The notes beneath the pieces were generated by a model. It worked only from the letters and a program-made list of their open reading frames with translations, was not told the origin of the DNA and did no database searches. The position numbers and the translations under genes are program-made. A DNA stretch of 64,000 bases from Lotus japonicus (Eukaryota > Streptophyta > Magnoliopsida > Fabales > Fabaceae), in assembly GCF_012489685.1 (NCBI RefSeq), contig NC_080044.1, positions 25,772,369 through 25,836,368 on the forward strand. Direction: 5' to 3'. Positions 1 to 64,000 of the stretch are shown in pieces (position 1 is the stretch's first letter; each line of letters starts with the position of its first letter).

Positions 1-1333
1 ATACATGCATATACGCGATGAAGTGCCAAGTGGAGTACTTCGGTATAGAGGAAGCAACGATCAGCCGTGTAGAGTTGAATCGGTCCTGACTATACCTGGC
101 ACAACAAGAAGTGACGATCATCCGGGTAGAGTTGTATCGTTCATGTTGATGTTCGGCATAGCAAGCAGAAATGGGCAAACCATGTAGAGTTTGTACCGTC
201 TTGACTATAGCCAAAGGTGATAAGCGACACCCGAGCAGAAATGGTTAAACACGAGGCCAGTGTTACGACCGTCTCGAGGTGCCCAGCCTTTAAGTGGCAA
301 TACCGTTGGTTTGCCCCGTCGCCAAGCAGAGTGACGTCGTTGATTTGTCCCGTCGCCAAGCAGAGTGACGTCGTTGATTTGTTCCGTCGCCAAGCAGAGT
401 GACGTTATTCGAATTTGTGTCAGCATATTCTGCGTTGACACAATGCATCTTATTATGATTGACGTTGCATGACATATCATGCACTCTAACTATAGTTGTT
501 GAGATCTGATGATTTGATGTTGATAAACATCGTTATGTGTTTTGATGATTGAATTTTGTAAGAGATTCGATAACATGCTATGTATAAACCTTAGGGTAGG
601 TGATACATAACTTATATGTATATATATACAACATATATATATATATACCCCCCTTTATCGCATGTTGATTGTATATCTATTGTATTCTGTAAGTTGACCC
701 TAGCGCCTTGGCTTTGTTTGTATGTTTGTGTTTGGGCGGTCGGCCTGCTGCCAGGCGTCCGTCAGCCGGTTCGTGATGATTCGTTGTGCGGAAAAGACTC
801 GGAGCGAAATGACTATTACTGAAGCTTTCGACGAGGACCCGGACTTCATGCCTGATCGAGGAAGGGTCGATGATAGTAGTGTGGGATATGGGTGGTTAGA
901 GTCTTTTGAGTTGGTTGTTACTGTAATAGCTCTGATTCGTTATTCATATTTTGGGCAGGGTAGGTCTCCGACACGTTACTTTTGTGTGGTTCTCCGTAGT
1001 TGGGAATCCCATGGAGTAGTCGGTTGTAGAGGTCTAGAGGAGGCCATCTGGGGCTGACTATTCCCTTCTGTCACCTGTGTAATATTTCGAACTAATTATG
1101 CTTTCTGAAAACTTGTAAACCTTGTCGTCACTTGAGGATACTCGTGACGATGCTTTTAGTTACAGCAGGATTGTAATAGTATTGTATATTAGTTTATGTT
1201 TATCGCATTTTGAGGTTGAGTCTTTAGTTTAAAATGTTCTTTATTCTAAAAGAAAACGAAAAAAAAATACCTGCATTTTCCGCTTTATTTTATTTCAAGT
1301 TACTAAGTGACACCCAGAAATCGGGGTGTTACA
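1..1333 (-). mobile_element. Ty3/gypsy LTR, partial, mosaic type
   Basis: The right end reads GGGGTGTTACA, the reverse complement of the TGTAACACCCC edge at 7065 and 24034, so this is an LTR lying opposite to those copies and cut by the window start. From about 480 to 1333 it follows the family-A LTR of 7065-11095 (same AT microsatellite, same sequence around 800-850). From 1 to about 480 it instead follows the family-B LTR at 25030-25350, including its 34-bp tandem repeat. No ORF here is credible. It interrupts the Athila-type sequence that starts at 1334; the other end and its target duplication lie outside the window. Confidence 0.85.
317..416. repeat. 34-bp tandem repeat, three copies
   Basis: Three copies of a unit beginning CGTCGCCAAGCAGAGTGACG start at 317, 351 and 385, an exact 34-bp period. 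It is the reverse complement of the array at 24931-25055 in the solo gypsy LTR, which has the same period, so the two LTRs share this satellite block. Confidence 0.9.
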
Positions 1334-1907
1334 GAATGAGTCTGTATTTTTACATTGTATTGTGCAGAATTGTCCTATTGATGTGGCTCGAATCATCTCC
1401 GACAGAATTTATGAAGTTGCTCAGTCCAATACCAAGCCACGCTTGCCCTTTCCTAATTTGATCACTCGGTTAGTCAAAAAAAGTGGAGTGAGGATTGCAA
1501 TCAAGAATCAAGTCAAGCAGTGCATCGATTTGACAGACAGGAAGATCACAGGAATGATAAAAAAGGCTGGAGAATGCCATGATGAATTTCGTGAGGAGTT
1601 GAGGATGAAAGAGCTTGTGAGGCAACAACAGGAAGCCGCCAATGCATCCCCGGGTCAGATCATGCAGTTTGATCCAAAGGAGATATTTGGTGCCATAGGT
1701 ACTGTACTTCGTCGGATGGATGTTGTGCATAGAAATATGGAGAGAGATTGGAAGAGAAAGGATACGCCATATGCTGATTTTGAGTATCCTCTCCCACATG
1801 GCAGCTTGGTAAAGATGTTGATGCAGATGAGCTTAGATGTTGATCCGCCTCACACGGATGCAGCGGGAGCAGACACTGATGATGATGATCCGAATGGATC
1901 AGATTGA
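1334..1907 (+). pseudogene. Athila-type env-position ORF, C-terminal part
   Basis: An open frame of about 190 codons resembles the C-terminal part of the env-position ORF ('putative plant transposon protein' family) of Athila elements. It has a helical region with a VARIISDRIYEVAQ stretch, a charged middle part with many Lys/Arg/Glu, and an Asp-rich tail (TDDDDPNGSD). The frame is open leftward into the gypsy LTR, but bases before 1334 belong to that insertion, so the N-terminal part is cut off. It is followed by a long UTR and an Athila-like 3' LTR, which fits the end of an internal domain. Function of this ORF family is unknown; family assignment rests on general resemblance. Confidence 0.6.
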
Positions 1908-3194
1908 GGGAGTTCTAAACTATTTCTTTTATTTATTCTTAGTATTCGTTTTGAGTTTCACTTTTCTTAGTTGGAGTCTTGCATGATAGTCTAGTATGTT
2001 AATTGAGTCTGCATCCGCCATTTAGTTTCTATTTCAGTTTATCTTATTTGTGTGAAGTTGGAACCCTTGGTTATTATCTCTCATATGCTTAACGTCTCAA
2101 GTGGTTGTAACTCTAGCTAAATGCCTTATTTTCAAAAGTTTTCGATATTCTTGTTCTGTGAAGTTATTGGGACATGGCATATTGTTGAGAGAGATGAGTG
2201 ATTCTGGGTTTGAGTGATGAATCACTGGGTGGTGCTGATCTGAATTCATTGGGGGTTCATTATTTTACCCCTTGCTTTTGCTGAGCGTCGAGTGTTCTCT
2301 ATTGATTCCTGACTTACCTGCACTTGTCTGGTTCTGCTTTGAAATGCATGTTAAAGTGATAGTGCTGTGCTTGTGACTGGTATGAGATTCTTAGGCATTT
2401 TTTTTTCTGGATTTCAGATATTGTTTCAGTTAATCATTAGTTGCCCAAGTTGAGCTTGATTGTGATATTTTCTTGGTCCCAAACTGAACCATCTTTGTAA
2501 ACTGTTAAGTGATCTTAGCCATGAAAAGAGCAAATCATAACATGTGTGTGCAAAGGTTCCCTTTCTCTCCTCTTGCAATTGAAAATGTACTCAAGTTGTT
2601 GAAACATAAAAAGAAAATAACAAAAAAGAAATAACAAAAAAACAAGAAAGAAGGAAAAAAAAAGAAGCAAAAGAACGAAAACGAGTACAAGGGGAGGGAA
2701 GAAAAGAACATTAAGTGCTTTGGAAATAATGCTCTAAGCTATCAATGAAATAGATCACCTAACTGTTTTTTGTGTGTGTAACCTTGTGCGTTCCTCTCTT
2801 ATCCTACCTGACATTACATCTTAGCCACATTGCAACCCTTATGAATCTCCTACTTGTTGCATAGCATGACATTGTCTGATTTGATGTGATTGATTATCAG
2901 AACCGAGACATAGTACCTGTTTTGTGAGATGCACTAAATGATAGATGATGCATGTTTGCGTGGGTGAGTGTTTGATGTGAATTCTGCACCACACTACCCT
3001 AGTGTTTTCATCTTCTCTGATTTAGGTTTCTTATCTTTTGATTCAGTATGTCCATGAACTAATTATCTTTGTGGAGCATGTGTATCGGTTTTGTTACTTG
3101 TTTTGACATTTATCTTGGAGTTATTTTGTTCTGTGCTTGAGGACAAGCAACCTTAAGTTTACGCTTGAGGACAAGCTGTCGTTGAATATATGGG
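1908..3194 (+). other. Athila-type 3' untranslated region
   Basis: No gene is visible. The stretch is AT-rich, with a nearly pure purine block at about 2585-2705. Near its end the motif CTTGAGGACAAGC occurs twice (around 3137 and 3164), as commonly seen just upstream of Athila 3' LTRs. The sequence before the LTR edge is only weakly purine-rich. Confidence 0.6.
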
Positions 3195-3710
3195 TGTTGA
3201 TAACCCTGGGTTCTATGTTTCTTTAGTGTAATAATTTGCATGTTTGGTTGAGCTTATTTTAGTTATTTCATTAGTTTTAGTTAAGTATTTGCATTATTTT
3301 AGTATTTGGTTATTATAATTAGTTTTATTAGTTTTTATGATATCTTTCTAGTTTTTGTTAGGATTTAAATGATTTTATTCTAGGATAAGATAAGTTTAAT
3401 TTAGATTGTTATCTTATAATTATCTCTAATATGTTTTTATTTACTTTGTTTTAGAGGAAGATTTGAAGGAAATCAAGAGAAGATGAAGATATGGAGTGGC
3501 TGGAGATTTTGGCATCAGATCCGTGCGAATTCAGCTTGTTTCTCACGCAAATGCTTGAGCTTCATGGTTGCTGGAATTTTCTGCACGAAAACTCGCGCCA
3601 ATCCTTCCCTGTTTCGGAGGTTCACGAAAACTAGCATGAAAATTCGGGCAGAATTGGAAAAGCATGGAAATTGCGCGAAATTTTATAACCTTTTTGAAAA
3701 TTCCCATGGA
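3195..3710 (+). mobile_element. Athila-type 3' LTR, partial
   Basis: The edge TGTTGATAACCC at 3195 follows the GAGGACAAGC-bearing UTR, the normal layout at the 3' end of an Athila element. The LTR body continues to about 3700 with GCGCGAAATTTT-like sequence and then passes into an unrelated minus-strand coding remnant. It is therefore truncated; no matching LTR end or target duplication was found. The exact junction is uncertain by some tens of bases. Confidence 0.55.
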
Positions 3711-5709
3711 GTAGAGGTTGACGGAAGGATGGAGATGCTTGACTTGGGCCTTGGCGATAAAGAAGTCGCGTACACGTTCTTTGGCCGCCGCTTGGGCAAC
3801 TTCCTCCCTTATTTTCTTCTCAAGGGCCTCAGCTCGGGCATCCCCCTCAGCCGCGAGCTTACATTTGGATGTCAGGTCTAACCTGGCCTCAGGAAGTGCC
3901 TTATCCTTACTCGCCAGTTCTTCACGAAGGGCGGTGATCTCTTTGTCTCTGGCGACCAGGGCTTCCTCTTGAGAGACAGCGATGCTCCCTTTGGCATCGA
4001 GGTCCCGCTGAAGTTCCTCGATCCAGCTCTCGAGTTCTTCCTCTTTCCCGTTCGCCTTTACCAGCGCCAGTTTCGCCTTCGAGAGTTGTTCTACCATCTT
4101 TTTAATCTTACCCTCCTCCGCTACCAGTTGGTTGGACAATTTGGAGCAAGTGTCGTTGGCCCGAAGGTTATCGGAGCGGAGCCTCTCCACCTCTTGGCAG
4201 AGCTCAGCAACTCCGGTAAGAGGCTGTGCCCGCCGGGCCACTTGGGCGAACAAGCACCCGACGCAGAGGAGGTTCGACACGGCTTCCTGGGCAACATCCT
4301 GTGAGTCTTGGCTGGAAGCCTCCCTCAATTTCTCAAGATAAGGGTGAGAAAGGAGGAAACCAAAAGGATCCGGGAAGGAGCTGACCGAGGGGCTCTTCAG
4401 GCGGTCCGCATGGAGATTGCCTTCTTCGCCGCAAGCCCTGAGAAAGTTGGGGATTGATGGGTCACGGACAGTCTGGTTGGCGAGGGCCGAAGGAGACGGA
4501 GGAAGATGATTTTTGCCCTTCCGATGGGGTGACGGGCATCTCTTCACCTCCAAGGGGTTCACGGGTACCATTCAGAGGGGGACTCACAGCGGCAGACTCC
4601 AGCACGACGGGTCCTCCATCTGTGCTGATTTGGGGGATAGCTTGGGAGATCGGCTCACCCAAGTTTCTTCTCTTGGGCGAGCAGTCGCCGGAGGCACTTG
4701 TCGGCGAGCATTTCCTCTTTTCCCCAACATTGGCTGAGGAAGGCGCCTTTGCATTCCCAGAAGTAAAGGCTTTCAGGAGCTCGACGGTGGAGAACTTCAT
4801 ATTCCCTGTAAAACAAAAGGAAGAGTTGTTAGCTGTGGGAAAGCCAAGGGGAGACGTGAAGGGAAAAGTGTAAAAGACGACCTAATCGCGGGAGTAATTT
4901 AGAGCCTGGAGAAGCGCCGAGCAGCTCAGCGCAATCAAGAGGGGGAAGTCGGGAAAGGATCCCGAGGGAAAAATTTTCTCTTGAGGGCAGGGACGCTTTA
5001 GAAGGGTCGGCTACGGGATTAGGACACTTGGTACAGTAAAATGGGAAAAGGGTTTTTCCTCATTTTTGTGTAAATAACGTAGGGTATGTTGGGTGAACAA
5101 CGAGTCGAAAGTATCGGCGGGCTAGACGGGGTTCGGGATCATTCCGGTAGGGAACAAGCCGTTCGCGACCAGGGCGGGGCGCCAGCGAAACCCAGCCATG
5201 GGAGCGCATAGATGGAGGATCCACTTCAAAGAAAAAGAAGAAGAGGGCGGTTGAAGAAAGTACGTCGACACTGTCGCAGAGGATTTCAAAACACCTCAGG
5301 TAAGTCCAACGTGGGGATGCAATTGGCAAGGGGAAATGTTAATATTGCGCAGCACTTGGCTAAGGAACGGAGAGAATGGGAGTTTGATGCCAAGGTCAAG
5401 GAACATGTATTCATATATGAAAAAGAAATGGGAGTATTTGAGGTCGTTGAATGTGCGGTGCTGCCATGGGAGGTCTTGGCCCCGGCAACCTGTGGTATGA
5501 AGGAGGCTTTCTAATAACGGGGTGCTGCAAAGGCCACCAGCCCTGCGTGCAAGGTCGGAAATAGAGTCATCGGTAGAAAGTTCCGATGGTTGGTCAAGAA
5601 TTCCTTGGTCAGGAGCGTCCTGAACCGAGGAAGGGAGAGTAGCAAAGGTTTTAAGACGGTGAGCTTTTATTTCCTCCACAGAGGAAAGAGCTCCTGTTGA
5701 AGACATCAT
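3711..5709 (-). pseudogene. Transposase_28 ('putative gypsy type transposon') gene, broken
   Basis: Reading leftward from an ATG at 5709, the first 100 or so codons match the Transposase_28 pattern (YEYMFLDLGIKLPFSPF, then QLHP, then FEILC, then GWVSL). A single-base loss near 5300-5310 shifts the frame, and an in-frame TGA lies at 5060-5062. A short intron is likely at 4881-4806 (donor GT after CGCGATTAG, acceptor TTTTACAG), which joins in frame to a second exon starting MKFSTVELLKAF. Another frame change falls between 4571 and 4462. The rest is a long coiled coil (about 4250-3720, rich in Glu, Lys, Ala and Leu heptads). The family occurs as extra ORFs in plant retroelements; its role is unknown. 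The left end is fused to Athila LTR sequence. Confidence 0.65.
4806..4881 (-). other. Predicted intron in the Transposase_28 pseudogene
   Basis: On the minus strand a GT donor follows CGCGATTAG and a pyrimidine-rich TTGTTTTACAG acceptor precedes the next exon. Removing these 76 bases joins the two reading frames without a shift. It is inferred from splice signals only. Confidence 0.45.
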
Positions 5710-6350
5710 GGGGGAAGAAGGGACGAAAGAACGCAGAAGAAAGTTAGGAAGAAGAAAGATGAGGGAGCGAGACAGGAATAAGAGAACTAACCGGAAAGAA
5801 GTTGTGCGGGGAGGAGCAGGAAAGTCGGAGTTCGCAAAGATAATCGAGAAAAGCCGATGTAAGAGTCAGGAAAGAATATGAAGGTAGTTAGTAGTGAGGA
5901 GTGGGTTAATGAAGTAGGAAGGGAAGGGGAATGTGTACAGTTGAGTAAAGAATCACGACCTGTAATGACAAGGTGAAATGATTACTTGGGCAAAGAGACA
6001 CGTATTTCGGGGAGTGGGAGTGGTGCATTAAATAAGAGGTGACGACGGTTGATTGGTTTAAATTCAAATTGGCAGGCTTTATTACGGTTCGAGGGGACGT
6101 TTCGAGGACAGCGGTTGGGATTCTGCAGATTCGCTGACCTTTGCATTTCTCCAGTGCGTTACATGTGGCCTACACACGTCAAGCCACCATGGTTCACGAC
6201 GATCACAGTTGGAGCTGGGCGAGAGAACCAAGCACCGTCGCCACAAGCCTACGTGTGGACTCGTGGACTCAGAGGAACTCGTTAAGAAAATCAAAATTTA
6301 GCTTTACTTACTATGCCATGTTGGCAATCGCTTTTGATTATTAGGCTGTT
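5710..6350 (-). other. Upstream region of the Transposase_28 pseudogene
   Basis: No credible gene. On the minus strand the 300 bases before the ATG are strongly pyrimidine-rich, like a plant 5' leader. An AT-rich TTATTTAA stretch near 6025-6035 could be a core promoter. Farther right there is moderately GC-rich sequence of unknown origin. Confidence 0.35.
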
Positions 6351-6740
6351 ACATTAGTTAGTTTTCCTCGTGTCTGTTGCCCCTATTACTAAAGACACTC
6401 TCAGCTCTCATGCTTCGAGCTCGGTGTCTTGTAGACTTGTGGACTAGGCGAGACCCCTGGGGCCCTCGTCCAGGGTCACAAGCCGCAGGGCGACGCCTGA
6501 GCCCGGTAGTTGGGCCTTCTCCCGAGCGGCCCAACTAGCCCATTAAGGACGGTTAGGGACACTAGGCCCAAGCCCCGAGCCTATAAGTAGGGGGCAGTTA
6601 CCAAATATAAGGGACTCTTAGCTCATTTGAGAAATAACAAACTTGAAATTTAGTTACACTCCCTCTCTCTCTAGATTCTCACATTGCAATCCTCTCACTC
6701 TAGGTACTATATCTCATCTCTATGTTCTTGGCTAGAACAT
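6351..6740 (+). mobile_element. LTR-like block with TATA motif
   Basis: The stretch begins TGTTACATTAG and ends near AGAACA, is GC-rich in the middle, and has a plus-strand CCTATAAGTAGGGG box near 6578. A CT-rich leader (CTCCCTCTCTCTCTAG) follows, which is the layout of a plant LTR with U3, TATA and R. I found no primer site, polypurine tract, partner LTR or target duplication, so the assignment and both edges are tentative. Confidence 0.3.
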
Positions 6741-6910
6741 AAGTTTTTGATTTTCAAATGTAAATTTGAAAACAAAACATGTTCAGCAAAAACTGGTGCT
6801 GAACTAAGTTTTTACTCTATTTCAAAACCATTTTCGCCAATTTTTTAAAACCACAAAATAGTGTTTTATGGTTACGGTTTTTAATTTTAAAACATGTAAC
6901 TTCATCACAG
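6741..6910. other. AT-rich spacer with no gene
   Basis: AT-rich sequence without a coding signal. A short inverted repeat, GTTCAGC and GCTGAAC around a 10-base loop, lies near 6782-6805. Nothing else is recognisable. Confidence 0.4.
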
Positions 6911-7064
6911 CTACTAGCCACCGCCACCACCCTTCACCGCCGCCATCACCATCTTCACCACAACCACAACGACCACGACTACCACCACCGCCTCCCTCCA
7001 ACACCTCCTCCAACACCACCACCATCACCGCTGCTACCTCCACAGCCACCACCACTCTCCAATA
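6911..7064. repeat. CAC-rich microsatellite, left half
   Basis: Low-complexity CCACCG, CCACCA and CATCAC tracts. The same type of sequence resumes at 21302 after element A, and the bases CAATA occur both at 7060-7064 and at 21297-21301. This was therefore one locus before the insertion. Apparent proline-, threonine- or histidine-rich ORFs in it are artefacts of the repeat. Confidence 0.85.
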
Positions 7065-7989
7065 TGTAACACCCCGATTTCGGTGGCGTCACTTTAGTAA
7101 CTCAAGAATAAAATAAAGCGGAAAAGCAGGTATTTTTTTTCGTTTTGTTTAAATAAAAAGACTTGTCGATATAAAGACTCATCCCAATCGCGATTAATAT
7201 ACAATACAAGCACACCCTTGCTGTAACTAAAAACATCGTCACGAGTGTCCTCAAGTGACGGAAAGTCACTTCAAGTAACTAAAAGTATTGCCCAACGGCA
7301 AACAAGTGCGACTCGTAAATAGAGTCATAAGTTTTATAAATACAGTCCTCCGAAGAGTAAGTCAGCCCAAAACGGCTTCCAAAAAAACTTCTTACGTCCG
7401 ACTACTCCATGCGATTCCCATCTACGGAGAACCACACCGAAAGCAACCTGTCGGAAACTACCCTGTCCCAAAAGTACAAATGACGAATCAGAGCTATGAC
7501 ACTAACACCCAACCTTAGTAGGCTCTAAACACCCATACCCTATACTTCCATCATCGACCCTCATCTGGTCATGCATTCAGTCCGGGTCCTCGTCGAAAGC
7601 TTCAGTAATAGTCATTACGCTTCTGGTCCTCCTCGAGTGACGAGTCATCACGAATCAACTGACGGACGCCTAGCAGCAGGCAGACCGCCCAAACACAAAC
7701 ATACAAACAAAGCCAAGGCGCTAGGGTCAACTCACGGAATAAAATAGATAATACAACCAACATGTGAAGAATAAGGGGGTATATATATATATATATATGT
7801 TGTATATATACATGTAATTTATGTATTGCCTACCCTAAGGTATATACATAACATGTTATCAAAGCTCTAATAAACAATTCGATATCTGCTATCTCAACAG
7901 ATCAATAAACAATGGCTCAAATAATCATTAAGGGTGCATGTATGCATGCAATGTCAATTCAGAAGATTATCCCCACAATTAGGCATGTC

Positions 7990-8472
7990 AAGTCGATCCA
8001 ACCCATCGGGTTGAACATACGGACTTGCACACGCAACTCCCACCATTAGGCATGTCGAGTCGATCCAACCCATCGGGTTGAACATACGAACTCGCACACG
8101 CAACAACTGACAACGCCAAGTCGGTTCACTCAAAAGAGTCGAACATACGGACGTTGCGCGTGTCCAATGACTATCGCCGAATCGATCCAATCCCTCGGAT
8201 TGAACATACGGATCCGCGCGTGTCGAAAAGTTGTCGCTGAATCGATCCAATCCCTCGGATTGAACATACGGATTCATGCGAGGTAAAATGGCAATCGCTG
8301 AATCGATCCAATCCATTGGATTGAACATACAGACTCACGCGTGCCTGAGTGACTACCGCCGAATCGATCCAATCCATCGGATTGAATATACGGATCCGCG
8401 CGTGTCAACAATTATTGCCGAATCGGCCCAACCCGTCGGGTTTGGACATACGGATTCGCGCCGCAAAGTCGA
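7990..8472 (-). repeat. About 61-bp hairpin-forming tandem array, eight units
   Basis: Units start at 7990, 8057, 8118, 8179, 8239, 8300, 8361 and 8420, mostly 59-61 bp apart. Each has a core inverted repeat followed by GAACATACGGA or a near variant. The stem is CAATCC/GGATTG in four units and CAACCC/GGGTTG in the first two. The last has AACCC/GGGTT and the third an ACTC/GAGT stem flanked by GTTC/GAAC. Loops are 3-4 bases. The stem pairing is kept although its sequence changes. Confidence 0.9.
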
Positions 8473-10383
8473 AGATACACTCTTGGTGTCCTTCGATAAA
8501 GTCCCAGTCTTTCGACCGTCCCAAAACCCCGAACGTATGCATAATGCAATATAGTTAACCAAACATCGAATCGTCCTCACACGTACGAGTTTAACCACAA
8601 ATCTCAATTTAAAAGTACCCGAAGGTCAAAGTCATCTTGCGACTAGGCTGTGAAAAGCCGGAGTACATATTGCACTCAGTGACATTTCCATGGTCACTAT
8701 GGTTCATCCCCGTGACGACCATCAAATCATCTCAAGTTCAAGGCTTTTCGACTATTTCCCGTTTTTCACAATCATTTCCAACTCTTAAATTTTCCTAAAG
8801 GTCTCGTTAATTAATCAAAGCATTTCAAGTTGAGTTAATCAAGTTATGAGGTTTATTATCGAAATCCAAGTTCCATAAATTCTCAAGTTCCCAATTCCAA
8901 CTATTCAAAGTTTCCCAAATCCCCCAAATATAATCCCCGGGAAAAGTCTAAGTGTTCAAAGAGGGCAAGATCTCAGACCTCAGGTCAGGACCTGCCTAGG
9001 GTTTCCTCTCAACCCGAAAGATCAACTAAATCAACTCAAATGTCCTACGCTCCGCAATCGCGTCAACACGCACAATTCGATATCTATTCCACAATATTCA
9101 GCTCTAAAGAGCGATGCAATAATAATATGGTGCGGAAATCATAAGACAGAAACCAGTAAACGGCCGAAGCCTCTCAGAAAACGGAGACACACGTCTCATA
9201 TAAGTTCACTCGGCCGAAGCCTCCAGAAAACATTTTCCAATTCAAAGCGATAAACAATATCCAAGCAATATTCATTATCAAGCAATAATCAAGTCGAAGT
9301 TATCGACACCTACAATACAAATAGCTAGTAAGTAAGTTGCCCTAACCTCGAGTTGCTCACAAGCTTGTTCAGTCAATCCCAAAGTTTCCACAATTGAACC
9401 TTTGAGCAAACAAAGCAATAATGAATCAACACAAGTCGATACAGTCGAAACAATCCTAACTAATGTTCGACAAAGCTCAAGAAGCTTCAGAGTACAACAT
9501 TTAGGCACGAATGGAAGGGCTTCCCCCGAATGGATGAGTTTTGACTCGATTCAAGTTTTGTACAAAAAAACTTTATTCGCTAAAACGTGCATAACTCGAG
9601 CTACAGAACTCGGAATGACACGAAATCGGAGCCAAAATTTCGACAATTGAAAAAGCTACGCAATGACTCAGGTCATAGAGACCCAAAAATTATTTTTGGA
9701 CACAGTACCCTAACAAATAGGTTTTGGCCACTCTCAAAAATAGGGTTTCCGAACTTTTTCTTCGATCTAAATCAATTCCTAGGTATTCTTAGGCGATATC
9801 TAGACCAGGGAAACTCTCAGAAAAATTATCGGATCGAAAACTGTCGCAGGGGTATTTTGGTCAATATTTTTAGCTCGGAAACTCAAAATCAGAATTTCGA
9901 AAAACAAATTAAATGGGGTTGATCCTAACGACATTGATAACAACTAATCCTACTAAAGCTAAGCTCAATCTAGAGTTTTTAACCCAAAGAACGAAGCTTT
10001 GGCTCAAAATGGGTATTTCGAGCAGATTTAAAACTCGGCGGCAATTCGGCGAGATTCAGCAGAAAACAACCGGATATTCATGCTCTAGAGCACGTAGGCA
10101 ATAAGTTTAGACACTGAAATCAAGTTATTTGGACAATTTTACAAAAAGCTCAAAACTTTGAGCACAGAAAGACATAGAGAAAAGCGACAGAATTTACGAT
10201 CAGAGGTAAGGAAAAGCATCAGTACCTCGAGGCCTACGCGTAGCAACGAACAGAACGACGATCGGTCAAGAATTGGCAAAATCACTTTTCTCCTCCTCCT
10301 CCTCTTGAAGCCACGGCCGTGTGTGTGTGTGTCGTGATATTTTTTTTTGTTTTTTTTGTTTTTTTTTTTTTCATTTTTCAAAC

Positions 10384-10392
10384 TATATATAG
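10384..10392 (-). promoter_or_regulatory. LTR TATA motif, left copy
   Basis: Minus-strand CTATATATAG in the LTR, at the same place as 19330-19338 in the right copy and similar to 27045-27053 in the family-B LTR. In this 3' copy it would point out of the element. Confidence 0.55.
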
Positions 10393-11095
10393 GAAATGGA
10401 AAATGCGGAAAAATGAAAATTTCGCGATTCCGATTTTTCCTACTGATTCCAACGTATTTTAGACACGATAATCTTCCCGCTGAATCTTCTAATTCTTCAA
10501 AGAAATATCAGTATGATTTTTGGTTTTCGAGGCTTGTTTTTAATGTTTACCAGCATAAAATGCACTTTATGGTTTTGACCTCGGATGTGGAAACTTCCTT
10601 CTGAAGAAAGATTTGGAACGTCGATTAGAGTGGGCGTACGAGGATGAAATCTTTATTTGAAGCTCCGAACAGAAAAAGTCTTCATCGTCCGTTGATTTTA
10701 GGTTTCTTGAACTATCAGTGTTTTAGTTTCGGCAAACTTCCGAGTATTGGAATTTGACGTTTGTACAACCCAGGGTTTCGTATCGAAACGCTTGTCATGG
10801 AAAGAATTAAGAGAAATTCTGACATTCCTCTGAATATTTTTGGAATTAGTTCCTATAGTGGTTTAAGGGTAAATTAATCGTTTACTAACGCTCTTGCCCT
10901 AGACGTCAGCGAATAAGACTCACGCTATAACTTATATCGACTTTAATACTATTCTTAGCCTTTTCCTGAACTTTCTCCTTCATAAATTAATTCCATTCGA
11001 TAAACTTGTTCAGGTGTTCCTTCACGTTACATCAAACTAATCGTGAATAGTAATTTTATTCGATTTATTCTAAGCTTAAAAACTTGGGTCTCACA

Positions 11096-13368
11096 TTACT
11101 ACCCTCCAAAAAGAAAGTTTCGTCCTCGAAACTTAGGGTTCAGTAAAAACTCCGAATATTATTCCTTGGTCTCTTCCTCTAACTCCCATATAGCACCATG
11201 AAATCAATCTTCTACTTAGTCACCATTCAAATTAAATCTCGACTTGAGCCTTAATACCTAGTGCATCACTAGACTCATTCCCTTTAACATCAACTTATCA
11301 ACAACTTATAACCTAATCTTCATCTTAATATCTAACAAACCATTATTGACATCTCTTTCTTCAAAACTTTCCTCACTCAAACCAATTTACACTTATTGAA
11401 ATCCCTAACACTTCACACAAATAAGGACTCATCCCCTAGAAGATCAACTTATAACTATACCCCAAGGGACTTAACTAGTCATTTTATCATTCGATCTTTC
11501 AACCTTCCGAGATATAACCGTTATCGTAACCGCTAACACCACTAAATTCCTTATGCGTACATGAATCTCAGCTCACTAGGTCAACCTTAGCCCAAGGATT
11601 CTCATTCAACTTAGTAAAATTCATTTGTTAACCCTAGTATGCATCATCAAGACCATAACAAAGTTCCATTCACTCTTAGACTCTAAGAAACTTGTCCAAA
11701 TATGATACCTCAAGTATTCATCTTGATACTAACACTTTCCTTTCTGTAACTCGATCACCATCTCGTCAATCAACTTCTTAATCTCTCAATCAAATTCTGA
11801 CAACTTCGAGTCCTACGTACCTTAGACAGAGATTCATAGATTTAAAACCTAAACCTTCACCAAGGTCCTCTAATGACCTTTAATCCTTCAATACTTCTTA
11901 AATGAATATCCATTTCTTAAAACCATAACTCCTTCGCTTACACAAACGACCTGACAAGTGTTGTCATGCTTTCACATTCACGACTTGATCCTGACATTCA
12001 CAATCATAACTTATTATACTAACATCATTCAAATCTTATCACATGGCTCTTTATGTCAGCAACCTCATAATCAACATCAATCGATCACCAACTTATAACC
12101 AGCCTTGACACTCTACACAACTCAGATTCCATTTGCTTTAAGATCGCTCTTATACTACACCTCAATGGTCTTATCCCGAAACTCATCTTCAGATCTCCAA
12201 TCTTCTAAGATTTAACTCCCATTGTCACACCTACAACCATAAGATCTCCTACTCGTACGTGATTCTCAACTCTCAAGGTCAATCTTAACCCTAAGATTTC
12301 AATCCAACTTAGTAAATCTCACTTAGTAATCTCAGCAGGTTTCTCTGAAATCCATATCAACAATCTCAAGTATTCAACTTATGCTAAAACTTTCTTTTTC
12401 TAACTTAATCATTAATTCAACACTTAGTCACTCCAGCAAACACCTGACAATTCTCTAAGTCTTCACATCCAAGTTAAAATTCATGGGCTTAAAATCTAAA
12501 CTTTTACCTAGCTTGCATCGGTAATGTCCTTTAACACTTCAACACTTTTCAAGTGAAAATTCATCTATTAAGACTATAATATCTCCACAAATAAATCAAG
12601 CGCTTAGCGAAACTTATTCCTCGAACTCGACTAACAACAATCTAGTTCACAATTAATTCTTCTCAATCTTGTTATCATCAAGTAATCATCTATAACCTGA
12701 TATTAAATCCAACCTATTTAGTCTCTAACAATTCCACTCAGAAATCACATCACCTATGACTTCATGATTCCGAGAAAATACTTAATATTTTTTTTCCAAC
12801 ATTAAATCTCTTGACTTAGTCTACCTCTACTTGGAGTAATCACACGAACTAACCAATTAATGTCTATACGACACTCATCGACTTCCAAAGATTTAAATCT
12901 TAATCTTTTACAATCAAGTGCTTAACATAACTTTCCTCCCAAATTCGACTAATCCTCGATCAATTCAAATTCATCTTACACATCCTTCTATCAAAGTCCA
13001 TTACCAGCTGTGATTCCGAATATCACCCCCTCAATATTAAGTTGATCAGGCCTAATACATCGAAGGTGAAAATTTAGAAAAACCCACTGGAACAGTCAAT
13101 GAGTTCCTATCATCCAGTAGTCACAATTATCCCGACATCCAATCCTTAACGGTCCCGCTACGGAACTACGCACCCTCAAAATAACACGTATACTACCCAT
13201 AAGGAATCTCTCTAAGATTCGTTCTTCAGCTACTAGCTTCCTTATAATCGCATCGGTGGAAGACTACTTTCTAGACTTAGTGTGTTATTCTAAACCTCGT
13301 GTAACTTCTATAGTTTTAAACACGAGCAACAATCAAATAAATTCTTAGTAGGTGTAATAACTATAAGG
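11096..13368 (-). other. Element A internal region without pol; degenerate repeats
   Basis: This occupies the place where protease, RT, RNase H and integrase should be, but I see no RT or integrase motif in any frame. The first bases carry the conserved AAAGTTTCGTCCTCGAAACT-type 3' motif. The rest is AT-rich with diverged internal repetition. The block around 11500-11950 resembles 12200-12600 (for example AACTTAGTAAA at 11608 and 12306), a period of roughly 650-700 bp, with a possible third partial unit near 12820-12960. This is a non-autonomous, gag-only layout. Confidence 0.7.
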
Positions 13369-13983
13369 TCAAAGCTTAGCGGTAAAAGTAAGTTCAGGCG
13401 TGTTGCACACGCTACGGGGTAACGAAGAGTATGTTGTACTAGAATGAGAAAGAATAGTTAGAAAATTACCATCGTTCTTGCGCTCTCCTCTGACTAATCC
13501 ATCAACTCCCTCGCCGCACAAGACATAGACTCTTCCCCGTGCAGTAGGGCATCTTCTCCTGACCGTATGCACAGATGGCTCAACCTTGGTTACATTGCAA
13601 TCCTTGGCTTGATGCCCCGGGCGATTGCAGTTGAAACATAGAGGTCTCCTTTCTGGACACTTGTTAGTGTAGTGCCCCACCTTCTTGCACCTGTAACACG
13701 TCACTCCTTGACCCGAAGTCTTATTTCCTGTTCCTCCGGTAGCATTTATGGGCTTATACTGCCCCGAGGTAAAACCTTCCCCCAAAGGACGTTGATACGG
13801 CTTCTCCTGTCGGAATCTCTCTTTCCCTTGATTATTTTGAAAGTTCGACCTCATTGGTCCCTCGGTGCCTGTTCTATTAATCCTCTTGTTCTTCATAAGT
13901 TCAACTTCTGTTGCCTTCTCAACCAAAGGTTGAAATCGCACAATCCTTAGCGGCCTCACCGAATCTTCGATGTCAGCTTGTAG
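13369..13983 (-). pseudogene. gag: Element A gag C-terminal part with protease remnant
   Basis: This is the continuation of the gag at 15771-15191 after the solo LTR insertion. It carries two adjacent zinc knuckles (CYRCKKVGHYTNKC and CFNCNRPGHQAKDC), typical of Ty3/gypsy nucleocapsid, about 13600-13710. After a linker the sequence resembles the start of a gypsy aspartic protease. At the place of the catalytic DSGA it reads SHSSTT, so the catalytic Asp is lost, and the frame ends at 13369 with no RT behind it. Confidence 0.85.
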
Positions 13984-15190
13984 TGTAAGATCAAGATTTG
14001 ATCGTGTAGTACAACTCTATGTTTTGATGATTACAAGTTAACTTTTCAGTATGAACAATTATGGTACTCTAACGTGTTTTTCTGAGTGTGCTATTTACAG
14101 GCTCTGACCTCAATTCAATCTCACACAAATCAGAAGCACTGTGCATAAAGAGTGACCCAAGCAACGCTTTCGCAACATCTATGTTCACTATGAACAGTAG
14201 AAATGCTTCAGAAGATCTGAAGTTATACAAGCTCTGATATGGACACAGTCACTAGAAGTTCTGAAGATCCAGAAGTTCTGACAACCAAGAAACTCTGAAG
14301 GTTCAGATGTTCTGATGGTGTAGAAGACTCTGAAGATCCAGAAGCTGAATAGTGGAAGCTCTGATGTCCAGAAGCAAGAAACTCTGAAGACCATGTACTT
14401 TCCTCTGAGTTCAGAATCAGAAGATACAACGGTCAGAGGATCTGTGCTTTCCCTCTGACTCTGATCAACTGGCTTCACAAGTTCCAACATGAAGCATTCC
14501 CCTGATCAAAAGTCTCCTAGGTTTAAAGGTCAAGTCACTATCCAAGTACAAAAGCATATGTACTATCCTGACGACCTACCTAACGTTCTCAGACACAGCA
14601 GAAGCTGGAATTTCCAGAACTGCCCTCCAACGGTAGCATTTCCATGCAACGTTCAAACCCTAATCCTTGGAGTATAAATAGAGGCTGAAGTTTGAAAGAT
14701 GCGGTTGGAAGAATTACACACGCGCAAGCTATATTCAAAAACCTTCAAGCATTCTTTCATCTGAATTCATTGTGTTTACTATTAGCTTTTTTGAAGCAAA
14801 TCTCTTGTAAACATTCTTTGTTAAACAGTTTTTTTAGTTCCTTTAGGAGATCAAGGTTGATCAGATCCTAGAGAAGACTAAGAGAGTGAATCTTAGTGTG
14901 AGCTAAGTCAGTGTATTTGTTAGTCACTTGTAGGTTTCAAGTGCAGTTGTAACACTTTACCTGATTAGTGGATTGCCTTCATTCTAAGAAGGAAGAAATC
15001 ACCTTGACGGGTGGACTGGATTAGCTTGAGGGATTTATCAAGTGAACCAGGATAAAAATCCTTGTGTGCTTTTCTATCTCTTATCTTTAGCACTTAAGTT
15101 CTCGGAAAGATTTGTTAAAATCTTTAAGGTGGAAGTTTTAACTTGAAAACGTTATTCAAACCCCCCTTTCTACCGTTTTTCATACCTTCA
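13984..15190 (+). mobile_element. Solo copia LTR (family C) inside element A gag
   Basis: This 1207-bp LTR runs from TGTAAGATCAAG to CATACCTTCA, the same edges as the 3' LTR at 48067-49280. Flanks are TGTAG on the left and CGTAG on the right, a 5-bp target duplication with one mismatch. It has a TATA motif (TATAAATAG, 14673), many CTCTGA/CAGAAG words in U3, a U5 hairpin at 15106-15125 and a terminal C run. No internal domain is attached. It splits the gag gene. Confidence 0.92.
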
Positions 15191-15771
15191 CGTAGTCCGT
15201 CAATAAACCTCTTGCACATATAGCGTTCGTCCACATGGTCATTGAAAAATTGGAAGTGCTTTGCCAATGATTCCAGTTTGGAAGCATACTCAGGTATGGT
15301 CATGCTCCCATGACAAAGAGTCAGAAATTGCGCTTCCCTCTCATCTCGGGCACTAGTCGGAAAGTACTTATCTAGGAACGCAACTCGAAACGAATCCCAA
15401 TTCACTTCCTCGTGATTGGCCTCCATAATCCCTCTGGCGCCCCTCCACCAGTACTCAGCATCTCCTAGTAGTAGGTAGGTGGCAAGGCCCACCTTAGCTC
15501 CTTCGGCAGTATGCAGTACCCCAAAAATCTTCTCAATCTCTTGGATCCATAGATTCGCTCTGTCTGGGTCAGTCCCACCCGTAAACTTGGACGGATCCTG
15601 TCGCCTGAAATCAGTCTGCCCCCTATTCTGGTCTAGGGCTACCTCCCTCTCACGCTTATGTCGCTCACGTTCAGCCTTGTCAGCACGCCACTGCGCGTTC
15701 TCCGCAGTTTGATTTGTCATTGCCTGGGCCATAGCAGTCATTGCCCCAGCGAGTTGGTTCATGTTCACCAT
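15191..15771 (-). pseudogene. gag: Element A gag, N-terminal part
   Basis: From an ATG at 15771, about 190 residues match the Ty3/gypsy Retrotransposon_gag domain: a charged N-terminal helix, then DPSKFTGGTDPDRANLWI, YWWRGA, NWDSFRVAFLDKYFP and a C-terminal RFIDGLR. This is the capsid-type structural protein. The frame runs straight into the solo LTR at 15190, and after removing that insertion it continues at 13983. The start lies about 200 bp inside the primer site, a normal leader length. Confidence 0.9.
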
Positions 15772-15966
15772 GTTCTCTGTTCGTCAAGAAGACAGTCAGT
15801 ACCCATCATAAGATAGTATTATGCATAGCTATACAATATGATTAGGTAGCAACTTCAATCAATTAAAGCGAAAATCGCTTGCAGACAATCAATTTTTACT
15901 CTTAGCAGAGTCACACAACCTAGCACAGAAGACCTATTCCCCAAAGACTCCCGAAAGACTCGACAA

Positions 15967-15978
15967 GCTCTGATACCA
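15967..15978 (-). other. Primer binding site of element A
   Basis: Minus-strand TGGTATCAGAGC, complementary to the 3' end of initiator tRNA-Met, three bases inside the LTR edge at 15982. It fixes the element's orientation as minus. Confidence 0.92.
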
Positions 15979-16913
15979 CAATGTAACACCTCGATTTCGG
16001 TGGCGTCACTTTAGTAACTCAAGAATAAAATAAAGCGGAAAAGCAGGTATTTTTTTTTCGTTTTGTTTAAATAAAAAGACTTGTCGATATAATGACTCAT
16101 CCCAATCGCGATTAACAGCGATTAATATACAATACAAGCACACCCTTGTTGTAACTAAAAACATCGTCACGAGTGTCCTCAAGTGACGGAAAGTAACATC
16201 AAGTAACTAAAAGTATTGCCCAACGACAAACAAGTGCGACTCATAAATAGAGTCATAAGTTTTATAAATACAGTCCTCCGAAGAGTAAGTCAGCCCAAAA
16301 CGGCTTCCAAAAAAACTTCTTACGTCCAACTACTCCATGCGATTCCCATCTACGGAGAACCACACCGAAAGCAACCTGTCGGAAACTACCCTGTCCCAAA
16401 AGTACAAATGACGAATCAGAGCTATGACACTAACACCCAACCTTAGTAGGCTCTAAACACCCATACCCTATACTTCCATCATCGACCCTCATCTGGTCAT
16501 GCATTCAGTCCGGGTCCTCGTCGAAAGCTTCAGTAATAGTCATTACGCTCCTGGTCCTCCTCGAGTGACGAGTCATCACGAATCAACTGACGGACGCCTA
16601 GCAGCAGGCCGACCGCCCAAACACAAACATACAAACAAAGCCAAGGCGCTAGGGTCAACTCACGGAATAAAATAGATAATACAACCAACATGTGAAGAAT
16701 AGGGGGGTATATATATATATATGTTGTATATATACATGTAATTTATGTATTGCCTACCCTAAGGTATATACATAACATGTTATCAAAGCTCTAGTAAATA
16801 ATTCGATATCTGCTATCTCAACAGATCAATAAACAATGGCTCAAATAATCAATAAGGGTGCATGTATGCATGCAATGTCAATTCAGAAGATTATCCCCAC
16901 AATTAGGCATGTC

Positions 16914-17395
16914 AAGTCGATCCAACCCATCGGGTTGAACATACGGACTTGCACACGCAACTCCCACAATTAGGCATGTCGAGTCGATCCAACCCATCGG
17001 GTTGAACATACGAACTCGCACACGCAACAAGTGACAACTCCAAGTCGGTTCACTCAAAAGAGTCGAACATACGGACGTTGCGCGTGTCCAATGACTATCG
17101 CCGAATCGATCCAATCCCTCGGATTGAACATACGGATCCGCGCGTGTCGAAAAGTTGTCGCTGAATCGATCCAATCCCTCGGATTGAACATACGGATTCA
17201 TGCGAGGTAAAATGACAATCGCTGAATCGATCCAATCCATTGGATTGAACATACAGACTCACGCGTGCCTGAGTGACTACCGCCGAATCGATCCAATCCA
17301 TCGGATTGAATATACGGATCCGCGCGTGTCAACAATTATTGCCGAATCGGCCCAACCCGTCGGGTTTGGACATACGGATTCGCGCCGCAAAGTCG
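16914..17395 (-). repeat. Hairpin tandem array, second LTR copy
   Basis: The same eight-unit, about 61-bp array as 7990-8472, with only a few substitutions. The two arrays are copies of one template, so they are not independent evidence of conservation. Confidence 0.9.
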
Positions 17396-19329
17396 AAGAT
17401 ACACTCTTGGTGTCCTTCGATAAAGTCCCAGTCTTTCGACCGTCCCAAAACCCCGAACGTATGCATAATGCAATATAGTTAACCAAACATCGAATCGTCC
17501 TCACACGTACGAGTTTAACCACAAATCTCAATTTAAAAGTACCCGAAGGTCAAAGTCATCTTGCGACTAGGCTGTGAAAAGCCGGAGTACATATTGCACT
17601 CAGTGACATTTCCATGGTCACTATGGTTCATCCCCGTGACGACCATCAAATCATCTCAAGTTCAAGGCTTTTCGACTATTTCCCGTTTTTCACAATCATT
17701 TCCAACTCTTAAATTTTCCTAAAGGTCTCATTAATTAATCAAAGCATTTCAAGTTGAGTTAATCAAGTTATGAGGTTTATTATCGAAATCCAAGTTCCAT
17801 AAATTCTCAAGTTCCCAATTCCAACTATTCAAAGTTTCCCAAATCCCCCAAATATAATCCCCGGGAAAAGTCTAAGTGTTCAAAGAGGGCTAGATCTCAG
17901 ACCTCAGGTCAGGACCTGCCTAGGGTTTCCTCTCAACCCGAAAGATCAACAAAATCAACTCAAATGTCGTACGCTCCGCAATCGCGTCAACACGCACAAT
18001 TCGATATCTATTCCACAATATTCAGCTCTAAAGAGCGATGCAATAATAATATGGAGCGGAAATCATAAGACAGAAACCAGTAAACGGCCGAAGCCTCTCA
18101 GAAAACGGAGACACACGTCTCATATAAGTTCACTCGGCCGAAGCCTCCAGAAAACATTTTCCAATTCAAAGCGATAAACAATATCCAAGCAATATTCAAT
18201 ATCAAGCAATAATCAAGTCGAAGTTATCGACACCTACAATACAAATAGCTAGTAAGTAAGTTGCCCTAACCTCGAGTTGTTCTGGTCTCGCGGTGCAGGT
18301 CTCGCTCACAAGCTTGTTCAGTCAATCCCAAAGTTTCCACAATTGAACCTTTGAGAAAACAAAGCAATAATGAATCAACACAAGTCGATACAGTCGAAAC
18401 AATCCTAACTAATGTTCGACAAAGCTCAAGAAGCTTCAGAGTACAACATTTAGGCACGAATGGAAGGGCTTCCCCCGAATGGATGAGTTTTGACTCGATT
18501 CAAGTTTTGTACAAAAACACTTTATTCGCTAAAACGTGCATAACTCGAGCTACAGAACTCGGAATGACACGAAACTGGAGCCAAAATTTCGACAATTGAA
18601 AAAGCTACGCAATGACTCAGGTCATAGAGACCCAAAAATTATTTTTGGACACGGTACCCTAACAAATAGGTTTCGGCCACTCTCAAAAATAGGGTTTCCG
18701 AACTTTTTCTTTGATCTAAATCAATTCCTAGGTATTCTTAGGCGATATCTAGACCAGGGAAACTCTCAGAAAAATTATCGGATCGAAAACTGTCGCAGGG
18801 GTATTTTGGTCAATATTTTTAGCTCGGAAACTCAAAATCAGAATTTCGAAAAACAAATTTGATGGGGTCGATCCTAACGACATTTATAACAACTAATCCT
18901 ACTAAAGCTAAGCTCAGTCGAGATTTTTTAACCCAAAGAACGAAGCTTTGGCTCAAAATGGGTATTTCGAGGAGAATTGAAACTCGGCGGCAATTCGGCG
19001 AGATTCAGCAGAAAACAACCGGATATTCATGCTCTAGAGCACGTAGGCAATAAGTTTAGACACTGAAATCAAGTTATTTGGACAATTTTACAAAAAGCTC
19101 AAAACTTTGAGCACAGAAAGACATAGAGAAAAGCGACAGAATTTACGATCAGAGGTAAGGAAAATCATCAGTACCTCGAGGCCTACGCGTAGCAACGAAT
19201 AGAACGACGATCGGTCAAGAATTGGCAAAATCACTTTTCTCCTCCTCCTCCTCTTGAAGCCACGGCCGTGTGTGTGTGTGTCGTGATATTTTTGTTTGTT
19301 TTTTTTGTTTTTTTTTTCATTTTTCAAAC

Positions 19330-19338
19330 TATATATAG
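19330..19338 (-). promoter_or_regulatory. TATA motif of element A 5' LTR
   Basis: Minus-strand CTATATATAG roughly 3.3 kb upstream of the internal domain in coding sense, followed by the CTCCTCCTC/GT-rich leader area. This is the likely core promoter for the gag transcript. Confidence 0.55.
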
Positions 19339-20041
19339 GAAATGGAAAATGCGGAAAAATGAAAATTTCGCGATTCCGATTTTTCCTACTGATTCCAACG
19401 TATTTTAGACACGATAATCTTCCCGCTGAATCTTCTAATTCTTCAAAGAAATATCAGTATGATTTTTGGTTTTCGAGGCTTGTTTTTAATGTTTACCGGC
19501 TTAAAATGCACTTTATGGTTTTGACCTCGGATGTAGAAACTTCCTTCTGAAGAAAGATTTGGAACGTCGATTAGAGTGGGTGCACGCGGATGAAATCTTT
19601 ATTTGAAGCTCCGAACAGAAAAAGTCTTCATCGTCCGTTGATTTTAGGTTTCTTGAACTATCAGGGTTTTAGTTTCGGCAAACTTCCGAGTATTGGAATT
19701 TGACGTTTGTACAACCCAGGGTTTCGTATCGAAACACTTGTCATGGAAAGAATTAAGAGAAATTCTGACATTCCTCTGAATATTTTTTGAATTAGTTCCT
19801 ATAGTGGTTTAAGGGTAAATTAATCGTTTACTAACGCTCTTGCCCTAGACGTAAGCGAATAAGACTCACGCTATAACGTATATCGACTTTAATACTATTC
19901 TTAGCCTTTTCCTGAACTTTCTCCTTCATAAATTAATTCCATTCGATAAACTTGTTCAGGTGTTCCTTCACGTTACATCAAACTAATCATGAATAGTAAT
20001 TTTATTCGATTTATTCTAAGCTTAAAAACTTGGGTCTCACA

Positions 20042-21084
20042 TTACTACCCTCCAAAAAGAAAGTTTCGTCCTCGAAACTTAGGGTTCAGTAAAAACTCCG
20101 AATATTATTCCTTGGTCTCTTCCTCTAACTCCCATATAGCACCATGAAATCAATCTTCTACTTAGTCACCATTCAAATTAAATCTCGACTTGAGCCTTAA
20201 TACCTAGTGCATCACTAGACTCATTCCCTTTAACATCAACTTATCAACAACTTATAACCTAATCTTCATCTTAATATCTAACAAACCATTATTGACATCT
20301 CTTTCTTCAAAACTTTCCTCACTCAAACCAATTTACACTTATTGAAATCCCTAACACTTCACACAAATAAGGACTCATCCCCTAGAAGATCAACTTATAA
20401 CTATACCCCAAGGGACTTAACTAGTCATTTTATCATCCGATCTTTCAACCTTCCGAGATTTAACCGTTATCGTAACCGCTAACACCACTAAATTCCTTAT
20501 GCGTACATGAATCTCAGCTCACTAGGTCAACCTTAGCCCAAGGATTCTCATTCAACTTAGTAAAATTCATTTGTTAACCCTAGTATGCATCATCAAGACC
20601 ATAACAAAGTTCCATTCACTCTTAGACTCTAAGAAACTTGTCCAAATATGATACCTCAAGTATTCATCTTGATACTAACACTTTCCTTTCTGTAACTCGA
20701 TCACCATCTCGTCAATCAACTTCTTAATCTCTCAATCAAATTCTGACAACTTCGAGTCCTACGTACCTTAGACAGAGATTCATAGATTTAAAACCTAAAC
20801 CTTCACCAAGTTTGGTCCTCTAATGACCTTTAATCCTTCAATACTTCTTAAATGAATATCCATTTCTTAAAACCATAACTCCTTCGCTTACACAAACGAC
20901 CTGACAAGTGTTGTCATGCTTTCACATTCACGACTTGATCCTGACATTCACAATCATAACTTATTATACTAACATCATTCAAATCGTATCACATGGCTCT
21001 TTATGTCAGCAACCTCATAATCAACATCAATCGATCACCAACTTATAACCAGCCTTGACACTCTACACAACTCAGATTCCATTT
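20042..21084 (-). mobile_element. Second, partial copy of element A internal 3' end
   Basis: Matches 11096-12134 almost base for base, with a 4-bp insertion near 20810 and a few substitutions. It stops at a junction with LTR sequence at 21082-21084, where both parents share TTT. No coding capacity. Confidence 0.93.
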
Positions 21085-21296
21085 ACTAACGCTCTTGCCC
21101 TAGACGTAAGCGAATAAGACTCACGCTATAACTTATATCGACTTTAATACTATTCTTAGCCTTTTCCTGAACTTTCTCCTTCATAAATTAATTCCATTCG
21201 ATAAACTTGTTCAGGTGTTCCTTCACGTTACATCAAACTAATCGTGAATAGTAATTTTATTCGATTTATTCTAAGCTTAAAAACTTGGGTCTCACA
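21085..21296 (-). mobile_element. Third LTR of element A, truncated
   Basis: Matches the last 213 bp of the LTR (10883-11095), ends GGTCTCACA and is followed by the CAATA duplication. The first 3.8 kb of this LTR, plus the adjoining internal sequence, is deleted. Confidence 0.92.
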
Positions 21297-21690
21297 CAAT
21301 ACCTCCACCTGCAACGTTGCCACCACCACTACCACCATGTTGCCACTGCCACCACTACTCTCTAATACCACCACTTCCACATCCACCATCACTGCCGACT
21401 CAACTACAACCACCACCTCCACCATCACAATCGTCGTCGCCGCCACAACCATCTTCGCGACCACAAGGTAACATCTACCTCCACCACTACACCTTCATTG
21501 TAACCATAATCGACTCCACCGTCACTGATGTTAGCACCACCACCCCGACTTTCACAACCACAATCGTCGGTGCCACCGCAACCCTCCACTACCACAATCG
21601 CCACTGTTACCTAGCTCCTCTATTATCAGATGTCGCTAGCATCCATTACCGTGTATTTATAAAGTTGATAATTGTTGTGACTATTGCGGA
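21297..21690. repeat. CAC-rich microsatellite, right half
   Basis: Begins with the CAATA target duplication (21297-21301) and continues the CAC/ACC/ATC low-complexity locus of 6911-7064. No gene. Confidence 0.85.
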
Positions 21691-22140
21691 TTTATAAAGT
21701 TGACAATAACTTTTTTAAACTGAAAACCACAAAAAACTAAAACTGGATTTATAAAATTGAAAACTAGTTTTAATTTTTAAAAATTTCATAAAACCGAAAA
21801 CCACCCAAACAAGCCTTCTTTTTCATTTCATTTTTTATAAGTGTACAAGGTTATAATTTTTTTTATCTGTATAATGTTTTTTTATCTTTTTAACCGTTAT
21901 GGTTTTTCTTTTAAAATCCAGAAGTTATAAATTAAACTTGTTTAATTTTCTGTCTGTACGCTTAAACCTTGTGTTAGCATGAAATTGTTTGTAATGCAGA
22001 AAAAAAAAAAATTTGTTTTAAAGAAAGTGTTTGATTAAAATAAAAGAGCAAAAAATATTCATGACTCATTTAAAATGAGTTTAGAATTCGAACGAAAAAT
22101 TTATGACGCCGGCGAAGAGTTTCGGTCACGATTTGAAACG
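21691..22140. other. AT-rich spacer
   Basis: AT-rich sequence with poly-A and poly-T runs and a CCACCCAAACAAGCC motif near 21810 of the kind seen at ends of some plant DNA transposons. No partner end was found, so no element is called. Confidence 0.35.
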
Positions 22141-22468
22141 TTAAAAATAGTGCAGCGCCATAAAAACCCTAATTGGAACAGACAGGTAGACACCGCCTAA
22201 CCTGACTCCGTCAAGTTTATGCATCGTCGTGCAAGCATCCTCCTTAAGCCCAAAGCAGACGAACCCAAACCGAAACCTCCTCCCTGAGTTCCTTTGTTGT
22301 TGGATGAATAAATTATTCACCTTACCATGCTGTTGAAATAGATCTCTCATCTGGTGATAATCCACCGAACCTGATATGTCGTCAATGAAAAGAGTATAGC
22401 AGGAAACTGCAGCACCGACAGCATCCCCAGGTTCCCCATTTGAACCGCCATCAAGATCCTCTTCATCA
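22141..22468 (-). pseudogene. RRM-domain protein fragment, 5' part removed by element D
   Basis: Minus-strand frame with an RNA recognition motif. RNP2-like TLFIDDI lies near residue 20 of the preserved part and RNP1-like RFGFVCF about 40 residues later, followed by a helix and a final strand (GGVYLSVPIRVF). It stops at 22141. The right boundary is the start of the D LTR at 22469, so codons before HDEEDLDGG are not original. It may be a piece of an SR-type RNA-binding protein gene, or of the RRM module found at the N-terminus of some legume LINE ORFs. The sequence alone does not decide. Confidence 0.6.
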
Positions 22469-22827
22469 TGTAAGACCAAGATTTGGTCGTGTGGTACAAC
22501 TCTATGTTTTGATGATAACAAGTTTATTATTATGTATGAACAATTGCGGTACTCTAACGTTTGTCTGTTTAAGTTGTGTCAAACAGGCTCTGACTCTGAT
22601 TCAAAGATAATATATTATTTAGAGTATGAAGATCAAGAGTTACCAGCACAACGCTTTTGCACTTAACTATGTTCTTCTGAACGGTAGCAAACGCTTCAGA
22701 CGATCTGAAGACTATAAGCTCTGACGTGGACTCCGAACGATCCAAGCTCTGAAGTTCTGCAGACCAGACGTTCTGATGAACGGTCCAGAAGCTGAAGACT
22801 CAGAAGCTCTGAAGTCCAAGAGTAAGT
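22469..22827 (+). mobile_element. Element D 5' LTR, segment 1
   Basis: Starts TGTAAGACCAAG. It shares the copia family-C LTR layout (TACAACTCTATGTTTTGATGA near the edge, CTCTGA/CAGAAG words) but is clearly diverged. It ends in TAAGT, which recurs at 49471-49475 on the other side of C2. Confidence 0.88.
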
Positions 22828-24033
22828 TGAAGGTATGAAAAACGGTTGAAAGGGGGGGTTTATATAACGTTTTCAAGATAAAACTTCCACCTTAAAGATT
22901 TTAACAAATCTTTCGAGAACTAAGTGCTTAAGATAAGAGATAGAAAAGCACACAAGGATTTTTATCCTGGTTCACTTGATAAATCCCTCAAGCTAATCCA
23001 GTCCACCCGTTAAGGTGATTTCTTCCTTCTTAGAATGAAGGCAATCCACTAATCAGGTAAGTGTTACAACTGCACTTGAAACCTACAAGTGACTAACAAT
23101 TACACTGACTTAGCTCACACTAAGATTCACTCTCTTAGTCTTCTCTAGGATCCGATCAACCTTGATCTCCTAAAGGTAACTAAACAACTGTTTAAGAAAG
23201 AATGTTTACAAGGGATTTGCTTCTGAAAAGCTAATAGTAAACACAATGAATTGAGATGAAAGAATGCTTAGAAGGTTTTTGAATATAGCTTGCGCGTGTG
23301 TAATTCTTCCAACCGCATCTTTCAATCTTCAGCCTCTATTTATACTCCAAGGATTAGGGTTTGAATGTTGCATGGAAATGCTACCGTTGGAGGGCAGTTC
23401 TGGAAATTCCAGCTTCTGCTGTGGCTGAGAATGTTAGGTAGGTCGTCAGGATAGTACATTTGCTTTTGTACTTGGATAGTGACTTGACCTTTAAACCTAG
23501 GAGACTTCTGATCAGGGGAATGCTTCATGTTGGAACTTGTGAAGCCGGTTGATCAGAGTCAGAGGGAAAGCACAGATCCTCTGACCGTTGTATCTTCTGA
23601 TTCTGAACTCAGAGGGAAGTACACGGTCTTCAGCGTCATCTTGCTTCTGGACATCAGAGTTTCCACTTTTCAGCTTTTGGATCTTCAGATTGTTCTACAC
23701 CTTCAGAACATCTGAACCTTCAGAGTTTCTTGGTTGTCAGAACTTCTGGATCTTCAGAAATTCAAGTGACTGAGTCCATATCAGAGCTTGTGTGACTTCA
23801 GATCTTCTGAAGCATTTCTACTGTTCAGAGTGAACATAGATGTTGCGAAAGCGTTGCTTGGGTCACTCTTTATGCACAGTGCTTCTGATTTGTGTGAGAT
23901 TGAATTGAGGTCAGAGCCTGTAAATAGCACACTCAGAAAAACAAGTTAGAGTACCATAATTGTTCATACTAAAATGTTAACTTGTAATCATCAAAACATA
24001 GAGTTGTACTACTCGATCAAAACTTGATCTTAC
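22828..24033 (-). mobile_element. Element C2 3' LTR
   Basis: Reads TGAAGGTATG at the left edge and GATCTTAC at the right, where a gypsy LTR is inserted after the penultimate base; the final A is at 27776. Including that base it is 1207 bp, against 1208 bp for the reassembled 5' LTR. The minus-strand TATA motif lies in TCTATTTATACTCC near 23335-23347, and the U5 hairpin at 22894-22913. Confidence 0.92.
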
Positions 24034-24930
24034 TGTAACACCCCGATTTCGGTGGCGTCACTTTAGTAACCAAAAGTAAACCTAATGCGGAAAAACGTGA
24101 AATATTTTTTTTCGATAATAACTAAGACAAGACTGAATTAAATAAACCCAACAATAACAAAATCAGAACTAATATACAATATATAAACAGCCCCCGCTGT
24201 AATAGTAACCTCGTCACGAGTAAACCTCCAGTGACGGAAAGAAAAGTGTAGCGCCCGAAGGCAAAATGTACAACCAAATCTAAAGGTAAGTGTCCGCAAC
24301 ACTATCCCTCAAAACTGAGAATAAGCTGGCCCATCGGCCCGAAACAAGACCTCCTAAGTCCAACCAACTCTCTGTGATTCTCGTAAAGAACCACACAAAA
24401 AGCTATAGGTGGGAAACTACCCTGTCCCAAAAGAAACAAATGATGTTCAGAGCTAAGACTCTACTCCTACACTAATCCCATCTCGAGGAGCTCACACCAG
24501 CACTAAGACCTACATGCTAGCGTGGTCGTCGCCCGAATCTGAATTCAGAACGACCTAGTCTAAGTACACCATCCGTCCTCCTCTCGCTACCGCGATACGC
24601 TCCAGTTTCTGCATCTCAACCCTAGTTCCTCCGGAAGGATGAACCATCATGAATCAGCCCGCCAAAGACATCTGACAAAGGGCGTTTGTTCGCCAAAGCA
24701 CACACAGAAGACGCGAGGGTCAACTCCAAAGAATTATGTAAATAATAGCACCAATAAATATAAATAAGATAATAGCCACTTAGGCTTATAACTAGGGATA
24801 ACATCCTAGGGTTGCATATTTCCACAAAGAATATAACGACTGTAAATCACAGTTAACATGCATCAAGTAGAACTAACAAGTATCAAACACACTCATCATG
24901 TAGTCAGATCAGCAAAAAAACCCGGATAAC

Positions 24931-25055
24931 GTCACTCTGCTTGGCGACGGAACAAAACAACAACATCACTCTGCTTGGCGACGGAACAAAACAACAACGT
25001 CACTCTGCTTGGCGACGGAACAAAACCACAACGTCACTCTGCTTGGCGACGGGAC
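24931..25055. repeat. 34-bp tandem repeat, four copies
   Basis: Units beginning RTCACTCTGCTTGGCGACGG start at 24931, 24965, 24999 and 25033, an exact 34-bp period. Same satellite as 317-416 in opposite orientation. Confidence 0.92.
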
Positions 25056-25362
25056 AAACCAAAGGTATTGCCACTTAAAGGCTGGGCACCTCGAGACGGT
25101 CGTAACACTAGCCTCGTGTTTAACCATTTCTGCTCGGGCGTCACTTATCACCTTTGGCTATAGTCAAGACGGTACAAACTCTACATGGTTTGACCATTTC
25201 TGCTTGCTATGCCGAACATCAACAGGCACGATACAACTCTACATGGATGATCGTTACCTCCTGTTGTGCCAGGTATAGTCAGGACCGATCCAACTCTGCA
25301 TGGCTGATCGTTACTTCCTGCTATACCGAAGTACTCTGCTTGGCACTTCATAACAACACATA

Positions 25363-25512
25363 GCTGCTCCGACAGCACAAGAGTATCAAATACTCGGGAA
25401 CTGTCAATTCCCCGGACTTATCCCCAGGATAGCCCAACAACATAGCTGCTCCAACAGCACAACAACAAACGCTGCTCCAACAGCACGACATCAAACGCTG
25501 CTCCAACAGCAC
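25363..25512. repeat. 26-bp GCTGCTCCAACAGCAC repeat
   Basis: Copies at 25363 (one mismatch), 25445, 25471 and 25497; the last three are exactly 26 bp apart. Each core can fold as GCTG/CAGC around a short loop, so this LTR also carries hairpin-forming repeats. Confidence 0.85.
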
Positions 25513-27044
25513 AACAACGACATACTCAACACTTGGATCCGACGACACTCCTCGTTTTCCAAAATTAAGATTTCACTTCCAATGCCTTCCTTCGAGGTTG
25601 TTATCATTACTTAAAGATTTAGAGGTTATTTAAGGTCTTATGAGTTTTCTTTATAAAATAGATTCCATTTTGTCTTATCGCAAGCCTTATACATTTGCAG
25701 GATCTCCCAATCCCAAGTCGCTTCCAGAGGAGGTCTCGATCCACTAAACAAAATTAAGGCCCGAACCTCGTTCGTCCTATCAAACTTTCTCCAAAACTCT
25801 CAAAATAAAATCGGCATGACCTGCCCGCTATTCTCACCATTCAGAATCTCAAATTCCAGTACAGAGCATATTTAAATCATCACAATCAACAACATGTCAT
25901 ATATCAATAAATCGCATCATAAACACTTAGCACTTAGCATATGAAGCATGCACCACACATCCTAGATTACCCACATAGCACATAGCATGTAAGTCAATCT
26001 TCAAAAACATTCAGTAGATGAATCATCTACATTGTCAGCCGAAGCCTCAGAAAACATTTTCAATCACACAAAATCTCAGTGCATAAACAGTAAACAATGT
26101 CGAAACATCGACCCTAAGCATTAACTAGAGATTCAGTGAGAAGCCCTCACCTGAAAGATCTCCAGAACGATCAATTAGTGCTTCCTCGCACTCAAAGTGT
26201 TGCTCCTCGGGAAATTCCTCAAAAGTTCCTTTAAAACAAAATCACAGAAATACTATCAGAATCTATCGAAAACTAAGTTATCGATACGTACTAAGGTTAC
26301 TCGAAGTAATCTATACTCTAAGGTACGATAATCTAGCGCGAAAGACAAGTTTTCGGAAAAAGGAAATTTCTTCCTCCCCCTTAATAGGGCTCGACCACTT
26401 TGGCTAATTATGGGGCTCGATTTTTCTTCGATCAAACTTGGTTCCTATGCTTTCATAAGCCGTAACTAAGGGTATTCTGAACTCGGAAAAATTATCGGAT
26501 CAAAAACTGTCGCAGGGGTATTTTGGTCATGATTTTTAACTTAGGATTTTCAAAACTGAAATCCCAAAAATAAAATTTTGCAGGGACGTCACTAACGACG
26601 TTTATGACAACTAATCCTACTAGCACTAAGCTAAGGCGATAGTTTTCAGCCTAGAGGTTGGAACTTTACTCAAAAACTACATAAAATGGGTATTTTAGGT
26701 TCAAATTGATTCCGGCGGAATTCCGGCGACATAACGGAAAATCTAATCCGGCAGAAGTGATCTTGGGCACATGTAGAAGAGGTTTAGAATCAGAAATGAA
26801 AGATTCAGGATAGTTTTGCAAAAACCCATAAACTATCCACTCAGAAAACTCTACAGAAAAGCTATGGAAAAAGCGATCGGAGGTAAGGATTAGCGACTAT
26901 ACCTCGAAGCCTTGAAGCAGCAACTGATTAATCAACGATCAAGCAAGGTTTGAACAAAAACTCTTCTTCCTTCTTCCTTGGATGAGCTCGCGGATTTGAG
27001 GAGAGAAAATGGAGGAAAATTTGAACTTTTCTTCCTTTCTTTGC

Positions 27045-27053
27045 TATATATAA
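27045..27053 (-). promoter_or_regulatory. TATA motif of the family-B solo LTR
   Basis: Minus-strand TTTATATATAG, at the equivalent place to 10384 and 19330 in family A, close to the start of a CTTCTTCCTTC-rich leader. Confidence 0.5.
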
Positions 27054-27776
27054 AGGTTGGAAATTCGCGGGAAAAAGAAAGTTTCGCGAATCTGATTTTT
27101 ACGGCGTCATTCTCCATGAATTCTAAGATAGGTTTTGGCAAAGGAATTCCTAAGATAAGAAGATGTCTCCTTGTATTTTTGGCAACTAATGCAAAGTCGG
27201 TGCAAAGTCGGTGTAAAACTATTTTACCCGATAAGTTGCTTTTTGCCTCGAATGTCGGAATAGAAAACTTCCTTCGGAAGAAAGATTGAAATCATCAAGA
27301 GAAATGGGTGTACGCGTGTAGAATATTCATTTGAAGCTCTGAATAGATAAAGTCTTCATTGTCGAGAAATTCTAGGGTTTTGAAATACCAGGGATTCGGT
27401 TTCGGCAAACTTCCGATGATTGGAATCGGACGTTCGTAGATCCTAGAGTTTCGCCTCGAGACGATCGTGATATATGGAAAAAGAGAAGTTCTAACATTTC
27501 TCTGAAGATTTTTGGAATTAACTGCCATCGTGCCTAAAAGTGAAAATTAGCTATATACTAGGGTTTCTGACCTAGGTTTAAGCGTAAAACGTTCGTGCTA
27601 TAACTTTTATCGATCATAATGCAATCCTTGAACTTTTCCTGAACTTTCTCCTTCATAAATATATTTCATTTAATAAACTTTCGTTCAGGTTTCCCTTCAC
27701 ATTACATCAACCCTAATCGTAAATGGAAATCTCTTCCACTTATTCTAAGCTTAAAATCTTGGGTCTTACACTTACA

Positions 27777-27790
27777 ATCTCCCCCTTTTT
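27777..27790 (-). other. Polypurine tract of C2
   Basis: Minus-strand AAAAAGGGGGAGAT directly against the 3' LTR edge at 27776. It is the same sequence as the C1 tract at 48053-48066 and is the plus-strand primer of reverse transcription. Confidence 0.9.
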
Positions 27791-28392
27791 GATGATGACA
27801 AAACCAAGTATTTTGATGAACAATTCTTAAACAATAAACTGAATTCACTCAGAGTTTAGAAATATAGAATAAGACTTATCCTGATGTGAATAGTTTATTT
27901 TGCTCATTCTGAATCCAAGTCACAGCTTGATTCTGAGCATAGCTCCCCCTGAATCTAAGACTTAATGAAAACATTAGAAATGTCTAGATTCTGAGCTAAA
28001 TAATGTAAGAGTTCAGAGTGAAGGCGCATGACATAGATGAAATGAAATAATCAGAGCGCATAAGTATTCAGAGTCAACGATAAGTGGTATCAGAGTCAAA
28101 TAGAATCACTTCAGAGGAAGTGAAATGTATTCCTTGTATTTGTCCAGTGACACATCTATGGTCATTAAAGTGGAACTCTTAAATTCTCCAAAAATAAATC
28201 ACACATCAAAAATAAAAAACTAGGTGTACTCCCCCTTTTTGTCATAAGCAAAAAGTATGGGGTGCGAAAAACTCAGCTTGAAGTACAAGGTACTCCCCCT
28301 CAGAGAAGGTCTGAGTGAAAAGATGGAGAAATAAACGCTGTAGGAATGAGAGTTACGCGAATTAAGGAAGGGAGTTAATGCAAAATAAGAAT
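27791..28392 (-). other. C2 3' untranslated region with extra polypurine tracts
   Basis: No gene on either strand. Three further polypurine-like tracts, read on the minus strand, lie at 27941-27950, about 28229-28240 and 28291-28300, each with GGGGGAG. Their order and surroundings match C1 and E. Confidence 0.7.
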
Positions 28393-28500
28393 CGTTTACC
28401 ACCGGCCACGGGAGTAAAGAGAACTTCAGTTACCAAGGACTTAACCTCGAGAAACTGTAGGAGCAATAATTTTCAAAGAGAGAATGAAGCTTATATAAAG
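28393..28500 (+). promoter_or_regulatory. Promoter module of the opposite-strand ORF (C2 copy)
   Basis: CGTTTACCACCGG at 28393-28405, CCTCGAGAAACTG at 28445-28457 and TATATAAAG at 28492-28500, then an ATG at 28551. Spacings are 52, 47 and 59 bp. The same three motifs with 52/53, 47 and 60-63 bp spacing precede the C1 and E copies, which supports a real promoter pointing against the element's own transcription. Confidence 0.7.
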
Positions 28501-28550
28501 CGATTTAGAAGAGGGTAAGCTTCACAACTCGATCAATACATTAAAAAGAA

Positions 28551-28943
28551 ATGGCATCATACATAGTTGCACTGGAAGAGCTCAGAAGGAAGACCTTCGA
28601 GGAAGACATGTTCCTTAACATCCGGCACCCGGAGGGTACACGAACAATACATGAGCTGACGCAGACATTGCTTGAAGAGGACCTTTGTCCAGAGCTGGAG
28701 AAGGATCTGAAAGAATTCCTTGCCTTCGTGGAGGAAATTCAAGAACTCAGCCAGCTTGAGCTGAGGCTGCTGGAAGAGAAAGAAACCATAGAAAAGAGAC
28801 TCAAGACGACAGAAGAGAGTCTGGAGAGGGAGGAGCTAAACGTCAATCTCAACAACATCCAGTATTCATTGGATCGTCTGGAGAAAGAGAGGGTAGAGCA
28901 GCGCCAAGAGTGCAGAAGAATGAGGAAGGACCCTCCATTCTAG
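28551..28943 (+). CDS. Opposite-strand coiled-coil ORF, C2 copy (130 aa)
   Basis: An intact 130-codon frame running against gag-pol of its element, between the end of the env-position ORF and the 3' LTR. The product is highly charged and mostly helical: MASYIVALEELRRK start, a NIRHPEG turn near residue 23, long Glu/Leu/Lys heptads from about residue 40 to 115, and a basic RRMRKDPPF end. No signal peptide, membrane segment or known catalytic motif is visible. It is closely similar to 46868-47260 and more distantly to 58751-59137. Survival of the frame in three elements with broken pol suggests it was functional in the parents. I do not recognise the family. Confidence 0.75.
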   Translation: MASYIVALEELRRKTFEEDMFLNIRHPEGTRTIHELTQTLLEEDLCPELEKDLKEFLAFVEEIQELSQLELRLLEEKETIEKRLKTTEESLEREELNVNLNNIQYSLDRLEKERVEQRQECRRMRKDPPF

Positions 28944-29152
28944 ATTTTAGGGAAAAAGAAATGTATGATGTAAAAGCATAATTGATATGAATAAAGAAAA
29001 TAAAATTTGCATTCACACAGTTATAAATATATATATGTATGTGCAATGATAAACGACAACTAACAAAGTATAACAAATAATGCAAATAAAACAAAATAAA
29101 GTAGAAATAAAATAAAATTAAGTTAAGAAGGAAAACGAAAGAAATCCTAAGA
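28944..29152. other. Convergent 3' ends of opposite-strand and env-position ORFs (C2)
   Basis: 209 AT-rich bases between two stop codons facing each other, with AATAAA-like words on both strands and a short AT run near 29028. It would hold the 3' ends of two convergent transcripts. Confidence 0.5.
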
Positions 29153-30860
29153 CTAAGGCTTGTCAGAGCGACGCAGAAGTTCTTGAAGAATTTGCTTCAT
29201 GTCCATCAGCAGAGTCTCATGAGTATCGAGACGTTGTTCCATGATATCGAGTCTGGAAGAGCTTGACTGTGTAGAACTAGAAGGAACATTCTGAGCAGAT
29301 TGATGAGCTGGAATGGAATCAGAAGCAGCAGGAGTGAAGACCACTGGAGTAAGAGCTTGGCATCTAAGAGCTTCAGCTTCAGCTTCAAGTCTCTCAGCTT
29401 CTAATCTTGCCTGTTCAGCTTGTGCAGCTGCTTGAGGTGCAGCTTCCTCTGCTTGCTCTTTCTTTCTTCTGGCCTCTTCAACAGCTTCAAGTAGCTTATG
29501 TCTTTGCTGTTGTTCATGCAGAGCCACTCTTCTTGCAAACCGCTGCCTAGCAGCCTTAATCCTCTGATCCCGTTCTGCAGTGAGATGACTCATCATAACA
29601 GGAACCTGAGCTACTAACCAAGTACTCAGACTATTCCATTCTTCAGCAACAGAGTCAGCATTCTCACTCAGGTCAGTGTGACCTTGCACATTGCGTAGCA
29701 TCAATGAAGCTTCATGATTAAAAACATTGATGCACTCAGAGAGAGAGGTTGGTCTGAGGTATGTGTAGGGAACAATGGAGAGGTTGGTGTCAGGAGAGGT
29801 TGGGTGGTTGCTGCTGTTGGCCTCAGAGGCACCTTGAGGAGAGCCAATGTCAAAGGTTTGGACATTTGGTTCAGAGGCTCCAAGGTGTGGTTCAGAGGTT
29901 TCAACCAGAGGGTGTGGTGATCTAACCGAAGAGTGGTTAGACACAGAGTTTTCTGGTTCTGGTTGAATGGGCTCTTGATGAACTGGGTCAGATTGGACTT
30001 GTTGGGCTAAAGGGTCTGCTTCATGCAAAGGTTCAGCCTGGATAGGATCATCTAGGTCAACTAGACGTTCTGGTCTAGGTCCAGGGTATCTCCTAGAGCT
30101 TGGTACTGTAAGGTAGTACTCTAGGATGGCAGACACTTTTTCTTTCCTGACTTCCATTAATTTACGAAGCGACTTAGAGTTATTGGAGGGTGAGGAGTCA
30201 GCAACGTTGGTAGGGAATGATACAGGAGTATAAGCAGTTGAGGAATCTGTATCAGTGGTTCTAACAACCGGACGCGCTGATGCTCTGGGGACAGAGTGAT
30301 CAGACGTTCTGGGTTCAGGTTCAGAGGGTTCAAGAATAATGGGTTCTTGTTGGATGGTAATGGGAGAGGTTGGTTCATCTGGACGTGGAGTCTGAAGCAT
30401 ATTCCACAGAGGTGCTTCTTGTTGGGAAGGTTGGAAAAAGGAAGACCTTGGGGAATTTGGTGGAGATGTGGTTTGGGCAGTTGGTTGAGACTCTGGGATT
30501 GTAGTGAGTTGGGTGGATGTGCGTTTAAGGAGGGTAGAAATGGGGAGTGCATCAATTGAATTTAAATCATCATCTGATTCAATGATAGCAGATTTACTTG
30601 ATGTACGCACGGCAGACTGAGTTACTCTGTCAGAAGTCTCCATTCTGATGACTGCAGCAGCAGGTTCCACACGGGTAGGCTTCTCCACAATTCTGACTTG
30701 TTTCTTCTTCTTCTTGGGAGGAGAAGGACCATCTTCATTATCACCATCATCACCATCATCAGGCTTGGTGGTTTCATCATGCTTCCTCTTAGGCTGGTCA
30801 GCCTTCTTCTTCTTCTTCTTCAGAGGAACATCAGACTCCTCAGAAGATTCCTCCAAGACC
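29153..30860 (-). pseudogene. C2 env-position ORF, C-terminal part
   Basis: About 570 residues in one frame, from VLEESSEESDVPL through a long Ser/Pro-rich, probably disordered part to a C-terminal coiled coil. It begins right at the TRIM insertion. Near its start are clusters of lysines (LKKKKKKADQPKRK and PPKKKKKQVRIV) that look like nuclear-localisation signals. The region from PTSLSECINVF to the stop is strongly conserved with C1, and an Ala/Glu/Arg coiled coil lies around 29380-29500. No hydrophobic segment fits an envelope fusion or anchor domain. Confidence 0.8.
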
Positions 30861-31124
30861 TGAAGGAGGCCTAACTCAACCCAAAAGCTAGCTCAAGAGT
30901 TAAGGTTTGCACAACCATATATAAGCAATTGCTTGGCCACATCTCTAGCCAATGTGGGACTCTAACACACCCCCTCACGCCCAGTGTAGAACATCTGGAG
31001 CGTGGAATGAAACGGGTGGCCCAAATATGGGAGGTCTCCACAACAAATGGATCTAGGATAGGGGCCCAGGCCCATCGTCAAACAACCATTGGCTCTGATA
31101 CCATGAAGGAGGCCTAACTCAACC
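30861..31124 (-). mobile_element. TRIM-like insertion with one truncated LTR
   Basis: A 264-bp insertion in the env-position ORF. The minus-strand order is a 21-bp LTR remnant (31124-31104), a TGGTATCAGAGCCA primer site (31103-31090), a short non-coding core and a GGGCGTGAGGGGGTG polypurine tract. A 107-bp LTR (30967-30861) follows, starting TGTTAGAGTCCCACAT and ending CTCCTTCA. These are the hallmarks of a terminal-repeat retrotransposon in miniature. Relative to C1, about 13 codons of the host ORF are missing at the site and no clean target duplication is visible. Confidence 0.75.
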
Positions 31125-32236
31125 ACCTCTGGAGCGGGTGGCAATCGTCTGAAGAACTCATCTACATCAATCTCATACCCTTGTTGCTTCAGGTCATCAA
31201 GGTAGTACAGAATTGCTTCTGGGTTGTCTGCTTGGGTCCACAGAGGGAAGTCATTCAGAGGCACCCTTCTTTGTCTTACTTCATCAGAAGTATCTTCATG
31301 AGCAGGGGTTATCTTCTTCTTCACCAATCCCATCTTCTTCAAGGATGTGGCTGTGAAGACATCACTAACTATTATGGACAGATCCTCTGTGCATCCTGCC
31401 TTGATCAGATCTTCTACGAATTTACTCTCAATGAAGAGATCTGAAAGCAGTCTCCCAAAGGGGATGTACTTGATGGCAGACTTGATGGAGGCAGTGGTTC
31501 TGGACTTCCTGATGCATTCTTTCAGGTAAGAAAACAAGAAGAAAGGGAGGCAGATCTTCTTCTTATCCTGAATGAAGAATAGCATTGTCTTCTGGCAGAA
31601 GTTGATGTAATCAGGAGAGCTACCCTTCGGCCTCTGATTGATGCAGTGAAGCAGAATCTTGTGCCAGATTCTGAGCTTGGGATGAAGATCCACCACCTTG
31701 TAGTCACTCTTGCCAGGTTTGTAGGTGGTGTAAAGAGCCTTGTTGGTTTCATCCTTGGTTCTGGGTTTCAACTTCGATTCTGTCAGTTGAAATCGATACC
31801 CAGTTCCAGTGTTTGCACCCAGCAGATTCACAATGGACTTCTCAGTGATGATTATCCTTCTTCCAGCAATGTAGGAGACAACTTGTCTATCATCACAGTC
31901 CGCGTGCTTCCACAATTCCTTGACCAATTTATCATAAAATGGACCTCTAAGCCTGTTGAAGTACTCTTCCCATCCCTGAGCTTGAACTTCAGGACGCAGG
32001 TCATACCCATTTGCAGCTATATTATCCAGGTCGAATCTCCATTCTGCAAGCACTTGGAGTTCTTCCGGAGCATAAACGCAATGAACGGCACAGCCCCGTT
32101 CTGCAATTGGAATCATCTTCTCTGAAGCTTGACCTTGATTTGGATTTGCAAGACCCAATTGGCCTGTAGCTTGACCTACGACCATATGAGGAAACCTGGT
32201 TGCATCGGCAGCTTCAGTTCTGGTTTGTCTCACCAT
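31125..32236 (-). pseudogene. C2 env-position ORF, N-terminal part
   Basis: From the ATG at 32236 (MVRQTRTEAADATRF) for about 370 residues, ending at the TRIM after RLPPAPE. It matches the first third of the C1 ORF, including IAERGCAVHCVYAPEELQ, a WHKILLHCINQRPKGSSPDY block and KYIPFGRLLSDLFIE. I chose MVRQT as the start because it is conserved with C1 and preceded in both by a pyrimidine-rich leader and a CTATACACACACG motif. The frame also reads upstream of this ATG but is poorly conserved there. This domain belongs to the 'putative plant transposon protein' type; its function is unknown. Confidence 0.8.
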
Positions 32237-32677
32237 CTTGGAGTCGGTTGAAGGTTTTGGGTTGAAGGTGAAGGATGAATAGAGAGAGAGAGAGACCGTG
32301 GGTAAGAGGTTTTGAAAAACTGAAGAGAGAGAGAGAGAGAGTGTAAAACCGTAAGTGTAGGGGAACGTGTGTGTATAGTGGGTTTTGACAAATAACCGTT
32401 GTTGATTCAAAAAGCAATTTAAAATAAACGGTTAAAAATTAAAGATAGATAGTAACAGTAAATACACCTATCACACGCCGGAGAGAAGCACATCAACACT
32501 CATTACAACAGACTGTCAGCACGGGCACAAGGAACTATGTATCAGAGATACTGACACACGTTTGCTGTCTCAGCTTCAGAGTCAGCACCAATGGGTACAT
32601 AAACTCTGATAGAGTTACCTTCTGGACTAGACATCTTCTAATGAAGAAGCATCATAGTCAGAGGTTCTGATCCATCT
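32237..32677 (-). promoter_or_regulatory. Leader and possible promoter of the C2 env-position ORF
   Basis: On the minus strand CAACGGTTATTTG and then ACTATACACACACG (about 32379-32366) lie some 140 bp before the ATG, followed by two CT repeats (about 32340-32326 and 32295-32280). C1 has the same arrangement at 43645-43808. It resembles a plant core promoter with a CT-rich leader, so the ORF may be expressed from its own transcript. The part nearer pol (32450-32677) is non-coding spacer. Confidence 0.5.
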
Positions 32678-33466
32678 TCATGCTGGACAAAAGTCCATAT
32701 TCAGATTTTTCAGAATGAAATTAAATCTATCATCTGCTAAGGGCTTTGTAAAGATATCTGCCCATTGATGGTCAGTATCAACAAACTTCAGAAGAAGTAC
32801 GCCCTTCTGTACATAATCTCTAATAAAGTGATACTTTACCTCAATGTGCTTTGCCCTTGAATGTAAGATAGGATTCTTACTCAATGAAATTGCAGCAGTG
32901 TTATCACAATAGATTGGGATATTGCTCTCAAGGATTTGATAATGCTCCAGCTGATGTTTCATCCAGAGCATCTGAGTGCTTCATATTGCTGCTGAGATAT
33001 ATTCTGCCTCTGCAGTTGATAGTGCAATGGTTGACTGCCTCTTGCTTGCCCATGAGACTAAGTTGCTTCCCAGAAATTGACAATTTCCAGAAGTGCTTTT
33101 TCTCTCTGTTCTATCTCCAGCATAGTCAGCATCACAATAACCTGAAAGCTTATACTCTGATGTTTTCTTATACATCAAGCCAAGGTTAGTGGTACCTTTC
33201 AGATACCTTAGGATCCTCTTAACAACAGTTAAGTGGGTTTCCCTTGGATCTGATTGGAAACGAGCACATAAATGAACACTAAACAATATATCTGGCCTAG
33301 ATGCAGTTAAGTATAGAAGTGATCCTATCATACCACGATAGAGCTTCTGACAAACTTTACCACTTGCATCTTCTTTCTCCAGAATGCATGTAGGATGCAT
33401 TGGAGTCTTGGCCACTGTAGAATCCAGCATATTGAACTTCTTCAGAAGTTCTTTAGTGTATTTGCT
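32678..33466 (-). pseudogene. pol: C2 RNase H region of pol
   Basis: Copia-type RNase H following RT: YRGMIGSLLYLTASRPDI, SGYCDADYAGD, STAEAEYISA, YCDNTAA and DIFTKPLAD are all readable. These include the acidic residues that coordinate the metal in this fold. An in-frame TGA at 32978-32980 replaces the TGC found in C1, and a one-base loss near 33467 separates it from RT. It ends with FCPA at 32678. Degrades the RNA of the RNA-DNA hybrid in reverse transcription; inactive here. Confidence 0.88.
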
Positions 33467-34194
33467 CTGATGATATATGTTCCTTCTGGTGTTTGATCAA
33501 CTTGTATTCCCAGAAAGTACTTGAGTTCTCCCATCATACTCATCTCAAATTCAGCCTGCATCATCTCAGAAAATTCTTTGCATAGAGATTGATTAGCAGA
33601 ACCAAATATAATATCATCAACATAAATTTGCACAATTAAGATATCATCTTTGTAAGTTTTGCAAAAGAGAGTTGTATCTACTTTACCCCTTACAAACTTA
33701 TTCTCCAGAAGGAATGAGCTGAGTCTCTCACACCATGCTCTGGGAGCTTGCTTCAGACCATAGAGTGATTTCTTCAACTTGAAAACATGGTCTGGGTTCT
33801 TCTCATCCTCAAAACCTGGGGGTTGATGAACATAGACTTCCTCTAATATGTATCCATTTAGGAAGGCACTCTTAACATCCATCTGATGTAGAATTATGTT
33901 GTGATTCACTGAGAAGCAGATCAACAATCTGATTGCTTCTAGTCTTGCTACTGGAGCAAACGTTTCTGTGTAGTCTATTCCTTCTTGCTGGCTGTAGCCT
34001 TGAGCAACTAGCCTTGCCTTGTTTCTGACTACATCTCCTTTCTCATTCAACTTGTTTCTGAACACCCATTTTGTTCCAATTACATGGATGCTTTGAGGTT
34101 TCTTCACTAGGCTCCAAACATCATTCTTGGAAAATTGATTCAATTCTTCTTCCATGGCCAGAATCCAGTCCTTGTCCTGAAGAGCTTCATCAAT
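33467..34194 (-). pseudogene. pol: C2 reverse transcriptase region of pol
   Basis: Copia RVT_2 domain: [52 protein letters not shown] and the catalytic YVDD (33623-33612). A stop at the junction with the integrase C-terminal segment (TGA at 34195, from a TCA codon in the relatives) and a one-base loss at the 3' end break the frame. The core RT fold itself is uninterrupted. Confidence 0.88.
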
Positions 34195-34888
34195 TCACTT
34201 GGGTTCTATTAAGGACACCAATCCTTTCAGACTAAGCAGGGTCTCTTCAGAGGGTCTGAAGGCTGATCTGGTTCTGACTGGTTCGTCTTTGTTGCCCAGA
34301 ATCAATTCCTTAGGATGAGCTGCAGTGATTTTTCTCTTCTTCAGAGTTTGTGAATCAGAGGGACCAGCTTCTTCTGGTTCATCTTCCTCTGGATCAACTT
34401 CCTCTGGAGCTTTGCCTTTGTCAGAAACACTTATACTTAAATCTGCAAATTTCTCAACTAGCTTTGACTGGTCAGAGTCAAGCTTATCGTCAAATCTAAC
34501 ATGAATAGATTCTTCAATTGTTTTAGCATCAGTATTATAGAATCTAAAACCTTTAGATCTCTTAGAGTAACCAAGTAATAGACATTTAGAAGACTTAGCA
34601 TCAAATTTATGCAATCTATCCTTAGTATTAAGAACATAACAAACACAACCAAAAGGATGAAAGTAAGAAATGTTGGGTTTTATGTTCTTCCACAATTCAT
34701 AGGGATTCTTATTCAGAATTGGTCTCACAGAGATTCTGTTCTGAATGTAACACGCTGTGTTTACTGCCTCTGCCCAAAAGTGCTTAGCCATGCCAGTTTC
34801 TTGGAGCATGGTTCTAGCCATCTCCTGAAGAGTTATGTGCAATTCCATAGGAATCAAACAGACTCTCAAACTTATCATTCTCAAACTC
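34195..34888 (-). pseudogene. pol: C2 integrase C-terminal part and linker
   Basis: Reads [43 protein letters not shown] and the acidic Glu/Pro linker before RT. The catalytic core of integrase is missing. Compared with C1, two deletions remove most of the sequence between the zinc-binding domain and this point, and a short repeat around IAHD marks the edges. Confidence 0.85.
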
Positions 34889-35464
34889 TCAATCATGTGC
34901 AATTCCTTTCTGACATGCTTCACAAAGAGCATCTGAAGCGAACTTCAGAGTGGGTAAGCCCCTGACAAGGTTTAGCTTGCTCAGCTGAGAAATCTTTCTC
35001 ATACTGGCATGCCCTAACCGTCTATGCCATACCCATTGCTCTTCATTAACAGACAGAAGGCACTTCACATTCTGAGCCTCTAACTCAGATAATCTGATCT
35101 TATAAATGTTGTTCTTCCTCTTGCTGTTAAATAGAACAGAGCCATCGATCTGACTTACAGCCCGACAGGACTTTTGATTAAAGATAACATCATAACCCTT
35201 GTCAGCTAATTGACTTATAGACAATAAGTTATGAGTTAAGCCGTCTACCAATAAAACATTGTCAATGCATGGACTATTATCTACACAAATAGTACCAGTA
35301 CCAACAATTTTACCCTTTTCGTTGCCACCAAAGCCAACTTCACCTCCAGGCTTAAGTTTTAGCTCTTGGAACATACGCCTTTCTCCCGTCATGTGACGCG
35401 AGCATCCACTGTCTAGATACCATGACTGGTGTTTCAGTGGAGCTATCAAGGATATCTGCAACAT
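34889..35464 (-). pseudogene. pol: C2 protease and integrase zinc-binding domain
   Basis: Begins in the overlap with gag and is in the +1 frame relative to it. Contains the aspartic protease motif YLDSGCSRHMTG, NVLLVDGLTHNLLSISQL, and the HHCC integrase N-terminal domain (WHRRLGHASM ... CEACQKG). The frame stops directly after this, where the integrase core is deleted. Confidence 0.88.
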
Positions 35465-37154
35465 AGATAATCTTATCCTTAGGTACCCACTTTCTGGGTC
35501 CTCTCTTGTTAGTTACCCCAGAGGTTCTGATCACCTTGGGTTTCTCAACATGGTAATGTGAAGGAATTTTTGCATAATATTTAGACATGGAGAAGGATCC
35601 CTTTTTAAGAGGAGGTTTAGCAACTTCAGCAGGTAAAGGATCAGACAATATGGTACCAGAGGGAACAAAGCATTCATACAAAGATTTAGCTTTAGGCATA
35701 GAAGGCTCATTTCTAATTGGTTTAGAATAGCCAATGTCATGCATTCCATTTCTGCTCACGCCAAAGATCAATGAAGCCATCAAGCTTCTATCTACGCTTT
35801 TAGCCAGGAATCTTTGAAAAGATTTTTCATACTTAGATTCATGCTTACTATCAGAGGCATCGCAGGCAATAACTTCTTCTAACTTAGCAATTTGTTTCTT
35901 AAGCACAGAGTTAGAATTCACTAAAGCATGGTTATCATTTTTCAAATCAGAAATGATTTTCTCATGTTCAGAAGGAGTCTTAGGAACAGCAGATAAGTTC
36001 TTTTTCAGCTTCTTATGCTTAGACAATAAAGAGTTATACTTATCCATGATATCAGACAAAGCATGTTTCAGTTCAGAGGTTGAGAAAGAAGCGAATACCT
36101 CATTTTCATCGTCTGAGTTGGGATCTCCTTCTGATTCTGAGTCAGAGTCAACAGTATCCTTTGACTCTGCTCCTTTGTCTTTGACAATGGCCATGAGTCC
36201 TTGGACTTCACCATCAGAGTCAACATCCTCTGACTCTGATTCATCAAAAGTCACCATCAGACTTTTCTTGGTCTTGAAGTGCTTCTTTGGCCTCTTGTCC
36301 TTCTTTAATTTTGGAAAATCACTTTTGTAGTGCCCTGATTCTTTGCACTCACGGTTGAGTCTTTTAGAGATCAGAGTCAGCTCATCTTCATCAGAATCTT
36401 CTAATGCTTCTTCAAATTCTTCTGCTTCAGCTTGAAGAGCTTTTGACTTCTCTGCTTTAGCCTTCTCAGATTTGGATTTTAAGGCTATTGACTTCTTCCT
36501 CAGATCTTGCATCTCTGAGCGCTTCAGCTCATGACACTTCAGTATGCTGATGAGTTCTTCTAAACTCATACGCTCAACATCTCTTGTGAGCTCTATTGAA
36601 GTCACCAAGGGCATCCAGCTTTCAGGAAGACTTCTGATGACCCTTATGACATGATCTTTTGTTGTGTAGCTCTTGTTGAGAGGTCGTATTCCAGCTACAA
36701 GCAACTGAAATCTGGAGAACATTTCTTCAATGGACTCGTTTGGCTCCATGATGAAGGATTCATACTTTTGGATCAAAGACAATGCCTTTGATTCTTTGAC
36801 TTTCTTGTTTCCTTCATGAGACATCTTCAGGGATTCAAAGATGCCTTTTGCATACTCACGATCTGTAATCTTCTGGTACTCTTCATAAGAAATAGCACTT
36901 AGAAGAATTGCTCTAGCTTTGTGATGTTGTGAGTAAAGCTTCTTTTGATCTGCAGTCATCTCTGACCTTGGGATATTCTTGCCTTCTTCATCAGTTGGAC
37001 GCTCATAGCCATCCACAATAATATCCCAGAGATCTGCATCAAAACCCAGAAAGAAACTTTCAAGTCTATCTTTCCAATATTCGAACCTTTGACCGTCGAA
37101 CATGGGAGGCTTTGCATTGTAACCATCTTTTTGAGTTTCACTAGTGGTAGCCAT
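35352..37154 (-). pseudogene. gag: C2 gag, zinc knuckle lost
   Basis: An uninterrupted 600-residue frame from MATTSETQKDGYNAKPPM, matching the copia gag (UBN2/gag_polypeptide) domain in its first 200 residues, then acidic Ser/Asp/Glu-rich stretches and a coiled coil. Compared with C1 a deletion at about 36350 removes some 34 codons, including the first Cys pair of the CCHC knuckle. A Cys-to-Phe change removes the last one. The protein is therefore still long but probably unable to bind RNA through the knuckle. It overlaps the protease frame at its 3' end. Confidence 0.85.
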
Positions 37155-37212
37155 TGTTTTTCACACCGGCCCGAATCACTGAACACTGTTAGGTGTGGTA
37201 ATCAGAACTTGC

Positions 37213-37224
37213 GCTCTGATACCA
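37213..37224 (-). other. Primer binding site of C2
   Basis: Minus-strand TGGTATCAGAGC, matching initiator tRNA-Met, two bases inside the LTR edge at 37227. Confidence 0.93.
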
Positions 37225-37226
37225 AT

Positions 37227-38249
37227 TGAAGGTATGAAAATCGGTAGAAAGGGGGGGTTTGAATAACGTTTTCAAGATAAAACTTCCACCTTAAAGATTT
37301 TGAACAAATCTTTCGAGAACTAAGTGCTTAAAATAAGAGATAGAAAAGCACACAAGGATTTTTATCCTGGTTCACTTGATAAATCCCTCAAGCTAATCCA
37401 GTCCACCCGTTAAGGTGATTTCTTCCTTCTTAGAATGAAGGCAATCCACTAATCAGGTAAGTGTTACAACTGCACTTGAAACCTACAAGTGACTAACAAT
37501 TACACTGACTTAGCTCACACTAAGATTCACTCTCTTAGTCTTCTCTAGGATCCGATCAACCTTGATCTCCTAAAGGTAACTAAACAATTGTTTAAGAAAG
37601 AATGTTTACAAGGGATTTGCTTCTGAAAAGCTAATAGTAAACACAATGAATTCAGATGAAAGAATGCTTAGAAGGTTTTTGAATATAGCTTGCGCGTGTG
37701 TAATTCTTCCAACCGCATCTTTCAATCTTCAGCCTCTATTTATACTCCAAGGATTAGGGTTTGAACGCCGCATGGAAATGCTACCGTTGGAGGGCAGTTC
37801 TGGAAATTCCAGCTTCTGCTGTGGCTGAGAATGTTAGGTAGGTCGTCAGGATAGTACATTTGCTTTTGTACTTGGATAGTGACTTGACCTTTAAACCTAG
37901 GAGACTTCTGATCAGGGGAATGCTTCATGTTGGAACTTGTGAAGCCGGTTGATCAGAGTCAGAGGGAAAGCACAGATCCTCTAACCGTTGTATCTTCTGA
38001 TTCTGAACTCAGAGGGAAGTACACGGTCTTCAGAGTCATCTTGCTTCTGGACATCAGAGTTTCCACTTTTCAGCTTCTGGATCTTCAGAGTCTTCTACAC
38101 CATCAGAACATCTGAACCTTCAGAGTTTCTTGGTTGTCAGAACTTCTGGATCTTCAGAACTTCAAGTGACTGAGTCCATATCAGAGCTTGTGTGACTTCA
38201 GATCTTCTGAAGCATTTCAACTGTTCAGAGTGAACATAGATGTTGCGAA
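37227..38249 (-). mobile_element. Element C2 5' LTR, main segment
   Basis: From TGAAGGTATG (LTR 3' edge in coding sense) to GCGAA, where C1 is inserted. The remaining 185 bp lie at 49286-49470. A minus-strand TATAAATAG motif sits at 37744-37736 and the U5 hairpin at 37293-37313. It is very similar to the 3' LTR at 22828. Confidence 0.92.
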
Positions 38250-38423
38250 TGTAAGATCAAGTTTTGATCTAGTAGTACAACTCTATGTTTTGATGATTAC
38301 AAGTTAACCTTTTGATATGAACAATTGTGGTACTCTAAGATTTGTCAAAATCTTTAAGGTGGAAGTTTTGTTCTGAAAACGTTATTCAAACCCCCCCCCT
38401 TTCTACCGTTTTTCATACCTTCA
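38250..38423 (+). mobile_element. C1 5' LTR, internally deleted
   Basis: Only 174 bp. The first 88 or so and last 85 or so bases match the two ends of the 1214-bp 3' LTR, and about 1.04 kb between them, including the TATA motif, is gone. The right breakpoint falls at the first arm of the U5 hairpin. Without this promoter the element could not start its full-length transcript normally. Confidence 0.93.
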
Positions 38424-38425
38424 AT

Positions 38426-38437
38426 TGGTATCAGAGC
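38426..38437 (+). other. Primer binding site of C1
   Basis: TGGTATCAGAGC, complementary to initiator tRNA-Met, two bases after the LTR edge. Confidence 0.95.
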
Positions 38438-38495
38438 GCAAGTTCTGATTACCACACCTAACAGTGTTCAGTGATCCGGGCCGGTGTGAAAAACA

Positions 38496-40400
38496 ATGGC
38501 TGCCACCACCAGTGAAACTCAAAGAGATGGTTACAACGCAAAGCCTCCTATGTTCGATGGTCAAAGGTTCGAATATTGGAAAGATAGACTGGAAAGTTTC
38601 TTTCTGGGTTTCGATGCAGATCTCTGGGATATTATTGTGGATGGCTATGAGCGTCCAGTTGATGCAGATGGCAAGAAGATCCCAAGGTCAGAGATGACTG
38701 CAGATCAAAAGAAGCTGTACTCACAACATCACAAAGCAAGAGCAATTCTTCTAAGTGCTATTTCCTATGAGGAGTACCAGAAGATTACAGATCGTGAGTT
38801 TGCTAAAGGCATTTTTGAATCTCTGAAGATGTCTCATGAAGGAAACAAGAAAGTCAAAGAATCAAAGGCATTGTCTTTGATCCAAAAGTATGAATCCTTC
38901 ATCATGGAGCCAAATGAGTCCATTGAAGAAATGTTCTCCAGATTTCAATTGCTTGTAGCTGGCATACGACCTCTCAACAAGAGCTACACAACAAAAGATC
39001 ATGTCATAAGGGTCATCAGGTGTCTTCCTGAAAGTTGGATGCCTTTGGTGACTTCAATAGAGCTCACGAGAGACGTTGAGAATATGAGTTTAGAAGAACT
39101 CATCAGCATTTTGAAATGCCATGAGCTGAAACGCTCAGAGATGCAAGATCTGAGGAAAAAGTCCATAGCCTTGAAATCCAAATCTGAAAAGGCTAAGGTT
39201 GAGAAGTCAAAGGCTCTTCAAGCTGAAGAAGAAGAATCTGAAGAAGCATCAGAAGATTCTGATGAAGATGAGCTGACTCTGATCTCCAAGAGACTCAACC
39301 GCATCTGGAAGCACAGGCAGAGCAAGTTCAAAGGCTCTGGAAAGGCAAAAGGAAAGTATGAGTCCTCAGGCCAGAAGAAGTCTTCAATCAAGGAAGTCAC
39401 ATGTTTTGAGTGCAAAGAATCTGGGCACTACAAAAGTGATTGTCCAAAGTTGAAGAAAGACAAGAAGCCAAAGAAGCACTTCAAGACGAAGAAGAGTCTG
39501 ATGGTGACATTTGATGAATCAGAGTCAGAGGATGTTGACTCTGATGGTGAAGTCCAAGGACTCATGGCAATTGTCAAAGACAAGGAAGCAGAGTCAAAGG
39601 AAGCTGTTGACTCTGACTCAGAATCAGAAGGAGATCCTAACTCAGACGATGAAAATGAGGTATTTGCTTCTTTCTCTACCTCTGAACTGAAACATGCTTT
39701 GTCTGATATCATGGATAAGTATAACTCTTTATTGTCTAAGCATAAAAAGTTGAAAAAGAACTTATCTGCTGTTTCCAAGACTCCTTCTGAACATGAGAAA
39801 ATTATTTCTGATTTGAAAAATGAAAATCATGCTTTGGTAAATTCTAACTCTGTGCTTAAGAACCAGATTGCTAAGTTAGAAGAAATTGTTGCCTGTCTTG
39901 CCTCTGATTGTAGAAATGAATCTAAGTATGAAAAGTCTTTTCAAAGATTCCTAGCTAAAAGCGTGGATAGAAGCTTAATGGCTTCAATGATCTATGGCGT
40001 AAGCAGAAATGGAATGCATGGCATTGGCTATTCTAAACCAATTAGAAATGAGCCTTCTGTGTCTAAAGCTAAATCCTTGTATGAATGCTTTGTTCCCTCT
40101 GGTACCATATTGCCTGATCCTGTACCTGCTAAAATTGCTAAAAACCCTCTTAAAAAGGGATCTTTCTCTATGACTAAATATCATGCAAATATTCCTTTAA
40201 AATATTATGTTGAGACACCCAAGGTGATCAGAACCTCTGGGGTAACTAACAAAAGAGGACCCAGAAAGTGGGTACCTAAGGACAAGATTATCTATGTTGC
40301 AGATATCCTTGATAGCTCCACTGAAACACCAATCATGGTATCTGGACAGTGGATGCTCGCGTCACATGACGGGAGAAAAGCGTATGTTCCGAGAGCTTAA
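38496..40400 (+). CDS. gag: C1 gag polyprotein (634 aa)
   Basis: Open from ATG 38496, 59 bp after the primer site, to a stop at 40400. Residues about 25-215 match the copia gag domain (FEYWKDRLESFF, ARAILLSAIS, FSRFQLLVAGI, SLEELISILK). Acidic low-complexity follows. A CCHC zinc knuckle, CFECKESGHYKSDC, begins near residue 303 (nt 39402). Two further acidic Ser-rich tracts and a coiled-coil region around 410-470 precede the C-terminal part. Forms the particle shell and packages RNA. The last 155 nt overlap pol, which lies in the +1 frame; the WVPKDK tail is shared with E. Confidence 0.92.
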   Translation: MAATTSETQRDGYNAKPPMFDGQRFEYWKDRLESFFLGFDADLWDIIVDGYERPVDADGKKIPRSEMTADQKKLYSQHHKARAILLSAISYEEYQKITDREFAKGIFESLKMSHEGNKKVKESKALSLIQKYESFIMEPNESIEEMFSRFQLLVAGIRPLNKSYTTKDHVIRVIRCLPESWMPLVTSIELTRDVENMSLEELISILKCHELKRSEMQDLRKKSIALKSKSEKAKVEKSKALQAEEEESEEASEDSDEDELTLISKRLNRIWKHRQSKFKGSGKAKGKYESSGQKKSSIKEVTCFECKESGHYKSDCPKLKKDKKPKKHFKTKKSLMVTFDESESEDVDSDGEVQGLMAIVKDKEAESKEAVDSDSESEGDPNSDDENEVFASFSTSELKHALSDIMDKYNSLLSKHKKLKKNLSAVSKTPSEHEKIISDLKNENHALVNSNSVLKNQIAKLEEIVACLASDCRNESKYEKSFQRFLAKSVDRSLMASMIYGVSRNGMHGIGYSKPIRNEPSVSKAKSLYECFVPSGTILPDPVPAKIAKNPLKKGSFSMTKYHANIPLKYYVETPKVIRTSGVTNKRGPRKWVPKDKIIYVADILDSSTETPIMVSGQWMLASHDGRKAYVPRA

Positions 40401-41361
40401 ACTTAAGCCTGGAGGCGAAGTTGGCTTCGGAGGAAATGAAAAGGGTAAAATTGTTGGTACTGGTACTATTTGTGTAGATAGTAGTCCATGCATTGATAAT
40501 GTTTTATTGGTAGACGGCTTAACACATAACTTATTGTCTATAAGTCAATTAGCTGACAAGGGTTATGATGTTATATTCAATCAAAAGTCCTGCCGGGCTG
40601 TAAGTCAGATCGATGGCTCTGTTCTGTTTAACAGCAAGAGGAAGAACAACATTTATAAGATCAGATTATCTGAGTTGGAGGCTCAGAATGTGAAGTGCCT
40701 TCTGTCTGTTGATGAAGAGCAGTGGGTATGGCATAGACGGTTAGGGCATGCCAGTATGAGAAAGATTTCTCAGCTGAGCAAGCTAAATCTTGTCAGGGGC
40801 TTACCCAATCTGAAGTTCGCTTCAGACGCTCTTTGTGAAGCATGTCAGAAAGGCAAATTCACAAAAGTCCCTTTCAAGGCAAAGAATGTTGTCTCAACCT
40901 CAAGGCCGTTGGAACTTCTGCATATAGACCTTTTTGGACCAGTGAAAACTGAGTCTATAGGTGGCAAGAGATATGGGATGGTTATCGTTGATGACTATAG
41001 CCGCTGGACATGGGTAAAGTTTCTAACCCGCAAGGATGAGTCTCATGCTGTGTTCTCTACCTTCATTGCTCAAGTGCAAAACGAGAAGGCTTGTAGGATT
41101 GTGCGTGTCAGAAGTGACCATGGTGGAGAGTTTGAGAATGACAAGTTTGAGAGACTGTTTGATTCCTATGGAATTGCACATGATTTCTCTTGTCCCAGAA
41201 CTCCTCAACAAAATGGTGTTGTTGAGAGGAAGAACAGAACTCTTCAGGAGATGGCTAGAACCATGCTCCAAGAAACTGGCATGGCTAAGCACTTTTGGGC
41301 AGAGGCAGTAAATACAGCATGTTACATTCAGAACAGAATCTCTGAGACCAATTCTGAATAA
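40294..41361 (+). pseudogene. pol: C1 protease and integrase core (pol, first part)
   Basis: The frame opens after a TAA at 40243-40245, so the overlap with gag is 40246-40400. The protease motif YLDSGCSRHMTG has its Asp at 40345. Next come the integrase HHCC domain (WHRRLGHASM, CEACQKGK) and the rve core with its catalytic triad visible as HIDLFG (Asp at 40927), VRSDHGG (Asp at 41116) and GVVERKN (Glu at 41224). A 2-bp deletion near 41343 shifts the frame, and it ends at 41361. Everything needed for integration chemistry is present up to that point. Expression would need a +1 shift from gag. Confidence 0.9.
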
Positions 41362-42517
41362 GACTCCTTATGAATTGTGGAAGAACATAAAACCCAACAT
41401 TTCTTATTTTCATCCTTTTGGCTGTGTTTGTTATGTTCTCAATACTAAGGATAGATTGCATAAATTTGATGCTAAGTCTTCTAAGTGTCTATTACTTGGT
41501 TATTCTGATAGATCTAAAGGTTTTAGATTTTATAATACTGATGCTAAGACTATTGAAGAATCTATTCATGTTAGATTTGATGATAAGCTTGACTCTGACC
41601 AGTCAAAGCTAGTTGAAAAGTTTGCTGATTTAAGCATTAATGTTTCTGACAAAGGCAAAGCTCCAGAGGAAGTTGAGCCAGAGGAAGATGAACCAGAGGA
41701 AGAAGCTGGTCCCTCTAACTCACAAACTCTGAAGAAGAGCAGAATCACTGCAGCTCACCCTAAGGAATTGATTCTGGGCAACAAAGATGAACCAGTCAGA
41801 ACCAGATCTGCCTTCAGACCCTCTGAAGAGACCTTGCTGAGTCTGAAAGGATTGGTGTCCTTAATTGAACCCAAGTCCATAGATGAAGCTCTTCAGGACA
41901 AGGATTGGATTCTGGCCATGGAAGAAGAATTAAATCAATTCTCCAAGAACGATGTTTGGAGCTTAGTGAAGAAGCCTGAGAATGTCCATGTTATTGGAAC
42001 GAAATGGGTATTCAGAAACAAGCTAAATGAGAAAGGAGATGTAGTCAGAAACAAGGCAAGGCTAGTTGCTCAAGGCTACAACCAGCAGGAAGGAATAGAC
42101 AACACTGAAACATTTGCTCCGGTAGCAAGACTGGAGGCAATCAGACTGTTGATCTCCTTCTCAGTAAATCACAACATAGTTCTACATCAGATGGACGTAA
42201 AGAGTGCCTTCCTAAATGGTTATATCTCAGAGGAAGTCTATGTTCATCAACCCCCAGGTTTTGAAGATGAAAAGAAACCAGACCATGTGTTCAAATTGAA
42301 GAAATCACTCTACGGTCTGAAGCAAGCTCCCAGAGCATGGTATGAGAGACTTAGCTCATTCCTTTTGGAGAATAAGTTTGTAAGGGGTAAAGTAGATACA
42401 ACTCTTTTTTGCAAGACTTATAAAGATGATATCTTAATTGTGCAAATTTATGTTGATGACATTATATTTGGTTCTGCTAATCAATCTCTATGCAAAGAAT
42501 TTTCTGAGATGATGTAG
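41346..42517 (+). pseudogene. pol: C1 integrase C-terminal part and reverse transcriptase
   Basis: Continues after the 2-bp deletion: [20 protein letters not shown], an acidic linker with repeated Pro-Glu-Glu, then the RVT_2 domain ([47 protein letters not shown] at 42449-42460). Ends at a TAG (42515-42517) where the relatives have CAG, a single C-to-T change. The RT core is intact apart from this stop. Confidence 0.9.
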
Positions 42518-43540
42518 GCTGAATTTGAGATGAGTATGATGGGAGAATTAAAGTACTTTCTGGGAATACAAGTTGATCAAACACCAGAAGGAACATATAT
42601 CCATCAGAGCAAGTACACTAAAGAACTTCTGAAGAAGTTCAATATGCTGGAATCTACAGTGGCCAAGACTCCAATGCATCCTACATGCATTTTGGAGAAA
42701 GAAGATAAAAGTGGTAAAGTATGTCAGAAGCTCTATCGTGGAATGATAGGTTCACTTCTATACTTAACTGCATCTAGGCCAGACATATTATTTAGTGTTC
42801 ACTTATGTGCTCGTTTCCAATCAGATCCAAGGGAAACCCACTTAACTGCTGCTAAGAGGATCCTAAGGTATCTGAAAGGCACCACTAACCTTGGCTTGAT
42901 GTATAAGAAAACATCAGAGTATAAGCTTTCAGGTTATTGTGATGCTGATTATGCTGGAGATAGAACAGAGAGAAAAAGTACTTCTGGAAATTGTCAATTT
43001 CTGGGAAGCAATCTAGTCTCATGGGCAAGTAAGAGGCAATCAACCATTGCACTATCAACTGCAGAGGCAGAATATATCTCAGCAGCAATATGCAGCACTC
43101 AGATGCTCTGGATGAAACATCAGCTGGAGGATTATCAGATCCTTGAGAGCAATATCCCAATCTATTGTGATAACACTGCTGCAATCTCATTGAGTAAGAA
43201 TCCTATCTTGCATTCAAGGGCAAAGCACATTGAGGTAAAGTATCACTTTATTAGAGATTATGTACAGAAGGGCGTACTTCTTCTGAAGTTTGTTGATACT
43301 GACCATCAATGGGCAGATATCTTTACAAAGCCCTTAGCAGATATCTTCACTTTTGTCCAGAGTGAAGATGGATCAGAACCTCTGACTATGATACTTCTTG
43401 ATCAGAAGATGTCTAGTCCAGAAGGTAACTCAATCAGAGTGTGTGTGCCCACTGGTACTGACTCTGAAGCTGAGACAACAACACGTGTGTCAGAATTTCT
43501 GATGCATAATTCCTTGTGCCCGTGTGACAGTCTGTTATGA
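42518..43540 (+). pseudogene. pol: C1 RT end and RNase H
   Basis: Continues in the same frame after the TAG. GELKYFLGIQVDQ, the connection, and copia RNase H with CDADYAGD, STAEAEYIS, YCDNTAAI and DIFTKPLAD. After DIFTKPLAD a small deletion relative to C2 removes the usual end, and the frame runs on through spacer for about 60 residues to 43540; that tail is probably not a real domain. Confidence 0.88.
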
Positions 43541-43644
43541 TTGCGTGTAGATATGCTTATCTCCTGTGTGTGATTGTGTATTTTACTGTTACTATCTATC
43601 TTTAATTTTCAACCGTTGATCTTAAAGTGCTTTTTGAATCAACA

Positions 43645-43808
43645 ACGGTTATTTGATAAAACCCACTATACACACACGTTCTCGTTCACTTCCGGTTTTC
43701 ACTCTCGCACTCTCTGCTTTTCAAAACCGCCTCTTTCTTGATTTCTCTCTCGATCTCTCTTCATCCTTCAAACTTCATCTTCTACCTCAAACCTTCAACC
43801 TCTTCAAA
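43645..43808 (+). promoter_or_regulatory. Possible promoter and CT-rich leader of the C1 env-position ORF
   Basis: CAACGGTTATTTG is followed by ACTATACACACACG at 43675-43688, then a strongly pyrimidine-rich leader up to the ATG at 43809. The same layout exists on the minus strand of C2 at 32370-32237. It suggests a separate transcript, but no transcription start can be proven here. Confidence 0.5.
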
Positions 43809-46667
43809 ATGGTGAGACAAACCAGAAGATCTACTGCAGATGCACCTCAGTTCCCTCACATGGTAGTTGGTTTGGCAACGGGTCAAAGGGGCTCTGAGAA
43901 CCCGGCACAAGAACAAGTTCAAGTTCAAGAGCAGATTGTTCCAATTGCAGAACGGGGCTGTGCCGTTCACTGCGTATTTGCTCCTGAGGAACTCCAAGTC
44001 CTGGCAGAATGGAGATTCGACCTCGACAACCTGGCTGCAAATGGGTTTGATCTTCGTCCTGAAGTCCAAGCTCAAGGTTGGGGAAACTACTTCAACCGAC
44101 TTCGAGGACCGGTGTATGAGAAGTTGGTCAAGGAATTCTGGAAGCACGCCGACTGCGATGATACTCAAGTGGTATCTCATATTCTTGGCAGGAAGATCAT
44201 CATCACGGAGAAGTCATTCGTGAATCTGCTAGGTGCAGACACTGCTTATGGGTTTCGATTCCAATTCACTGAGTCGAAGCTGAAACCCAGCACCAAAGAC
44301 AAAACCAACCAGGCCCTGTACACCACTTTCAAACCGGGCAAGACAAGTTACAAGGTGATGGACCTTCACCCCAAACTCAGGATCTGGCACAAGATCCTGC
44401 TCAACTGCATCAATCAGAGACCGAAGGGCAGTTCCCCAGATTACATCAACTTCAACCAGAAGGCGATGCTGTTTTTCATTCAAGACAAGAGGAAGATCTG
44501 CCTTCCCTACTTCCTGTTCTCCTACTTGAAGGAGTGTATCCGGAAGTCTAGGACTACTGCCTCAATCAAGTCAGCAATCAAGTATATCCCCTTTGGGAGA
44601 CTGCTGTCTGATCTCTTCATTGAGAGTGGCCTCATTCAAGACCTGATCAATGCTGGTTGCACAGAGGACTTGAGCACAATTGTCAGCGATGTCTTCACTG
44701 CCAACTCTCTGAAGAAGATGGGTTTGGTCCAGAAGAAGATTGCTCCTGCTCATGAAGACACATCTTTTGAGATCAGAGGAAGAAGAATGCCTCTGAATGA
44801 CTACCCACTGTGGACTCAAGCAGACAATCCTGAAGCTATCAGATGCTATGTTGAAGACCTCAGGGCTCAAGGATTCGAGATTGATCTTGATGATTTCTTC
44901 AGCAGACTGCCGCCAGCTCCAGAGTTTCCTTCTCCTCCCAAGAAGAAAGCTCAGAGGAAGATGGTTCTGGAAGAATCCTCTGAAGAATCTGATGTCCCTC
45001 TGGTCAAGAAGGCAAAGAGAAAGCCTGATGATGGTGATGATAGTGATAGTGAGGATGGTCCTCCTAAGAAGAAGCAGAAGAAGGTCAGAATCGTGGTGAA
45101 GCCTACTCGGGTGGAACCAGCTGCTGCAGTGGTCAGAAGGACTGAACCTCCTGCCAGAGTGACTCGATCATCAGCACATTCAAGTAAGCCTGCACTTGCT
45201 TCTGATGATGATTTGAATTTATTTGATGCACTTCCTATTTCTGCCTTGCTTCAACACTCCTCAAATCCCCTCACTCCTATTCCTGAATCCCAACCAGCCG
45301 CACAAACCACCTCTCCACCACATTCCCCACGATCCTCCTTCTTTCAACCTTCTCCTACCGAAGCACCTCTCTGGAATTTGCTTCAGAACCCAACCTCTAG
45401 GTCAGAAGATCCAACCTCTCTCCTTACCATTCCGTACGACCCATTATCTTCTGAACCCATCATCCATGACCAACCAGAGCCCAACCAAACAGAACCACAA
45501 CCCAGAACGTCTGATCACTCTGCTCCCAGAGCATCAGCACGTCCTGCTGCCAGAACCACGGATACAGACTCTTCAACAGCCTTTACACCTGTATCCTTCC
45601 CAATCAATGTTGTTGATTCTTCTCCCTCCAATAACTCTGAATCAATTAGAAAATTCATGGAGGTTAGAAAAGAGAAGGTGTCTGCCTTGGAAGAGTATTA
45701 CCTTACCTGTCCAAGCCCTAGGAGATATCCTGGCCCTAGACCTGAACGTCTAGTTGACCCAGATGAACCTATCTTGGCCAATCCTATCCAAGAGGCAGAC
45801 CCCTTAGTTCAACAAGCTCACCCTGTCCCTGACCAACAAGAGCCCATTCAACCAGACCCTGAACCCGAACAATCAGTGTCTAACCAATCCTCGGTTAGAT
45901 CACCTCACCCTCTGGTTGAAACTTCAGACCCTCACCTTGGAACCTCTGAACCCAATGCTCCCATGATTAACATTGGTTCTCCACAAGGTGCGTCTGAAGC
46001 TCATAGCAGCAATCACCCAGCCTCTCCTGCACCCAACCTCTCCATAATTCCCTATACTCACCTTCAACCCACATCTCTCTCTGAGTGCATCAATATCTTC
46101 TATCATGAAGCCTCCTTGAGGCTCCGCAATGTGCACGGTCAGACTGATCTCAGTGAGAATGCTGAAAATGTGGCTGATGAGTGGAACAATCTGAGCACTT
46201 GGCTAGTGGCTCAAGTTCCGATTATGATGCAGCTCCTGCATGCAGAGGGCAGTCAGAGCATTGAGGCTGCAAAGCAAAGGTTTGCTAGAAGGGTGGCTCT
46301 TCATGAACTAGAACAGAGAAATAAGCTTCTTGAAGCTATTGAAGAAGCTAAGAGAAAGAAAGAACAAGCAGAAGAAGCTGCACGTCAAGCAGCAGCTCAA
46401 GCTGAACAAGCCAGACTTGAGGCAGAGCGACTTGAAGCTGAGGCTGAAGCTCTTAGATGCCAAGCACTTGCACCAGTTGTGTTTACTCCTGCTGCTTTTG
46501 CTTCCATTCCAGATCCTCAAGCTGCTCAGAATGTTCCTTCCAGTTCTACTCAGACAAGCTCATCCAGACTCGACATCATGGAACAACGTCTTGACACTCA
46601 TGAATCCATGCTGATTGAGATGAAGCACATGATGATGGAACTTCTGCGACGCACTACCAAACCTTAG
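43809..46667 (+). CDS. C1 env-position ORF (about 952 aa), nuclear-type protein
   Basis: Open from MVRQTRRSTADAPQF; the frame also extends 52 codons upstream, but the start is placed at the conserved ATG after the CT-rich leader. Residues about 40-330 form a conserved globular part (IAERGCAVHCVFAPEELQ, KLRIWHKILLNC, KYIPFGRLLSDLF) of the 'putative plant transposon protein' type. From about 375 come acidic and basic clusters with a likely nuclear localisation signal (PPKKKQKKVRIV, near residue 418). A long Ser/Pro/Thr-rich disordered part follows, then a conserved helical block. A coiled coil lies at about 835-885, with a conserved LDIMEQRLDTHES tail. No signal peptide or membrane segment is visible, so an envelope role is unlikely. 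Copies exist in C2 and E. Confidence 0.88.
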   Translation: MVRQTRRSTADAPQFPHMVVGLATGQRGSENPAQEQVQVQEQIVPIAERGCAVHCVFAPEELQVLAEWRFDLDNLAANGFDLRPEVQAQGWGNYFNRLRGPVYEKLVKEFWKHADCDDTQVVSHILGRKIIITEKSFVNLLGADTAYGFRFQFTESKLKPSTKDKTNQALYTTFKPGKTSYKVMDLHPKLRIWHKILLNCINQRPKGSSPDYINFNQKAMLFFIQDKRKICLPYFLFSYLKECIRKSRTTASIKSAIKYIPFGRLLSDLFIESGLIQDLINAGCTEDLSTIVSDVFTANSLKKMGLVQKKIAPAHEDTSFEIRGRRMPLNDYPLWTQADNPEAIRCYVEDLRAQGFEIDLDDFFSRLPPAPEFPSPPKKKAQRKMVLEESSEESDVPLVKKAKRKPDDGDDSDSEDGPPKKKQKKVRIVVKPTRVEPAAAVVRRTEPPARVTRSSAHSSKPALASDDDLNLFDALPISALLQHSSNPLTPIPESQPAAQTTSPPHSPRSSFFQPSPTEAPLWNLLQNPTSRSEDPTSLLTIPYDPLSSEPIIHDQPEPNQTEPQPRTSDHSAPRASARPAARTTDTDSSTAFTPVSFPINVVDSSPSNNSESIRKFMEVRKEKVSALEEYYLTCPSPRRYPGPRPERLVDPDEPILANPIQEADPLVQQAHPVPDQQEPIQPDPEPEQSVSNQSSVRSPHPLVETSDPHLGTSEPNAPMINIGSPQGASEAHSSNHPASPAPNLSIIPYTHLQPTSLSECINIFYHEASLRLRNVHGQTDLSENAENVADEWNNLSTWLVAQVPIMMQLLHAEGSQSIEAAKQRFARRVALHELEQRNKLLEAIEEAKRKKEQAEEAARQAAAQAEQARLEAERLEAEAEALRCQALAPVVFTPAAFASIPDPQAAQNVPSSSTQTSSSRLDIMEQRLDTHESMLIEMKHMMMELLRRTTKP

Positions 46668-46867
46668 TTTTAGGATCTCTTCTTTTTCTTCTTTTTCGTT
46701 ACCTTTGTTTTCCTTTGTTAAACTCTGTTTCTTTTTATTTATTTATTCTCTTTTGTTCGTTTGTGATTATATATGCATAACTATATACTTATGTCACATA
46801 TGTTTGCTAAACTCGTTTTATTCATAATTGTTTTGTGTTTACATCATATTTCTTTCCATCATATAAT
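46668..46867. other. Convergent 3' ends of env-position and opposite-strand ORFs (C1)
   Basis: 200 AT-rich bases between two facing stop codons, with T-runs after the env-position stop and TATATATGCATAACTATATA near 46770. No further gene. Confidence 0.5.
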
Positions 46868-47260
46868 CTAGAATGGAGGATCTCTCCTCATTCTTCTGCA
46901 CTCCTGGCGCTGCTCTGACCTATCCTTCTCCAGACGCTCCAGTACATGCTGGATGTTGCTGAGCCTGATCTTTAGCTCATCCCTCTCCAGAATCTCTTCT
47001 GAAGTCTTGAGCTTCTCTTCCAAACTCTCTTTCTCTTCCAGCAACTTGAGTTCAAGCCGGCTGAGTTCTTGCACCTCCTCCACGAAGGCAAGAAATTCCT
47101 TCAGGTCTCTCTCCAACTCTGGACGCAGGTCCTCTTCCAGCAGTGTCCGTGTCAGCTCCGCGATGGTAGTTGCACCCTCTGGATGCCTGATGTTCAGGAA
47201 CAAGTCCTCTTCAAAGGCCTTCTTCCTCAGCTCTTCTAGTGCTACGTTGTATGATGCCAT
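46868..47260 (-). CDS. Opposite-strand coiled-coil ORF, C1 copy (130 aa)
   Basis: Intact 130-codon frame on the strand opposite to gag-pol, starting ATGGCATC at 47260. The product begins MASYNVALEELRKKAF and contains FLNIRHPEG near residue 21. It is then almost entirely Glu/Leu/Lys/Arg helix and ends CRRMRRDPPF. It aligns without gaps to the C2 copy, with mostly conservative changes. No known domain is recognised; a small coiled-coil partner or regulator protein is possible but not shown. The TATA motif is at 47320, 60 bp upstream. Confidence 0.75.
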   Translation of the reverse strand: MASYNVALEELRKKAFEEDLFLNIRHPEGATTIAELTRTLLEEDLRPELERDLKEFLAFVEEVQELSRLELKLLEEKESLEEKLKTSEEILERDELKIRLSNIQHVLERLEKDRSEQRQECRRMRRDPPF

Positions 47261-47310
47261 TTTTTTTACTGAAAATTATTCGAGGTGTGAAGCTTACCTT
47301 TCTCTCCAAC

Positions 47311-47420
47311 GCTTTTTATAGGCTTCACTTTCTCTCTGAAAGTTAATGCTATTACAGTTTCTCGAGGTTAAGTTCTTGGTAACTGACCCTTCTATTTACT
47401 CACTTGACCGGTGGTAAACG
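47311..47420 (-). promoter_or_regulatory. Promoter module of the opposite-strand ORF (C1 copy)
   Basis: On the minus strand CGTTTACCACCGG (47420-47408), CCTCGAGAAACTG (47367-47355) and TATAAAAAGC (47320-47311), then ATG at 47260. Spacings are 53, 47 and 60 bp. Confidence 0.7.
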
Positions 47421-48052
47421 TTCATCCCTTGCATTAACTCTTCTATTTATTTTCGCCTAACTCTGATTCTTACATCGTTTTCATTTTCTTTTAAACTTAG
47501 ACCTTCTCTAAGGGGGAGTACCTTGTACTTCAAGCTAAGTTTTTCACACCCCAAGCTTTTTGCTTATGACAAAAAGGGGGAGTAAACCCAGTTTTTGATT
47601 TGTAAGATGTGTTAGTGTGACTTATTTTTCTTTTGGAGATTTTAAGAGTTCCACCTTCATGACCATAGATGTGTCACTGGGCAAATACAAGGAATACATT
47701 TCACTTCTTCTGAAGTGATTCTAAGTTGACTCTGATACCCAAGACTCTGATACCTTGTCCATGACTCTGATCACTTATGCGCTCTGATTATTCGTTTTTC
47801 ATCTATGTCATAAGCTTTTCACTCTGAACTCTTATATTTTTTTTTAGCTCAGAATCTAGACTTTACTAACGTTTTCATCAAGTATTAGATTCAGGGGGAG
47901 CTAAGCTCAGAATCAAGCAGTGACTTGAATTCAGAATGAGCAAGATAAACTATTCACATCAGGATAAGTCTTATTCTATATCTCTAAACTCTGAGTGAAT
48001 TCAGTTTAATGTTTAAGAATTGTTCATCAAAAATCTTAGTTTTGTCATCATC
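47421..48052 (+). other. C1 3' untranslated region with extra polypurine tracts
   Basis: No gene. AGGGGGAGTA at 47511, AAAAAGGGGGAGTAAA at 47571-47586 and TCAGGGGGAG at 47891 resemble the true polypurine tract at 48053. All have counterparts in C2 and E. Confidence 0.7.
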
Positions 48053-48066
48053 AAAAAGGGGGAGAT
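48053..48066 (+). other. Polypurine tract of C1
   Basis: AAAAAGGGGGAGAT directly upstream of the 3' LTR. Confidence 0.93.
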
Positions 48067-49280
48067 TGTAAGATCAAGTTTTGATCTAGTAGTACAACTC
48101 TATGTTTTGATGATTACAAGTTAACCTTTTGATATGAACAATTGTGGTACTCTAACGTGTTTTTCTGAGTGTGCTATTTACAGGCTCTGACCTCAACTCA
48201 ATCTCACACAAATCAGAAGCACTGTGTATAAAGGGTAACCCAAGCAACGCTTTCGCATTCACCATGTTCAGTATGAACAGTGGAAAAGCATAGAAGTTCT
48301 GAAGCTATACAAACTCTGATGTGGACTCAGTCGCTAGAAGCTCTGAAGATCCAGAAGTTCTGATAACCAAGAAACACTGAAGGTTCAGATGTTCTGATGG
48401 TGTAGAAGACTCTGAAGATCCAGAAGCTGAATAGTGGAAACTCTAAAGTCCAGAAGCAAGAAACTCTGAAGGCCATGTTCTTCCCTCTGAGTTCAGAATC
48501 AGAAGATACAATGGTCAGAGGATCTGTGCTTTCCTTCTGACTCTGATCAACCGGCTTCACAAGTTCCAATATGAAGTATTCCCTTGATCAGAGGTCTCCT
48601 AGGTTAAAAGGTCAAGTCGCTATCCAAGTACAAAAGCAAGTGTACCTTCCTGACGACCTACCTAACGTTCTCAGCCACAGCAGAAGCTGGATTTTCCAGA
48701 ACTGCCCTCCAACGGTAGCATTTCCCATGCAACGCTCAACCCTAATCCTTGGAGTATATATAGAGGCTGAAGATTGAAAGAAGCGGCTAAAAAGAAAGAA
48801 ATACACACGCGCAAGACATATCAAAAATATTCTAAGCCTTCTTTCATCTGAAATTCATTGAGTTTACAATTAGCTTTTTAGAAGCAAATCTCTTGTAAAC
48901 AATTCTTTGATAAACAGTTTGTTTAGTTCCTTTAGGAGATCAAGGTTGATCGGATCCTAGAGAAGACTAAGAGAGTGAATCTTAGTGTGAGCTAAGTCAG
49001 TGTAATTGTTAGTCACTTGTAGGTTTCAAGTGCAGTTGTAACTCTTACCTGATTAGTGGATTGCCTTCATTCTAAGAAGGAAGAAATCACCTTAACGGGT
49101 GGACTGGAGTAGCTTGAGTGATCTATCAAGTGAACCAGGATAAAATCCTTGTGTGCTTTTCTATCTCTTATCTTTAGCACTTAAGTTCTCGAAAGATTTG
49201 TCAAAATCTTTAAGGTGGAAGTTTTGTTCTGAAAACGTTATTCAAACCCCCCCCCCCTTCTACCGTTTTTCATACCTTCA
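48067..49280 (+). mobile_element. C1 3' LTR
   Basis: 1214 bp, TGTAAGATCAAG to CATACCTTCA. TATATATAG near 48755 is the LTR core promoter motif; the U5 hairpin is at 49192-49211; an 11-base C run lies near the end. U3 is dominated by short CTCTGA and CAGAAG words. Confidence 0.94.
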
Positions 49281-49285
49281 GCGAA

Positions 49286-49470
49286 AGCGTTGCTTGGGTC
49301 ACTCTGTATGCACAGTGCTTCTGATTTGTGTGAGATTGAATTGAGGTCAGAGCCTGTAAATAGCACACTCAGAAAAACACGTTAGAGTACCATAATTGTT
49401 CATACTAAAATGTTAACTTGTAATCATCCAAACATAGAGTTGTACTACTCGATCAAAACTTGATCTTACA
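49286..49470 (-). mobile_element. Element C2 5' LTR, outer segment
   Basis: Continues the LTR interrupted at 38249 (after the second GCGAA copy) and ends GATCTTACA, followed by the TAAGT duplication of C2. Confidence 0.92.
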
Positions 49471-49475
49471 TAAGT

Positions 49476-49703
49476 TGGCTCTCAAGACCAGAAGCACTTC
49501 ATGCTATGAAGACCAGGCGTTCTGATGAACGGTCCAGAAGCTGAAGTTCTGATGATCTGAAGATCCAAGCTTCGCTCTGACTCTGATCTCACAAGCTTCA
49601 CAAGTTCCAACACGAAGCGGCGCACAATATCAAGAGTCAACTAGGCTGAGACATTGTCACTGTCATTCGTATAAAAGCTAATGTACTATTCTGACTGCCT
49701 TAG
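49476..49703 (+). mobile_element. Element D 5' LTR, segment 2
   Basis: Continues the D LTR from 22827 across C2; a GACCAGRCGTTCTGATGA-type stretch is present on both sides. It ends CTTAG, where the Athila solo LTR is inserted. Confidence 0.88.
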
Positions 49704-51066
49704 TGATGACACTAGTTTAGTAGTGTTTTTAGAGTCATTTCTTTGTTTGTTTTAAGTCTTTTTGTTGAGTCTCATGTAGTGTTTCATGCATTCTCATGCA
49801 TTTTTATCTTTCTTCGAGTCTTTACTTTGTTTTGGTAATTTTGTAGTTTTATAGGGACTTTTCTCGCATTTTAAGTAAGTTTAGGACTTGCTTGATTTTC
49901 TTATGTTATTTGAGGGTCCTCTTTGCTAATAAGCTCTTTGAGCTTCTGGATATTTTCCTTGTCTTGTTGGTTAAGTTTTCAGATCAGAAACTGAAGGAGA
50001 AAGAAGGCCAAGAAGCATGGAATTGATGGAGGACTTAAAGGTGCTTGAAGATGAGTTATGAAGAAGCTAAAAAGCCTTTCCAGCGAGCTTCGAGCGCCTA
50101 AGCGCTGGGAATTGGCGCCTAGGCGCTAGTTATATTTTCTGAGCCTTCTGGAATTAGCGCCTAGGCGCTGGGAACCTTCCAGAGAGCATGTTTTCAGCTG
50201 GAATTGGCGCTCAGGCGCTCTGAATTGGCGCCTGAGCGCCCAGACTCGATTGTTTTGCCTATAAATTGGTTTTTAGACATTTCTCTTGGAACCTTTGGTC
50301 ATTTTATCATATTTTCATAAGTTAGAAGAGAGGGTTTGAGTTCTGGAGCTTGAGGAGCTTTCTCTAAGCCCTATGTTTCAGGTTTCATCTTTATCTTCTT
50401 GTATGGATTTCATAGCCATGTTTGGCTAAAACCCCTTTTGCTTTGGGTTCTTTGTAAGACTTATGATGTTTTAATCTTAATTCCTATTTCTATTCATGAA
50501 TCTTCTGAGTAAACCGTTGAATCCCATATCCATGCTTTATGTTTCAAGTTAGAACATGTGCTAGCTTTATGCTTTTCTATAATAGAACGGAAGTTTGTTA
50601 TAGATTAGGGACTTGTTGTGGGATTACCTCTTCTATGCTTTCTACTAGGAATAGAGGAAGGGTTGGGGTTTGTTGGCCTGAATTGCATGCTTAATGCCTT
50701 TAGAAAATGTTTAGGTTATCAAGGAATTGTGTCTATCTTTTGGCTTGAGAGGATTGTCTATGCGAGGCATCGATAGATGATTGATTAGGCTAGAACATCA
50801 AGGAGAGACTCAAAGTTTTGTAGATAGAATAGGTTGATTAGAACTGAATTAGTCAAGCAAGAACCCAAGGCATGCTCACCATTGTCCTCACACACTTTTA
50901 TTTCAATTGCTTGTTAATTAATCACCAAAACAATCAACCGTTAAAACTGAATTTTACTCGCTTTCCTACCGTGAACTCGAGGCTTAAACTGAATTCTCAT
51001 ACCAATTCCCTGTGGTTCGATAAATTAAAACCGGGTAGATTCTGTACACTTGCAGATTGACCAACA
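49704..51066 (+). mobile_element. Solo Athila-type LTR
   Basis: 1363 bp, TGATGACACTAG to GACCAACA, with perfect duplication CTTAG (49699-49703 and 51067-51071). The end carries TTCCCTGTGGTTCGATA and TGTACACTTGCAG, characteristic of Athila LTRs. A TATA-like CCTATAAATTGG lies near 50258. No internal domain. Confidence 0.9.
50092..50246. repeat. Cluster of GCGCCTAGGCGCT palindromes
   Basis: Five copies of a palindromic word within about 155 bp of AT-rich LTR, around 50094, 50127, 50155, 50204 and 50224. Two copies contain GCGCCTAGGCGCT (one the perfect palindrome AGCGCCTAGGCGCT) and three carry one or two changes. Confidence 0.85.
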
Positions 51067-51071
51067 CTTAG

Positions 51072-51699
51072 CTACGACGTTCAGCCACAACAGGCTCTGG
51101 AAATTCCAGAACTGCCCTCCAACGGACAGATTCATCCAACGAATACACACTCTAAACCTTGGAGTATTTAAAGGCTGAAGATAGAAGAAAGAAGCTAAGA
51201 AACTTTGTGCATACACGTGAAACACTTTCAGCGAATACCTTATCAATATTTCTTCATTGTTCTTATTGTGTTTACGTCTGCTTGCTTTAGAAGCATCTCT
51301 TTGTAAACAAAACTCTTTCACAAACTTTGTTTGTAGTTCCTTGAGAGACCAGTGAGGTCAGAATTCTTAAGAAGACTAAGGCAAGATTGTCTTAGTGCTA
51401 CTAGCTCATTGTATTGTTAGTCACTGAGCAAGGTTGCTAGTGCAGTTGTAACAATCATTGAATAGTGAATTGCCTTCATTCTAAGAGGGAAGAAATCACC
51501 TTAACGGGTGGACTGGATTAGCTTGAGTGATTTATCAAGTGAACCAGGATAAAATCATTGTGTGCTTTTCTCTTTCCCTTATCTTGTGCACCTTGTGATC
51601 TTTAGTTCGAAAATATTATTCTTAATCTTAGAGGGATATTTCTAAAAGCTAAAAACTCTATTCAAAACCCCCCCCTTTCTAGTGTTTTTCATACCTTCA
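51072..51699 (+). mobile_element. Element D 5' LTR, segment 3
   Basis: Resumes the D LTR after the Athila solo LTR and ends CATACCTTCA. The TATA counterpart is GGAGTATTTAAAGG near 51161, and a C run lies at the end. The U5 hairpin is only weakly preserved here. Confidence 0.9.
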
Positions 51700-51701
51700 A
51701 T

Positions 51702-51713
51702 TGGTATCAGAGC
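51702..51713 (+). other. Primer binding site of D
   Basis: TGGTATCAGAGC, initiator tRNA-Met type, two bases after the LTR edge at 51699. Confidence 0.94.
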
Positions 51714-51774
51714 GTAAGTTCTGATTACCACACTTAATAGTGTTCAGAGATCCGGACCGGTGTGAAAAACTCAA

Positions 51775-52765
51775 ATGGCTGCCACCACCAGCGATGCTCA
51801 AAGAGATCACTACAGTGCTAAACCACCTATCTCTGACGGAGAAAAGTTTGATTACTGGAAAGATAGAATCGAGAGTTTCTTTCACGGATTTGATGTTGAT
51901 CTTTGGGATCACATTATAGATGGCTACACTCGCCCTGTTGATGAAGATGGAGCAAAGATTCCAAGAGACAAGATGACTGATGCTCAGAAGAAGATGTACA
52001 AAGATCATCACAGAGCAAGAACCATCTTGCTGAGTGCTATCTCATATGAAGAATATGAGAAGATCACAGACCGTGATTCTGCCAAGGCGATCTTCGACTC
52101 CTTGAAGATGTCTCATGAAGGAAATGAAGATGTCAAGGAGACAAAGGCGCTGTCCTTGATCAAGAAGTATGAAGCCTTCATGATGGAACCTGATGAAACA
52201 CTAGATGCCATGTTCTCCAGATTTCAGATGATCATCTCTGGAATCAGAATACTTGACAAAGGCTATACCAATACTGATCATGTCAAGAGAATTCTCAGAG
52301 GTCTTCTTGAGAAGTGGATGCCTTTGATGACTTCCCTGAAGCTGTCTAAAGACTGTCTAAAGACATCAAAAAGATGAGCTTAGAAGAACTCATCAGCATT
52401 CTAAAGAGTCATGAGATAGATCGTGCTGATCATGTTGCTCAGAGGAAGCAAAGATCCATAGCTCTGAAGCTGAAGTCTGAGAAGACCAAGGCACTTCAAG
52501 CTGAACAAGTTTCAGAAGAATCGTCTGAGGACTCTGATGAAGATGTGCTTTCACTTCTTTCAAAGAGACTCAATCAACTCTGGAAGCACAGGCAAAACAA
52601 ATACAAAGGTTCATCAAGATCCAAAGGAAAACAAGAGTCTTCGTCTGGTCAACGCAAGTCATCATCCAAAGAAGTTACATGCTTTGAATGCAAGGATCCA
52701 GGACATTACAAGAATGATTGTCCTAAGCTGAAGAAAGACAAGAAGCCTAAGAAGTATGTCAAGGC
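51775..52765 (+). pseudogene. gag: Element D gag, N-terminal part
   Basis: From MAATTSDAQRDHYSAKPP, homologous to C1 gag through the capsid-like domain. At 52343-52364 an 11-bp word, TGTCTAAAGAC, is present twice in tandem, which shifts the frame; the second frame continues MSLEELISILKSHE to a complete CCHC knuckle (CFECKDPGHYKNDC). The solo LTR at 52766 then cuts the gene. Confidence 0.88.
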
Positions 52766-53975
52766 TGTAAGATCAAGTTTTGATCTAGTTGTACAACTCT
52801 ATGTTTTGATGATTACAAGTTAACCTTTTGATATGAACAATTGTGGTACTCTAACGTGTTTTTCTGAGTGTGCTATTTACAGGCTCTGACCTCAACTCAA
52901 TCTCACACAAATCAGAAGCACTGTGTATAAAGAGCGACCCAAGCAACGCTTTCGCATTCACCATGTTCAGTATGAACAGCGGAAAAGCTTCAGAAGTTCT
53001 GAAGTTATACAAACTCTGATATGGACTCAGTCACTAGAAGTTCTGAAGATCCAGAAAGTCTGATAACCAAGAAACACTGAAGGCTCAGATATTCTGATGG
53101 TGTAGAAGACTCTGAAGATCCAGAAGCTGATTAGTGAAATTCTGATGTCCAGAAGCAAGATACTCTGAAGACCATGTACTTCCCTCTGAGTTCAGAATCA
53201 GAAGAAACAATGGTCAGAGGATCTGGGCTTTCCCTCTGACTCTGATCAACCGGCTTCACAAGTTCCAACATGAAGCTTTCTCCTGATCAGAAGTCTCCTA
53301 GGTTTAAAGGTCAAGTCGCTATCCAAGTACAAAAGCAACTGTACCTTCCTGACGACCTACCTAACAGTCTCAGACATAGCAGAAGCTGGATTTTCCAGAA
53401 CTGCCCTCCAACGGTAGCATTTCCCATGCAACGCTCAACCCTAATCCTTGGAGTATATAAAGAGGCTGAAGACTGAAAGAAGCGGCTAGAAGCATTCACA
53501 TACGCGCAAGACAAATTCAAATTCTTCTAAGCTTTCTTTCATCTGAAATTCATTGAGTTTACTATTAGCTTTTTAGAAGCAAATCTCTTGTAAACATTTC
53601 TTTGATAAACAGTTTGTTTAGTTCCTTTAGGAGATCAAGGTTGATCGGATCCTAGAGAAGACTAAGAGAGTGAATCTTAGTGTGAGCTAAGTCAGTGTAA
53701 TTGTTAGTCACTTGTAGATTTCAAGTGCAGTTGTAACTCTTACCTGATTAGTGGATTGCCTTCATTCTAAGAAGGAAGAAATCACCTTAACGGGTGGACT
53801 GGAGTAGCTTGAGTGATTTATCAAGTGAACCAGGATAAAATCCTTGTGTGCTTTTCTATCTCTTATCTTTAGCACTTAAGTTCTCGAAAGATTTGTCAAA
53901 ATCTTTAAGGTGGAAGCTTTATCTTGAAAACGTTATTCAAACCCCCCCCCCTTTCTACCGTTTTTCATACCTTCA
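52766..53975 (+). mobile_element. Solo copia LTR (family C) in D gag
   Basis: 1210 bp, TGTAAGATCAAG to CATACCTTCA, perfect duplication AAGGC (52761-52765 and 53976-53980). Very similar to 48067-49280; TATATAAAG motif near 53454. No internal domain. Confidence 0.94.
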
Positions 53976-53980
53976 AAGGC

Positions 53981-54758
53981 TAGGAAAGGTCTTTTGGTAA
54001 CTCTTGATGATTCAGACGCAGAAGAAGTAGACTCTGATGATGAAGTTGTTGAAGGACTTATGGCTATTGTCAAAGACAAAGAGGCTAAGTCCAAAGCAGA
54101 ATCAGATCCAGCATCAGAGCCTGAGTCAGACTCCGAAGATGAAATTAAGGTATTCGCGTCCTTCTCTGTGTCTGAACTAAAATCTGCCTTAGCTGAAATT
54201 ATGAGTAAACATGATATGCTTCTAACTAAGCATAAAAGGTTGAAAATGGATTTTCTTAATGCCTCTAATATATCTGCTAAACATGTGAAAACAATTTCGG
54301 AGTTAAGTGAAAACAATTTCTCTTTAGCTAATTCTAACTATGTTCTTAAAAATCAAATTTCCAAGTTGGAAGATATTATTTTATCCAGTACTTCTGATGA
54401 TAAGAATGAAACCAAATATGAAAAATCTTTTCAGAGGTTCCTAGCTAAAAGTGTAGATAGAAGTTTAATGGCTTCAATGATCTATGGCGTTAGAAAAAAT
54501 GGAATGAATGGCATTGGCTATTCTAGACCCAGTAGAAATGAGCCTCCCATGCCTAAACCTAAATCTCTTTATGAACATTTTGTTCCCTCTGGCACTATTA
54601 TACTTGAACCTGCACCTTCTAAAGTTGCTTTACCCATTAAGAAAGGAACATTTTCTATGTCAAGATATCATGCTCAAATTCCTTTGCATTATCCTGTTGA
54701 AAGACCCAAAGTTGTCAGAACTTCTGGCGTAACTAACAAGAAAGGACCCAGAAAGTAG
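53981..54758 (+). pseudogene. gag: Element D gag, C-terminal part
   Basis: Continues after the solo LTR with DDSDAEEVDSDDEVVEGLM, an acidic stretch, a coiled coil and the conserved KYEKSFQRFLAKSVDRSLMA block. It ends at TAG (54756-54758) where C1, C2 and E have a Trp codon (GPRKWVPK). In those relatives gag continues into the pol overlap. Confidence 0.87.
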
Positions 54759-54774
54759 GTACCTAAGGAAAAGA

Positions 54775-55590
54775 TTGTATATGTTGCAGATATCCTTGAT
54801 AGCTCCACTGAGACTCCAATCATGGTATCTGGACAGTGGATGCTCGCGTCACATGACAGGAGAAAAGCTTATGTTCCAAGACCTGAAACTTAGACCTGGA
54901 GGTGAAGTTGGTTTTGGAGGCAATGAGAAGGGTATGATTGTTGGCTCTGGAACCATAGGTGTTGGTAAGGGTCCATGCATTGATAATGTTTTATTAGTGG
55001 ACGGTTTAATGTATAATTTATTGTCAATAAGTCAATTAGCTGACAAGGGTTATGACATTATTTTCAATCAAAAGTCTTGTAGGGTTGTAAGTCAGATTGA
55101 TGACTCTGTTCTGTTTAACAACAAGAGGCGGAACAACATCTATAAGATCAGATTATCTGAGTTGGAAACTCAGAAATTAAAGTGCCTTCTTTTTGTTAAC
55201 GAAGAGCAATGGGTATGGCATAGACGGTTAGGGCATGCTAGTATGAGAAAGATTTCTCAACTAAGTAAGCTTGACCTTGTCAGGGGCTTACCCACTCTGA
55301 AGTTTTCTTCAGATGCTCTTTGTGAAGCATGTCAGAAAGACAAATTTACAAAAGTCTCTTTCAAGGCTAAGAATGTTGTTTCCACCTCAAGGCCGTTAGA
55401 ACTTCTGCATATTGACCTATTTGGACCGGTGAAAATTGAGTCTATAGGTGGCAAGAAATATGGGATGGTCATCGTTGACGACTATAACCGCTGGACATGG
55501 GTAAAATTCTTAAGACGCAAGGATGAGTCACATTCTGTGTTCTTTACCTTTGTTGCCCAAGTGCAGAATGAGAAATCCAGTAGGATTGAC
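54775..55590 (+). pseudogene. pol: Element D protease and integrase, first part
   Basis: In the +1 frame relative to gag, as in C1 and C2. YLDSGCSRHMTG protease motif, HHCC domain (WHRRLGHASM, CEACQK) and the first half of the integrase core (HIDLFGPV, DDYNRWTWV). A frameshift near 55585-55595 breaks the core before its second Asp. Confidence 0.87.
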
Positions 55591-56173
55591 TACCGTGAGA
55601 AGTGATCATGGTGGAGAGTTTGAGAATGAGGAGTTTGAGAAAATCTTTCATTCCTATGGGATATCTCATGATTTCTCTTGTTCTAGAACTCCTCAGCATA
55701 ATGGCGTTGTAGAAAGAAAGAACAAAACTCTCAAAGAGATGGCTAGAACCATGATGCAAGAAACTAATATGGCAAAGCACTTCTGGGCCGAGGCAGTAAA
55801 CACAGCATGTTATATTCAGAACAGAATCTCCATAAGACAAATTCTAAATAAGACTCCTTATGAATTGTGGAAGAATATAAAGCCCAACATTTCCTACTTT
55901 CATCCCTTTGGGTGTGTGTGTTATATGTTAAATACTAAAGATAGATTGCATAAGTTTGACTCCAAATCTGTGAAATGCTATTTGCTAGGATACTCTGAAC
56001 GTTCTAAAGGTTTTAGAGTTTACAATATTGAATCTAGAACTATTGAAGAATTTATATATGTTAGATTTGATGATAAGCTTGACTCTGACAAGTCAAAGCT
56101 AGCTGAAAAGTTTGCAGATATGAGCATAACTATTTCAGAGGAAGACAAAGATTCAGAGGATGCTAATCCATAA
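55591..56173 (+). pseudogene. pol: Element D integrase, second part
   Basis: RSDHGGEF (second catalytic Asp), NGVVERKN (catalytic Glu), then [18 protein letters not shown] and FHPFGCVCY, ending at a TAA at 56171-56173 in the acidic linker. Confidence 0.87.
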
Positions 56174-56728
56174 GCAAATGCATCAGAAGAAGCTGCCACA
56201 ACTTCTGAACCTTCACGTCAGAAGAAGAGCAGAGTTATAGCCTCTCATCCTGAAGAATTGATTCCGGGAGACAAAGATGAACCGGTCAGAACCAGATCCG
56301 CTTTCAAGCCTTCTGAAGAGACTCTTCTAAGTTTAAAGGGCTTAGTCTCTCTGATTGAGCCAACCTCTATTGATCAAGCTCTTCAAGACAAAGATTGGGT
56401 TCTGGCCATGGAAGAAGAACTGAATCAATTCACCAAGAATGATGTTTGGAATCTTGTCAAGTCACCTAAGGACACACACATCATTGGAACCAAGTGGGTT
56501 TTCAGAAGAAAAAAAACTCAAAGAGAAGAGAGAAGTAGTCGCCAGGCTTGTTGCACAAGGTTACAGTCAACAAGAAGGCATTGATTACACTGAAACCTTT
56601 GCTCCTGTATCAAGGTTAGAAGCTATAAGGTTGCTGATTTCATTCTCTGTGAATCACAACATTGTGCTTCATCAAATGGATGTCAAGAGTGTTTTCCTCA
56701 ACGGATATATCTCTAAAGAAGTATACGT
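56174..56728 (+). pseudogene. pol: Element D reverse transcriptase, 5' part
   Basis: [22 protein letters not shown], then WVFRRK, where an A-rich indel near 56512-56530 shifts the frame. [21 protein letters not shown] and [21 protein letters not shown] follow. The sequence is cut by element E at 56728, before the YVDD motif. Confidence 0.88.
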
Positions 56729-57953
56729 TGAAGGTATGAAAAACGATAGAAAGGGGGGTTTGAATAGCGTTTTACAACTAAAAACTCAACCCACTTGAGA
56801 TTTAAATAAATCTCTTCGAACACCAAAGATAAGAGTGCAGAGATAAGAGATAAGGAAAACACACAAATGATTTTATCCTGGTTCACTTGATAAATCCCTC
56901 AAGCTAATCCAGTCCACCCGCTAAGGTGATTTCTTCCTTCTTAGAATAAAGGCAATCCACTAATCAGAGTTTTGTTACAACTGCACTTGCTACCTGCAAA
57001 GTGACTAACAATACACTGACTTAGCTAACACTAAGATTCATTCTCTTAGTCTTCTCTAGGATCCGATCAACCTTGATCTCCTAAAGGTAAAACAAACAAC
57101 TGTTTGAAAGTATTGGGTTTACAAATAAGTGCTTCTACAAAAGCTGATAGTAAACACACTTAGTTCTATTTGAAGAAAGATTGCTAAGAAGATTTTAAAT
57201 ATTTCTTGCGCGTGAGTAAGTTTCTTAGGCGGCATCTTTCAATCTTCAGCCTCTTTATATACTCCAAGGATTAGGGTTTGAACGTTGCATGGAGATGCTA
57301 CCGTTGGAGGGCAGATCTGGAATTTCCAAGTTCTGCTATGGCTGAATCAGTTAGGTAAGGTCGTCAGGAATGGTACAATTGCTTTTGTACTTTGGATAGC
57401 GACATGACCTTCAACCTTGTTGACTTCTGATCAGAGGATGCTTCATCTTGGAACTTTTGAAGCTTGATGATCAGAGTTAGAGGGAAGCTAAGATCCTCTG
57501 ACCTTTGTACCTTCTGCTTCTGGATTCAGAGGAGAAGTACTTGGTCTTCAGAGCCAGCTTACACTTGGACTTCAGAGTCTTCACTACTCAGCTTCTGATA
57601 CTTCAGAGCGTCTGATCCTTCAGAGCATCTGATCCTTCAGAGCGTCTGATCCTTCAGAGCGTCTGATTCTTCAGAGCTTCTAGTGAGCTGAATCCATATC
57701 AGAGCTTTGTAATCTTCAGATCTTTTGAAGCTTGATCTACTGTTCAGATTGAACATAGTACGTGCGAAAGCGTTGCGGAGGTTACTCTTTGAGCATTGTG
57801 CTTCTGATTTTTGTGAGATAGGTCCAGAGTCTTGGCCTGTCATTTGAACACTCAGAAAACAATGTTAGAGTACCGCAATTGTTCATACTTAATCGTTAAC
57901 TTGTAATCATCAAAACATAGAATTGTACTACTAGATCAAAACTTGATCTTACA
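56729..57953 (-). mobile_element. Element E 3' LTR
   Basis: 1225 bp from TGAAGGTATG to GATCTTACA. U5 hairpin at 56797-56814 with a changed but still paired stem; minus-strand TATATAAAG near 57252-57260; an extra 17-bp tandem repeat at 57601. Confidence 0.9.
57601..57681. repeat. 17-bp tandem repeat in the E LTR
   Basis: CTTCAGAGCGTCTGATC repeats at 57601, 57618, 57635 and 57652 with single changes, then a partial copy at 57669. It is an expansion of the short CTTCAGAG word that is scattered through all family-C LTRs. Confidence 0.92.
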
Positions 57954-57969
57954 ATCTCCCCATTTTTTA
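57954..57969 (-). other. Polypurine tract of E
   Basis: Minus-strand AAAAAATGGGGAGATT next to the LTR edge; one G shorter than in C1 and C2 and with a T after the A run. Confidence 0.8.
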
Positions 57970-58588
57970 TGATGACAAAACCAAGTATTTTGATGAACTA
58001 ATCTTAACCAATAAACTGAATTCACTCAGAGTTTTAGAGAATAGAGAAAAACTTATCCTGAGGTGAATGGTTTATGTTGCTAATTCTAAATCCAAGTCAC
58101 AGCTTGATTCTGAGCTTAGCTCCCCCTGAATCTAAGACTTAATGAAAATATTAGTAATATCTAGATTCTGAGCTAAATCATAAGAGTTTAGAGTGATAAT
58201 TTATGACATAGACAAAGTGAGATAATCAGAGCGCATAATTATCAAGAGCAGTGTAAGGGTATCAGAGTCAACTAGTATCACTTCAGAGGAAGTGAAAATG
58301 TATTCCTTGTATTTGCCCAGTGACACATCTATGGTCATACTGGTGGAACTCTTAAATTCTCCAAAAGAAAAAGAAATCACACTAACACAACTTACACATC
58401 AAAAACTGGGTTATACTCCCCCTTTTTGTCATAAGCAAAAAGCATGGGGTGTGAAAAACTTAGCTTGAAGTACAAGGTACTCCCCCTTAGAGAAGGTCTA
58501 AGTTTAAAAAGATGGAGAACCGAAAATAAAGATTAATGAAAACGTATTTAATTTATGCATATGCAGAAAGTTAAATGAAGAGGTTGAA
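57970..58588 (-). other. E 3' untranslated region with extra polypurine tracts
   Basis: No gene. Minus-strand GGGGGAG tracts at about 58121, 58416 and 58483 match those in C1 and C2 in order. Confidence 0.7.
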
Positions 58589-58696
58589 CGTTTACCACCG
58601 GCCAAGGAGTTAAGGTAAACTTCTGTTACCAATAAATAATCCTCGAGAAACTGCTTCAGCATTAACTTCTGGAGACTGAACTGAGCTTATAAATAG
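58589..58696 (+). promoter_or_regulatory. Promoter module of the opposite-strand ORF (E copy)
   Basis: CGTTTACCACCGG at 58589-58601, CCTCGAGAAACTG at 58641-58653, TATAAATAG at 58688-58696, ATG at 58751. Spacings are 52, 47 and 63 bp. The sequence between the motifs is much more diverged than the motifs. Confidence 0.72.
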
Positions 58697-58750
58697 CGGT
58701 TAAACCATATCAGTCTTCACATCTCATTTTCTCTTGAGCTTAAGAATTCA

Positions 58751-59137
58751 ATGGCATCCTTCATTACAAGTATCGAGCAGTTGAGAAGGAAAGCCTTTGA
58801 TGAACTCTTCATCAATATACGCCATCCAGAGGAACCGAGCGTTTATACCCTTACAAACCAGCTATTAGGCATGAGGCTAAGTCCTGAAATGGACAACATC
58901 CTTAGGAGCTTCCTCAGATTCGTGGAGGAATTGCAAGTCTGCTTTCAGAAGGAACTGGAGCTGTATGAGGAAATCAGAGCAATAGAGGCGGCTCTGGAGA
59001 CGGTGGCGGTGGGTCCTCAGAGGCAGGAGCTGCGCCAGAGCTTAGTCCTCTTAGAGTATAGGCAACATCGTCTGGAGCTTGAGAAAGCAACGATGCGTAG
59101 GCAGTGTAGAGAAATGAGGAAAAATCCTCCCTCTTAA
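58751..59137 (+). CDS. Opposite-strand coiled-coil ORF, E copy (128 aa)
   Basis: Intact 128-codon frame against the direction of E's gag-pol. It keeps the MAS start, the ...QLRRKAF and NIRHPE motifs, the FVEELQ block, a Glu/Leu/Arg helix and the RQCREMRKNPPS end. More than half of the residues differ from the other two copies and small length changes are multiples of three. That pattern is what is expected of a protein under selection. Function unknown; no secretion or membrane signals. Confidence 0.75.
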   Translation: MASFITSIEQLRRKAFDELFINIRHPEEPSVYTLTNQLLGMRLSPEMDNILRSFLRFVEELQVCFQKELELYEEIRAIEAALETVAVGPQRQELRQSLVLLEYRQHRLELEKATMRRQCREMRKNPPS

Positions 59138-59499
59138 TGTAGCAATGCTTGTATGCAATTTCTTATTAATAAAAAGATGCAATTTCTTATTAATAAAAAG
59201 ATTTGGTTAGTGGTTAATGAGTATGCATGAAATAAATTTTATGATAAACAAGTATTATGCAACACATAATGAATATGATAACAGAATAACACGAGAATAG
59301 ATTAAGAAACAAGGTTCAAAACAGACAGACGAGAAAAAGAAAAACATGATATAGGAAAAGAAATCAACAAGGATAAAAACAGAAAAGAAGAGATTTCCTA
59401 AAACTAGGGTGTCCTCCGAAGCAGTTCTGTGCACATATCTTTCAAACTCTGAAGGAGAACTTCATGAGAGTTGAGCCTTTGTTCAATGATATCTATCCT
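59138..59499. other. Spacer between opposite-strand and env-position ORFs (E)
   Basis: AT-rich; a 29-bp sequence beginning GCAATTTCTTATTAATAAAA is repeated in tandem near 59154-59204. Codons just right of the env-position stop belong to its conserved tail in other frames. No separate gene. Confidence 0.5.
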
Positions 59500-60618
59500 T
59501 TAATCCGACTGAGGTTGAGCAGACGTTGTGGCTTCATCAGAGTGAGGAACTTGAGCATATGTGGAAGCAACATCAGTAATTGGAACAATTCTAAGTGCTT
59601 CATTTCTGAGTGCCTCAGCTTCAGCTTGTAATAATGTTGCTTGTTCCAGAGCTTGCAACCTTGCAGCTTCACGTTGTTCTGCCTCAATCCGTGCAGCTTC
59701 TTCTTCTTGTTCTTTCTTCCTTCTGGTTTCGTCAATAACAGAATAGAGTTGTTCTCTCATCAGTTGTTCATTCAGAGCTTCTCTTCTTCTGAGGCGTTGA
59801 GTGGCAGCTTCAACACACTTATCCTTTTCAGCATTTAAGAAACCAACCATCACGGGAACTTTGTCAACCATCCAAGAACACAAACGATCCCAATCCTCAA
59901 CAACCATGTCTGGATGCTCACTCAGGTCAGTGCGACCATGCACATTGCGAACCTTTAAAGATGCTTCATGATGAAATGAGTTGATGCAATCAAGGAGGGT
60001 GGTTGGTCTAGAGTAAGTGTAGGGAACAAGGGAGAGGTTTGGTTCAGGTGATGAAGAGTGGTTGCTACTTGCTACCTCAGAAGGAGAGCCAACCTGCAGA
60101 GTCTGATGTGCAGATATGTTGGTCTCAGGGTTTGGATGAGAGGTTTCAGTCTTAGGGTTTGGTGATTTGTCTGAGGAATAGTTTGAGACTGATTCAGCAT
60201 TTTCTGCTTGGAGAGTGGTTTGAAAAGGAGGAGGTGGAGAAGGCATTGAGGCTAGAGGTACTGCTTGGATTGGAAAATCCGAAGCAACCAGAGGTTCTGG
60301 CCTTGGTCCAGGGTAGCGGTTTGGACTAGGAACAGTTTGGAAATGTGCAGGAATTTCATAAATCATTGTTCTTGCAATCTGAAAGAATTTGCGATTGGCT
60401 TCAGATTCACTTGAGGGAGAAGAGAAAGGAACATTGGTTGGAAAAGAGACAGAGGGACCAGGAGAGAGAATTTCACATTCAGAGTGAGTGTGTGTATGTG
60501 GTTCAGATGTGGTTTTATCAGAGGCTTGTGTTTCAATGACTTGTGGTTCAGAGGTTTCTGGATTGTATGGAAGGATCATAGGTGAGGTGGAAGCAGAGGG
60601 TTTGTTGGCTTGGAGCAT
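59500..60618 (-). pseudogene. E env-position ORF, C-terminal part
   Basis: About 370 residues from MLQANKPSAS. Ser/Pro/Thr-rich disorder is followed by RYPGPRPEPLV, LVPYTYSRPTTLLDCINSFHHEASL and an Ala/Glu coiled coil (EEEAARIEAEQREAARLQAL). An in-frame stop and a frame change near 60620-60670 separate it from the N-terminal part. Same family as 43809-46667 but clearly diverged. Confidence 0.8.
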
Positions 60619-60664
60619 TTTCTAGAGGGGTTCTTCCTCAATGGAAGGTTGGAAGAATGAGGCC

Positions 60665-61650
60665 CTAGGGGGTGAAGGAGGAGAGGTTGATGATTAACTG
60701 GTGTGGGTTCAGGATTGGTTTGATCATGAATTGCATCAAGCAAATTAAATCATCATCTGAAATAACAACAAACTTACTTGAAGCTCTAGCTGCAGATCTT
60801 GTGACTCTGGTAGAGGGTGCAGGTCTAGTTGGCTCCTGAGTTGGTTGCAGATGAGTGACTTGAGTCACAATCCTGACCTTCTTGGCCTTCTTCTGAGGCG
60901 GTGGTTCATCATCATCATGATCATCACCATCAGAGGGATCATTCTCCTCAGAGGCTTCAATTTGTTTTCTCTTGCTCTTCCTCTTCCTGGGAAATTCAAA
61001 GTCAGGAGGATTTGGGAGAGTCCTGAAGAATTCATCCACATCAATTTCAAAGCCTTGTCGTCTCAAATCATCAAGGTAGATTCTGATTGCCTCTGGGTCA
61101 TCAGCCTTGGACCAGAGGGGGTAGTCCTTCACATGAGTTCTTCTTCTTGGTCTTGCATCAGCAGCTTTGACCTCAGCCTTTGTCTCTATCAGGCCCATTC
61201 TCTTCATGGGAGTAGGAGTGAAGACATCCCCAGTAATTGTTGTCAAGTCTTCAGTGCATCCCAATTGTCGCAAATCCTTTATCAGTTTGCTTTCAATGAA
61301 GAAGTCAGAAAGCAATATGCCAAATGGTATGTATTTGATTGCAGACTTGGGTGAAGCAGTGGTTCTAGACTTCTTGATGCACTCCTTCAGATAGGAGAAG
61401 AGAAAGTAGGGCAGACAGACTTTGCGGTGCTCCTTGATGAAGAAAAGTAACACCTTCTGGGTAAAGTTGATGTAGTCTGGAGAGCTTCCCTTTGGCCTTT
61501 GATTTATACAGTTTAGCAGAATCTTGTGCCAGATTCTCAATTGAGGATGAAGATCCTTGGTCTTGCAGTCATTTTTCCCTGGCTTCCATGTAGAGTAGAG
61601 AGCCATGTTGACTGCCTCTTTGGTCTTTAGTTTCACTTTTGATACCTGCA
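60665..61650 (-). pseudogene. E env-position ORF, middle part joined to pol by deletion
   Basis: Begins around KVKLKTKEAVN, about 150 residues into the C1 ORF. It continues through WHKILLNCINQRPKGSSPDY, FLFSYLKECIKKSRTTAS, KYIPFGILLSDFFIE and a nuclear-localisation-like PPPQKKAKKVRIV. Upstream it abuts RT directly at a TTGATCA word; RNase H, the spacer and the N-terminal third are missing. It ends in a frame change before 60618. Confidence 0.8.
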
Positions 61651-62327
61651 ATTGGTTTTTGATCAACTTATATTCCCAGAAAGTACTTGAGTTCTCCCAT
61701 CATACTCATTTCAAATTCAGCCTGCATCATCTCAGAAAATTCTTTGCAAAGAGATGGATTAGCTGATCCAAATATAATATCATCAACATAAATTTGCACA
61801 ATTAAGATATCATCTTTGTAAGTTTTGCAGAAGAGAGTTGTATCTACTTTACCCCTTACAAACTCATTTTCCATAACGAATGAGCTGAGTCTCTCATACC
61901 ATGCTCTGGGAGCTTGCTTCAAACCATAGAGAGATTTCTTCAATTTGAAAACATGGTCAGGGTTCTTCTCATCTTCAAAACCAGGAGGTTGGTGCACATA
62001 TGCTTCCTCTGAGATGTATCCATTCAGGAAGACACTCTTGACATCCATCTGATGAAGGATTATGTTGTGATTCACTGAGAAAGAGATCAGCAGTCTGATT
62101 GCTTCTAATCTTGCTATTGGAGTAAATGTTTCAGTATAATCTATTTCTTCTTGCTGACTGTAGCCTTGAGCAACTAGTCTTGCTTTGTTTCTGACTACAT
62201 CTCCTTTTTCATTTAGCTTGTTTCTGAATACCCATTTGGTTCCAATGATGTGAGCACCTTGAGGTTTCTTGACTAGGTTCCAAACATTATTCTTGGAGAA
62301 TTGATTCAGTTCTTCTTCCATTGCCAA
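61651..62327 (-). pseudogene. pol: E reverse transcriptase region
   Basis: RVT_2 domain from [19 protein letters not shown] with [43 protein letters not shown] and YVDD (61790-61779). It ends at YFLGI with a stop at 61668-61670, just before the deletion junction, so the connection and RNase H domains are absent. Confidence 0.87.
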
Positions 62328-62330
62328 AAT

Positions 62331-62885
62331 TCAGTCTTTGTCTTGAAGAGCTTCATCAATTGATTTTGGTTCAATTAAGGAAACCAATCCCTTCAGACTA
62401 AGTAGAGTCTCTTCAGAGGGTCTGAAAGCTGATCTGGTTCTGACTGGTTCATCTTTGTTTCCCAGAATCAACTCCTTAGGGTGAGAGGTAACAATTCTGC
62501 TCTTCTTCTGAGGCTGTGGATTAGAGGGACCAACTTCCTCTGGAGTGTCTTCCTCTGGTTCAGCTTCCTCTGGAGCTTTGCCTTTGTCAGAAACATTAAT
62601 ACTCATATCTGCAAACTTTTGAACTAGCTTTGACTTATCAGAGTCAAGTTTATCATCAAATCTAACATGAATAGATTCTTCAATAGTTTTAGCATTAGTA
62701 TTATAAATTCTAAAACCTTTAGATCGTTCAGAGTAACCAAGTAATAGACATTTAAAAGATTTAGAATCAAACTTATGTAATCTATCCTTAGTATTCAGAG
62801 CATAGCAAACACAACCAAAAGGATGAAAATAAGAAATGTTGGGTTTTACTTTCTTCCACAATTCATAAGGAGTCTTATTCAGAAT
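62331..62885 (-). pseudogene. pol: E integrase C-terminal part and acidic linker
   Basis: [24 protein letters not shown], the [13 protein letters not shown] block, an acidic Pro/Glu linker and [22 protein letters not shown]. Ends at a TGA (62328-62330). The upstream junction near 62885 also carries a stop or frame change relative to C1. Confidence 0.85.
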
Positions 62886-63407
62886 TGATCACACAGAGAT
62901 TCTGTTCTGAATGTAACATGTTGTGTTTACTGCCTCTGCCCAAAAGTGCTTTGCCATGTCAGTTTCTTGAAGCATGGTTCTTGCCATCTCCTGAAGAGTT
63001 CAGTTCTTCCTCTCGACAACCCCATTTTGTTGAGGAGTTCTAGGACAAGAGAAATCATATGCAATTCCATAGGAATCAAACAGACTCTCAAACTTGTCAT
63101 TCTAAAACTCTCCACCATGATCACTTCTTACACGCATAATCATGCAAGCCTTCTCGTTTTGCACTTTGGCAATAAAGGTAGAGAACACAGAATGAGACTC
63201 CTCCTTGCGGAATAGAAATTTTACCCATGTCCAGCGGCTATAGTCGTCAACAATGACCATCCCATATCTCTTGCCACCAATAGACTCAGTTTTCACTGGT
63301 CCAAAAAGGTCGATATGCAGAAGTTCCAACGGCCTTGAGGTGGAAAAAACATTCTTAGCCTTGAAAGGGACTTTTGTTGCCTTTCTGACATGCTTCACAA
63401 AGAGCAT
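62886..63407 (-). pseudogene. pol: E integrase catalytic core, frame-shifted
   Basis: HIDLFGPV, DDYSRWTWVKFL and VRSDHGGEF lie in one frame, ending at TAG 63102-63104. The following part (SCPRTPQQNGV-type and HFWAEA) is spread over other frames with further stops. All three catalytic positions can be placed, but the gene is broken. Confidence 0.83.
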
Positions 63408-63939
63408 CTGAAGAGAACTTCAGAGTTGGTATGCCCCTGACAAGGTCAAGCTTACACAGTTGAGAAATCTTTCTCATACTGGCATACCCTAACCGTCTGT
63501 GCCATACCCATTGCTCCTCATTAACAGAAAAAAGGAACTTTACCTTCTGAGTTTCCAACTCAGACAATCTGATCTTATAAGTGTTGTTCCTCCTCTTGCT
63601 GTTAAACAGAACAGAGCCATCGATCTGACTTACAGCCCTGCAGGACTTTTGATTGAAGATAATATCATAATCCTTGTCAGCTAATTGGCTTATAGACAAT
63701 AAGTTGTGATTTAATCCATCTACTAGCAGAACGTTATCAATGCATGGACTATTATCAATATCAATAGTGCCAGAACCAACAATTTTACCCTTCTCATTTC
63801 CTCCAAAGCCAACTTCGCCTCCAGGCTTAAGTTTTAGCTCTTGGAACATACGCCTTTCTCCCGTCATGTGACGCGAGCATCCACTGTCCAGATACCATAA
63901 TTGGTGTTTCAGTGGAGCAATCAAGGATATCTGCAACAT
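63390..63939 (-). pseudogene. pol: E protease and integrase zinc-binding domain
   Basis: YLDSGCSRHMTGERRMF protease motif, NVLLVDGLNHNLLSISQL, and HHCC domain (WHRRLGYASM, CEACQKG). A frame change near 63385-63400 separates it from the core. It starts in the overlap with gag. Confidence 0.87.
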
Positions 63940-64000
63940 AGATAATCTTGTCCTTAGGTACCCATTTCCTAGGTCCTTTCTTGTTAGTTACCCCAGAGGT
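63940..64000 (-). pseudogene. gag: E gag C-terminal end (window edge)
   Basis: The last bases read the conserved TSGVTNKKGPRKWVPKDK end of gag on the minus strand, without a stop up to the pol overlap. The rest of gag, the primer site and the 5' LTR lie beyond the window. Confidence 0.8.

Follow-up and report, generated by a model that had tools for sequence, protein, structure and literature searches.

Grande and RIRE2 are Ty3/gypsy elements. Antisense accessory ORFs have been described for Ty3/gypsy retrotransposons (PMC7264820; PMC11963269; PMC4093653), and those of maize Grande (gene23), RIRE2, Retand and PvRetro13 (aORF-3R) lie between pol and the 3' LTR, as does the frame described here; they are kept in most copies of their families (PMC7264820), whereas the retention that we report is among best-matching copies. 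Maize gene23 has an upstream promoter of its own, from which it is transcribed, and encodes a nuclear protein (PMC7264820); by analogy, it is the closest counterpart of the gene considered below. As regards the own-promoter trait of aORF-3R genes, what the present sequences show is conservation of putative core promoter motifs. The hosts Retand and PvRetro13 are Ty3/gypsy elements (PMC11963269; PMC4093653), whereas the present host is Ty1/copia. In Retand, 97% of the clusters have antisense ORFs that code for TRP28 (PMC11963269), which is absent here, and the antisense proteins of 15 gypsy families of bean are 211-939 aa long (PMC4093653), compared with 128-130 aa in the present case. HBZ of HTLV-1 and other retroviral antisense genes, which code for a nuclear regulator (PMC11963269), are likewise antisense; the HTLV antisense promoter is situated at the 3' end, inside the 3' LTR (PMC7264820), whereas the motifs here lie in the internal region, and general searches with our antisense ORF gave no HBZ-type match.

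The elements studied here share an env-position ORF, AGGGGGAG octamers and an AT/TG site with the SIRE/Maximus group (soybean SIRE1, bean pvRetro3 and pvRetro4, Lotus LjRetro3). In the portions of the literature searched, no antisense ORF was reported for SIRE1, pvRetro3, pvRetro4 or LjRetro3. LjRetro3 was described with two ORFs (PMC4093653), the extra ORFs named for SIRE and Sirevirus elements in the available parts of four papers are sense only (PMC6317226; PMC2829016; PMC3414828; PMC4093653), and the word 'antisense' is absent from the main text of three of these (PMC6317226; PMC2829016; PMC3414828). A broad survey set a minimum length of 250 codons for the extra ORFs that it counted (PMC6317226), a cut-off by which a gene of 130 codons would be missed. 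Extra ORFs have also been reported in sunflower Athila and Tekay (PMC11728184). Searches of open-licence papers found no antisense accessory gene for Copia or Sirevirus elements, which is consistent with the view, taken in an earlier note on this DNA, that antisense genes are known from gypsy elements and not from this copia lineage.

Antisense frames in three Sirevirus-type elements

The window, a stretch of 64,000 nt of Lotus japonicus DNA, contains three elements (C1, C2 and E) that each carry one antisense ORF with both an ATG and a stop codon (Table 1). The earlier note had listed these three ORFs on the strand opposite to the element, and all of them were found; in C1, C2 and E alike the ORF is flanked on one side by the end of the env-position ORF and on the other by the cluster of AGGGGGAG octamers that precedes the 3' LTR, in line with the note, which had placed it between the env-position ORF and the 3' LTR. 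The proteins of C1 and C2 are identical at 100/130 residues, and the E protein is identical to them at 55/128 (C1) and 60/128 (C2), in agreement with the claim that the E copy diverges at more than half of its residues. The MAS start, NIRHPE, FVEE and the CR.MR..PP end were retained in all three proteins, so that the preservation in E of these motifs and of the basic C-terminal end, which had been proposed, could be seen in the alignment. The E ORF differs from the C-type ORFs by two single-codon gaps that leave the frame intact, and the length changes were thus correctly described as frame-preserving. Nei-Gojobori estimates of dN/dS were 0.195 for C1-C2 (dS 0.68), 0.33 for C1-E (dS 1.7) and 0.19 for C2-E (dS 2.6, close to saturation).

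Table 1. Coordinates of the antisense ORFs, their putative transcription signals and associated host-element features
Feature	Element	Position in window	Strand	Remarks
Antisense ORF	C1	46868..47260	-	130 codons; element runs +
Antisense ORF	C2	28551..28943	+	130 codons; element runs -
Antisense ORF	E	58751..59137	+	128 codons; element runs -
TATA box (TATAAAAA)	C1	47313..47320	-	starts 60 nt upstream of ATG
TATA box (TATATAAA)	C2	28492..28499	+	starts 59 nt upstream of ATG
TATA box (TATAAATA)	E	58688..58695	+	starts 63 nt upstream of ATG
Initiator-like CTTCACA	C1	47286..47292	-	predicted transcription start
Initiator-like CTTCACA	C2	28520..28526	+	putative transcription start
Initiator-like CTTCACA	E	58715..58721	+	putative transcription start
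AATAAA poly(A)-like signal	C1	46817..46822	-	downstream of antisense stop codon
AATAAA poly(A)-like signal	C2	28990..28995	+	downstream of antisense stop codon
AATAAA poly(A)-like signal	E	59168..59173	+	downstream of antisense stop codon
gag-pol region	C1	38496..43540	+	four ORFs (gag, zf-CCHC, rve, RVT_2); pol broken by frame change and stop
env-position ORF	C1	43653..46667	+	sense, 1004 codons, open; sub-threshold PF20167 (Transposase_32) match
env-position ORF match to PF20167	C1	43653-46667
env-position ORF match to PF20167	C2	30962-32410
env-position ORF match to PF20167	E	60665-61666
Four AGGGGGAG octamers	C1	47511..48064	+	at 47511, 47575, 47893 and 48057; last followed by AT/TG at 3' LTR
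3' LTR	C1	48067..49280	+
3' LTR	C2	22827..24033	-	split from C2 body by 3.7-kb insert, 24034-27770
3' LTR	E	56724..57953	-

The domains of C1 follow the order Retrotran_gag_2, zf-CCHC, rve, RVT_2, which is the Copia order with the integrase ahead of the reverse transcriptase. The marks given for Sireviruses are an env-position ORF, multiple AGGGGGAG octamers and an AT/TG attachment site (PMC2829016). The window contains 12 octamers versus 1.5 expected, and octamers on the strand opposite to the antisense ORF, at most 1500 nt before its ATG, were found at 68/70 loci. AGGGGGAG-AT-TG is present at the 3' LTR junctions of C1 and C2, the E junction carries an octamer with one base changed, and GGGGGAGATTG (the terminal octamer followed by AT and TG) is present in 51/70 loci. 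By the sequence criteria examined, the hosts are Sirevirus-type Copia retrotransposons, in keeping with the SIRE/Maximus-like assignment made earlier. The antisense ORF does not qualify as an env-like protein in the sense of a sense-strand ORF after pol: it is on the opposite strand, and the env-position ORF is separate. For an older Lotus assembly, 282 intact Sireviruses are recorded in MASiVEdb; their mean age is 0.35 million years, and almost every one carries an ENV-like gene (PMC3414828).

C1 has an uninterrupted env-position ORF, and those of C2 and E are split. As had been claimed for pol, gag-pol is fragmented in C1 and C2, and so is the stretch of it that the window shows for E. Of 1024 aligned sites, 18 differ between the LTRs of C2, which indicates that C2 is young. 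The earlier note had regarded retention of the frame beside a broken pol as non-trivial; three young insertions are insufficient by themselves to establish selection, and it was the genome-wide comparison described below that revealed it.

The env-position ORFs match PF20167 ('putative plant transposon protein') with scores below its curated cut-off of 45 bits (44.1 in C1, 42.9 in C2 and 20.7 in E). The same family was reported for the aORF of sunflower Athila (PMC11728184), and PF20167 may connect env-position proteins of Copia and gypsy elements.

Selection on the antisense frame across the genome

A DNA search of the genome with the C1 ORF gave 2003 candidates (here and below, first-look matches and not counted copies). 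The best 40 of these, window copy included, were scored and showed 99-100% identity across all 393 bases, 31/40 at 100% (rounded), which suggests that the C1 type spread recently; seven of seven C1-like copies (L002-L008) had a complete frame and a TATA box. Protein searches gave 4104 candidates with E, 4353 with C2 and 4194 with P0009, which represents a third type, and among the 150 best scored in each search a stop-free match was observed in 108, 138 and 117, respectively; these fractions are not population estimates because the best matches were scored first, some matches cover only part of the ORF, and the lower matches of the P0009 search overlap the E-type list. Frame disruption in most other elements, which the earlier note had raised against its own proposal, was therefore not seen among the best 150 per search, and conservation extends beyond the locus, as the scored copies are spread over six chromosomes of the same genome.

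The antisense ORF had seven matches overall in the protein database. P0009 is 98% identical to copies in this genome, P0004 and P0005 match sampled copies at 94% and 95% identity, and P0007 is 93% identical to this retrotransposon ORF; the best identities of the others were 88% across 59 residues (P0006), 64% (P0008) and 69% (P0010, against sampled copies). All matches that could be placed trace back to this genome. The protein database searched with the E protein gave zero matches, an ORF profile found no match in viral and prokaryote collections, and a reverse transcriptase piece found none among viral contigs. P0004 and P0007 are filed as Bradyrhizobium sp. TM233; their contigs do not exceed 561 and 483 bases, respectively, and the two entries most likely represent host-plant DNA within a rhizobial assembly.

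We sampled 70 E-type loci (the 30 best, including E of the window, and 40 of the remaining 120) and 40 C-type loci out of 149 others. The antisense ATG was present in 69/70 E-type and 40/40 C-type loci, and the frame was open to the usual stop in 51/70 and 35/40. Two E-type loci with indels (L009 and L034) were excluded from the variant counts. In the 68 ungapped copies, singleton variants comprised 147 nonsynonymous, 48 synonymous and 6 stop changes, close in kind to the 69 : 27.5 : 3.4% expected of random change with transitions weighted 4 to 1, whereas the variants present in at least 10% of the copies comprised 21 nonsynonymous and 44 synonymous changes and no stop (Fisher P 7.6e-10). Variants of intermediate frequency were distributed 85:58:5, and stops were confined to variants in at most 10% of the copies. 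The C-type copies (n=41) behaved similarly, with 75:32:5 for singletons versus 46:61 for shared variants (P 1.0e-4). Because singletons look neutral and shared variants are mostly synonymous, selection must have operated during replication and lapsed after insertion. Based on these comparisons of copies, we conclude that the frame shows codon-level purifying selection during amplification and neutral decay post-insertion; such a pattern is that of a gene which, as judged from the variants, is required during multiplication of the element and can decay freely once a copy has been inserted.

The copies were chosen by protein similarity, which may favour intact frames and synonymous change; however, the singletons in the same copies are neutral, which argues that this sampling bias is small. 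When the 28 closest E-type copies were considered alone, the signal was weak (shared variants 13 N : 17 S), while the 40 copies from further down the list gave a strong one (20:42). For comparison, 50 of these loci were also scored over the 3' portion of the sense env-position ORF, which had 244:81:19 single and 82:85 shared variants, indicating that the antisense gene is constrained at least as tightly. The shared variable sites of the antisense ORF were distributed 13/9/37 over the three codon positions, and the phase control in noncoding DNA gave 20/31/26 at -900..-250 and 30/17/23 at -250..-1; the codon phase rules against an RNA-only function.

Pairwise dN/dS among E-type copies fell from 0.84 at dS <0.05 to 0.17 at dS 0.6-0.9. 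Among 49 C-type copies, C1-like copies included, it was 0.13-0.30 with no rise at the smallest dS (0.18 for the 9 pairs below 0.05, and 0.30 at 0.05-0.1). The median between types was 0.31 (C-E), 0.25 (C-P0009 type) and 0.19 (E-P0009 type), calculated from stop-free copies alone with saturated-dS pairs excluded (2025/2200, 286/308 and 350/350 pairs used) and with 7 of 12 P0009-type loci, the start filter having excluded 5; these 12 loci had been chosen from the stop-free ones in the 33 best rows. The frame is kept between types at a median dS of 1.4-1.8. A ratio near 1, which had been named beforehand as evidence against the gene, was not what we found: the values were well below 1 in the window pairs, within the E and C types, and between types. 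These results indicate that the antisense frame in Copia elements is real and selected and most likely a gene; that it encodes a functional protein we consider very probable.

Putative transcription signals and predicted product

A TATAWW motif at -80..-60 was present in 62/70 E-type loci, whereas each of the other 14 windows of 20 nt from -300 had it in 0 or 1/70. A TATA box was found in 38/40 C-type loci at -80..-50, and 12/12 P0009-type loci likewise carried one, roughly 60 nt ahead of the ATG. Since the copies are related and not independent, the three types, with a median amino acid identity between them of 0.43-0.63, are the real replicates for these motif counts. In the three window copies CTTCACA starts 27-28 nt past the first TATA base, a spacing compatible with plant promoters, and the motif was located within 60 nt upstream of the ATG in 61/68 E-type and 45/49 C-type copies; CTTCACA is a plausible transcription start site of the antisense gene. 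AATAAA was found at most 120 nt past the stop codon in 59/68 E-type loci, versus 3/68 on the opposite strand, and in both C-type copies examined for it, C1 and C2. Upstream ATGs were detected in 5/68 E-type copies (within 60 nt of the start) and 12/49 C-type copies (within 55 nt of the start), and the E start codon has no purine at -3. With these signals in place we propose, with considerable confidence, that the antisense gene would have a promoter of its own and be transcribed from it. A predicted start of the antisense transcript follows from the position of the conserved core-promoter motifs.

The protein has a mass of 15.3-15.8 kDa, with an acidic body (pI 4.5-4.8) followed by a basic tail made up of the last 25 residues (pI 9.3-11.4). 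AlphaFold2 predicted helices at 2-17, 33-41, 47-86 and 90-126, with a mean pLDDT of 78.0 (5 rows) or 75.5 (8 rows); the confidence was good for helices 47-86 and 90-126, which are predicted to form an antiparallel hairpin, and poor for residues 18-29. The residues shared by 97% or more of the 101 intact copies compared include R12, K14, H26, F56-L57, F59, E61-E62, C121-R122, R125 and P128-P129. Pfam gave weak matches alone with the antisense ORF (E 0.08 or worse), and none at E 0.01 or better in 8/8 antisense proteins, the TRP28 domain (PF04195) included. The best match in a sequence search of solved structures was ribosomal protein S8 (E 0.21), and a fold search found nothing at E <=0.001 (best E 0.99 in PDB and 0.16 in BFVD). 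The product had been described as lacking a known domain, and indeed no Pfam, solved-structure or fold match stood out; its role accordingly has to be argued by analogy.

Candidate roles of the gene and its surroundings

The explanation that we favour, and consider likely as a whole, is that these elements carry a selected, probably separately transcribed antisense gene whose product is a nuclear oligomeric regulator. In this model, the selected frame that these Sirevirus-type Copia elements carry, with the env-position ORF on one side and the polypurine tracts on the other, would be a likely separate transcription unit because of the promoter-like and poly(A)-like signals that flank it. The 15-16 kDa product, a predicted helical-hairpin protein, would probably form oligomers in the nucleus and regulate how the element is expressed or replicated, with LTR activity, silencing or incoming DNA as candidate targets. 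We infer the transcription, translation, nuclear site and regulatory role of the gene; the regulatory role is suggested by the separate promoter, by the acidic body with its basic C-terminal tail and by the likeness to maize Grande GENE23. A separate promoter would allow the protein to be made without the LTR promoter, which would suit a regulator better than a particle part. A regulatory or anti-silencing role, as opposed to one in the particle or in integration, nevertheless has in our judgment about an even chance.

One could envisage more specifically that the protein is an anti-silencing factor or RNA-silencing suppressor made ahead of gag-pol expression, like the anti-silencing proteins of Vandal transposons, of which VANC is the named example. 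Promoter motifs distinct from the LTR and a small, acidic, helical product are in keeping with this possibility. Such a role is mentioned for Vandal aORFs in the sunflower study (PMC11728184), but the Pfam, structure and fold searches found no sequence or fold kinship to any such factor, and we regard this reading as unlikely, though worth considering. We give the same modest weight to the idea that the protein serves the particle or the pre-integration stage as a cofactor, binding Gag or integrase and touching nucleic acid with its basic tail. The basic tail and a level of selection at least equal to that seen at these loci for the env-position ORF would fit a cofactor of this kind; a structural part, however, would be expected in the Gag-making sense transcript, and the antisense signals are separate here.

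It is very improbable that the unit works through antisense RNA, by double-stranded RNA or copy-number control, and that the frame is incidental. The transcription signals do oppose the sense RNA, and a role of this sort has been discussed (PMC7264820), but an RNA needs no open frame, and the codon-phased constraint together with dN/dS of about 0.13-0.3 at larger distances requires a protein. Slighter still is the chance that no protein is made and that the frame stays open for other reasons, namely the youth of the elements, an overlap with sense coding or the way copies were sampled: some elements are young, as C2 is, and the genome search ranks the best protein matches first, but the frame is kept between strongly diverged types, shared variants are non-neutral where singletons are neutral, and overlapping sense coding was rejected as the cause since none of the other five frames, sense frames included, was open in the 68 E-type copies. 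In C-type copies one sense frame was open in 13/49 and the other four frames in 0/49.

Returning to the selected, separately transcribed gene that we favour, we lean toward the view that its product founds a protein family not described before and that no earlier antisense accessory gene is known from a Copia (Pseudoviridae) lineage; it would be a stand-alone transcription unit that would have evolved apart from the gypsy antisense genes and that encodes a small helical regulator, with at least three strongly diverged, still-selected types in one legume genome. GAG-POL proteins are considered enough for transposition of LTR retrotransposons (PMC7264820). If our reading is true, an abundant and recently amplified group of Sireviruses requires, or benefits from, an accessory protein that is expressed separately, like complex retroviruses, and Copia and gypsy elements share the same solution, an antisense accessory gene.

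C2 and C1 are arranged head to head (22827-49280); the C2 5' LTR (37226-38249, minus strand) almost abuts the C1 body, and the C1 5' LTR is apparently absent. The 3.7-kb insert listed in Table 1 begins exactly at the boundary between the C2 3' LTR and body, and has stretches in common with two repeated units (7064-12137 and 15981-21087) that are 97.9% alike across 5.1 kb. This duplicated 5.1-kb element has internal tandem arrays of 61- and 67-base units (7972-8461; 16896-17385). C and E are about 80% alike in the noncoding DNA from the putative antisense promoter to the 3' LTR (C1 47310-48067; C2 27771-28505; E 57948-58701), a likeness that exceeds that of the ORF; promoter elements, reverse-transcription signals or exchange between types are possible reasons for it.
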